Shown: in pieces, positions 1 to 34,473 of the stretch | How the letters are laid out: every line of letters begins with the position of its first letter | How positions within the stretch are numbered: position 1 is the stretch's first letter | Source of the DNA: Spirochaetota bacterium | GTDB taxonomy: Bacteria > Spirochaetota > Spirochaetia > DTKZ01 | Length of the DNA stretch: 34,473 nucleotides | Assembly: GCA_026418195.1 (NCBI GenBank) | Contig: JAOABU010000001.1 | Location: 1-34,473 of the forward strand | Direction of reading: 5' to 3' | Notes under the pieces: generated by a model | What the model saw: only the letters and a program-made list of their open reading frames with translations | The model's database searches: none | What the model was told of the DNA's origin: nothing | Made by a program: the position numbers and the translations under genes

Positions 1-698
1 GCAATGATGGTTCCCTCGTGCATCACCGCAATATTTTCCACAATGGAAGTCAGCTTGGAAAGCTTGTGTTCCACGATCAACATTGTTTTCTTTTGCTTCT
101 GAACTGCATTCTTTAATATAGGCACAATTTCGTCGATTTCTTGATCCCCCAAACCAGCAAACGGTTCGTCAAGGATCATTACCTCTGGATCCACTACATA
201 GATCATTGCCAATTCGAGTTTTTTCTTGTCCCCCAATGAGAGGTTCCCCACTTGTTCTCCCTCCAACAAAGAAAGATGGAATAGATCGAGGACCTCCTCT
301 ACCCTCCCCACAGTTTCCGTGTCCAAAAGGGATCGAAAAAAAGACAGTAGGATTGAGTGGTTTCCTGTCTGTCTTCGATAGAGGGATAGGGCAACATTCT
401 CGTAAACCGTAAGATTATCGAACACATGGACCAACTGAAAGGTTCGCAACATCCCCAATGAAACTCGGTCGGAAGGACCTAAAGAAGAAATTTCTTTTCC
501 AAAAATCCGAATACTTCCCTTATCCGGGGGGTAATATCCAGTAATCAAGTTCACTAATGTTGTCTTTCCTGCCCCGTTGGGACCAATGATTCCAATGGAA
601 TCGTTAGACTTTAGTTCTATCGACACATCCCGCACAGCGGTAAAATCGCCGAACCGTTTTGTTACATGTTCTACCTGAATAGCCACCGATGCTGGCAT
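1..698 (-). CDS. livG: LivG-like branched-chain amino-acid ABC transporter ATP-binding protein (C-terminus off the window)
   Basis: Cytoplasmic ATPase subunit of an importer for branched-chain amino acids or related compounds. The reverse-strand frame is open from an ATG at 698 to the left edge, giving about 232 residues without the C-terminus. It shows Walker A (GPNGAGKTT), the LivG-type Q-loop stretch RTFQLVHVFDNLTVYENV, a signature in the variant form LSLGDKKKLE (LivG proteins usually have LSxGxxRxLE rather than LSGGQ), Walker B with catalytic Glu (VMILDEP) and the H-loop His (IVEHK). GGGAG lies about 10 bases before the ATG. The binding-protein gene ends 100 bases upstream on the same strand, so the two probably share a transcript, with permeases expected beyond the left edge. 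The RTFQ stretch favours LivG over LivF. Confidence 0.88.
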   Translation of the reverse strand, partial: MPASVAIQVEHVTKRFGDFTAVRDVSIELKSNDSIGIIGPNGAGKTTLVNLITGYYPPDKGSIRIFGKEISSLGPSDRVSLGMLRTFQLVHVFDNLTVYENVALSLYRRQTGNHSILLSFFRSLLDTETVGRVEEVLDLFHLSLLEGEQVGNLSLGDKKKLELAMIYVVDPEVMILDEPFAGLGDQEIDEIVPILKNAVQKQKKTMLIVEHKLSKLTSIVENIAVMHEGTII

Positions 699-727
699 AG
701 AAAGGGCTCTCCCATCAGCGTATACAG

Positions 728-761
728 GTGTCGCACCCCAACTTCTGTCGGGATGCGACAC
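728..761 (-). repeat. Stem-loop between the solute-binding-protein gene and livG
   Basis: A perfect 8-bp inverted repeat (GTGTCGCA / TGCGACAC) is extended by an inner CCC/GGG pairing around a loop of about 10 bases. It lies in the 100-base gap after the binding-protein stop codon. No T-run follows, so it is not a classical terminator. Such hairpins after binding-protein genes often stabilise the upstream message and lower expression of the transporter genes behind it; that role is inferred here. Confidence 0.6.
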
Positions 762-798
762 TCGACGTTACTTCTACTAATACGAAGTTGTACTAGAC

Positions 799-2061
799 TT
801 AATACCCTAAAGATTTCAAACTCGGAAGCGCTTCATCCCCACCGAAGGAACCCTGTACTTCGAATACGTCCCATTTATCCTTCCGTGCAGCGGGAGCCTT
901 GCCCTTCACAAGGAAGGCCAGATATTTTCCCACCATCTGCTGATCCTGCCGGAAAAACATATCTCCTTTGATTGTAGGAATCATATTGTTCGGATTCGTA
1001 GCAGCCAATACAGCGCCCACCTTTGCCGCATCGAAAGACCCAGCTTTTTCCACAGCCCAGAAGAGAGTCTGAGTTGCAACGTAGGCAATAGAACCGTAGG
1101 CGTCTGGGGGTTCCTTCCACATAGCTTCATATGCTTTCCGATACTCCAGCGTTCTCTTCTCTACCTCGGGATCGCCTAGACCGGACAGATCATGGTAGTG
1201 ATACATCAGTGCGTATACCTGACTAAGCGCAGCGTCTGGGATACCCCGTGCTACCACACTGGTGATGAAGGTGTTGAATACCGTAGTCACATTGAATAAC
1301 CCCATATCGTATGCTTGCTTGATCACCGCAATGGCATCCCCTGCGAACTGGCTGGCCATGAAGATGTCAGGTTTCGTATCGATCGCTTTCCGAATAATGG
1401 CCGAGAAATCCACCGTGCCAAGGGGTGCTTCGGCGTATCCCACGATTTCTCCACCGTACTTCTCCACCGCTGCCTTCACCCCTTCGAAAATTGTCCTTCC
1501 CCAGGAATCTGAGCGGGCTAGGAAAAAGATTTTCTTCTTCCCGAGTTTGTTAATAGAGGAAGCTCCCGATAGATAGCCGATACTCCATGGGGTAAAGGCT
1601 ACTGAATAGGTAGCCACTGCAGGATTCCCTTTTTTAAAGGAATCGAGGGCAGGAACACAAGCTGCCAGGTAAGGCATGGGAGTAATTTTCATCTCTTCAT
1701 TCAATGCAGCGGCCATCGGGTTCCATACCGTACCAACAAGGGCATTGATTCCTTCCTGTTGGAGTTCGCGGAACCGTCGAATTCCCACGTCCAGTTTTGC
1801 CTCATCGTCCTTGATACTCGTTTCTATCTTTACCTTTCCCCAAGGCATGGATAGCCCACCTTGCTGATTCTTTTGCTCTACCGCCAGTAGGATCGCGTTC
1901 TTCTGTGTTTCTGCCACTGCCGCAAAGGTTCCGCTTAGAGAGGTCATAATACCTAATTTATAGACCTTCGGACCGGAGACAGATTCCTGCTTGCCCCCGG
2001 CATATACAAATGACCCTGCGATCAGGAGGGCCACTAGGGCAAGAATGTACCATTTCTTCAT
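799..2061 (-). CDS. Branched-chain amino-acid type ABC transporter substrate-binding protein (Peripla_BP_6 / LivJ-like)
   Basis: Periplasmic solute receptor of about 420 residues. It has a signal peptide (MKKWYILALVALLIAGSF) with an AxA-like cleavage site before GGKQES, an N-terminus often seen in spirochaete binding proteins. The mature part starts in the LivJ manner (YKLGIMTSLSGTFAAVAETQ), with the family's KDDEAK and 'INALVGT' strands. There is no lipobox Cys at the cleavage point, so it is probably soluble. A TTG lies five codons upstream at 2076, but the ATG at 2061 has GAGGGGG six bases ahead and starts exactly at the signal peptide, so I chose it. It is first in the transcript and is followed by livG. 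Ligand unknown: the family binds Leu/Ile/Val, but also amides, urea and aromatic acids. Confidence 0.88.
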   Translation of the reverse strand: MKKWYILALVALLIAGSFVYAGGKQESVSGPKVYKLGIMTSLSGTFAAVAETQKNAILLAVEQKNQQGGLSMPWGKVKIETSIKDDEAKLDVGIRRFRELQQEGINALVGTVWNPMAAALNEEMKITPMPYLAACVPALDSFKKGNPAVATYSVAFTPWSIGYLSGASSINKLGKKKIFFLARSDSWGRTIFEGVKAAVEKYGGEIVGYAEAPLGTVDFSAIIRKAIDTKPDIFMASQFAGDAIAVIKQAYDMGLFNVTTVFNTFITSVVARGIPDAALSQVYALMYHYHDLSGLGDPEVEKRTLEYRKAYEAMWKEPPDAYGSIAYVATQTLFWAVEKAGSFDAAKVGAVLAATNPNNMIPTIKGDMFFRQDQQMVGKYLAFLVKGKAPAARKDKWDVFEVQGSFGGDEALPSLKSLGY

Positions 2062-2096
2062 CTCATACCCCCTCAAAATTATAGGATTGTAATACG

Positions 2097-2124
2097 ATTA
2101 TACAACACTTACTGTAGTTGTCAA
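2097..2124 (-). promoter_or_regulatory. Consensus sigma-70 promoter for the LivJ-like gene
   Basis: On the minus strand TTGACA (2119-2124), 16 bases, TATAAT (2097-2102). Both hexamers match consensus. Transcription would start near 2090, giving a leader of about 29 bases carrying the GAGGGGG ribosome-binding site at 2068-2074. Confidence 0.85.
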
Positions 2125-2153
2125 TGAAAATTTATCGGTTTCACCATGGATGA

Positions 2154-2182
2154 TTGAATACTTTCCTACAAAGATGTAGTAT
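2154..2182 (+). promoter_or_regulatory. Possible weak promoter for the NifA-type regulator, overlapping an inverted repeat
   Basis: TTGAAT (2154-2159), 17 bases, TAGTAT (2177-2182) could serve the plus-strand regulator gene, but leaves almost no leader before the ATG at 2192. A perfect repeat CTACA-AAGA-TGTAG (2166-2179) covers the spacer and -10, which would suit an operator. The matches are only moderate. Confidence 0.35.
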
Positions 2183-2191
2183 ATTAGGGGT

Positions 2192-3757
2192 ATGGGAGAT
2201 TTGAATCGTCAGACAGACGCGGAAAAGATCGAAGAACTTTCCCTGCTTTTCGAGATCAGCCAAATTATTGATCAGAGCGTAGATATTAAACAAGCGATAC
2301 AGCCGGTGCTAGATACGTTGGCGACCCGAATGAAGATGGTCAGAGGAACTATAACAATCCTCAACCGATCTACGGGCGAAATCTTTATTGAGGCTGCTCA
2401 TGGGCTTACCAGTTCTCAAATTCAAAAAGGTCGCTACAAATTGGGTGAAGGAGTTACGGGAAGGGTGATCCAGATGGGAATGCCCATGATTATTCCCAAA
2501 ATCTCTGAGGAACCCCTATTCTTGAACAAAACAGGAGCAAGGAAAAACCTTAAAAAGTCGGATATCAGCTTCATCTGCGTTCCTATAAAGCTAGGAAACG
2601 AAACACTAGGTGCCATCAGTGTAGATAAACTTTTTCAAGAGAATGTGAGATACGAAGAGGACGTACGCCTCCTATCCATTATCGCATCCATGCTGGCCCA
2701 AGCTATTAAGCTTCGTCAGTCCTTCTATGAAGAACGGGAACAACTGGTAGCAGAGAATGCCCGCCTTAAAGCAGAACTCCGTGATCGTTTCCGTCCCTCC
2801 AATATCATCGGGAACTCAAAGGCCATGCAGGATGTGTTCGATCTCATTGCCCAAGTAGCTAGAAGCGATACAACTGTGTTGATTCGAGGAGAAAGCGGAA
2901 CAGGCAAGGAACTGGTTGCCCATGCGATCCACTACAACAGTGCCCGCTCGGACAAACCCTTTGTGAAGGTGAACTGCGCTGCCTTGCCCGAAACTGTGAT
3001 TGAGAGCGAACTCTTTGGACATGAAAAAGGAGCCTTTACCGGCGCCATCGCTACTCGCAAAGGTCGATTCGAATTGGCTAATGGGGGAACTATATTCTTG
3101 GATGAAATTGGAGATCTTTCTCCTACCACTCAAATTAAACTGCTCCGAGTTCTACAAGAGCGCGAGTTCGAACGAGTAGGAGGAAACGATACGATCCGTT
3201 GCAACGTACGGATCATAGCCGCTACGAATAGGAATCTGGAACAACTGATGGAAAAAGGCACCTTTCGGGAAGACCTTTACTATCGCTTGAATGTCTTTCC
3301 TATTCACATCCCTCCTCTCAGGGAGCGAAAGAGCGATATTATCCTGTTAGTGGATCATTTTATAGAAAAGTACGCTACTCTCAACCATAAGAAAATTCAG
3401 CGAATCTCCACTCCCGCCATTGATCTGTTGATGGCTTACCATTGGCCAGGAAACGTTCGGGAACTAGAGAATTGTATAGAACGGGCCGTACTCCTTTCTA
3501 CCGACGAGGTAATCCATAGCCATCATCTTCCCCCTAGTCTCCAGTCCGCGGAATCTACCAACACCCGACTCCATACAACTCTGAAGGAAGCAATGGACAA
3601 CCTCGAAAGAGAATTGATTCTTGATGCCCTTAAATCCACGAAAGGGAACATGGCGAAAGCAGCAAAGTTACTAGGAATTACAGAGCGAATCATGGGCTTG
3701 CGAGTGCAGAAACACCGAATCGATCCCAGAGTGTACCGTGCCTATTCTAAGCATTAA
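2192..3757 (+). CDS. NifA-type sigma-54-dependent transcriptional activator (GAF - AAA+ - Fis-like HTH)
   Basis: Bacterial enhancer-binding protein of 521 residues. Residues about 15-175 form a GAF sensor closely resembling that of NifA (GEGVTGRV, then [13 protein letters not shown] and [10 protein letters not shown]). The central AAA+ domain has Walker A GESGTGKE (233-240), the sigma-54 contact loop GAFTGA (280-285), Walker B IFLDEIGD (301-308) and the arginine-containing [14 protein letters not shown] segment. The C-terminus (about 480-521) is a Fis-type helix-turn-helix ending in a NifA-like tail ([16 protein letters not shown]). Start choice is uncertain: AGGGG sits only one base before the ATG, so initiation may be near-leaderless. 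It is divergent from the LivJ-like gene, and its stop overlaps the convergent kinase stop. No nif genes are in the window, so the targets are unknown. Confidence 0.88.
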
Positions 3758-5154
3758 GAAGGACTATCCCCCAACACATCCATAAGTTTTCCACAGCGTT
3801 CTCTGTATTGCTCGTATCTTTCTCGAAAGAAGGTTTCAAGGGTTGGCGAAGGTTCAATCAACTCATCGAACCGAACCAGTTGATCTGCAGCTTCAACGAA
3901 ATCCTTGTAACCTCCTTCTGCGGTATGAACAATGGCAAGGCCACCTAACAGTTCTGCATCCTTCACTTGGGGAATCATGAGAGGTTTCCCTACGATACTC
4001 GCCTTCATATGGTTCCAGATCCTATTGTTTGCCTGACCTCCAGAAACCCGCAGGACATCTATGTGGCATCCTGCCTGTTCCAACCTTTCGATAGTAGACC
4101 GCACGGCATACCCAATGGCTTCTATCACAGCAAACCCCAACTCTGCCTTACCATGCTCGGTACCGAGACCCACGAAAATCCCTCGAGAAAAATCCCACCC
4201 ATTCCCCGGTTGGGCAAAAGGGAAGAAACTTGGAACTCTTCCAGGGGTTTTCTGCACTTCCGGCAAGAGACTTTGTATAGCCCCCATCATCTGATCGTAG
4301 GCTAAGGTTTTTTGATTGGTAAGTTCTCGGAACCATTCAAATAATCTGCCCGAAGAAGTAAGCATCCCTGCGAGTGTATAAAGGCCATGTACTAGGTGGG
4401 GTAAACATCGTAGCCCTTTCTTCTGAACAGGCGTGGGAATGCACACATTGATCCCCTCCGAGGTTCCTGCTCTATCGCAAGTCCTTCCCACCTTTGTAGT
4501 TGCTGTTCCAAGTAGGCTCATGAGGTAATCAGGGCCACCCGCATACACTTTTAAATCCGGCATCAGGCCAAACCGCAGGGCTCCTTCCTTTGATACTTTC
4601 CCAACCAGGCTACCGGGTCGAATCAGGGGAGGAAAAAGTTCTGCGGGCAATCTGTACCTGTCCAATTCCTCTCCGTTCCAATAGTAAGGATCGAACTCTT
4701 CCGATGGAGAGACGGTAATCTTTTCTCCGGTTAGTTGGTAGACTAGGTATTCTGGACAAGTAAGAAATTGGGTTGTCCGTACAAACGATTCCCTTGCGTT
4801 CTCTTGAAACCATCGAGCCTTGGGGAGAAATAGACTCTTACCGCCGGGAACTGGGTGTTCCCTTCCATCCAACCAAAGGAGACCAAAAAAGGTAGGGTTA
4901 CCCATTGCGTCGATAGGTACTAGAGAAGGTCCCTGACCACTAAAGATGATACGATCAGGAATCAAAGTGTTCAGGCTACCCACGAGGATCTTAAAAGCCT
5001 TCTCCCATCTCCTAGGATCGAACCGATGAAAGTTCTCTGTACCAGGATCAGCTAGGGGGATTCGCAGAAGTTGTAGAACCTTCCCATCCTCTTTGAACAC
5101 ACCTCCTTTCAGCGAGGAGGTACCCACATCTATGCAGAGGATGGAGTGTCCCAT
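3754..5154 (-). CDS. FGGY-family carbohydrate kinase (xylulokinase-like)
   Basis: ATP-dependent sugar or polyol kinase of 466 residues, near the usual FGGY length of about 500. The N-terminus has the phosphate-binding loop ([14 protein letters not shown]). The catalytic Asp lies in [13 protein letters not shown] second phosphate loop is DRAGTSEG, and the C-terminal FGGY signature is [16 protein letters not shown] followed by [18 protein letters not shown]. It begins 8 bases after the prs stop, so the two are co-transcribed; the ribosome-binding site is poor, which suggests coupling. Its TAA overlaps the stop of the convergent activator gene. The sugar cannot be named: xylulose, ribulose, gluconate and other substrates share this fold. 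A link to the kinase-less sugar operon at 19.6-32.3 kb is possible but speculative. Confidence 0.85.
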
Positions 5155-5162
5155 ATCAATCT

Positions 5163-6404
5163 CTAACTTTTGTGCCCGCTCAGTAGTTTCTGAATGATCT
5201 TTCTATTGTCTAGAAGTTCACTCAAACTCATATTGTGGTGTAGCCGAGAAATGATCCGCGCGAACAAGTTCGACACATCTGCACTGATGTACCATTCCCT
5301 CGATAGAAGCCGATCATCGTGTTGTACCGCGTTGGTTCCTATGATTCGATAGAAGTAGCCTGCCCGGTAGGCTTCCTCAAAATGGTTTACCGCATCTCCT
5401 GTAAAGAGGGGAATACTTACTGCGCAGATGATCTGCTTTGCCCCCATTTCTTTCAGAATCTTCATTGCCTTTATGAGAGTACTTCCTGTACCGAGCATGT
5501 CGTCCACCATGAATACTATTTTTCCTTCCACAGAGCCTAGAAGTTTCATGGTTACAATATTGCTATCCTTCGCATTAAGAGAAAACCGCGAGTAGTCCCG
5601 TTCTTTGTAGAGTACGGAGAGAGGAACTCCTAAACTTGAGGCAAAGAACTTATTCCGATCTACGGCTCCCGTATCTGGCGCCACTACTACTAGATCGGGA
5701 TTTCGCAAGTCGAGGATTTCCGATAGTTTTACTAGGATCTGATAGGAAGCATGGAGGTTTTCCAATAACAGGGTGCGAAATCCATTATAGATATCCCGGG
5801 AATGGATATCTAGGGTGATAATCCGTTTCACTCCCATGAACTCAAGGATCTGCCCTACACGAACTGCGGTCAGACCTTCCCTACCTTTCTTTTTATGTTG
5901 ACGACTGTAAGGATAGGTCGGGAGTACAACGGTAATGCTTCCTGCTCCTGCTTGTAATGCGGCATCAATAGTAACCATCAAACAGAAAAAATGTTCATTC
6001 ACATTCAATTCAAAGGTTTCCGGAGAATTGGAGAACCGCAGAGGAAGGTGGTTTTCCACATCTTGCACGATGTACAGATCCATGCCGCGAATGGAGGAAA
6101 GGATCTCTACTTTGAACTCCCCGTTAGGGAATCGGGTATAGGCTGCCGGAATTCTGAACTCGGGGATTCGACAAGTTTCTGTGCTCCCTCGCATTACTCC
6201 TTTGGGAGACTGCAAGTCTTGATCGTAGTTGAGATCCCGTGAAATTTCTTCTTTGGAGCGCTCGTACTTCGCAGCTAGTAGGGCTGCCTTCCGATCAAAC
6301 CTGCGTTTATAAATACGTTTCAGGTGTTTGATGATGGAATCAGCGAATGCTTCCCCTCCTGGGCAGGGAATGATACCGAGTGTTTCTGGTCGGATATGGC
6401 TCAT
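5163..6404 (-). CDS. prs: Ribose-phosphate pyrophosphokinase (PRPP synthetase), long spirochaete form
   Basis: Makes PRPP from ribose 5-phosphate and ATP for nucleotide, His and Trp synthesis. About 413 residues against roughly 315 for the usual enzyme. Familiar parts are the RFPNGE strand (FSDGE in others), the catalytic flexible loop region YPYSRQHKKKGREG, the PP-binding DIHS, and the PRPP loop VFMVDDMLGTGST. The extra length is an insertion of about 60 charged residues between the first helix (GGEAFADSIIKHLK) and RFPNGE, plus a shorter insertion before FELNVNEHFF. The frame is open up to a TTG at 6446; I chose the ATG at 6404 (MSHIRPETLG) because a possible promoter covers the upstream codons. 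No clear Shine-Dalgarno precedes either start. It leads an operon with the FGGY kinase. Confidence 0.9.
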   Translation of the reverse strand: MSHIRPETLGIIPCPGGEAFADSIIKHLKRIYKRRFDRKAALLAAKYERSKEEISRDLNYDQDLQSPKGVMRGSTETCRIPEFRIPAAYTRFPNGEFKVEILSSIRGMDLYIVQDVENHLPLRFSNSPETFELNVNEHFFCLMVTIDAALQAGAGSITVVLPTYPYSRQHKKKGREGLTAVRVGQILEFMGVKRIITLDIHSRDIYNGFRTLLLENLHASYQILVKLSEILDLRNPDLVVVAPDTGAVDRNKFFASSLGVPLSVLYKERDYSRFSLNAKDSNIVTMKLLGSVEGKIVFMVDDMLGTGSTLIKAMKILKEMGAKQIICAVSIPLFTGDAVNHFEEAYRAGYFYRIIGTNAVQHDDRLLSREWYISADVSNLFARIISRLHHNMSLSELLDNRKIIQKLLSGHKS

Positions 6405-6417
6405 AGGTTTCAAAAAA

Positions 6418-6446
6418 ACCATACCATACGGACAAGGGGCGGTCAA
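6418..6446 (-). promoter_or_regulatory. Possible sigma-70 promoter for prs
   Basis: Minus strand TTGACC (6441-6446), 17 bases, TATGGT (6418-6423). The start site would fall near 6411, only about seven bases before the chosen ATG, giving an almost leaderless message. This agrees with the lack of a ribosome-binding site, but the -10 match is moderate. Confidence 0.4.
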
Positions 6447-6488
6447 GGATCAGAAAAAGGGAATAGATTTTTTCTCCTTCCTTGGATA

Positions 6489-6503
6489 GTATGTCAGACA
6501 TAC
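6489..6503. promoter_or_regulatory. 15-bp perfect palindrome upstream of the D,D-carboxypeptidase gene (operator candidate)
   Basis: GTATGTC-A-GACATAC lies in the divergent prs/carboxypeptidase intergenic region, partly covering the AGGA ribosome-binding site of the plus-strand gene and directly after a TAGTAT that could be its -10. TGTC-N-GACA cores are typical of dimeric repressor sites. The cognate regulator is unknown. Confidence 0.45.
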
Positions 6504-6515
6504 AGGAAAGCTCTC

Positions 6516-7739
6516 ATGCGTTGGAGATGGTTTAACATCCCGGTAGTAATATACATATTCTTTCCCTTTGCCTTGGGGGCGAATCCTGCCTCCCTTCCTT
6601 CTCCGCCTACTGTTACTTCGTTGGCCGCTATCCTAATGGATGCCACTACAGGGACTATCCTCTACGAAAAGAATGCTGACCTTCCACACCCTCCCGCTTC
6701 CCTCACAAAGGTAGTTACGATCCATATCCTCCTGGACAAGATAAAAAAGGGTGAGTTCTCTTGGCAAACACCGGTCCCTTTACCTCCTGAAACTTGGGCC
6801 AGTCATCAGCCTTCTGATTCTTCTCTCATGTTCTTAGGGCCGAACCAGAGAGCGACTGTTCAGGACATCCTTCAAGGCCTGGCAGTAGCTTCGGGGAATG
6901 ATGCTGCCATAGCTGCTGCTTTGTTCGTTTCTGGTTCGGTTTCTGCCTTCGCACAGAGGATGAATCAAGAGGTAGAGAGATTAGGTCTGAAGAACCTCTA
7001 TTTCGTAGAGCCTTCAGGATACGATGCATCCAATCGAATTACTGCCCGGGATTTCGCCCTGTTCTTGAAATTCTATCTGGAAGCACACCCCGAAAGTTTG
7101 AATACCCTCCACAGTCTTCGGGAGTTCACCTATCCCCGTCCCGAAAATGTGGAGAATGGTCAAAAGGTAAGACCTATCACCCAGTTCAATAAAAATTCCC
7201 TGGTATACACATACCCATGGGCCGATGGGATCAAGACAGGATTTCTGTACGAATCGGGATTTAACCTTGCAGCTACCGCAAAGAAAAACGGAACCCGTCT
7301 ATTGGTGGTAATTCTGGGCACCACCAGCTCTAATCTGCGAAAAGCGATACAGATCCGTAACGATGAAGCGGTACGCCTATTGGAATATGGGTTCACACAC
7401 TTTATGACATGGGAAGTTCCCGTACCACCCCTGAGTTCCATACGGGTTTGGAAAGGATCTACCCTGAGCTTCACCCCCACAGTTCCTTCTTCCCTACCTG
7501 TAACCGTACGAAAGGGAAGGGAGGCCCACATCCGGGTTCAATGCACCCAATCGTTTTTCATTGAAGCTCCTGTTCAACCCAATACAGTGATAGGGACTCT
7601 CCGCATCTACGATGGAAGTACGATTCTTAAGGAAGGGAATCTTTTAGCAGGAGTAGAGATTCCTAGAGGTTCCTGGTTCCAGATAGTCAAGGATACACTC
7701 ATCGTATTCTTCCGCAAACTCTTTCGTATGCCCGTATAG
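6516..7739 (+). CDS. D-alanyl-D-alanine carboxypeptidase (peptidase S11, DacA/DacF type)
   Basis: Trims the terminal D-Ala from peptidoglycan stem peptides in the periplasm, limiting cross-linking. About 407 residues. All three active-site motifs of low-molecular-weight penicillin-binding proteins are present: SxxK as S62-L-T-K65, SxN as S126-G-N128, and KTG at 240-242. An N-terminal hydrophobic stretch (about 8-21) is the signal peptide. Past residue about 290 comes a beta-rich PBP5-type C-terminal domain, ending in an amphipathic stretch (about 385-407) likely to anchor it to the membrane. The frame is open further upstream (6324), but the ATG at 6516 starts at the signal peptide and has AGGA about nine bases before it. 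Divergent from prs. Confidence 0.9.
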   Translation: MRWRWFNIPVVIYIFFPFALGANPASLPSPPTVTSLAAILMDATTGTILYEKNADLPHPPASLTKVVTIHILLDKIKKGEFSWQTPVPLPPETWASHQPSDSSLMFLGPNQRATVQDILQGLAVASGNDAAIAAALFVSGSVSAFAQRMNQEVERLGLKNLYFVEPSGYDASNRITARDFALFLKFYLEAHPESLNTLHSLREFTYPRPENVENGQKVRPITQFNKNSLVYTYPWADGIKTGFLYESGFNLAATAKKNGTRLLVVILGTTSSNLRKAIQIRNDEAVRLLEYGFTHFMTWEVPVPPLSSIRVWKGSTLSFTPTVPSSLPVTVRKGREAHIRVQCTQSFFIEAPVQPNTVIGTLRIYDGSTILKEGNLLAGVEIPRGSWFQIVKDTLIVFFRKLFRMPV

Positions 7740-7757
7740 AGGTATGCATAGAACTCC

Positions 7758-7787
7758 TTGACAGCATCTAAACATTCCCAGTACATT
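7758..7787 (+). promoter_or_regulatory. Likely sigma-70 promoter for the FeoA-like gene
   Basis: TTGACA (7758-7763), 18 bases, TACATT (7782-7787). The predicted start near 7794 gives a leader of about 33 bases that includes the AGGGAG ribosome-binding site. I see no convincing Fur-type operator. Confidence 0.55.
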
Positions 7788-7826
7788 TTAGTTAGGACAT
7801 CCAAAGAATATTCAGGGAGCCTCATG

Positions 7827-8219
7827 ATGGAAACGATTCGATTGCAAGATTTGAAAGTTGGAGACGAAGCTGAAATCCTAGGGTATGCTCCCTGCGATCC
7901 TACGTATCGTAATAAATTGTTGAGTTTAGGGTTGACAAAAGCTACCAGGATTCGATTGATCCAGAAGGCTCCTCTTGGGGATCCAGTAGAAATTGAGGTG
8001 CGAGGGTTTCGACTATCCCTCCGTAAAGATGAGGCAAATGTTATTCTATTGAGAAAGCTTAATGGGGAACCAAACAGTAACGGCAAACAGTCTCGGAACG
8101 ATGAAACTAAAGACGCTCATGGGGAAGAGCACGGATTCTTGAACCAAGGCCCAATCCCCCATCGAAAACGATTCCGATGGGGGTTGAGGCGATTTCTCTT
8201 TGGGCAACTGTTCCTTTAA
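7827..8219 (+). CDS. feoA: FeoA-domain protein with an unusual basic C-terminal tail
   Basis: FeoA is a small SH3-like cytoplasmic protein that assists ferrous-iron import by FeoB. Residues 1 to about 78 carry the domain: the start IRLQDLKVGDEAEI, the central NKLLSLGLTKATRIRLIQ, and VEIEVRGFRLSLRKDEANVI. The remaining 50 or so residues (rich in N, K, R and H, ending GLRRFLFGQLFL) match nothing I know and are partly encoded by a strong hairpin. ATG codons occur at 7824 and 7827; AGGGAG is best spaced for 7827. The earlier in-frame ATG at 7758 lies in the promoter. No feoB follows: the next gene is convergent. It may be a stand-alone FeoA-like regulator. Confidence 0.78.
   Translation: METIRLQDLKVGDEAEILGYAPCDPTYRNKLLSLGLTKATRIRLIQKAPLGDPVEIEVRGFRLSLRKDEANVILLRKLNGEPNSNGKQSRNDETKDAHGEEHGFLNQGPIPHRKRFRWGLRRFLFGQLFL
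8156..8183. repeat. 9-bp GC-rich inverted repeat between convergent genes (possible bidirectional terminator)
   Basis: CCCCCATCG and CGATGGGGG pair perfectly around a 10-base loop. The repeat lies inside the 3' end of the FeoA-like frame and about 45 bases past the stop of the convergent zinc dehydrogenase, so it could end either transcript. No T-run follows in either direction, so intrinsic termination is uncertain. Confidence 0.4.
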
Positions 8220-8225
8220 AGAGGA

Positions 8226-9257
8226 TCATCCAACCTTTACGACCGCCTTGATCACTCCGGTTTTTGGGTTCCGCCAGAGGGGGAATTGATCAGCTGCTTC
8301 TTCCAGGCTCGCTGTATGGGTAATGAATCCTTCAGTGCTAATGCGCCGATTTTCCATTGCAGAAATCACATTCCGAAAATCCTCGAACGTAGCATTTCGA
8401 CTAGCATAGAGGGTGATTTCCTTTCGATGGAATAGGGGATCGGAAAATGTGATATCTGCCGTTACGAGACCTACAAACACTAACCTTCCCCCTTGAGAAA
8501 CAAAGTTAAAGGATTCCATCATCTGTTTGGCATTCCCTGTAGCATCCATAACAAGGGTTGGGTTTTCTCCCCCTGTCACCTCTAAAATCCGTTGTTCTAC
8601 CGAGTCTTTACCCGCCAGAATTGTCACATCTGCCCTAGCTACCCGCTTAGCATATTCGAGTCTCTTCTCGTTGATGTCCAGTACAATTACCCTAGCTCCT
8701 TGTTCTTTTAATCCGTGTATCCCCCCGATGCCGATGGGACCTGCACCTACCACTAGCACGGTTTCTTCTGGTTTTACCTCTGATCTCCTCACCCCATGGA
8801 ACCCAATGGAAAAACATTCGACCAGAGCAATATCTTCCACCGAAACCTTTCCCGCAGGCACGAGGTACTTTGGATGGATGGCGAAATATTCCCGCATACC
8901 ACCATCTGTATGCACCCCGAGGCATTGCAGTTCAATGCAGCAGTTCGTTTTACCCCTTCTGCAAGCAATGCATTTCCCACAGTGTAGGTAGGGCAAAACG
9001 GCTACAATATCTCCTTCCTTCACATGGGAAGCTTGTTGTCTGACGTCCTTAGGAATTTCGACTACCTGAACCGCCAATTCATGCCCCACGATTCGGGGAT
9101 AGGAAAAAAAAGGCTGATTCCCTCCGTAAGCATGTAGGTCCGTTCCACAAACACCTACTCTGAGTACCTTTACTAAAACCTCGTTCTTTTGGGGAACAGG
9201 TTTAGGAACCTCCTCGAGGACCATCTCGTTCGGTTGCCGCAATACCAATGCTTTCAT
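8226..9257 (-). CDS. Zinc-dependent medium-chain dehydrogenase (L-galactonate/threonine/sorbitol dehydrogenase-like)
   Basis: NAD(P)-dependent alcohol dehydrogenase of 343 residues. Catalytic zinc ligands are C37 and H59 with E60 (RIVGHE); the structural zinc site is C93, C96, C99 and C107. The Rossmann motif is VVGAGPIGIGG. The stretch GVHTDGGMREYFAIHP with ECFSIGFHGVRRSEV resembles L-galactonate 5-dehydrogenase (LgoD/YjjN) and RspB proteins more than classical threonine dehydrogenase. Its ATG overlaps the stop of the preceding ABC ATPase gene (ATGA), so it is last in the gltX operon and translationally coupled to the importer. It may act on whatever that importer brings in; this is inference and the substrate is unproven. 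Confidence 0.85.
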   Translation of the reverse strand: MKALVLRQPNEMVLEEVPKPVPQKNEVLVKVLRVGVCGTDLHAYGGNQPFFSYPRIVGHELAVQVVEIPKDVRQQASHVKEGDIVAVLPYLHCGKCIACRRGKTNCCIELQCLGVHTDGGMREYFAIHPKYLVPAGKVSVEDIALVECFSIGFHGVRRSEVKPEETVLVVGAGPIGIGGIHGLKEQGARVIVLDINEKRLEYAKRVARADVTILAGKDSVEQRILEVTGGENPTLVMDATGNAKQMMESFNFVSQGGRLVFVGLVTADITFSDPLFHRKEITLYASRNATFEDFRNVISAMENRRISTEGFITHTASLEEAADQFPLWRNPKTGVIKAVVKVG

Positions 9258-10006
9258 ACTCGTTCCTCTCCTAGTTGAAGTTGTTCTTTTCTAAAGAGGG
9301 TAAACAATTCTCCCTCCAACCGTGCAATTTCCTGGTTCCCCGGTACCCTGTCTTCTATAGGGACTGGATTCCTAAGGGTATGGACGATACGGGTAGGGAT
9401 TGGAGAAAGAAGAAGGATCTCATCCCCTACTAACAGAGCCTCTTCGATATCATGGGTTACGAAGATTGTCGTTTTAGGAGAGTTAGATCGCAATTGCTGG
9501 AACATCGAAAGGAGTTGGAACTTCAACGGTGGATCCAACCCTTGGAAGGATTCGTCCATCAAATACAGATCTGGCTCGTAGAGGTACGCTCTAGCCATCC
9601 CTACTCGCCGGTACATTCCACCCGAAAGTTGATCTGGAAATAATGACAGAGCCTGTTCCAACCCTACTAACCGTAATACGGATCGAATCCTGTCTAACCT
9701 CGCTTCTAGCGGCAACCTTTGAGGAAGTATAAGGTCGAGATTCCTTTTCACAGTGAGCCATGGAATCAACCGAACATCTTGAAACATGTACCCTACCCGG
9801 ATGTCCGTAGGGGGTTTATCACCTACACGAACGCTTCCTGCTTGCGGAGTTAATAATCCAGCCAGTAAGTTCAGGATAGTGGTCTTTCCACACCCGGAAG
9901 GTCCTAGGAGGACCGTCACTTTCATCGAAGGGAATTGAGCAGAAAAACGATCGAGAATTGTTACAGATCCATACGCAAAACGTACGCTCTCCAACTCAAC
10001 CCTCAT
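9254..10006 (-). CDS. NitT/TauT-family ABC transporter ATP-binding protein (SsuB/TauB-like)
   Basis: Cytoplasmic ATPase of 250 residues that powers the importer encoded with the next two genes upstream. It has Walker A LLGPSGCGKTT, Q-loop YMFQDVRLIPW, signature LSGGMYRRVGMARA, Walker B DLYLMDES with catalytic Glu, the D-loop FQGLD, and the H-loop THDIEEA. The Q-loop and the loop before it (TDIRVGYMFQ) are typical of nitrate/sulfonate/taurine ATPases. The start overlaps the permease stop by 4 bases (ATGA), and the end overlaps the zinc dehydrogenase start the same way. The family also carries thiamine precursors, riboflavin and other organics, so the solute is not established. Confidence 0.88.
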   Translation of the reverse strand: MRVELESVRFAYGSVTILDRFSAQFPSMKVTVLLGPSGCGKTTILNLLAGLLTPQAGSVRVGDKPPTDIRVGYMFQDVRLIPWLTVKRNLDLILPQRLPLEARLDRIRSVLRLVGLEQALSLFPDQLSGGMYRRVGMARAYLYEPDLYLMDESFQGLDPPLKFQLLSMFQQLRSNSPKTTIFVTHDIEEALLVGDEILLLSPIPTRIVHTLRNPVPIEDRVPGNQEIARLEGELFTLFRKEQLQLGEERV

Positions 10007-10761
10007 GCCAACCTCTTCAACCTTTTTACGATCCAGCGAAAGATGGACTCTGTAGAGTAACTCAGGACCAGTGCGGCCAACGTCCAGGCAAAGACTCTTG
10101 CTGTTTCTAGACGGAGTTTAGCCTCTTGCATTCCAGTTCCTATTCCAAGAATGGGTTGACTCAACACTTCGGAAGCCACCACCACTCGCCAAGATAGCCC
10201 TAAGGCAGAAGAGGCACCTCCTACTAAGTACGGGAGAATCGAAGGCAACACCACATATAGGATTCGCCTCCATGGTTCAATCCGATACACCTTTGCCATC
10301 TCGATCAGACGTCGATCTACTGCTAAGATCCCTTCTACCACATTAGTTGTGATAATAGGAAAGCCCATGAGAAATGCTACGAATACAGGAACGGTTTCTG
10401 TTGGAAACCAGATCAGAGCAAGGAGGATAATGGCTAGCACAGGAGTAGATTGGACACTGGTCAAAAACGGTCGAAAGAATTCCCTGAAAAGGTACGATTT
10501 CCCTGAAAGAATCCCCATACAAAGACCTAAAAGGATCGATAAAAAGAAACCCGTGATTCCTCGAACTAGTGTTGCACCGAAAGATTGGTAGAATCCTCTT
10601 GCGTTCAGGAGGATCCAGGTTTCCTTTAACGTGTCTTCTGGAGAGGGCAGAATGATCGGACTATCCATCCATTGGGAGGCTAATTTCCACAGGAGTAGAA
10701 AACTACAGAGGGAAACGATACGGATGGTCAGAAGGGATCTTCGCCCCTCAGGGGATGGCAT
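10003..10761 (-). CDS. NitT/TauT-family ABC transporter permease (SsuC/TauC-like)
   Basis: Inner-membrane channel subunit of about 252 residues with roughly six transmembrane helices. The first is LLTIRIVSLCSFLLLWKLAS and others lie around GITGFFLSILLGLCMGIL and VFVAFLMGFPIITTNVV. The cytoplasmic EAA-type loop that docks the ATPase is EMAKVYRIEPWRRILYVVLP, near residues 165-185. The frame is open to 10806, but the ATG at 10761 has GGAG five bases ahead and overlaps the binding-protein stop (10748-10750) by 14 bases, a normal coupled arrangement, so I chose it. It ends in a 4-base overlap with the ATPase gene. Confidence 0.87.
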   Translation of the reverse strand: MPSPEGRRSLLTIRIVSLCSFLLLWKLASQWMDSPIILPSPEDTLKETWILLNARGFYQSFGATLVRGITGFFLSILLGLCMGILSGKSYLFREFFRPFLTSVQSTPVLAIILLALIWFPTETVPVFVAFLMGFPIITTNVVEGILAVDRRLIEMAKVYRIEPWRRILYVVLPSILPYLVGGASSALGLSWRVVVASEVLSQPILGIGTGMQEAKLRLETARVFAWTLAALVLSYSTESIFRWIVKRLKRLA

Positions 10762-11707
10762 AGAACTCCGAATCTGGAAGTTTTCCACCGATTGCTTCAG
10801 GAGCAAACTGTAGTAGAATTTTTAAGAATCGTTCTACTACAGGTCGAGCTTCTTTTGCCGGCACAAAGGTCAGGTTACACCTAGGAATGGCATCTTTCGC
10901 ATCCTCCCTTTCAATCCCAAAGGACAATTGGGTGGCCAAAATCCCCGCCTCTTCAGGATTCCTCTTCACCCAATCCTGTGACTCCCGATACAGGGTGAGG
11001 AAAGAATCCACGAGGGAACGATGGGAGCGTAGGAACGAGAACTTCACAACGAGAGCTGTCATCGGATAGGTAGGAGTATCAGGGTAGAGAGCTTTCCATT
11101 CCTCCTGTAAATCTGAAATGATTCGGGCATCTGAGCGAGCTCGCAACACCTTCGTGGCAAACGGTTCAGGTAGAACCCCCGTCTTTTCTCTTCCTGCTAT
11201 GAGGAGCTGTGCAAGTTCCACGGGAGCATATCGAAACTCTACCTTAATTCTACCCTGCAACCCTTTTGCCTCCAGAATATGCCTCAGAATAAACTCAGGA
11301 GTAGAACCTTTTGCCACATTCTGGATTTGATCTATGGTTTCTAGATTCTTGATGCTTGGATCTGTAGAAATACAGTATAGAACCCCATTTCCAATAATAG
11401 CAGCCAATCCGTAAGGAATTTTTTTATTGTATAAATTTACCGCTAGGTTTGCAGGAAGAGCAGCTAGATCGATTTCCCCATTTAAAAGCCTTGGAATCAC
11501 TACATCAGGGGAAGGGTATGCAAAGAACTCGGTTCGCACACCCGGAGCCAACAAAGGTTTTTCCTGGATTAGTTTGATCATTCCTAGACCTGTAGGTCCT
11601 TTCAACGCAGCGATACGGACCACTTCAGGTTGCGAAACCAGAGGTAGAAGGCATGCCAAAGACTCAACCATGAACATAAAGAGGAAAACCGTCTTACATC
11701 GAATCAT
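10748..11707 (-). CDS. NitT/TauT-type ABC transporter substrate-binding protein (NMT1-like)
   Basis: Periplasmic or membrane-tethered receptor of 319 residues. The N-terminal hydrophobic segment (about 6-25) includes SLAC, a relaxed lipobox, but hydrophobic residues follow the Cys, so signal peptidase I cleavage near VSQ is also possible. The mature protein begins VVRIAALKGPTGLGMIKLI, followed by the domain feature of reading 'how much enters the gene's pocket' as LLNGEIDLAALPANLAVNLYNK, typical of NMT1/nitrate-sulfonate binding proteins. AGGAGG lies six bases before the ATG. It starts 19 bases after tyrS on the same strand and is probably read from the gltX promoter. Ligand unknown. Confidence 0.82.
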   Translation of the reverse strand: MIRCKTVFLFMFMVESLACLLPLVSQPEVVRIAALKGPTGLGMIKLIQEKPLLAPGVRTEFFAYPSPDVVIPRLLNGEIDLAALPANLAVNLYNKKIPYGLAAIIGNGVLYCISTDPSIKNLETIDQIQNVAKGSTPEFILRHILEAKGLQGRIKVEFRYAPVELAQLLIAGREKTGVLPEPFATKVLRARSDARIISDLQEEWKALYPDTPTYPMTALVVKFSFLRSHRSLVDSFLTLYRESQDWVKRNPEEAGILATQLSFGIEREDAKDAIPRCNLTFVPAKEARPVVERFLKILLQFAPEAIGGKLPDSEFYAIP

Positions 11708-11726
11708 GGCTATCCTCCTTTGATCT

Positions 11727-12962
11727 CTACTCTACCCGTACTCTAACATACCGTTTTTTTCCTGCCCTGAGCAATAGAATCCCATCCTGGATAGAAGAGA
11801 TATCGAGCATTTTTTCCAACTCCGTCACTTTCTCCTCATTGACAAATGCCCCTCCCTGTTGTATCAACCTTCGAGCTTCGCTTTTAGAAGGACAGAGGCC
11901 AGATTCTACGAAGAGATCAATGGCAAGGATTCCCTGTTGAATCCGTTTAGCAGCGATTCTATAGGTAGGAACTGCATCCGCATCCCCTGCAGTTCCTCCC
12001 TTTCCAAACAACGCTCTTGCTGCTTGAAGGGCTTTATCAGCCTCTTCCTTCCCATGGATTAAAGCAGTTACTTCCCAGGCTAGTCGTTCCTTTGCCTGAT
12101 TAATGGCACTATCCTTGGCAGATCCCAATGCCTCGCATTCTGATACCGGCAGAAAGGTGAACATAAGAAGGAATCGTTTTACATCAGCATCCGTTACATT
12201 CCTCCAGTACTGAAAGAACTCGTAAGGGCTCGTTAAGGCAGGATCTAGGAACAAAGCACCTTTCTCTGTCTTTCCCATCTTCTTTCCATCTGAGGTAGTA
12301 ACCAAGGGAAAGGTTAGACCATAGGTTTCCACCCCCCGGATTCGACGAATCAGTTCGATACCTGCCACGATGTTTCCCCACTGATCATCCCCCCCAATCT
12401 GAAGCCGACATCCATGCCGGTCATATAACTGAAGAAAGTCGTAACTCTGAAGGAGCTGGTAATTAAACTCGATGAAGGTTAATCCTGTCTCGAGTCTCTT
12501 TCGGTATGCTTCGAAGGAAAGCATCCGATTCACCGAAAAATGCACCCCTATATCTCTGAGGAAATCGATGTAGTTCAAATTAGCCAACCAGTCCTTGTTG
12601 TTAGCGGTAAAGGCGGTTTTCCCATCGAACCCGATGAACGCATCCAACTGTTTACGAATCCGTTCGGAGTTTTCATCGATCTGTTCATAGGTCAACATCT
12701 TCCGCATCTCCGTTTTACCCGAAGGGTCGCCGATGCGGGCTGTTCCTCCTCCGATTAGGGCTATGGCAATATGTCCTGCCTCATGTAGGTGCCGTAGAGC
12801 AAAGAAAGGCACCATATGACCAATATGGAGGCTAGGACCTGTAGGGTCACAACCTACATAGAATGTAACCGGACCTGCATCCATCAGAGCCGAGAGCCCC
12901 TCAAAATCGGTGCACTGTTGAATAAAACCTCTCTCCTGTAAGATCTGTAAGGCCCTGTTCAT
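11727..12962 (-). CDS. tyrS: Tyrosyl-tRNA synthetase
   Basis: Class I synthetase that charges tRNA-Tyr; 411 residues, the normal size. The catalytic domain has the HIGH-type motif as HIGH within PTGPSLHIGHMVPF, the tyrosine-binding stretch NYQLLQSYDFLQLY, GGDDQWGNIVAG, and the KMSKS loop as KKMGKT. The C-terminus carries an S4-like RNA-binding domain (GLCPSKSEARRLIQQGGAFVNEEKV). The preceding glycine synthetase stop and this ATG overlap (TGATG); a TTG one codon earlier is a less likely start. It lies between glyS and the ABC importer genes in one operon. Confidence 0.96.
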   Translation of the reverse strand: MNRALQILQERGFIQQCTDFEGLSALMDAGPVTFYVGCDPTGPSLHIGHMVPFFALRHLHEAGHIAIALIGGGTARIGDPSGKTEMRKMLTYEQIDENSERIRKQLDAFIGFDGKTAFTANNKDWLANLNYIDFLRDIGVHFSVNRMLSFEAYRKRLETGLTFIEFNYQLLQSYDFLQLYDRHGCRLQIGGDDQWGNIVAGIELIRRIRGVETYGLTFPLVTTSDGKKMGKTEKGALFLDPALTSPYEFFQYWRNVTDADVKRFLLMFTFLPVSECEALGSAKDSAINQAKERLAWEVTALIHGKEEADKALQAARALFGKGGTAGDADAVPTYRIAAKRIQQGILAIDLFVESGLCPSKSEARRLIQQGGAFVNEEKVTELEKMLDISSIQDGILLLRAGKKRYVRVRVE

Positions 12963-14299
12963 CAAACACCCACCCTCTTGTACTCTCGAATGCTTTGGCG
13001 AATCGCAGGAACCAATTCCTCAATCTTCAAGCGTATCTGTTCCATCGAATCCCGATACCGAAGGGTAACAGTTCCATCATCCTTTGTCTGATAATCCACT
13101 GTTACGCAGAAGGGAGTACCCACTTCATCCTGTCGTCGATACCTTCTACCAATCGAACCAGACTGATCGTAGAAGGTAGTGAACTGTTCCCTAAGTTCTT
13201 CTACTATCCGTCGGGCAATTTCTGGAAGACCATCCTTCTTCATTAAAGGGAATACTCCTACGGTAATGGGAGCAATTAACGGATGGAACCGAAGAACCGA
13301 ACGGGTTTCTCCATCGGGAAGCAGTTCTTCCTCGTACGCATCAGAGAGCACCATCAAGACACTTCGAGTTAACCCCGCAGAAGTTTCGATGATATAGGGA
13401 ATGTAACGTTCCTTCGTTTCTTCATCCAGGTAAGAGAGATCTTTCCCCGAGTACTCGCTATGCCTTCGAAGGTCGTAATCGGAGCGGTTGTGGACTCCTT
13501 CCAGTTCTCTCCAACCCATGGGAAACTCGTACTGGATATCGTAGGCATCCTTTGCATAATGGGCTAGTTCATCCGGTCCATGCCGATGCCAGCGGAGTTT
13601 GGATGGACGAATCCCTAACTTGTGGTAGTACTCCATCCGTTTCTCTCGCCAGTACGCGAACCATTTTTCATCCTCTCCTGGTTTCACGAAAAACTGCATT
13701 TCCATCTGTTCAAACTCGCAGGTCCGGAAAATGAAGTTTTTGGTCACGATTTCGTTCCGAAAAGCCTTTCCCACCTGGGCAATCCCGAATGGAATCTTCA
13801 ACCGACTCGTCTGCATACAGTTTTTATAGTTCACATAGATCCCTTGCGCCGTTTCCGGTCGAAGGTAAACAATGGAAGCATCGTTTTCCACGGGTCCAAT
13901 GTGGGTTTTGAACATCAGGTTAAACTTCCGAGGTTCGGTCAACTGTCCTCCACACTCAGGACAGATCCGCTTAACCCGATTTTCTTCTGGGATCATGTCT
14001 TCCCGGAAGCGTTGCTTGCATTGCTTGCAGTCCACCAGAGGATCTGTGAAGTTTTCTACATGACCGGATGCCTCCCAAACTTTTGGGTGCATAAGGATGG
14101 CCGCATCTATTCCCACGATGTTTTCGTGAAGCTGAGTCATTTCCTTCCACCAGAATTGCTGGATCCGATTCTTCAGTTCCACCCCTAAAGGACCATAGTC
14201 CCATGCAGAGGATAGACCTCCATAGATTTCACTGGACTGAAATACGAAGCCCCTCTGCTTGCATAAGGATACCAAGGTTTCCATTGTTAATTCTGCCAT
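12962..14299 (-). CDS. glyS: Glycyl-tRNA synthetase, single-chain homodimeric type
   Basis: Class II synthetase that charges tRNA-Gly; 445 residues, of the alpha-2 type found in Gram-positives, spirochaetes and eukaryotes rather than the GlyQ/GlyS tetramer. It starts METLVSLCKQRGFVFQSSEIYGG and keeps GHVENFTDPLVDCKQCK with a CxxC...CxxC zinc-ribbon (CKQCK, later CPECGG). Motif 2 lies near FRNEIVTKNFIFRTCEFEQMEM and motif 3 near GLTRSVLMVLSDAY. The C-terminal anticodon-binding domain starts about IAPITVGVFPL. GGGAG lies six bases before the ATG. It follows gltX by 28 bases and overlaps tyrS. Confidence 0.96.
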   Translation of the reverse strand: MAELTMETLVSLCKQRGFVFQSSEIYGGLSSAWDYGPLGVELKNRIQQFWWKEMTQLHENIVGIDAAILMHPKVWEASGHVENFTDPLVDCKQCKQRFREDMIPEENRVKRICPECGGQLTEPRKFNLMFKTHIGPVENDASIVYLRPETAQGIYVNYKNCMQTSRLKIPFGIAQVGKAFRNEIVTKNFIFRTCEFEQMEMQFFVKPGEDEKWFAYWREKRMEYYHKLGIRPSKLRWHRHGPDELAHYAKDAYDIQYEFPMGWRELEGVHNRSDYDLRRHSEYSGKDLSYLDEETKERYIPYIIETSAGLTRSVLMVLSDAYEEELLPDGETRSVLRFHPLIAPITVGVFPLMKKDGLPEIARRIVEELREQFTTFYDQSGSIGRRYRRQDEVGTPFCVTVDYQTKDDGTVTLRYRDSMEQIRLKIEELVPAIRQSIREYKRVGV

Positions 14300-14327
14300 G
14301 CTGTTCTCCCATTATTTTAGTGTACTC

Positions 14328-15794
14328 TTACTCCGATAGAAGCTGTATAGCCCTCTGTATGCGTTTCATCGTCTCTTCTCTTCCAAGAATCTGTATGGAC
14401 TCCATCAAGGGAGGGGATACAGAGGACCCTGTAATAGCTACCCGTAGCGGCATCAGCAGGTTCCCTAGCTTAATATTCAAAGATTCTGAGAGGGTTCTAA
14501 GGAACTCCTCACTCTGGTGGGGATCCTTCGGGAACCATTGATCCATCGTCGAAAGAAGAGTCTCCAGAGTCTTCCTAGCCTCCTCTCTGCTTCCTTTCTT
14601 GGGGACCAACGCCTCTACAGGGTACGGTAGAAGGTCCTGAAACAGGAATCGTATCCATTGAGATGCATCAGTCAAAAATTTTAACCTTTCCTGAATCAAA
14701 GGAATACAGGCAGTTAGTTTTCTATCTTCCTCTTCGGTTATGGGATTGCTCAGAATACCATCTCGTTGCAGGAATGGAATCAACTCTTTCTTCAATGTTT
14801 CTTTATCCCGTTCTCGAATATAGACTCCATTGAACCATTCCAATTTCTTGTAATCGAATACTGCAGGTGCTTTATTCAGTTTATCTAAGGTGAAGAGCTT
14901 TTCCAGTTCTTCCTTGGTAAAGAGCTGTCGAGAATCGTCGTAGGACCAACCAAGGAGAGAAATGTAGTTGATGATGGCTTCGGGTACGTATCCTGCATTG
15001 CGAAATTCGATTAAACTGGTAGATCCATGCCGCTTGGAAAGCTTGTGACCATCCGAACCCATTACCATGGGCAGATGGCAGTATTCAGGAGGTTCCCATC
15101 CGAAGGCTTGATAGATCAATACGTGAAGGGGACAGGACGGAATCCATTCCTGGGCTCTTAAGATATGAGTAATCTGCATAAGGTGGTCATCCACTACATT
15201 GGCTAAATGGTAGGTGGGGTAACCATCCGATTTTAATAATACAGGATCCGGATTGATATCCTTATTCGCATGCACCACGGTGCCGATCAATCGGTCATGG
15301 AAAGTGGTAGTTCCTTCTAAGGGGATTTTCAACCTAACCACATACGGTTCTCCAGCGCGTTTCCTCCTTTCCGCTTCTTCTAACGAAAGATTCCTGCAAT
15401 GTCGATCATACCCGATGGGTTCCTTCCGTTTCGCCTGCTCTTCCCTGAGTTTTTCCAACCGCTCTGGGGTACAAAAACAATAGTACCCTCGTTCAATCTG
15501 TACTAATTTTTCTGCATGTTTCTGATACAGGGCTGTGCGTTCAGACTGAAAATAGGGACCATAGGGACCTCCCACCCGGGGTCCTTCATCCCAACGGATA
15601 CCTAGCCAATCGAAAGTATCGTAGATATCCTGCAAAGCTCTTGGATCGTACCGTTCCCGGTCTGTGTCCTCTATTCTCAAAATAAAGGTGCCCCCGGAAG
15701 ATCGGGCAAAAAAGTAATTAAACAGGGCGGTCCTCACCCCCCCGATATGCTGTAACCCTGTGGGAGAGGGGGCATAGCGTACACGAACACTCAT
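14328..15794 (-). CDS. gltX: Glutamyl-tRNA synthetase (GltX)
   Basis: Class I synthetase charging tRNA-Glu (and tRNA-Gln in organisms that use the amidotransferase route); 488 residues. It has RYAPSPTGLQHIGGVRTALFN with the HIGH-type signature as HIGG, the acceptor-binding region LRIEDTDRERYDPRALQDIYD, a Cys-containing FCTPERLE segment, and the KMSKS loop as HKLSKRHGS. The C-terminal half is the helical anticodon-binding part. AGGAT lies seven bases before the ATG, and a good sigma-70 promoter precedes it. First gene of the operon gltX-glyS-tyrS-ABC importer-zinc dehydrogenase. Confidence 0.96.
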   Translation of the reverse strand: MSVRVRYAPSPTGLQHIGGVRTALFNYFFARSSGGTFILRIEDTDRERYDPRALQDIYDTFDWLGIRWDEGPRVGGPYGPYFQSERTALYQKHAEKLVQIERGYYCFCTPERLEKLREEQAKRKEPIGYDRHCRNLSLEEAERRKRAGEPYVVRLKIPLEGTTTFHDRLIGTVVHANKDINPDPVLLKSDGYPTYHLANVVDDHLMQITHILRAQEWIPSCPLHVLIYQAFGWEPPEYCHLPMVMGSDGHKLSKRHGSTSLIEFRNAGYVPEAIINYISLLGWSYDDSRQLFTKEELEKLFTLDKLNKAPAVFDYKKLEWFNGVYIRERDKETLKKELIPFLQRDGILSNPITEEEDRKLTACIPLIQERLKFLTDASQWIRFLFQDLLPYPVEALVPKKGSREEARKTLETLLSTMDQWFPKDPHQSEEFLRTLSESLNIKLGNLLMPLRVAITGSSVSPPLMESIQILGREETMKRIQRAIQLLSE

Positions 15795-15827
15795 GGATGA
15801 TCCTTTTATTATGGAAATGTTTTAGGC

Positions 15828-15856
15828 ATTATAAACTAATGACGGAGTCGGTTCAA
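15828..15856 (-). promoter_or_regulatory. Sigma-70 promoter for the gltX operon
   Basis: Minus strand TTGAAC (15851-15856), 17 bases, TATAAT (15828-15833). The -35 lies in the last codons of the upstream membrane-protein gene. The leader is about 27 bases and contains no T-box or other recognisable riboswitch. Confidence 0.78.
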
Positions 15857-16615
15857 GAGATAGAGGAAAACCATTGAAAACAGATACACGATCAGATATG
15901 TGAGGTTCAAACCTAGGACAGGCAGTAGAAAGGCTAGAAGAAGGTAGAACAGTAAGAGATTCATCACACTGTAAGCAAATCCTGTAATGATTCCCGGATA
16001 CACGTTAGGACCTTCCTCGACATGCAAGAACACCAACACTTGAAAGAGGATAATCGGAAAGGCTGAAAGGATCCCAGACCATACAGGGCCAATGATTCTA
16101 GCCAATCCCGTAATCGATGCAATGGTAAACGCTGTAATCAGTCCTCTTAAAAGGACCAACTTGAGATTGAACTTGGTTTTAGGCGGTTTAATGGAAGGAG
16201 GGATGAGCCACCGAACCAACCCTAGGTTGAGGAAAATCGTTCCGAAGGTTAAAAGAAGAGCTACCTCTATCCGTAGGGGAAGCGCTCGAAGACACAGGGA
16301 AACAACCCCATACACGAGGATCGCAACCAGGGAAGACCGAAGGGCAGCTATAATTCGTAGGGGATGGGGGAACCATCGATCGGTAAGATAGTAGGAAAGA
16401 GAGAAGAGTAATGATGAGCTCAACCCGAGTATCCCCCATGGGATCGCTCTAATCAGAAAGGGAATTCCCTGTTCGTAGGCTAAGAAATAGGTCGATAAGC
16501 CGGCCCCTAGTGGCAAACCCATGAGAATCCCTCCTACGGCAGGGCGTACTCGTTTGGAGATTTCGGTTAAAAGGATTACTAGGGTTAATGTGATGAGTAT
16601 CTTAATGAAGAACAT
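15836..16615 (-). CDS. Polytopic membrane protein with an internal duplication (possibly GlpM/DUF3147-like)
   Basis: Very hydrophobic protein of 259 residues with about eight predicted membrane segments. Two halves repeat: residues 17-50 and 168-202 share P-x3-GIL-x3-P, followed nine residues later by FLxxExG (P25...P35...F44; P177...P187...F196). The spacing is identical in both halves, so this is a duplicated fold, perhaps an inverted-topology transporter. It resembles the small GlpM/DUF3147 membrane proteins doubled, but I am not sure of the family. No Shine-Dalgarno precedes the ATG; the gene starts 31 bases after the tRNA and may be expressed from processed tRNA read-through. Function unknown. 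Confidence 0.75.
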   Translation of the reverse strand: MFFIKILITLTLVILLTEISKRVRPAVGGILMGLPLGAGLSTYFLAYEQGIPFLIRAIPWGILGLSSSLLFSLSYYLTDRWFPHPLRIIAALRSSLVAILVYGVVSLCLRALPLRIEVALLLTFGTIFLNLGLVRWLIPPSIKPPKTKFNLKLVLLRGLITAFTIASITGLARIIGPVWSGILSAFPIILFQVLVFLHVEEGPNVYPGIITGFAYSVMNLLLFYLLLAFLLPVLGLNLTYLIVYLFSMVFLYLLNRLRH

Positions 16616-16646
16616 ACGATAAGCACGGAAACAAAGGGGAACATAT

Positions 16647-16731
16647 GCCGAAGACGGGACTTGAACCCGTACAGCCGGTTAGGGCCGGGGGATTTTAAGT
16701 CCCCTGTGTCTACCAATTCCACCACTTCGGC
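16647..16731 (-). tRNA. tRNA-Leu (anticodon UAA)
   Basis: 85-base class II tRNA. The acceptor arm GCCGAAG/CTTCGGC pairs perfectly, the D-arm is GTGGAATTGGTAGACAC, and the anticodon stem GGGGA/TCCCC encloses loop CTTAAAA with anticodon TAA. A long variable arm (CGGCCC-TAA-CCGGCTG) is followed by the T-arm ACGGG-TTCAAGT-CCCGT and discriminator A. The CCA end is not encoded. Confidence 0.97.
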
Positions 16732-16740
16732 CTCCTCTGC

Positions 16741-16769
16741 ATAGTACAATTTGACTTTTTTTGCGTCAA
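16741..16769 (-). promoter_or_regulatory. Sigma-70 promoter for tRNA-Leu
   Basis: Minus strand TTGACG (16764-16769), 17 bases, TACTAT (16741-16746), ending ten bases before the tRNA 5' end. It starts directly after the stop of the histidine kinase gene. Confidence 0.7.
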
Positions 16770-16776
16770 GCGGATC

Positions 16777-17958
16777 TTAGATTCTACGGGGTATGCGGAT
16801 TTCTACTCGAGTTCCCTTCTTGATTCTACTTTCTACCTGAATTGTACCCTCGTGAGCTTCGACGATATTCTTTACGATCACCAATCCTAACCCCGTTCCT
16901 CCCTTACTAAAGGAATAGAAAGGAACGAAAATGTGGGAAAGCACTTCCTTCGTCATCCCCTGCCCGTTATCTTCCACGAGGAACCGTACGTGAGTTTCAT
17001 TCGTCTCTGCATGGATCCGTAACGTTCCACCTTGAGGCATGGCTTTACGGGAATTGTCGGTAAGGTTTAAAAATACCCTGAGCATCCGCTCTTCATCCAT
17101 CAAAACGGGCTCCTGCACTTGGTTCTCAATTTTCAGTTCGATTCCTGCACTTTCCAATCCGCTGGTTATGTAGGATCTCAATTTTTCGAAGAACTGATGT
17201 AGACTGACAATTGAGAGATTCAACCGGATTTCGCCCCGACTATAATCCAACAATTCACCCACAAGGAGGTTCAACCGCTCTGTCTCTTTCAGAATGTTTG
17301 AGGCATACTTTTTCACCCGTTCCACCTGCTCTGGGTTGAGAAGGATCATCTCCCCATAACTTCGAATCACAGATACGGGATTCCGAATATCGTGAAGCAC
17401 CATGGAGGAGAATTTTCCAAGACTGGTCAATCGTTCGTTCTTTAATAGTTCTTCTTGAACCAATCGAAGTTCCTCATTCGCTTGTTGCAATTCCAGATTC
17501 CGCTGCCTGAGTCCACCGACAAAGTATTCATTGCTCTTGCGAATCATAGCGGAAAGGGACTTGAGTATGGAAATGGCGACTCGACCGTTCTTCTCTAGAA
17601 TCGCATGAAAATCATCTCGGAAGATTCGTAATACTTCTAAATCCGTCTTAGCAACCACTGTAGCACTGCGAGGTAACTCATCCACTAAAGCCATCTCACC
17701 GAACAGATGACCGTCGGTGTGTACAGCTAGTAAGTCTGGTTGTGTATCGAAATAGTCTTTCCATACTTCTGCTGAACCATGGATGATAATGAAAAAATAG
17801 TCTGCTTTGTCCCCCTCTTGAAAAACGATATCTCCTTGAGCGTATCGTTTTCGTTCGCATACCAACGAGAGGGCATCCAGTTCTTCATCTCTAAGATCAC
17901 GAAAGAAGTAAACCCCTCTAAGAAGGTTCCTTACCTCCCTGTCCACTACCTTTTCCAT
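16777..17958 (-). CDS. Cyclic-nucleotide-binding-domain sensor histidine kinase
   Basis: Soluble two-component sensor of about 393 residues with no membrane segment. Residues about 12-140 form a CRP-type cyclic-nucleotide domain with cassette FGEMALVDELPRSATV (86-101), where the Arg would contact the cyclic phosphate. A coiled coil (about 150-178) links to the dimerisation helix with phosphorylated H189 (LHDIRNP). The ATPase domain has the N-box (LNLTDNSRKAM), G1 (VEDNGQGM) and G2 (GGTGLGL). The frame is open to 18006; the ATG at 17958 has GAGAAGG ahead and begins the folded domain. No response regulator is adjacent. It lies behind flaA, separated by a terminator; a motility role is only a guess. 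Confidence 0.9.
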   Translation of the reverse strand: MEKVVDREVRNLLRGVYFFRDLRDEELDALSLVCERKRYAQGDIVFQEGDKADYFFIIIHGSAEVWKDYFDTQPDLLAVHTDGHLFGEMALVDELPRSATVVAKTDLEVLRIFRDDFHAILEKNGRVAISILKSLSAMIRKSNEYFVGGLRQRNLELQQANEELRLVQEELLKNERLTSLGKFSSMVLHDIRNPVSVIRSYGEMILLNPEQVERVKKYASNILKETERLNLLVGELLDYSRGEIRLNLSIVSLHQFFEKLRSYITSGLESAGIELKIENQVQEPVLMDEERMLRVFLNLTDNSRKAMPQGGTLRIHAETNETHVRFLVEDNGQGMTKEVLSHIFVPFYSFSKGGTGLGLVIVKNIVEAHEGTIQVESRIKKGTRVEIRIPRRI

Positions 17959-17987
17959 TCTTCCTTCTCGCTCCCAAGAATGGGAAT

Positions 17988-18018
17988 AAAAAAACCCCGC
18001 TACCAAATAGCAGCGAGG
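17988..18018 (-). terminator. Intrinsic terminator after the flaA pair
   Basis: On the minus strand CCTCGCT pairs with AGCGGGG (one G-T pair), with an inner CTA/TAG pairing, and seven T residues follow. It begins 37 bases past the flaA stop. A 12-bp palindrome, GCTATATATAGC (18018-18029), lies just before it. Confidence 0.82.
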
Positions 18019-18054
18019 CTATATATAGCGAGGTACGGTTGCGTTTCCAGAATC

Positions 18055-18783
18055 TTACCAAGCATCCAGCATATCGTCGGCATCACGGTTTTCTTCAGCA
18101 AACAAATCAGTTACGGCTCTTAGATCATCGAAGTAGATGTAGTAATTCCCATAGGTTTCCCGCATATCACATTCTACAGCAAATCCGAGAAACTTAATAC
18201 CAGTTTGGGTACTGTAATGGGGATTGCGCTGTTCTACGGTAGGAGGAATTGCAACAACAAGCTGCTTCCATCCTGAGAAGTTCAATTTTCCAACCGTGAG
18301 CTCGAAGGGCTTGCCAGAGAAATCCTCTAATAGAACCTTCAATGTATGGTTATAGTTGCGTCCTGCAACCCATACAGAGAGGGTTTTCACCACCCCTGCG
18401 ATTCCTAGTGGCCTGGATGGTTTTATGGTAATCGTGGCAGCCCCTCGACGGAAGAACTCGGTTTTAACCCCCAGCACGTATTTGTCTTCCTCTTTTATGC
18501 CAATCTGCTGTTCATCGGGGATCGGTTTTTTGGCTGCCGGTGCCCCTTCCAGTCTTCGAGCGGACACAATCCCTTGATCTCCCGAGAAGGCTACTCGCCA
18601 GAAGCCCGCATCCTCAAACTTGGAAAGGGATATCTCCTTTAGTTTCTGCTGGGCAGTGTCTACTCCGATGTTCTGAGCCACCGGTTGACCGGGCCCGGGC
18701 GTTGTGCCTGCTCGTTCGGTTTGAGAAAAGAGGGTCGGTACAGTGAGAAGGACGATCAAACAAAGGATACTTAGTTTCTTCAT
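18055..18783 (-). CDS. flaA: Flagellar filament outer-layer protein FlaA (second paralogue)
   Basis: FlaA coats the FlaB core of spirochaete periplasmic flagella. This copy has 242 residues with a clear signal peptide (MKKLSILCLIVLLTVPTLFS, cleaved near SQ). A Pro/Gly-rich linker (about 25-40) follows, then a galactose-binding-like beta domain: FEDAGFWRV, then GVVKTLSVWVAGRNYNHTLKVLLEDFSG and LNFSGWKQLVVAIP, and finally YYIYFDDLRAVTDLF, the conserved FlaA end. AGGAG lies six bases before the ATG. It sits 9 bases after the first flaA gene, so the two are co-transcribed, and a terminator follows. Confidence 0.9.
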   Translation of the reverse strand: MKKLSILCLIVLLTVPTLFSQTERAGTTPGPGQPVAQNIGVDTAQQKLKEISLSKFEDAGFWRVAFSGDQGIVSARRLEGAPAAKKPIPDEQQIGIKEEDKYVLGVKTEFFRRGAATITIKPSRPLGIAGVVKTLSVWVAGRNYNHTLKVLLEDFSGKPFELTVGKLNFSGWKQLVVAIPPTVEQRNPHYSTQTGIKFLGFAVECDMRETYGNYYIYFDDLRAVTDLFAEENRDADDMLDAW

Positions 18784-18792
18784 AGTAGGCTC

Positions 18793-19551
18793 CTATCTTT
18801 TCCCTTGAGCTTCAGACCAAAGTTTCTGCACTTGTTCTGGATTGGCAAGTGCATCTCCATCGAAGGGTGTTTCGAACATATCGCTAAAGATTTTTACCTG
18901 GTCTAAATATACGAAGAAATCATCCACCCGTTCGTGTGGTTTGGTCCAAAGAACAAACTTTACCAGTTGAAGACCCTTATACCTGGGAGCATAGCTCACC
19001 GCTTGGGGGATATAGTTAGGAATGTTGACCCAAATATTCTTCCAGCCCGTGTGTTTTATGTCACCAAAGTTGAGAACATGGGTGATCCCTCTGTAGTCCA
19101 TCAAATGGACTTCCAAATAATAGTCAAGGTTGGAACCCCAGACCCAAAGGTCCATGTTCTTTACCCGCCCAGGGAGAGGGATCAAACGAGGAACCATTTT
19201 CCCATCCGGACCCTTTTGTCCGGGAATGATTTCAATGAAATTGTATCCTTTGCGATCAAACTTTCCGTGGATGCCTAGAACCTTCAATTCCTTTCCCTCT
19301 GGTGGTCGTCGGTAAAGAGCTTCTGGCCAGGTTTTTACAAAGGCCATTTTCGGATACACATCCTCTCCTGCATTGGTCTTTATTACGGAAGAAAACTTAC
19401 TTCCCAAGATAAACCAAGGGCTAGCATCGGGATTATCGAAATCTTCCACAACGACGGATTGAAGGTTGGTAGTAACTTCATCAGAAAAGACCAAAGAAAC
19501 AACAAAGGGAAACAATAAAAGGCATATAAGGAGCCTACCAAGTCTGTTCAT
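18793..19551 (-). CDS. flaA: Flagellar filament outer-layer protein FlaA (first paralogue)
   Basis: Sheath protein of the periplasmic flagella, 252 residues. It has a signal peptide (MNRLGRLLICLLLFPFVVSLVFS, cleaved near SD). The core carries the FlaA pattern VVVEDFDNPD at its start, then VKNMDLWVWGSNLDYYLEVHLMDYRG, IKHTGWKNIWVNIP and FFVYLDQVKIFSDMF, each matching the corresponding stretch of the neighbouring paralogue. AAGGAG sits seven bases before the ATG. It is transcribed from a perfect sigma-70 promoter with a short hairpin leader. Paired flaA genes are usual in treponemes, which supports the taxonomic call. Confidence 0.92.
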   Translation of the reverse strand: MNRLGRLLICLLLFPFVVSLVFSDEVTTNLQSVVVEDFDNPDASPWFILGSKFSSVIKTNAGEDVYPKMAFVKTWPEALYRRPPEGKELKVLGIHGKFDRKGYNFIEIIPGQKGPDGKMVPRLIPLPGRVKNMDLWVWGSNLDYYLEVHLMDYRGITHVLNFGDIKHTGWKNIWVNIPNYIPQAVSYAPRYKGLQLVKFVLWTKPHERVDDFFVYLDQVKIFSDMFETPFDGDALANPEQVQKLWSEAQGKR

Positions 19552-19573
19552 GTTCTAACTCCTTTAGTAAAAC

Positions 19574-19590
19574 TAGCTTAGTTTAAGCTA
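19574..19590 (-). repeat. Inverted repeat at the 5' end of the flaA transcript
   Basis: TAGCTTA-GTT-TAAGCTA is a perfect 7-3-7 inverted repeat starting at about the predicted +1 of the flaA promoter. It could be a 5' stem-loop protecting an abundant message, or an operator. The sequence does not decide between them. Confidence 0.6.
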
Positions 19591-19596
19591 TTAAGG

Positions 19597-19625
19597 ATTA
19601 TATTTCTTACACCTTCCTTTGTCAA
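19597..19625 (-). promoter_or_regulatory. Perfect-consensus sigma-70 promoter for flaA
   Basis: Minus strand TTGACA (19620-19625), 17 bases, TATAAT (19597-19602): both hexamers and the spacing are ideal. The -35 lies 7 bases past the stop of the lipoprotein gene. A sigma-70 rather than sigma-28 promoter agrees with what is known of spirochaete sheath genes. Confidence 0.92.
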
Positions 19626-19631
19626 ATAGAA

Positions 19632-20486
19632 TCACGGAGAGAATATCCTGTATGGAAGGCGGGATGGAATAGAGCTGCCCGTGGTTAAAACTTGTAAAAG
19701 AGCCCACGCATAATCTTTATGCAGGCTCACTACAAAGGGATACTCCTGAATTCTAGGGAATCGATGGACTTCCAAGCCAATGATTCCTTCGATCTTTCTG
19801 TTTTCGAGTCCCGAAAGGATCTCCAAAGCGACCGAACCGGCTCTTCCTGCCCAGAGTATAAGGAGATCTGCAGGTTCCGCTAATTCCTTTCGAAGGGTCT
19901 TTCGTAAGGGTTCATCCGCCTCACCTTTCGGTACGAGTACTATTCGTGCTTCGGCTAACAGCTCTTCAAAACCCAACCCCTGAAACAAAGAAAGAGACTC
20001 TTTTGTGAGGATTAGTAATTTTTTATCCTTCCCCGATCGCGAAGATTTGTACTGTGCCCAGCGTTTTAGAGCCTCCTGTAGAGCAGGAACAGGATCGAAA
20101 GTGATTTTCCTCACATTGGCAGGGAAGGGAAACTCTTCTGGGGCGTCTAAGCATAGAAAGGTTTTATCAGGAAACCTAACTTCTAAGGCTTGGAGTTCTA
20201 TCGCCACATAGGGACTTACCACCACGAAAGAGTAACCCCCTTCACTTAACAATTTTTCCAACCCGGATCGATCGTTCTCGCGAAAGGCATAGGGAATCGT
20301 CCTGATGCGATATCCCGACACTCGTTCTATTTCGGCCAATCGCTGGGGAAACTCCTCCCCCAGAATGGGAGGCATGAATGAATCCACTACCCACAGCACC
20401 TGAGGAGTGGAACAGGATAGGAGACCCATCCAAAGGAGTATCCCTCCTATCCCTTGCAAACAGGAAAGTTTACCTAGTCCCCTCAA
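19632..20486 (-). CDS. Lipoprotein, periplasmic-binding-protein-like, family not identified
   Basis: 284 residues starting at a TTG that overlaps the stop of the upstream SDR gene (TTGA). The N-terminal hydrophobic stretch ends in LLSC, a good lipobox with Cys25. The rest alternates strands and helices like a type 1 periplasmic binding protein or Bmp-type lipoprotein (VLWVVDSFMPPILG, SFVVVSPYVAIELQALEVRFPDKTFLCLDAP, KKLLILTKESLSLFQGLGFEELL, DLLILWAGRAGSVALEIL), but I cannot assign the family. It is last in the sugar operon by overlap, so it may be a receptor for that pathway. Equally it may belong functionally with flaA, whose promoter follows directly. No other start would keep the signal peptide. 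Confidence 0.7.
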   Translation of the reverse strand: MRGLGKLSCLQGIGGILLWMGLLSCSTPQVLWVVDSFMPPILGEEFPQRLAEIERVSGYRIRTIPYAFRENDRSGLEKLLSEGGYSFVVVSPYVAIELQALEVRFPDKTFLCLDAPEEFPFPANVRKITFDPVPALQEALKRWAQYKSSRSGKDKKLLILTKESLSLFQGLGFEELLAEARIVLVPKGEADEPLRKTLRKELAEPADLLILWAGRAGSVALEILSGLENRKIEGIIGLEVHRFPRIQEYPFVVSLHKDYAWALLQVLTTGSSIPSRLPYRIFSP

Positions 20487-21235
20487 TCCCGTAGGGTTCC
20501 TCCATTCACCATCATACTCTCCCCTGTGATAAACTTCGCTCGGGGGCTAGCTAGATAGGAAGCAGCAAAAGCTACATCCTCAGGGTCTCCTAGTCTTTTC
20601 AGGATGCTATTATCGATGAACTTTTGATTCTCCTCTTTAGAAACAGCCGTTGCCATAGCTGTGACGATCCTTCCGGGGCATATAGCATTCGCTGTGATAT
20701 TGTCCATTCCTACTTGCTGAGCCAGATTTCGCGTAAACGCCAGAACCCCCCCCTTGGAAGCTGCATAATGACACGCAGCTACCGTTCCACCATGCTTTCC
20801 TGCTTCTGAGCTGATATTGATGATGCGACCATACTTCTGCTTACGCATTCCCGGTAGAACCGCCTTACAGAAATAGAACATGGCTCGGAGGTTAACTGCC
20901 ATAACTAGATCCCATTCATCCGATGTGATCTCCTCGATCTTATGTAAGGGGTGGATCCCTGCATTGTTCACCAGTATCTGAATACTCCCAAAGGTTCGTT
21001 CTACCTCTGCTACAAAGGTATTCACCTCTCCTTCCTTTGCAATATCTACTACTTTATGGAACACCTTCACACCTGTCTTCTGTTGAATTTCCTTTGCCGT
21101 TTTCTCTAACTCTTCCTTCTGTACATCGCACAGTGCTACATTTGCTCCTAGGGTCGCAAACTCCAGAGCGATGGCCTTGCCTATTCCTCGGGCAGAACCT
21201 GTAACAATAGCGCTTTGACCCTTCAAAGAATCCAT
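20483..21235 (-). CDS. Short-chain dehydrogenase/reductase (FabG/KduD-like), SDR-A
   Basis: Classical SDR oxidoreductase of 250 residues using NAD(P). The cofactor motif is TGSARGIG (12-19), and D37 after the second strand (LCDVQ) suggests NAD preference. NNAG is at 90-93. Catalytic residues are S143 (INISSEAG), Y157 and K161 (YAASK). The C-terminus has the usual ITGESMMVNGG. The frame is open to 21262, but the ATG at 21235 has GAGGAG seven bases ahead. It lies 23 bases after the ketose 3-epimerase-like gene and overlaps the lipoprotein gene by 4. It probably interconverts a hydroxyl and a keto group on the sugar or sugar acid handled by this operon. Substrate unknown. Confidence 0.87.
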   Translation of the reverse strand: MDSLKGQSAIVTGSARGIGKAIALEFATLGANVALCDVQKEELEKTAKEIQQKTGVKVFHKVVDIAKEGEVNTFVAEVERTFGSIQILVNNAGIHPLHKIEEITSDEWDLVMAVNLRAMFYFCKAVLPGMRKQKYGRIINISSEAGKHGGTVAACHYAASKGGVLAFTRNLAQQVGMDNITANAICPGRIVTAMATAVSKEENQKFIDNSILKRLGDPEDVAFAASYLASPRAKFITGESMMVNGGTLRD

Positions 21236-21258
21236 ACTGTTTCTCCTCCCCCTATGTA

Positions 21259-22074
21259 TCAATCTTTTGGTCTCAATAATGGAGCCAAGATTTCCATGGC
21301 TACTCCCACATCCTCAGCAAAACCTTTTTTTAGATTCCCTTCAATGGCTAATTTCCCCTTGTATCCGCACGCATCGAGAATTCCGATAATATGCTTGAAA
21401 TCGAGGGCCCCATGTCCGGGGAAATACCGATTGTTTTCTGATAAATGGAAACTGATGAAATGCCCCCGATGGGTAACGATGGCAGCTTCCATGTTAGCTT
21501 CCTCAATGTTCATATGCCAGGTATCAGGCAGTATATACGTATATCCCCTGTTTGCACCTTTTACCAGTGACCAGGTATCGTCCAGACTATTGCCGATTGG
21601 AGATTCAAACCGGTTGATGGCTTCCACTAGAAAAGGAGTTTGCAACTTGGCTGCTTCTTCCGAAACCTCCTCGATCGATCGTTTTAGAGCCTCTCGATGA
21701 GCATCGGACGTCTCGCCTGAAGCACCTTTGAGGAATCCTGCAATGATCCCTGCACCGAACTGTCTAGCAAAGGCAAGGAAATCTTTGGCCCGTTGAACGG
21801 ATACAGACCGTTTCTTCTCATCAGTAGAAGCCAAGGACAATCCTTCGGTCTTCGCTGTGAAACCTGTTGCAAACATGGATAGCTCAAGATCGAAATCTTC
21901 TAGAAAGGATCTTAAATCCTTTGGATCTAGGGCATCCGGGTTGCGAATGTTCAATTCCACCCCATCGAAGCCAAAACTCTGAAGAACTTTCATACGTTGG
22001 ATAAAATCCTTATCTTCCCGGTATCTATCGGGTAATAAGGTTTGCAAAGCGAGATAGTATCGATATCTTCCCAT
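21259..22074 (-). CDS. Ketose 3-epimerase-like TIM-barrel protein (D-tagatose 3-epimerase family)
   Basis: Xylose-isomerase-like (AP endonuclease 2) TIM barrel of 271 residues. The metal tetrad of the D-tagatose/D-psicose 3-epimerases is matched in order and spacing: E151 (FLVEAINRFES), D184 (LPDTWH), H210 (ISFHLSE) and E245 (LAIEGN). The substrate-phasing residues E157, H187 and R216 (NNRYFPGHG) are also present. The family inverts C3 of free ketoses with Mn2+ or Co2+; some relatives are hydroxypyruvate or 2-keto-acid isomerases, so the substrate remains open. AAGGAG lies eight bases before the ATG. It sits between the URO-D-like gene (16-base gap) and SDR-A. Confidence 0.8.
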   Translation of the reverse strand: MGRYRYYLALQTLLPDRYREDKDFIQRMKVLQSFGFDGVELNIRNPDALDPKDLRSFLEDFDLELSMFATGFTAKTEGLSLASTDEKKRSVSVQRAKDFLAFARQFGAGIIAGFLKGASGETSDAHREALKRSIEEVSEEAAKLQTPFLVEAINRFESPIGNSLDDTWSLVKGANRGYTYILPDTWHMNIEEANMEAAIVTHRGHFISFHLSENNRYFPGHGALDFKHIIGILDACGYKGKLAIEGNLKKGFAEDVGVAMEILAPLLRPKD

Positions 22075-22090
22075 CCTTCTTGCTCCTTTG

Positions 22091-23167
22091 CTACATGTCC
22101 AGAATGGTGCGCAACGTCTCCACTTCCTTCCAATTGGTCACCATGATATAGAGATACAACCCTCTTGGGTCTAGAGTGTCCCTCAACCTGCGTAGTTCAT
22201 CGGAAGAAAAAGATCCCCGAATCACCAGCGGTTTCCCTGCCTCTTGAACTTGTTGAAAGTAGGGAATCAACCAATTTAGGGGCGGACCGCCCACGTCGTT
22301 ATTGATCTCATAACAACGAATCTCGGGAATCTGCAACATCTTGTCTAATACAAACATACTGGTAGCATGGAGATGAATGAAACTACAGGAAAACTGAGAT
22401 GCTACCCGTTGATCCACTGGCTTCAAGTAATGCTCGTACAAGGTAGGAGATAAAACGGCCACCCCATCTTCCTGCATTCGAATGATGGACCCCGGAGCCC
22501 AGAGGCTATACTGAGCATCGAAGTATCCCCCATAGAAAAGGGGAATCCGTTTCCAGGCTTCCTGAGTAATCCAGATGAAAAAATCTCCCATCCGTTCCAG
22601 TAACCTGTACGCCCGCTCTCCTTCCATCATCAAATCGATTACTGCTTGCTCGTGGCCTCTTAAATTGATTACGTAATCAAAGGGTCCTGTGAGAGTGCCA
22701 TGAGACACCGGAAACCTTCCTGCAGCGTGTTTCACTAGCACTTCTATGAACTCCATGTACTTCTGATACCAGGGGGATTCCCGACTCCATTCCTTAGCCT
22801 CTGCTTCCTCCCAGGAGAGATTCTGTTCCTCTGCCACTACGTTTCCTGGTAAGACCCGCATGGAACTCCCTAGGATTCCCTCTCCCCAGAATACCGCCTG
22901 GGAAGGAGAAGCTCCCCGAAGGATATCATCCTCCATCTGTTCTCCTTCGGAAAGGAGCCGCTCCTGATCCTCTAAAAACTCTTCGGGTTTGATCATATCA
23001 GGGGTAAGGGGGGCGTCCTTCTTCCAGGAAGCGCTAGCTTTGAACTCATCTAAGGGAAACCAACTCTTAAAAGAAAATCCTACCAAAGGCCGTTTCATGG
23101 GTTCACGAGACCAGAACTTTCGATACCCTTCGATCTTTTTTGGGTCATTCCCAAAAGCGTACCCCAT
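22091..23167 (-). CDS. Uroporphyrinogen-decarboxylase-superfamily protein of unknown function
   Basis: 358-residue protein that looks like a URO-D/methylcobamide:CoM methyltransferase barrel: GTLTGPFDYVINLRGHEQAVIDLMMEGERAYRLLERMGDFF, a 'DGVAVLSPTLYEHYLKP' helix-entry stretch, and HLHATSMFVLDKMLQIP followed by EINNDVGGPP. It begins as cytoplasmic, without signal or membrane segments. No heme pathway genes and no corrinoid protein are nearby, so it is unlikely to be HemE. Relatives occur in carbohydrate gene clusters with unassigned roles. GGGGGGAG directly precedes the ATG, 9 bases after SDR-B. The superfamily call comes from pattern and length and is less certain than its neighbours. Confidence 0.6.
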   Translation of the reverse strand: MGYAFGNDPKKIEGYRKFWSREPMKRPLVGFSFKSWFPLDEFKASASWKKDAPLTPDMIKPEEFLEDQERLLSEGEQMEDDILRGASPSQAVFWGEGILGSSMRVLPGNVVAEEQNLSWEEAEAKEWSRESPWYQKYMEFIEVLVKHAAGRFPVSHGTLTGPFDYVINLRGHEQAVIDLMMEGERAYRLLERMGDFFIWITQEAWKRIPLFYGGYFDAQYSLWAPGSIIRMQEDGVAVLSPTLYEHYLKPVDQRVASQFSCSFIHLHATSMFVLDKMLQIPEIRCYEINNDVGGPPLNWLIPYFQQVQEAGKPLVIRGSFSSDELRRLRDTLDPRGLYLYIMVTNWKEVETLRTILDM

Positions 23168-23176
23168 TCTCCCCCC

Positions 23177-23998
23177 TTAATCCATCTCGAACCCGCCATC
23201 TACATTCAACGTTTGCCCTGTAATATAATCCGACTCTGAAGAGCAGAGGAACAGTGCCGCAGCTGCCATATCCTCTACTGTTCCAGGACGCTTCAAGGGA
23301 ATCCTAGAAATGAACTCTTCGCTCGCTTTCTGAGCATCCACCCCAAATGCTTTCTGTTTCAACCGATTGTTTTCGTCCCACATGGGTGTGAGGACCACAC
23401 TAGGAGCTATGGCATTCACATTGATGTTATAGGGTGCAAACGCCAATGCAGCAGACTGGGTGATGCTGATTACCGCAGCTTTGCTAGCTGCGTAGGCTAG
23501 TTGGTAGGCTCGTCCCCTCCGACCTGAGATGGAGGTAAAATTGACGATCTTCCCGTAGGACCTTTCTGCCTTCCCGGCCCGCTTCACTTCTTCGGGAATC
23601 TGCTGGATCATGGCCCGAGCTACGGCTTGGACCGCAAAGGCTGTACCCTTCTGATTGATATCGATTACGCGGTCCCACTCCTCCTCCGTTACATCGAGGA
23701 AATTATTGCTCTGCACCACCCCAGCGGTATTTACGAAGACATGCAACGCTCCAAAATCCTTTAGAATTTGATCTACCACCTGTTGAATCTCTTTGGGTTG
23801 GGAAATATTCAACCGATAGGCTCTCACCTCTGATCCATTCTGTCTCAATTGATCAATCAATTCCGTTAATAGGTGCTCCTGAATATCCGCCAACGCTAAT
23901 TTGGCACCTTCCCGAGCAAAGCGAAGGGAAATCCCCCTTCCTATTCCCGAGGCAGCTCCCGCAATGAAAGCTACTTTTCCTTCTAACTGTTTACCCAT
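23177..23998 (-). CDS. Short-chain dehydrogenase/reductase (sugar or polyol type), SDR-B
   Basis: NAD(P)-dependent SDR of 273 residues. The glycine motif is AGAASGIG (13-20), and D38 after the second strand (LADIQ) suggests NAD. The NNAG motif appears as NTAG (90-93). Catalytic residues are S156, Y169 and K173 (YAASK). An extra segment of about 14 residues (132-147, QIPEEVKRAGKAERS) lies between the dimer helix and the catalytic Ser strand. The start at 23998 overlaps the UxaE-like stop by 8 bases and has GGGGG seven bases ahead; longer in-frame starts to 24037 would lie inside the upstream gene. It resembles polyol and mannonate/gluconate-type SDRs, but the substrate is not known. Confidence 0.86.
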   Translation of the reverse strand: MGKQLEGKVAFIAGAASGIGRGISLRFAREGAKLALADIQEHLLTELIDQLRQNGSEVRAYRLNISQPKEIQQVVDQILKDFGALHVFVNTAGVVQSNNFLDVTEEEWDRVIDINQKGTAFAVQAVARAMIQQIPEEVKRAGKAERSYGKIVNFTSISGRRGRAYQLAYAASKAAVISITQSAALAFAPYNINVNAIAPSVVLTPMWDENNRLKQKAFGVDAQKASEEFISRIPLKRPGTVEDMAAAALFLCSSESDYITGQTLNVDGGFEMD

Positions 23999-25748
23999 CG
24001 ATGTACCCCCATCCATACAAGTCCTCCGCAATTTCAAGAAACCAACTCTTAAGCCGTTTCGTATATTCTTTTTTACATTCGGGAGAGATATCGTAGAGTC
24101 TATCTCGAAGTACGAACCGATTCTGTGAATCCCGTCTTCCTACTGAAACAAAGCAATAATAATGGAAAAGTTTTTTCGCTGGATGCGGAGTAGGATCCTT
24201 TGCTAATTCCTCCAAACATTCCTTTGCGAAACTGGATCCTTTTTTAGCCTCCCCCTCCACAAAGGAATGCACATCCTGCCACCATTCTAGAAATCGCTCC
24301 CGTTGTACTTCGTATAGGGTTTCTGCAAAGATCAACTGAAGCATGGGAGAAATTTTAAAATTGATCCTTCCCCGGGTAGCTTTCCCAAAGACTTTACGGG
24401 TTTCCTTGGAAAGATCGTCGCCGGAATGGCAGTCCAGCATCAGGTTGTAGAGGGCGGCGATTTCCGAGATCACCCGCACGCGGTTTTCCAATCCACCAAG
24501 TCCATCGGGACAACGATAGTCGGTGCTCTTTTCCACCCCAAAGTTCGGTGCTAAGTGTGTGACGGGTAGTGCTCTCCGTTCGATCTCTACTGCAAGGAAA
24601 ACAACTTCCTCTGGTCGGGTTATACAGTTGCAAGTAGCAACCTCAGGGGGATTCTCATCGATGGAAAGTTCCAAATCGAAGGGGTGTTCTCCCTTCAAAG
24701 ATTTCAAGTGATCGCACAATTGCTCTAAGGCAGTTAAGGCTTTCCAGTATTTCCCGACCAGTCTACCGATCTCCTCTTCGGAGAAAGAATACTGTCTCCC
24801 CCCAATCGTCCTCCGCCTACCGTGATAGAGCAAAATGTCTCTTCGTTCTGCCTCGTTGGGAATCAACTGGGATAGGTATTCCTTACCCAATCCACTGGAT
24901 GATTCTAACAGAGCTGTATACCCAAGAATATCCGATACATCAATCGTAAAGAAAGTGTAGTACCTCGCCGCTCGGATCACCTTCTTGGCTCTGTCCAGTC
25001 CTGCGGGACCTCGTTTCACCTGGATGTGATCTGCATCCGCTCCATACTTTGGGAAACTTGGATCCTTCAGGATGGACAGGATTCCCGCATGCAGAAGTCC
25101 CTCAAACGTACTTCCCGTATGTCCTTCAGCGATGGTACCGAAACTAAACAGGTAGTTCTCATTAGGAGCCTTTCCTTCCTTTAGGTCATCCAGCAGATTC
25201 AGCTCCCGTAGGGAGTTCTGGATCGCATTAGCCGCGAATCTGCCCTGCTCCATCGCTTGGATAGCTGCTGGCCAGACGAACACCGTATGCCGATCTCCTA
25301 TACCCAAGCGAGGGGTAGATCCTAATGCTCGAGGGGCTTTTTCAGGATTCAATTCCTGTAAATAGGTAACCAGCACTTCCATGTCAGTAGGATAGAGAGC
25401 CAGAGTCTGTCCTTCTGCAAGGGGTTTCGTGGCCATGGGATAGCCTAGTTTGGAAGTACTTCGTATGGGTCCAATCCGGACGAAGAGATCCTGTCCATCC
25501 GGGAGAGAGGCTAGGAATACATCCGCACCCTGATCCGGAGCATGGGAAGATGGATATACCGTAAGATGTTTCCCTATAACGGGTGGTTCCTGATTCTTCC
25601 CAGCGATGCCTTGCACTCGGTTCCAGAATCGATCCTCCTCCTGGAACACGAGGGATACAGCAGAATCCCGATCCCACGTAGTTGTATCTAGCACCGCTGG
25701 ATTCCGAGCAGGATCCAATTGTAGTTTGCCAAATGAAAAGATACCCAT
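23991..25748 (-). CDS. UxaE-family protein (tagaturonate/fructuronate epimerase-like)
   Basis: 585 residues, no signal peptide. The middle and C-terminal parts fit the UxaE (tagaturonate epimerase) family: TIAEGHTGSTFEGLL and ADADHIQVKRG, then YTFFTIDVSDILGY, FDLELSIDENPPEVA, a THLAPNFGVEKSTDYRC segment and LMLDCHSGDDLSKETRKVFG. UxaE of Thermotoga interconverts tagaturonate and fructuronate by C4 epimerisation. The conserved D/H/E-rich stretches suggest a metal-dependent active site. It seems longer than the UxaE proteins I recall, so the substrate may differ. AGGAGG lies just before the ATG, nine bases after the LarA-like gene. Confidence 0.72.
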   Translation of the reverse strand: MGIFSFGKLQLDPARNPAVLDTTTWDRDSAVSLVFQEEDRFWNRVQGIAGKNQEPPVIGKHLTVYPSSHAPDQGADVFLASLPDGQDLFVRIGPIRSTSKLGYPMATKPLAEGQTLALYPTDMEVLVTYLQELNPEKAPRALGSTPRLGIGDRHTVFVWPAAIQAMEQGRFAANAIQNSLRELNLLDDLKEGKAPNENYLFSFGTIAEGHTGSTFEGLLHAGILSILKDPSFPKYGADADHIQVKRGPAGLDRAKKVIRAARYYTFFTIDVSDILGYTALLESSSGLGKEYLSQLIPNEAERRDILLYHGRRRTIGGRQYSFSEEEIGRLVGKYWKALTALEQLCDHLKSLKGEHPFDLELSIDENPPEVATCNCITRPEEVVFLAVEIERRALPVTHLAPNFGVEKSTDYRCPDGLGGLENRVRVISEIAALYNLMLDCHSGDDLSKETRKVFGKATRGRINFKISPMLQLIFAETLYEVQRERFLEWWQDVHSFVEGEAKKGSSFAKECLEELAKDPTPHPAKKLFHYYCFVSVGRRDSQNRFVLRDRLYDISPECKKEYTKRLKSWFLEIAEDLYGWGYIDG

Positions 25749-25757
25749 GTCTCCTCC

Positions 25758-27035
25758 TCATGGTTCATAGTATGGGATCGTTAAGGGCCCCTCAAGCAGT
25801 ACGCAAATCTTTATCGCCGGGCCTTGTTCCCGTATCATTTCCTCTACCAGCGTTTCGATGGAAGGGCAGTATTCCAGATGACACTGGCGTATAGTTACTT
25901 CCGACAAGTAGGTAGAGTAGACAAAAATTCGAGCTTTTTTTACCAGAAGTGCCAGGATCTGGGCTTGCCATTGATCATCCATTCTGAATCCTTCAGAACG
26001 GATACGCTTTAATAATTCATCCGGGTTTTTCGCCTCTCGTAGAAGACGCCCAAAGGATCCATGCTCAGGAACTCCATCCCAGCATTCTGCGGCAACTACG
26101 ATGGTACCCCCTGGTTTCGTAATTTTAGCGGCGGCACTCATCCCCTTTACCGCCTGGTATAGGTTCAAATCTAGAGGGTAGCCTGCATTAGAAGTGATCA
26201 CCAGATCATACAAGGTGTCCGTTCTTACCATAGCCGTTCTTCGAACAAAATTGACTCCTTCCCTGTAGGCTTGGATCCAATCCCCTGCAAAGGAAGCAGT
26301 AATTTGTTTGTCCTTGTTCAACGTCACATTCACCAGAAAATTGGGCTTTGCCAGGGAGGCTGCTTCGTCGATTTCCTCTCTGAGGGGGTTCCCTTCCAGC
26401 ATTCCCCAGTTTGCACCGGGGTGATCGATATTCTGGGCATCGTGATTCCGCATCACCGTGTCCAGATGGGCCATTCCAGGCATCACAGCTTTTCCCCCTC
26501 CAGAAAATCCGGCAAAGAAGTGGGGTTCAATGAACCCGGTGAGGATCTTGAAGGAGCAATGAAGAAACTCCCTATGAATCTTCACGATGGTTCCTCTACG
26601 AGTCTTTCCTACTACTTCATGCTGATCCAAAGCTCGAGCATCGTTCTGCACGATTCGATAGGTTCGGACAATATTCTGTCCCAGCATCGAAACCAGTTCT
26701 TCCTCTGTGTTCAACCGATGCGTTCCTGTAGAATTGAATAAAGTGATCCGATGAGAAGGTACTCCCGCAAGTTCCAGTTCCTTCAAGATGGATGGAATCA
26801 GAATATGGTTAGGAGTAGGTCTGGTAATGTCACTGAATACAATACCGACCGAATCGCGGGGTTTCACGAGATGTCGAAGGGGTTTTGTTCCTACAGGATT
26901 TCTTAGAGACTCGGTTACCGTCTCAACGGGATCTTTCACGGCCGTTACATAGATGGGTTCGATCACTTTGATAGGGATATCGTCCCTAAGCTCGACAGGT
27001 AACCCCTTTTTCCCATAGGCTAAACGTACAACCAT
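25758..27035 (-). CDS. LarA-family nickel-pincer-nucleotide-dependent racemase/epimerase
   Basis: LarA enzymes invert 2-hydroxy acids by hydride transfer using a nickel-pincer cofactor bound to a Lys. All key residues of Lactobacillus LarA (D72, R75, H108, H174, K184, H200, Q295, K298) are matched here with nearly the same numbers: D69, R72 (SDITRPTP), H106 (GTHRLNTEEE), H172, K182 (PHFFAGFSGGGK), H198 (TVMRNH), Q294 and K297 (NLYQAVKG). The enzyme should therefore be active. 425 residues is normal for the family. Known homologues act on lactate, malate and aldonate-like acids; in this sugar operon an aldonate or related hydroxy acid is most likely (inference). No larB, larC or larE is in the window. 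AGGAG lies eight bases before the ATG. Confidence 0.85.
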   Translation of the reverse strand: MVVRLAYGKKGLPVELRDDIPIKVIEPIYVTAVKDPVETVTESLRNPVGTKPLRHLVKPRDSVGIVFSDITRPTPNHILIPSILKELELAGVPSHRITLFNSTGTHRLNTEEELVSMLGQNIVRTYRIVQNDARALDQHEVVGKTRRGTIVKIHREFLHCSFKILTGFIEPHFFAGFSGGGKAVMPGMAHLDTVMRNHDAQNIDHPGANWGMLEGNPLREEIDEAASLAKPNFLVNVTLNKDKQITASFAGDWIQAYREGVNFVRRTAMVRTDTLYDLVITSNAGYPLDLNLYQAVKGMSAAAKITKPGGTIVVAAECWDGVPEHGSFGRLLREAKNPDELLKRIRSEGFRMDDQWQAQILALLVKKARIFVYSTYLSEVTIRQCHLEYCPSIETLVEEMIREQGPAIKICVLLEGPLTIPYYEP

Positions 27036-27062
27036 CCCTCTCTCTCCTTGTTCTTCGTTCTC

Positions 27063-28784
27063 TTACTCTTTCACTAACCTTAGCATCCGTTCCCGTACCA
27101 TCTGGCTCATCTCTTGGTACATGCCAATAAATTGAGTCAACGTTTCCTGTACGGGTTTCCATGCCGCTACAGCCTCTGTATCCCTCTTCTCCAGAGTAAG
27201 TACCCTCTCAGGTTTGCCCATCGAACCATTTTCAGGCACCCACCAAGCTTGCCGGAAGATCTCACTATTTAAAAGTAACTCTATGTCTTTGTCGGGAGTC
27301 TTCCCATGTAGAGCATCGATTACCAAGGGCCTCGGATGGGCGTCGTACGCTCTGCGGACATTAGGAAAGATGGTGATGAGGGGGATCCCCCAGAGTTCGG
27401 AAATATCGGGGATCCAGTCATCGTAGATCCGTAAAGAAGCGATCATGATCTTCACCTTTGCAGGATCTACCCCTAATCCTCCTTTTTCCCGAGCGGAATA
27501 GAGCCTATACGCTGCTTTCCGGGCTACTTCTACTCCAGCCCAACGAGCTGCCTCTATCCCTCCCGCGACACCTTTCGCTTTTAGCTCATCCCGTACCGGA
27601 AAGGCTAACCTTCCATTCATGATAGCAATATAGGAAACCAGGGCATTTCCTCCCTGTAAGACCTCGGCAAAGGGAATGCACTGAAATAGACTAAACGTTA
27701 GGGTCACCGTTACCCCAATTCCCTTAGAGGTGAGCTTTTTAGCCGCTTCCAACCCTGCCGCTGTGGAAGGCACCTTAATCACCACATTGGGTACCCCCCC
27801 TAGTCGCTTCTCCAACTCTTTATAGATGAACACTGCTTCTTTCACCATTCTCTCACTATCCGAGTGAGCCTTAGGATTCACCTGCAGACTCACGTAGCCC
27901 TGTTTCCCTTCGCTCCAAAGAAAAATAGGACGCAACAATCGACAATTTTTTTCGACCACAGATGTAGTAACCAATGCATTGATCCGTTCAATCGCATCGG
28001 ATAGATCTTCCTTCGAACCTTCCACAAGGGATGCAAGTTTTTTCTTCGAATAGCTACCACAGATTACCTGATCAACCCGTTGGTTCCAGTAGGAGGGATT
28101 GATGTCCCATGCAAGCTTGATCAGCACAGGATTGGTGGTAGCGAAGGTTCCTCCAATCCGGATCATGGAATCTAAAAAATCTGCATAATCGTTTCCTATT
28201 TCAGTGTGGAGACTCCCCCCTAAAGAGGATCTAGCCGCACTGCGAAGGTTTGATTTACTGGACTCATGAACGAGATTTTCGATATATTCCCGGATCCTCT
28301 TTCCCCATAGGGCATCTACCATCCGGGATAATTCCCCCTCGTCAGAGATTCCCTCAGCCTTCAACCGGGCACGGATGGTTTTCTTGATTTCTTCTGAAAA
28401 TACAGTAGCCTCTTCCGGAAAAGCATCCATGAGGGTTTCAAGGGATTGAAGAGCTCGTTGCGCAGAGGATTGTATCCCTTCTTCTCCCAGGATTGAAAGG
28501 AGTTTCCGCTCTGCAGGGAACGTACGAAGATCTAAAACAAGGTTCAAGAGGAATCGGAACAAGACTATCCGATCGACTTCATCACTCTTCAGAGCCTTCC
28601 CCATATACTTTTTCTCTAGATAGTCAAACCGTTTTCTAAAGAGTTCACTGGTAGAAAAGTATAGAAGGGTTCCCCGCACTCTCTCCTCTTGTCCATGAAC
28701 AAGGGAGTTCCATAGTTCTTCCAATTTTGCTTTCTCCCAATACTTTTTCTCCTCCAAAATTCGTTCCCTAAGGTTCACTTTCAT
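27063..28784 (-). CDS. Transaldolase-family protein with a long N-terminal helical extension
   Basis: 573 residues, far longer than the usual 220-380. Residues about 190-520 form a transaldolase barrel: FLDSMIRIGGTFATTNPVLIK at its start, then ITALVTTS-like INALVTTSVVEKNC, YVSLQVNPKAH, the Schiff-base Lys in NVVIKVPSTAAGLEA, GIGVTVTLTFSLFQC, and KVKIMIASLRIYDDW. The first 180 or so residues are charged and helical (ERILEEKKYWEKAKLEELW...) and match nothing I recognise. A transaldolase transfers dihydroxyacetone units between sugar phosphates, linking with the split transketolase in this operon. AAGGAG lies six bases before the ATG. The extension may be regulatory or part of an oligomer interface. 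Confidence 0.82.
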   Translation of the reverse strand: MKVNLRERILEEKKYWEKAKLEELWNSLVHGQEERVRGTLLYFSTSELFRKRFDYLEKKYMGKALKSDEVDRIVLFRFLLNLVLDLRTFPAERKLLSILGEEGIQSSAQRALQSLETLMDAFPEEATVFSEEIKKTIRARLKAEGISDEGELSRMVDALWGKRIREYIENLVHESSKSNLRSAARSSLGGSLHTEIGNDYADFLDSMIRIGGTFATTNPVLIKLAWDINPSYWNQRVDQVICGSYSKKKLASLVEGSKEDLSDAIERINALVTTSVVEKNCRLLRPIFLWSEGKQGYVSLQVNPKAHSDSERMVKEAVFIYKELEKRLGGVPNVVIKVPSTAAGLEAAKKLTSKGIGVTVTLTFSLFQCIPFAEVLQGGNALVSYIAIMNGRLAFPVRDELKAKGVAGGIEAARWAGVEVARKAAYRLYSAREKGGLGVDPAKVKIMIASLRIYDDWIPDISELWGIPLITIFPNVRRAYDAHPRPLVIDALHGKTPDKDIELLLNSEIFRQAWWVPENGSMGKPERVLTLEKRDTEAVAAWKPVQETLTQFIGMYQEMSQMVRERMLRLVKE

Positions 28785-28795
28785 AGGATTCTCCT

Positions 28796-29470
28796 TTATT
28801 CATGAATAAATCCTTCCAGCTTCAGTACCGCATCCCGGGATGCCAGGATATGGGCAGACATGACTTGTTCAATCCTTTCTTCATCCTGTGAAAGAAGAGC
28901 ATGGATAATGGCAATATGTTCTTCGTTTGTGGATTCGATCCGTTTGGGGAGCCTTCCTGCAAGAATCCGCATCCGTTGGTTTTGATCCATCACCACGCGG
29001 TACATCTCGATCAGATGTTTATTTTGGGTACACTCCACGATATAATCGTGCAGGTCCCGATCGTACTGGAACCAATCTTTGAATGAAATGCTTCCTATAT
29101 CCATGGTGGTGAATAGGTGAAGGAAGCGGTTTAATACATCTCGATCCATCCTTCGACTAGAAATCCGAGCAATTCTTGGTTCCAATAGGAGGCGGATCTG
29201 GTAGACTTCGTAGATATCCTGCAAGGAGATGGAAGAAACGAACGTACCCTGTCTGGGATAGATATCGATGAGATGTTCCCGTTGGAGTCTAAGCAAAGCT
29301 TCCCGAATGGGGGTTCGGGAAGTTCCAAACTCCGAAGCTAACATATCCTCAGAGACGACCGATCCTGGAAGCATTTCACAGGTAATGATCCGTTCTTTAA
29401 TTCTGCGATATACTTGTTCCTGGAGTGCTTCCTTCTTCATGGTTGGCGTTCTGATCGGCGTTCCCATCAT
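28796..29470 (-). CDS. GntR-family transcriptional regulator, FCD subfamily
   Basis: Dimeric DNA-binding regulator of about 224 residues. The winged helix lies at about 14-75: EQVYRRIKERIITCEMLPGS, LASEFGTSRTPIREALLRLQ (recognition helix) and LIDIYPRQGTFVS. The C-terminal FCD ligand domain keeps the metal pattern Asp-x3-His (DRDLHDY) with later His in STNEEHIAII and MSAHI. FCD members usually sense a pathway carboxylate or sugar acid. The start overlaps the stop of the zinc dehydrogenase (ATGA) with AAAGGA adjacent; the longer open frame to 29536 is unlikely. It is the fourth gene of the sugar operon and probably controls it through the palindrome at 32397-32413. Confidence 0.9.
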   Translation of the reverse strand: MMGTPIRTPTMKKEALQEQVYRRIKERIITCEMLPGSVVSEDMLASEFGTSRTPIREALLRLQREHLIDIYPRQGTFVSSISLQDIYEVYQIRLLLEPRIARISSRRMDRDVLNRFLHLFTTMDIGSISFKDWFQYDRDLHDYIVECTQNKHLIEMYRVVMDQNQRMRILAGRLPKRIESTNEEHIAIIHALLSQDEERIEQVMSAHILASRDAVLKLEGFIHE

Positions 29471-30504
29471 TCCTTTGGATCTAGTACGATCTTCAATCCC
29501 TTCTTTGTTTCGAATAGATCGAAGGCCTTCTTCCATTCACCAAGGGGGAGGATATCGGAAACGAGGGGCTTCAACTGTACCTGTCCCTGTTCCACCATTT
29601 GTAATGCCCGTTCCCAGGAAGTCCATCGGGACCCGAGGGATCCGGTAACTTTCAACTCTTTATAGCAAATTCTCTCGAAGTCTAAGGTTATGGGTTTCCC
29701 GAATAGTCCAATCTGAGTCAACTGACCCCGTTTCCGTACGGAAAGAAGAGCGTCCTGGAGGGCTTTTTCACTTCCTGAGCACTCCAATACGATGTCTACC
29801 CCTACTCCTTGGGTGATTTCTTCGACCACTTCTCCCAGACTTTGTTTTGTCACATCTAGGGTCCAATCCGCACCAAGAAGTTTCGCTTTCTCCAATCTTT
29901 CCGCATCTACTGGAGTACCCGTTATGAGCACCCGCGCTCCATGCGCTTTTGCCACCTGTAGGGTAGCTAAACCGATGGCCCCTGGACCCGAGACTAAAAC
30001 CGTATCCCCCGCTTGGATATGGGTGAGTTCTACAACAGCATGAACGATACAAGCTAGAGGTTCCATCAGAGCTCCCTCTAGGAAGGAGATGGAGTCTGGT
30101 AACGGATGAAGGCGAGCAGCAGGAACGATCGTATATGGAGCGAAGGCTCCATTGTACCAGTAACCGAGAGTTTTCCTTTGATTACAGAGGTTGTAAAAAC
30201 CTTCTCTGCAATGGATACATACACCGCAGTACGAATAAGCGGTTTCTGAAACAACCCGATCCCCAGGCTGCCAGTGTTCCACTCCAAGCCCTACCTCTAC
30301 GATTGTCCCACTGAACTCATGTCCGGTCACAACAGGAGGACGGACAGGAATAGCTATATCACTATGATAGATATGGAGATCCGAACCGCAGATCCCTGTG
30401 TACTGTACGGCTATCTTCACTTCACCCGCACCTGGTTTTGGTTCAGGAATCTCTTGCAGTTCCATGTTCCCGGGTCCAGCCGCATACTTCACTAATCCTT
30501 TCAT
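29467..30504 (-). CDS. Zinc-dependent polyol-type medium-chain dehydrogenase
   Basis: NAD(P)-dependent dehydrogenase of 345 residues. Catalytic zinc ligands are C39 and H62 with E63 (TGHEFSG); the structural zinc is held by C93, C96, C99 and C107. The cofactor motif is VSGPGAIGLATLQVAKAHGA. The VVSETAYSYCGVC...YNLCNQRKTLGY...NGAFAPY pattern is that of polyol and arabitol-phosphate dehydrogenases. It probably oxidises a polyol or polyol phosphate to a ketose before the transketolase step; this is inference. Its start overlaps the transketolase C-subunit stop (ATGA) with AGGAG seven bases ahead, and its stop overlaps the GntR gene. Confidence 0.87.
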   Translation of the reverse strand: MKGLVKYAAGPGNMELQEIPEPKPGAGEVKIAVQYTGICGSDLHIYHSDIAIPVRPPVVTGHEFSGTIVEVGLGVEHWQPGDRVVSETAYSYCGVCIHCREGFYNLCNQRKTLGYWYNGAFAPYTIVPAARLHPLPDSISFLEGALMEPLACIVHAVVELTHIQAGDTVLVSGPGAIGLATLQVAKAHGARVLITGTPVDAERLEKAKLLGADWTLDVTKQSLGEVVEEITQGVGVDIVLECSGSEKALQDALLSVRKRGQLTQIGLFGKPITLDFERICYKELKVTGSLGSRWTSWERALQMVEQGQVQLKPLVSDILPLGEWKKAFDLFETKKGLKIVLDPKE

Positions 30505-31460
30505 GCTCTGGCTCCTTTCTTTTTCAAAACCTCCTCCGCAGCCTTCACGATATGCTGGGAAGTTAACCCATACTTTTCTAATAAAGACTGGTAATCCCCT
30601 GATTCGGCAAAGGTGTCCCGTACTCCCACAAACTCGATCGGCACTGGATAAAGCCGTCCTATCGCTTCAGCTACCGCTCCTCCTAACCCTCCATGGATGG
30701 AATGTTCTTCCGCCACAACAATTCCTCCGGTCTCCTTCGCACATGTTTGTAGGAGCTCTGCATCGAGGGGTTTAATGGTATGGATGTTTACCACTCGGGC
30801 CGAAACCCCCTTCGTTTGAAGTTTCGTGGCTGCTTCCATCGCTCGATGTACCATATAACCCGTAGCTACCAGAGTAATATCTTTCCCATCTCTAAGAACT
30901 TTTCCTTTCCCTAATACAAAAGGTTGGTTGTCATTTTCCGGAATGTCCGGGCATTCGTTTCGGTGGATTCTTAGGTACACAGGGCCTTTATATTGAACTG
31001 CAATCTCAGTTGCTGCTTTCATGTCAGCAGCATCAGCAGGGCAGATCACGACCATGTTGGGAAGAGCCCGCATGAAGGCGATATCCAAAATGGAATGATG
31101 ACTTGCACCATCATAAGAGTCGGAGAGCCCTGCATAAGTCCCTGCTAGTTTTACATTGAGCTTTGTATAAGCTACGAGACTTCGAATAGGATCTCCACAG
31201 CGGAGAACCATGAAACAGGCAAAGGTGTTCACGAAAGGGATCATGCCAGTAGTAGAAATACCAGCTGCCATGGCCGCCATGTTCATTTCAGCTATTCCTA
31301 CATCGAAGAATCGGTCAGGATACGCTTCTCCAAATAGGATGGTTCGGGTAGAGTTGGCCACGTCCGCATCGAACACCACGATATTGGGGTTACTCTTTCC
31401 TAATTCGACGAGAGTTTCGCCGTATACTTGCCTCATAGCCTTGCCTGCTATTCCTGCCAT
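30501..31460 (-). CDS. Transketolase, C-terminal subunit
   Basis: Second half of a split transketolase, 319 residues: pyrimidine-binding and C-terminal domains. The catalytic Glu that activates thiamine diphosphate lies in FFDVGIAEMNMAAMAAG. Other family stretches are MVLRCGDPIRSLVAYTKLNVKLAG, ASHHSILDIAFMRALPNM and VVICPADAADM. The C-terminal domain includes TLVATGYMVHRAMEAA and VVAEEHSIHGGLGGAVAEAI. The start overlaps the N-subunit stop by one base (TAATG), so the two should be made in equal amounts and assemble as a heterotetramer. Split transketolases in catabolic operons include apulose-4-phosphate and sulfo-sugar enzymes, so the acceptor may not be a normal pentose phosphate. Confidence 0.92.
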   Translation of the reverse strand: MAGIAGKAMRQVYGETLVELGKSNPNIVVFDADVANSTRTILFGEAYPDRFFDVGIAEMNMAAMAAGISTTGMIPFVNTFACFMVLRCGDPIRSLVAYTKLNVKLAGTYAGLSDSYDGASHHSILDIAFMRALPNMVVICPADAADMKAATEIAVQYKGPVYLRIHRNECPDIPENDNQPFVLGKGKVLRDGKDITLVATGYMVHRAMEAATKLQTKGVSARVVNIHTIKPLDAELLQTCAKETGGIVVAEEHSIHGGLGGAVAEAIGRLYPVPIEFVGVRDTFAESGDYQSLLEKYGLTSQHIVKAAEEVLKKKGARA

Positions 31461-32293
31461 TACCTTCCCCCTTCCAATTCTTGGATCGCTGCCTCGTATT
31501 CAGCCTTGCTGATAGGTTTACCGTGCCATGCATGCTTCCCTTCCATGAAGGATACTCCCTTCCCTTTGACGGTGTGAGCAATGATGATTGTCGGTTTCCC
31601 TTTTAGGCGATGGGCTTCTTGAATGGAATCGTAGATTTCTTCCACCTTGTGCCCATTCACTTCGAGGGTATTCCAGCCAAAAGAGTTCCATTTGGCTTTC
31701 ACATCACCGAGGGGCATGATCTGATCTACGGGTCCATCGAGTTGCACTCCATTCTTATCCAGAATAGCTACTACATTATCTATCCCATATTTGGCCCCTG
31801 CCATCGCAGCTTCCCACACGATTCCTTCCTGAATCTCTCCATCTCCGAGCAGAACATAGGTATAGAACTGTTTCCCTTGAATTTTCGCCCCTAAACCCAT
31901 CCCGAGGGCTGCGGAAAGACCTAAACCCAACGGACCTGTAGAGGGTTCTACCCCAGGGGTTTTCAAGGCGCATGGGTGACCTTGCAGTCTACTATTGAGC
32001 TGTCTCAAGGTCTTCAGTTCCTCCTTGGGAAAGAAACCCTTTTCTGCCAACGCTATGTAGAGCATAGGAGCCGCATGTCCCTTGGCAAGAACGAACCTAT
32101 CCCTGTCTTCCCACGTTGGATTCTTAGGATCTACCTTCATTACTTCGAAGTATAGGGTAGTGATGATTTCAGTAGCGGAAAGAGATCCGCCTGGATGTCC
32201 GGTTTGCACAGAATAGAGAGTGTCGAGGAGAGTTCTACGGAATTGTTTGCAGAGTCCCTCCAGGACGGCTTTCCGTTCCTTGGTTAATCCCAT
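31460..32293 (-). CDS. Transketolase, N-terminal (thiamine-diphosphate-binding) subunit
   Basis: First half of a split transketolase, about 277 residues. It starts KAVLEGLCKQFRRTLLDTLYSVQTGHPGGSLSATEI, with the conserved GHPGGSLS and the active-site His in LAKGHAAPML. The thiamine-diphosphate motif GDGEIQEG is followed about 27 residues later by the Asn of LDKNG. The partner subunit starts one base into its stop codon. The frame is open to 32359 from a GTG, but AGGAGG lies five bases before the ATG at 32293, which also matches the family start. It is the first gene of the sugar operon, with a leader of about 100 bases. Confidence 0.92.
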   Translation of the reverse strand: MGLTKERKAVLEGLCKQFRRTLLDTLYSVQTGHPGGSLSATEIITTLYFEVMKVDPKNPTWEDRDRFVLAKGHAAPMLYIALAEKGFFPKEELKTLRQLNSRLQGHPCALKTPGVEPSTGPLGLGLSAALGMGLGAKIQGKQFYTYVLLGDGEIQEGIVWEAAMAGAKYGIDNVVAILDKNGVQLDGPVDQIMPLGDVKAKWNSFGWNTLEVNGHKVEEIYDSIQEAHRLKGKPTIIIAHTVKGKGVSFMEGKHAWHGKPISKAEYEAAIQELEGGR

Positions 32294-32376
32294 GGTGCCT
32301 CCTGCAGTATGTCGACTTTCATCTAACCTATACAGAGAGGTTCGAGGGAGGTAAGCCACAACTCATATGCTCGACC

Positions 32377-32390
32377 ATCTTGTATAAGAT
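32377..32390 (-). repeat. Second inverted repeat near the tkt-operon start site
   Basis: ATCTT-GTAT-AAGAT is a perfect 5-4-5 repeat at about +6 to +19 of the predicted transcript. Its centre is about 21.5 bases (two helical turns) from the centre of the main operator, so it could be a second, weaker binding site on the same DNA face. Confidence 0.45.
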
Positions 32391-32396
32391 AGATAT

Positions 32397-32413
32397 ATCA
32401 GATTCTATCTGAT
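32397..32413. promoter_or_regulatory. Operator candidate for the GntR/FCD regulator
   Basis: ATCAGAT-TCT-ATCTGAT is a perfect 7-3-7 inverted repeat. It contains the whole -10 box (TAGAAT on the minus strand) of the promoter ahead of the split transketolase genes. A dimer bound here would block RNA polymerase. The only DNA-binding protein encoded in the operon is the GntR/FCD regulator, hence the assignment, which is inferred. Confidence 0.75.
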
Positions 32414-32430
32414 GCTTCTATCCCTGTCAA
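32402..32430 (-). promoter_or_regulatory. Sigma-70 promoter of the sugar operon
   Basis: Minus strand TTGACA (32425-32430), 17 bases, TAGAAT (32402-32407). The -35 overlaps the stop codon of the upstream threonine-synthase-like gene. The predicted start is near 32395. Confidence 0.85.
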
Positions 32431-33659
32431 GGATGCTTGGACGAAAGAGCCTTCAGGGCAGATTCTACATCCTTTAATCCATTCCCCGTGAGAAGCACCA
32501 CAACGGGTTCCTCCTCCACTAGCTCCCTCTCTAGGGTTTCATGATAGGTAGAGGCTTTCGTCCCCAGTACATCTTTTAGATATCCTGCAAATGCGGCAGC
32601 CCCTGCTGGTTCTGAGAATAGTCCTGTCCAGCTGGCGAGTTTCTTCTGTGCCTCTAGTATCTCCCCATCCGAAACCAGAATTACTCGGCCATTGTATCGT
32701 TTAAGTTTTTCGATCGCTAAATACCCGTTTCGAGGTATTTCCACGGAGATAGAATCTGCTACGGTATGGGTTTGTATCCCTCCTTCGAAGGATCCCCTCT
32801 TGAAGGCTCGAGCAATGGCTGAAGAACCCTCGGCTTGCACCCCAACGATCTCTGGCATCTGTCCAATGATCCCAAGTCTCAGGAGATCCTCGAATCCTCG
32901 ATACACCCCTGCAAGGATCACTCCATCGCCAACAGATACGTACACCCGTTTGGGGGGCCCCCCCAAGTCCCGATAGATTTCCAACGCTACTGTTTTCTTC
33001 CCCTCGATGGTGAGGGGTTGCTGTGCGGTATTCCTGGAAAGAACCTCTCTATGGGATGAGCAGTACTCCAAGGAAGCATCGTACGCATCATCATAGGTTC
33101 CCTCTACCAAAGTTACATCTGCACCGTACAGAAGGGACTGAACTCGTTTGGCTATAGGAGCAGACTTGGGCATGAAGATCTGCACTTTCAATCCCGCCGC
33201 AGCCCCCACCCCGGCCATGGAGGAGGCTGCATTTCCCGTAGAAGCTACTGCAACAATGGAACGTCCCACCTTTTTGGCAAAAGCAGCCACTAGAAAGGAA
33301 GCTCTATCCTTCAACGAGCCGGTAGGATTCGCTCCATCATCCTTCAGATATAGCCCCTCTACTCCCAAACGTTTCCACAACCCAAAAGGTTTCCAGAGGG
33401 GAGTATTCCCAACCGGGATAGGAGGGAAAAACTCTCTCTCTACCGGAAGGAGGTCCAACACATCCCAGTGCCCTCCCTGTGCTTCGATACGTTGTCGAAG
33501 GGTCGGATAGTCCCAGCAGACTTCTAACACTCCACGAAGGGGTTCTTTCGGATCCTGCACTGCATGGCAGGAATGACATACGAGTATCTCAGGGGAAGGA
33601 TCGTACTCATTGCCACAGAGGTGACAACGATACCGAAAGAGGTTTTCTATTCTAACCAT
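32427..33659 (-). CDS. thrC: Threonine-synthase-like PLP-dependent lyase
   Basis: Fold-type II PLP enzyme of about 410 residues. The N-terminus carries a small zinc ribbon (C12, C15, C28, C31) seen in many threonine synthases. The Schiff-base Lys is K117 in GANPTGSLKDRAS. The phosphate-binding and following stretches are STGNAASSMAGVGAAAGL and YVSVGDGVILAGVYRGF, and the C-terminus has VLLTGNGLKD. The ATG at 33659 overlaps the upstream YgeY-like stop (ATGGTTAG). A longer frame to 33701 lacks a ribosome-binding site. Threonine synthase is the best match, but pairing with a YgeY-type hydrolase suggests a catabolic lyase of the same family, as with diaminopropionate ammonia-lyase YgeX. Confidence 0.82.
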   Translation of the reverse strand: MVRIENLFRYRCHLCGNEYDPSPEILVCHSCHAVQDPKEPLRGVLEVCWDYPTLRQRIEAQGGHWDVLDLLPVEREFFPPIPVGNTPLWKPFGLWKRLGVEGLYLKDDGANPTGSLKDRASFLVAAFAKKVGRSIVAVASTGNAASSMAGVGAAAGLKVQIFMPKSAPIAKRVQSLLYGADVTLVEGTYDDAYDASLEYCSSHREVLSRNTAQQPLTIEGKKTVALEIYRDLGGPPKRVYVSVGDGVILAGVYRGFEDLLRLGIIGQMPEIVGVQAEGSSAIARAFKRGSFEGGIQTHTVADSISVEIPRNGYLAIEKLKRYNGRVILVSDGEILEAQKKLASWTGLFSEPAGAAAFAGYLKDVLGTKASTYHETLERELVEEEPVVVLLTGNGLKDVESALKALSSKHP

Positions 33660-34473
33660 GGATTTGTTCCAATATATACGGAAGGTAGGCATAGAAGGCA
33701 CTAGCGATCTGTAGATCCTTTACCCGGGTAACTTCGTTGGGTGCATGGGCTTGAGCTTCGTCTCCCGGACCAAAACCTATGGTAGGAATCCGATACCGTC
33801 CGCATACCGCTGTTCCATTGGTGGAAAACGTCCATTTATCCACCACAGGCTCTGTATGAAAAAGTTCTCTATAGGTACGGATCCCCGCTTGCACAAGGGG
33901 ATGATCCAATGGGAGTTTCCAAGTGGGAAAGTATAGTTCCTGACCATAGGGAGTTTTCTTCCATCCAAGTTTATTGTAGTAGGGAACTACTACCTCCTCC
34001 GCAAGACCTTGCAACGCATCTTTCACTTGCTGCACTGCTAGTTCCTTAGTCTCGCCCCAGGTTAACCTCCGGTCGATATAGAGGGAAGCCAAATCAGGTA
34101 CAGCGCATTGGGAAGGCCCAAACGCCTTTAACTGGGATACTACGATGGTTCCCTTTCCAAGGAAGCGATCTTCATCAGGCTGCAATTCTTCGTTCAACTT
34201 TTCGAGTGCCAGAGCAGCTCGGGCTGCTTTGTAGGCTGCATTTACTCCTCGCTCGGGCGCCGATCCATGGGCGGAGATCCCTTTGATCTGGACCTCCATC
34301 TCCATCCTGCCCCGATGACCTCGATATAACCGACAACTTGTAGGTTCGGTACTGACAAAGTAATCGGGAACGAACTTTTCTTCCTCTATGAGGTACTTCC
34401 AGCACATTCCATCGCAATCCTCCTCAAGAACTGTAAAGGTAAAATACACGGAGTACTGACCTCGATACTCTAG
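33652..34473 (-). CDS. ygeY: YgeY-type M20 family metallohydrolase (N-terminus off the window)
   Basis: C-terminal 273 residues of an M20 peptidase/deacetylase-type zinc enzyme; the frame is open to the right edge, so the start is missing. The visible part begins in the catalytic domain just before VLEEDCDGMCWKYL, a stretch typical of YgeY. It continues FVSTEPTSCRLYRGHRGRMEMEVQIKGISAHGSAPERG, which includes a zinc-ligand Glu (STEP) and the dimerisation-domain His. The last ligand His lies in AQAHAPNEVT. YgeY proteins are found with selenium-linked and diaminopropionate genes and are thought to cleave an amide or carbamoyl bond; the substrate is not settled. The stop overlaps the PLP-enzyme start by 8 bases, so the two are coupled. 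Confidence 0.85.
   Translation of the reverse strand, partial: LEYRGQYSVYFTFTVLEEDCDGMCWKYLIEEEKFVPDYFVSTEPTSCRLYRGHRGRMEMEVQIKGISAHGSAPERGVNAAYKAARAALALEKLNEELQPDEDRFLGKGTIVVSQLKAFGPSQCAVPDLASLYIDRRLTWGETKELAVQQVKDALQGLAEEVVVPYYNKLGWKKTPYGQELYFPTWKLPLDHPLVQAGIRTYRELFHTEPVVDKWTFSTNGTAVCGRYRIPTIGFGPGDEAQAHAPNEVTRVKDLQIASAFYAYLPYILEQIHG

Follow-up and report, generated by a model that had tools for sequence, protein, structure and literature searches.

The window, the whole stretch of 34,473 nucleotides that was analysed, carries 12 minus-strand genes at positions 19632-32293. The initial annotation had described this run, with a largest gap of 27 bases, and the same boundaries were found again for all 12 open reading frames. 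All 12 have intact start and stop codons, intergenic distances range from −70 to +27 bases, and a Shine-Dalgarno-like sequence precedes most of the genes. The genes and control elements are as follows.

32402..32430, minus strand: sigma-70-like promoter TTGACA-N17-TAGAAT upstream of tktN (11 of 12 consensus matches)
32377..32390, no strand assigned: palindrome ATCTTATACAAGAT, just 3′ of the −10 element of the tktN promoter, candidate operator
31460..32293, minus strand: tktN, TPP-binding N subunit of a split transketolase (NCBIfam transketolase models; catalytic His/Asp residues kept)
30501..31460, minus strand: tktC, C subunit of the split transketolase (NCBIfam transketolase models)
29467..30504, minus strand: zinc-dependent sugar-alcohol/aldonate-type dehydrogenase, Tdh/IolM/RspB-like (NCBIfam and Pfam matches, under equivalog cut-offs)
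28796..29536, minus strand: GntR/FCD regulator (PF00392 and PF07729)
27063..28784, minus strand: 573-aa transaldolase (TAL), an N-terminal helical extension (about 1-188) plus a TIM barrel (PF00923, 109.7 bits)
25758..27035, minus strand: LarA, predicted NPN-type racemase of glycerate or small 2-hydroxyacids (NF033504, 481 bits, cut-off 460)
23991..25748, minus strand: UxaE-clade C4 epimerase, predicted to convert tagaturonate to fructuronate (PF16257, 88.5 bits, cut-off 27.1)
23177..24037, minus strand: SDR-B (present in 22 related loci, mostly directly 3′ of the UxaE-clade gene)
22091..23167, minus strand: remote URO-D superfamily protein (relatives match PF01208)
21259..22074, minus strand: IolO-like TIM-barrel epimerase, predicted C3 epimerase of keto-uronates (IolO 167 bits, PF01261 101 bits)
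20483..21262, minus strand: SDR-A, FabG/gluconate-5-dehydrogenase-like (profile match)
19632..20486, minus strand: lipoprotein, last gene of the operon (retained in the related loci L035 and L039)
19597..19625, minus strand: promoter TTGACA-N17-TATAAT of the downstream FlaA-like genes (perfect, 12 of 12 consensus matches), marking the operon end

The earlier view that these genes form a single operon agrees with the promoters at both limits and with the gene order in relatives. The promoter ahead of tktN has identical sequence and position in two related genomes (L034 and L035), in which the enzyme genes follow one another as in the window, at 82-96% identity; the L034 locus ends after the epimerase gene, the L035 locus is complete (lipoprotein, 65% identity), and L039 keeps the order in part. 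At the other end, the lipoprotein gene is separated from the FlaA-like gene that follows it by the perfect promoter (19625-19597), which suggests that the operon limits are correctly placed. We tentatively regard the palindrome as a possible operator at which the GntR/FCD regulator encoded in the operon would bind; it is intact in L034 and has one altered half-site in L035. No second exact match to it was found elsewhere in the genome, and thus no transporter could be linked to the operon through an operator regulon. The lipoprotein gave no Pfam or NCBIfam match. In SDR-B, the TTG start is preceded by a poorer ribosome-binding site than the ATG at 24016, and in SDR-A the better site belongs to the ATG at 21235.

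The UxaE-clade protein matches the UxaE structures 9kcs, 9lhw and 6ilb, and 48 members of its clade form a separate long-branch group (branch 0.79) apart from canonical UxaE, with which they share a mean identity of about 22%. The neighbourhoods of related loci were called with tblastn, because ORF calling in GC-rich loci had produced spurious antisense ORFs. A transaldolase, either the large TAL or an FSA-like one, lies within ~1.5 kb of the UxaE-clade gene at 29 of 52 loci from several phyla and within about 10 kb at 38 of the 52, whereas none of the 26 ordinary UxaE loci has one within about 1.5 kb; the loci in these counts are not phylogenetically independent. TAL was not seen near the UxaE-clade gene at five loci with good flanks (L038, L043, L050, L055 and L079). 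In the plasmid records searched, the UxaE clade was absent, and the TAL query retrieved distant transaldolases only, one of them adjoining a thiamine-type dehydrogenase cluster. Tagaturonate reductase (530 bits, cut-off 359) is encoded in seven UxaE-clade loci, which points to keto-uronates, and TRAP transporters, kinases and reductases are encoded in related clusters. A canonical UxaC-UxaE operon is present elsewhere in the same genome (contig C149), which makes D-galacturonate itself an improbable substrate of the operon. Apparent full-length transketolases in related loci proved on alignment to be E1-type 2-oxoacid dehydrogenases and were therefore excluded from the evidence.

The TAL keeps the equivalents of the catalytic residues Asp17, Asn35, Lys132 (Schiff base) and Thr156 and of the phosphate-site residues Arg181, Ser226 and Arg228; Gln replaces Glu96, and position 178 is Met, as against the Tyr of FSA. 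Its structure model (pLDDT 87) matches transaldolases, with the engineered TalB variants E96Q and E96Q/F178Y among its structural neighbours. Its best score against the housekeeping transaldolase equivalog of NCBIfam (75.9 bits) is below the cut-off of 367, and it is one of a group of transaldolases that recur together with UxaE and GarR. The tktC product keeps Glu411, Phe434, His473, Arg358, Ser385 and Arg520, and Tyr replaces the phosphate-orienting head-group residue His461, giving a motif of the RS-F-YR type, as opposed to RSFHR or the altered RAFDR motif of sulfofructose transketolase (PMC11659671). The same Tyr-for-His change occurs in the transketolases of other UxaE-clade loci. Split tkt genes are found in only some of these loci, TAL being the more constant partner. 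The initial annotation had carbon delivered to transketolase and transaldolase, which is supported; its treatment of the two enzymes as generic sinks does not fit the altered residue of the operon transketolase, the company kept by the TAL, or the presence of a separate housekeeping transaldolase (contig C126) and full-length transketolase (contig C124).

The closest family of the TIM-barrel epimerase is IolO, 5-keto-L-gluconate epimerase (166.7 bits, below the NF041099 equivalog cut-off of 300); its earlier label, ketose 3-epimerase-like, is corrected accordingly. The URO-D-like protein itself has no Pfam or NCBIfam match, PF01208 being missed even at E values up to 10, and only relatives about 30% identical to it reach PF01208; the earlier label is a remote assignment. 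A function for this protein could not be drawn from its fold, as the structure model is poor (pLDDT 61) and its fold matches are meaningless.

The protein earlier called LarA-like is a close LarA, with a score above the family cut-off. It keeps the equivalents of D72, R75, H108, H174, K184, H200, Q295 and K298 (NPN and catalytic residues), and its specificity signature is F175, F176, W358 and Q359, the last present in all 14 LarA orthologues. Gluconate 2-epimerases have E, V, A and H at 175, 176, 358 and 359 (PMC11770544), and an assignment as the gluconate 2-epimerase GntE was rejected on this ground. The F,F,W,Q residues and the full NPN site are shared with LarAH43 of Enterocloster, whose kcat/KM for glycerate exceeds that for lactate in published work (PMC11770544); in contrast to LarAH43, the operon LarA is encoded with TAL and UxaE, in a genome without detectable LarC. 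Given this small 2-hydroxyacid/glycerate signature, LarA more likely acts on a C3 product than on a sugar-acid stereocentre, which argues against the previous suggestion that three epimerases invert stereocentres of one sugar. LarC is required for assembly of the nickel cofactor of LarA. Searches for it (PF01969) gave no match in the genome studied here and none in 12 of the 13 other genomes with this LarA; 6 of 14 control genomes were positive.

GarR, the tartronate-semialdehyde reductase, is encoded directly 3′ of TAL, with gaps of 12-112 bases, in seven planctomycete loci and one opitutacean (L044, L047, L052, L053, L054, L067, L068 and L073), and these proteins score above their own curated cut-offs and below that of sulfolactaldehyde reductase. 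In the genome studied here, GarR (412 bits, cut-off 341) lies outside the operon on contig C26, in an operon with another split tkt, an adjoining paralogue of the URO-D-like protein and a TRAP transporter, and no TAL. The genome, whose content was surveyed by individual searches, also has a glycerate-2-kinase-family gene. HpaI-type aldolase and enolase-superfamily genes are present as well at three of the GarR loci, where the known glucarate-type route could feed GarR.

From the gene content, active-site residues and conserved neighbourhoods read from sequence, from which we infer every substrate and product, we propose, at a probability of about 0.5, that the enzymes of the operon break down one or more hexonates or hexuronates without a kinase, by way of TAL acting on D-fructuronate. 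The zinc dehydrogenase and the SDRs would oxidize C5 of a hexonate and so produce a keto-uronate (5-ketohexonate), whose C3 and C4 (ketose numbering) would be set by the IolO-like and UxaE-clade epimerases, respectively, to give D-fructuronate. The D-fructose configuration at C3 and C4 is what transaldolases use, and D-fructuronate has it. The large TAL would then transfer C1-C3 to glyceraldehyde-3-phosphate, yielding fructose-6-phosphate and tartronate semialdehyde, the latter being C4-C6 with the carboxylate retained; given the Gln at position 96, as in FSA-type aldolases, TAL might release dihydroxyacetone instead. Reduction of tartronate semialdehyde to glycerate would fall to GarR where this enzyme occurs, or to an SDR. 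If the C5 configuration of a D-uronate is retained, the product is predicted to be L-glycerate, which LarA could convert to D-glycerate, the form that would be passed on to glycerate kinase. As for the split transketolase, it may rearrange sugar phosphates or itself take the C2 unit from a keto-acid, as in the bifurcated sulfoquinovose pathway; the scheme gives no step to the URO-D-like protein or the lipoprotein. The sugar-acid chemistry foreseen in the initial annotation is supported, as is the lack of a kinase, aldolase or dehydratase among the operon genes, and its remark that no described pathway has this gene combination held for the literature searched, where subscription journals were thinly covered and no text linked transaldolase in this way to UxaE, fructuronate or tartronate semialdehyde.

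One could instead envisage that LarA, the UxaE-like protein and the ketose epimerase each invert one stereocentre of a rare sugar acid or polyol, after which a ketose (phosphate) enters ordinary transketolase and transaldolase reactions. The operon's gene content would suit such a scheme, in that C3 (IolO-like), C4 (UxaE) and C5 (LarA, next to the carboxylate) are all three stereocentres of a keto-hexuronate, and at two loci (L058 and L081) each of the three epimerase types has a distant relative close to TAL and UxaE; nevertheless, we consider it unlikely, as the LarA pocket is of the glycerate/lactate type without the E,V,A,H of gluconate epimerases, ordinary entry needs a kinase that the operon lacks, and the genome has its own housekeeping enzymes. 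Equally improbable is a route led by the split transketolase, which would cut the keto-acid (C6 to a C4 aldehyde acid and xylulose-5-phosphate, or a C5 4-keto-pentonate to tartronate semialdehyde) with TAL as a minor branch. The His461-to-Tyr change has a parallel in sulfofructose transketolase with its altered RAFDR motif (PMC11659671), and contig C26 unites split tkt, GarR and a TRAP transporter without TAL, but TAL is the steadier partner of the UxaE clade and no SqwI-like isomerase was identified.

Quite improbable, in our view, is an FSA-like aldolase activity of the TAL homologue, by which fructuronate or a different ketose acid would yield dihydroxyacetone plus tartronate semialdehyde and no phosphorylated acceptor would be needed: the Gln at position 96 and the TalB variants among the structural neighbours favour this activity, yet the phosphate site is kept, position 178 is not the Tyr of FSA, and the operon has no dihydroxyacetone kinase. 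A sulfonated or otherwise anionic non-uronate substrate would share the logic of TAL with split transketolase known from sulfoglycolysis, and Ldh2-family and aldehyde dehydrogenase genes do occur in some related loci; it is nonetheless very improbable, because no sulfoquinovosidase or sulfoquinovose isomerase was recognized among the twelve operon genes, GarR falls under the sulfolactaldehyde reductase cut-off, and tagaturonate reductase and UxaE indicate carboxylates.

The proposed fructuronate transaldolase route resembles the sulfoquinovose sulfo-TAL, sulfo-TK and bifurcated TK/TAL pathways (e.g. Faecalicatena, PMC11659671) in being kinase-free, in cutting a ketose with an anionic C6 by TAL and/or split transketolase with glyceraldehyde-3-phosphate as acceptor, and in leaving a C3 fragment that retains the acid group and is then reduced or oxidized. 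It would differ in having a carboxylate, not a sulfonate, in replacing the sulfoquinovose isomerase by UxaE-clade and IolO-like epimerases and hexonate dehydrogenases, and in its predicted C3 product, tartronate semialdehyde/glycerate, which is fully usable; BmSF-TAL, moreover, has Glu where the operon TAL has the catalytic Gln. Canonical hexuronate catabolism with UxaE (Thermotoga type, and the genome's own contig C149) has the UxaE family and tagaturonate/fructuronate in common with the operon, but there fructuronate is reduced, dehydrated and phosphorylated and KDG-P is cleaved, and the operon has none of these genes. The Luteolibacter L-glucose/L-galactose (PMC12632266) and Thermotoga inositol (IolM/IolO) pathways likewise lead from a hexonate through 5-keto-L-gluconate to D-tagaturonate, but proceed via altronate and KDG, whereas the operon lacks dehydratase, kinase and aldolase. 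The glucarate/galactarate pathway (GarL-GarR-glycerate kinase) shares the step from tartronate semialdehyde to glycerate, its tartronate semialdehyde coming from the HpaI/GarL aldolase and not, as proposed here, from a transaldolase.

A wider and more tentative possibility is that kinase-free breakdown of keto-uronates to tartronate semialdehyde by a dedicated TAL, with or without split transketolase, is an undescribed and widespread counterpart of sulfoglycolysis for carboxylates, found in five or more phyla, with a LarA glycerate racemase that obtains its nickel-pincer cofactor independently of LarC. Uronates and aldonates are plentiful plant and algal sugars, and their textbook routes finish with KDG phosphorylation and aldol cleavage. 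The transaldolase route, if true, would be a different entry of these compounds into glycolysis without a sugar kinase, and would provide a function for the UxaE-like clade and for an unusual group of transaldolases from several phyla, as well as a physiological role for glycerate-type LarA racemases.

The initial annotation described an operon of twelve closely spaced minus-strand genes at 19632-32293, and this layout holds, with intergenic distances of −70 to +27 bases and a Shine-Dalgarno-like site before most of the genes. They lie on contig C131 of a 3.13 Mb spirochaete genome assembly (158 contigs, 98.6% complete). HMM scans identified the products as a split transketolase, a zinc dehydrogenase (Tdh/IolM-like), a GntR/FCD protein, a 573-aa transaldolase, LarA, a UxaE-family protein, two SDRs, a TIM-barrel epimerase nearest IolO, and a lipoprotein; one further protein had no family match in these scans, and its relatives are URO-D-like. 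Ahead of tktN, the first gene, which encodes the transketolase N subunit, lies the following element:

32430-32402, minus strand, near-consensus promoter, kept in two relatives

The palindrome ATCTTATACAAGAT adjoins this promoter and is tentatively considered a candidate operator for the operon's own GntR/FCD protein, the caution being due to alteration of one half in the related locus L035. A perfect promoter is located between the last operon gene and the FlaA-like genes. Directly upstream of the operon (32427-34449) are threonine-synthase-like and YgeY-family genes, in the same order in L034 and L035; they stop short of the tktN promoter, which separates them from tktN. Apart from the operon, a zinc dehydrogenase gene (RspB/PRK10083-like) adjoins an ABC importer gene set at 8226-11707.

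The UxaE-family protein belongs to a clade that a long branch sets apart from canonical UxaE in a phylogenetic tree. One pass over 84,980 genomes with a profile of this clade returned 55 loci, 50 of which were members; with the window and L005, 52 loci were analysed. The hosts are Spirochaetota, Planctomycetota, Verrucomicrobiota, Lentisphaerae/Kiritimatiellae, Chloroflexota, KSB3, and one MAG labelled Accumulibacter. The same operon is present in L035 and, as far as the contig end, in L034, and its 3' part in L039; beyond these, the surrounding gene sets vary. Transaldolase is the most frequent neighbour, either the large form or, in Chloroflexota and Verrucomicrobiota, an FSA-like form, followed by SDR-B, LarA, dehydrogenases, TRAP transporters, and split transketolase. 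A transaldolase gene lies within 1.5 kb at 29/52 clade loci, compared with 0/26 ordinary UxaE loci of the same phylum (Fisher p about 2e-7, a value that ignores kinship, yet the pairing recurs across several phyla). The lack of a transaldolase at five clade loci with good flanks does not fit the pathway proposed below.

In the pathway that we propose, dehydrogenases would convert a hexonate to a keto-uronate, the IolO-like epimerase would correct C3 and the UxaE-clade epimerase C4, and transaldolase would then transfer a fragment onto glyceraldehyde-3-phosphate. Reduction, racemisation, and a kinase would follow, so that carbon would reach glycolysis in the form of fructose-6-phosphate and phosphoglycerate, with no sugar kinase involved. 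At Chloroflexota loci, genes for UxaE, FSA-like transaldolase, and a gluconate-5-dehydrogenase-like SDR are consecutive, which agrees with a dehydrogenase first step, and tagaturonate reductase at seven clade loci supports keto-uronates as intermediates. A hexonate is the more likely entry substrate than D-galacturonate, because a canonical hexuronate operon encoding UxaC and another UxaE lies elsewhere in the genome (contig C149).

Three independent lines, namely transaldolase atom mapping, the GarR neighbourhood, and the LarA signature, point to a C3 acid as the product. Acting on D-fructuronate, the transaldolase would free C4-C6 as tartronate semialdehyde. The gene for GarR, tartronate-semialdehyde reductase, lies immediately 3' of the transaldolase gene at seven planctomycete loci and at the opitutacean locus L044 (488 bits, cut-off 397), and GarR scored above the cut-off in 16/28 clade-bearing genomes versus 1/14 control genomes. 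The GarR of the present genome also exceeds the cut-off; that it is encoded outside the operon does not fit the proposed route. At L048, L053, and L054, GarR could instead be supplied via a known route, as HpaI-type aldolase and enolase-superfamily genes are found there. A second operon of the genome, on contig C26 (L094:1-5968), encodes GntR, a URO-D-like paralogue, split transketolase, GarR, and TRAP proteins (DctQ and the start of DctM), which suggests keto-acid cleavage by transketolase to tartronate semialdehyde.

If a D-uronate keeps its C5 configuration through cleavage and reduction, Fischer projections lead us to infer L-glycerate as the product. Known glycerate kinases use the D form; a glycerate racemase would convert L- to D-glycerate, and the genome encodes a glycerate 2-kinase family protein. 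The four LarA specificity positions are Phe, Phe, Trp, and Gln. The pattern F,F,W,E/Q marks lactate-type racemases and E,V,A,H gluconate epimerases, and the glycerate preference of LarAH43 was tied to Gln359 (PMC11770544). All cofactor-binding residues of LarA are intact, yet LarC (PF01969), which assembles the NPN cofactor, was found neither in this genome nor in 12 of the 13 others carrying this LarA (those of L034, L035, L036, L038, L054, L055, L058, L061, L067, L068, L073, and L081, their NPN sites likewise intact); the KSB3 genome of L046 is the sole exception. This absence does not fit the proposed pathway. Contig C116 (L097:6565-12030) encodes a LarA paralogue together with a TRAP transporter and a protein resembling four-carbon acid sugar kinases, and a role of this paralogue in tetronate metabolism is possible.

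The transaldolase retains the catalytic Asp, Asn, Lys, and Thr of E. coli TalB and its phosphate-site Arg, Ser, and Arg, and the structure model (pLDDT 87) shows a transaldolase barrel preceded by a helical extension at the N terminus. The Glu96 position is occupied by Gln, as in FsaA, and the enzyme could therefore act as an aldolase instead. The URO-D-like protein has no place in the proposed order of steps, which is a further misfit. In distant genomes of the same phylum (L110, L111), URO-D-superfamily relatives adjoin one shared uncharacterised 589-aa protein.

In transketolase, His461 (E. coli numbering) orients the substrate phosphate. The operon transketolase has intact catalytic residues and Tyr at this position, as do those of L034, L035, L043, L058, L061, L070, and L081, whereas His461 is retained in two further split transketolases of the genome (C118, C22). 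Sulfofructose transketolase has Asp there (PMC11659671). Sulfoquinovose breakdown by transaldolase or transketolase (sulfo-TAL and sulfo-TK; PMC11659671) follows the same logic as the proposed route, with a sulfonate in place of the carboxylate. No paper in the literature searched links transaldolase to fructuronate or tartronate semialdehyde along these lines, and the carboxylate version is a predicted variant.

The genome has a full-length transketolase (contig C124) and at least six split ones (C131, C26, C118, C9, C22, C7), most of which adjoin transporters, SDRs, or GntR regulators. On C7 (L120:243-7838), in a cluster with no recognised kinase, TRAP and split transketolase genes are divergent from genes for a 346-aa transaldolase, a cupin-like protein, and GntR; this is perhaps another transaldolase/transketolase sugar-acid cluster.
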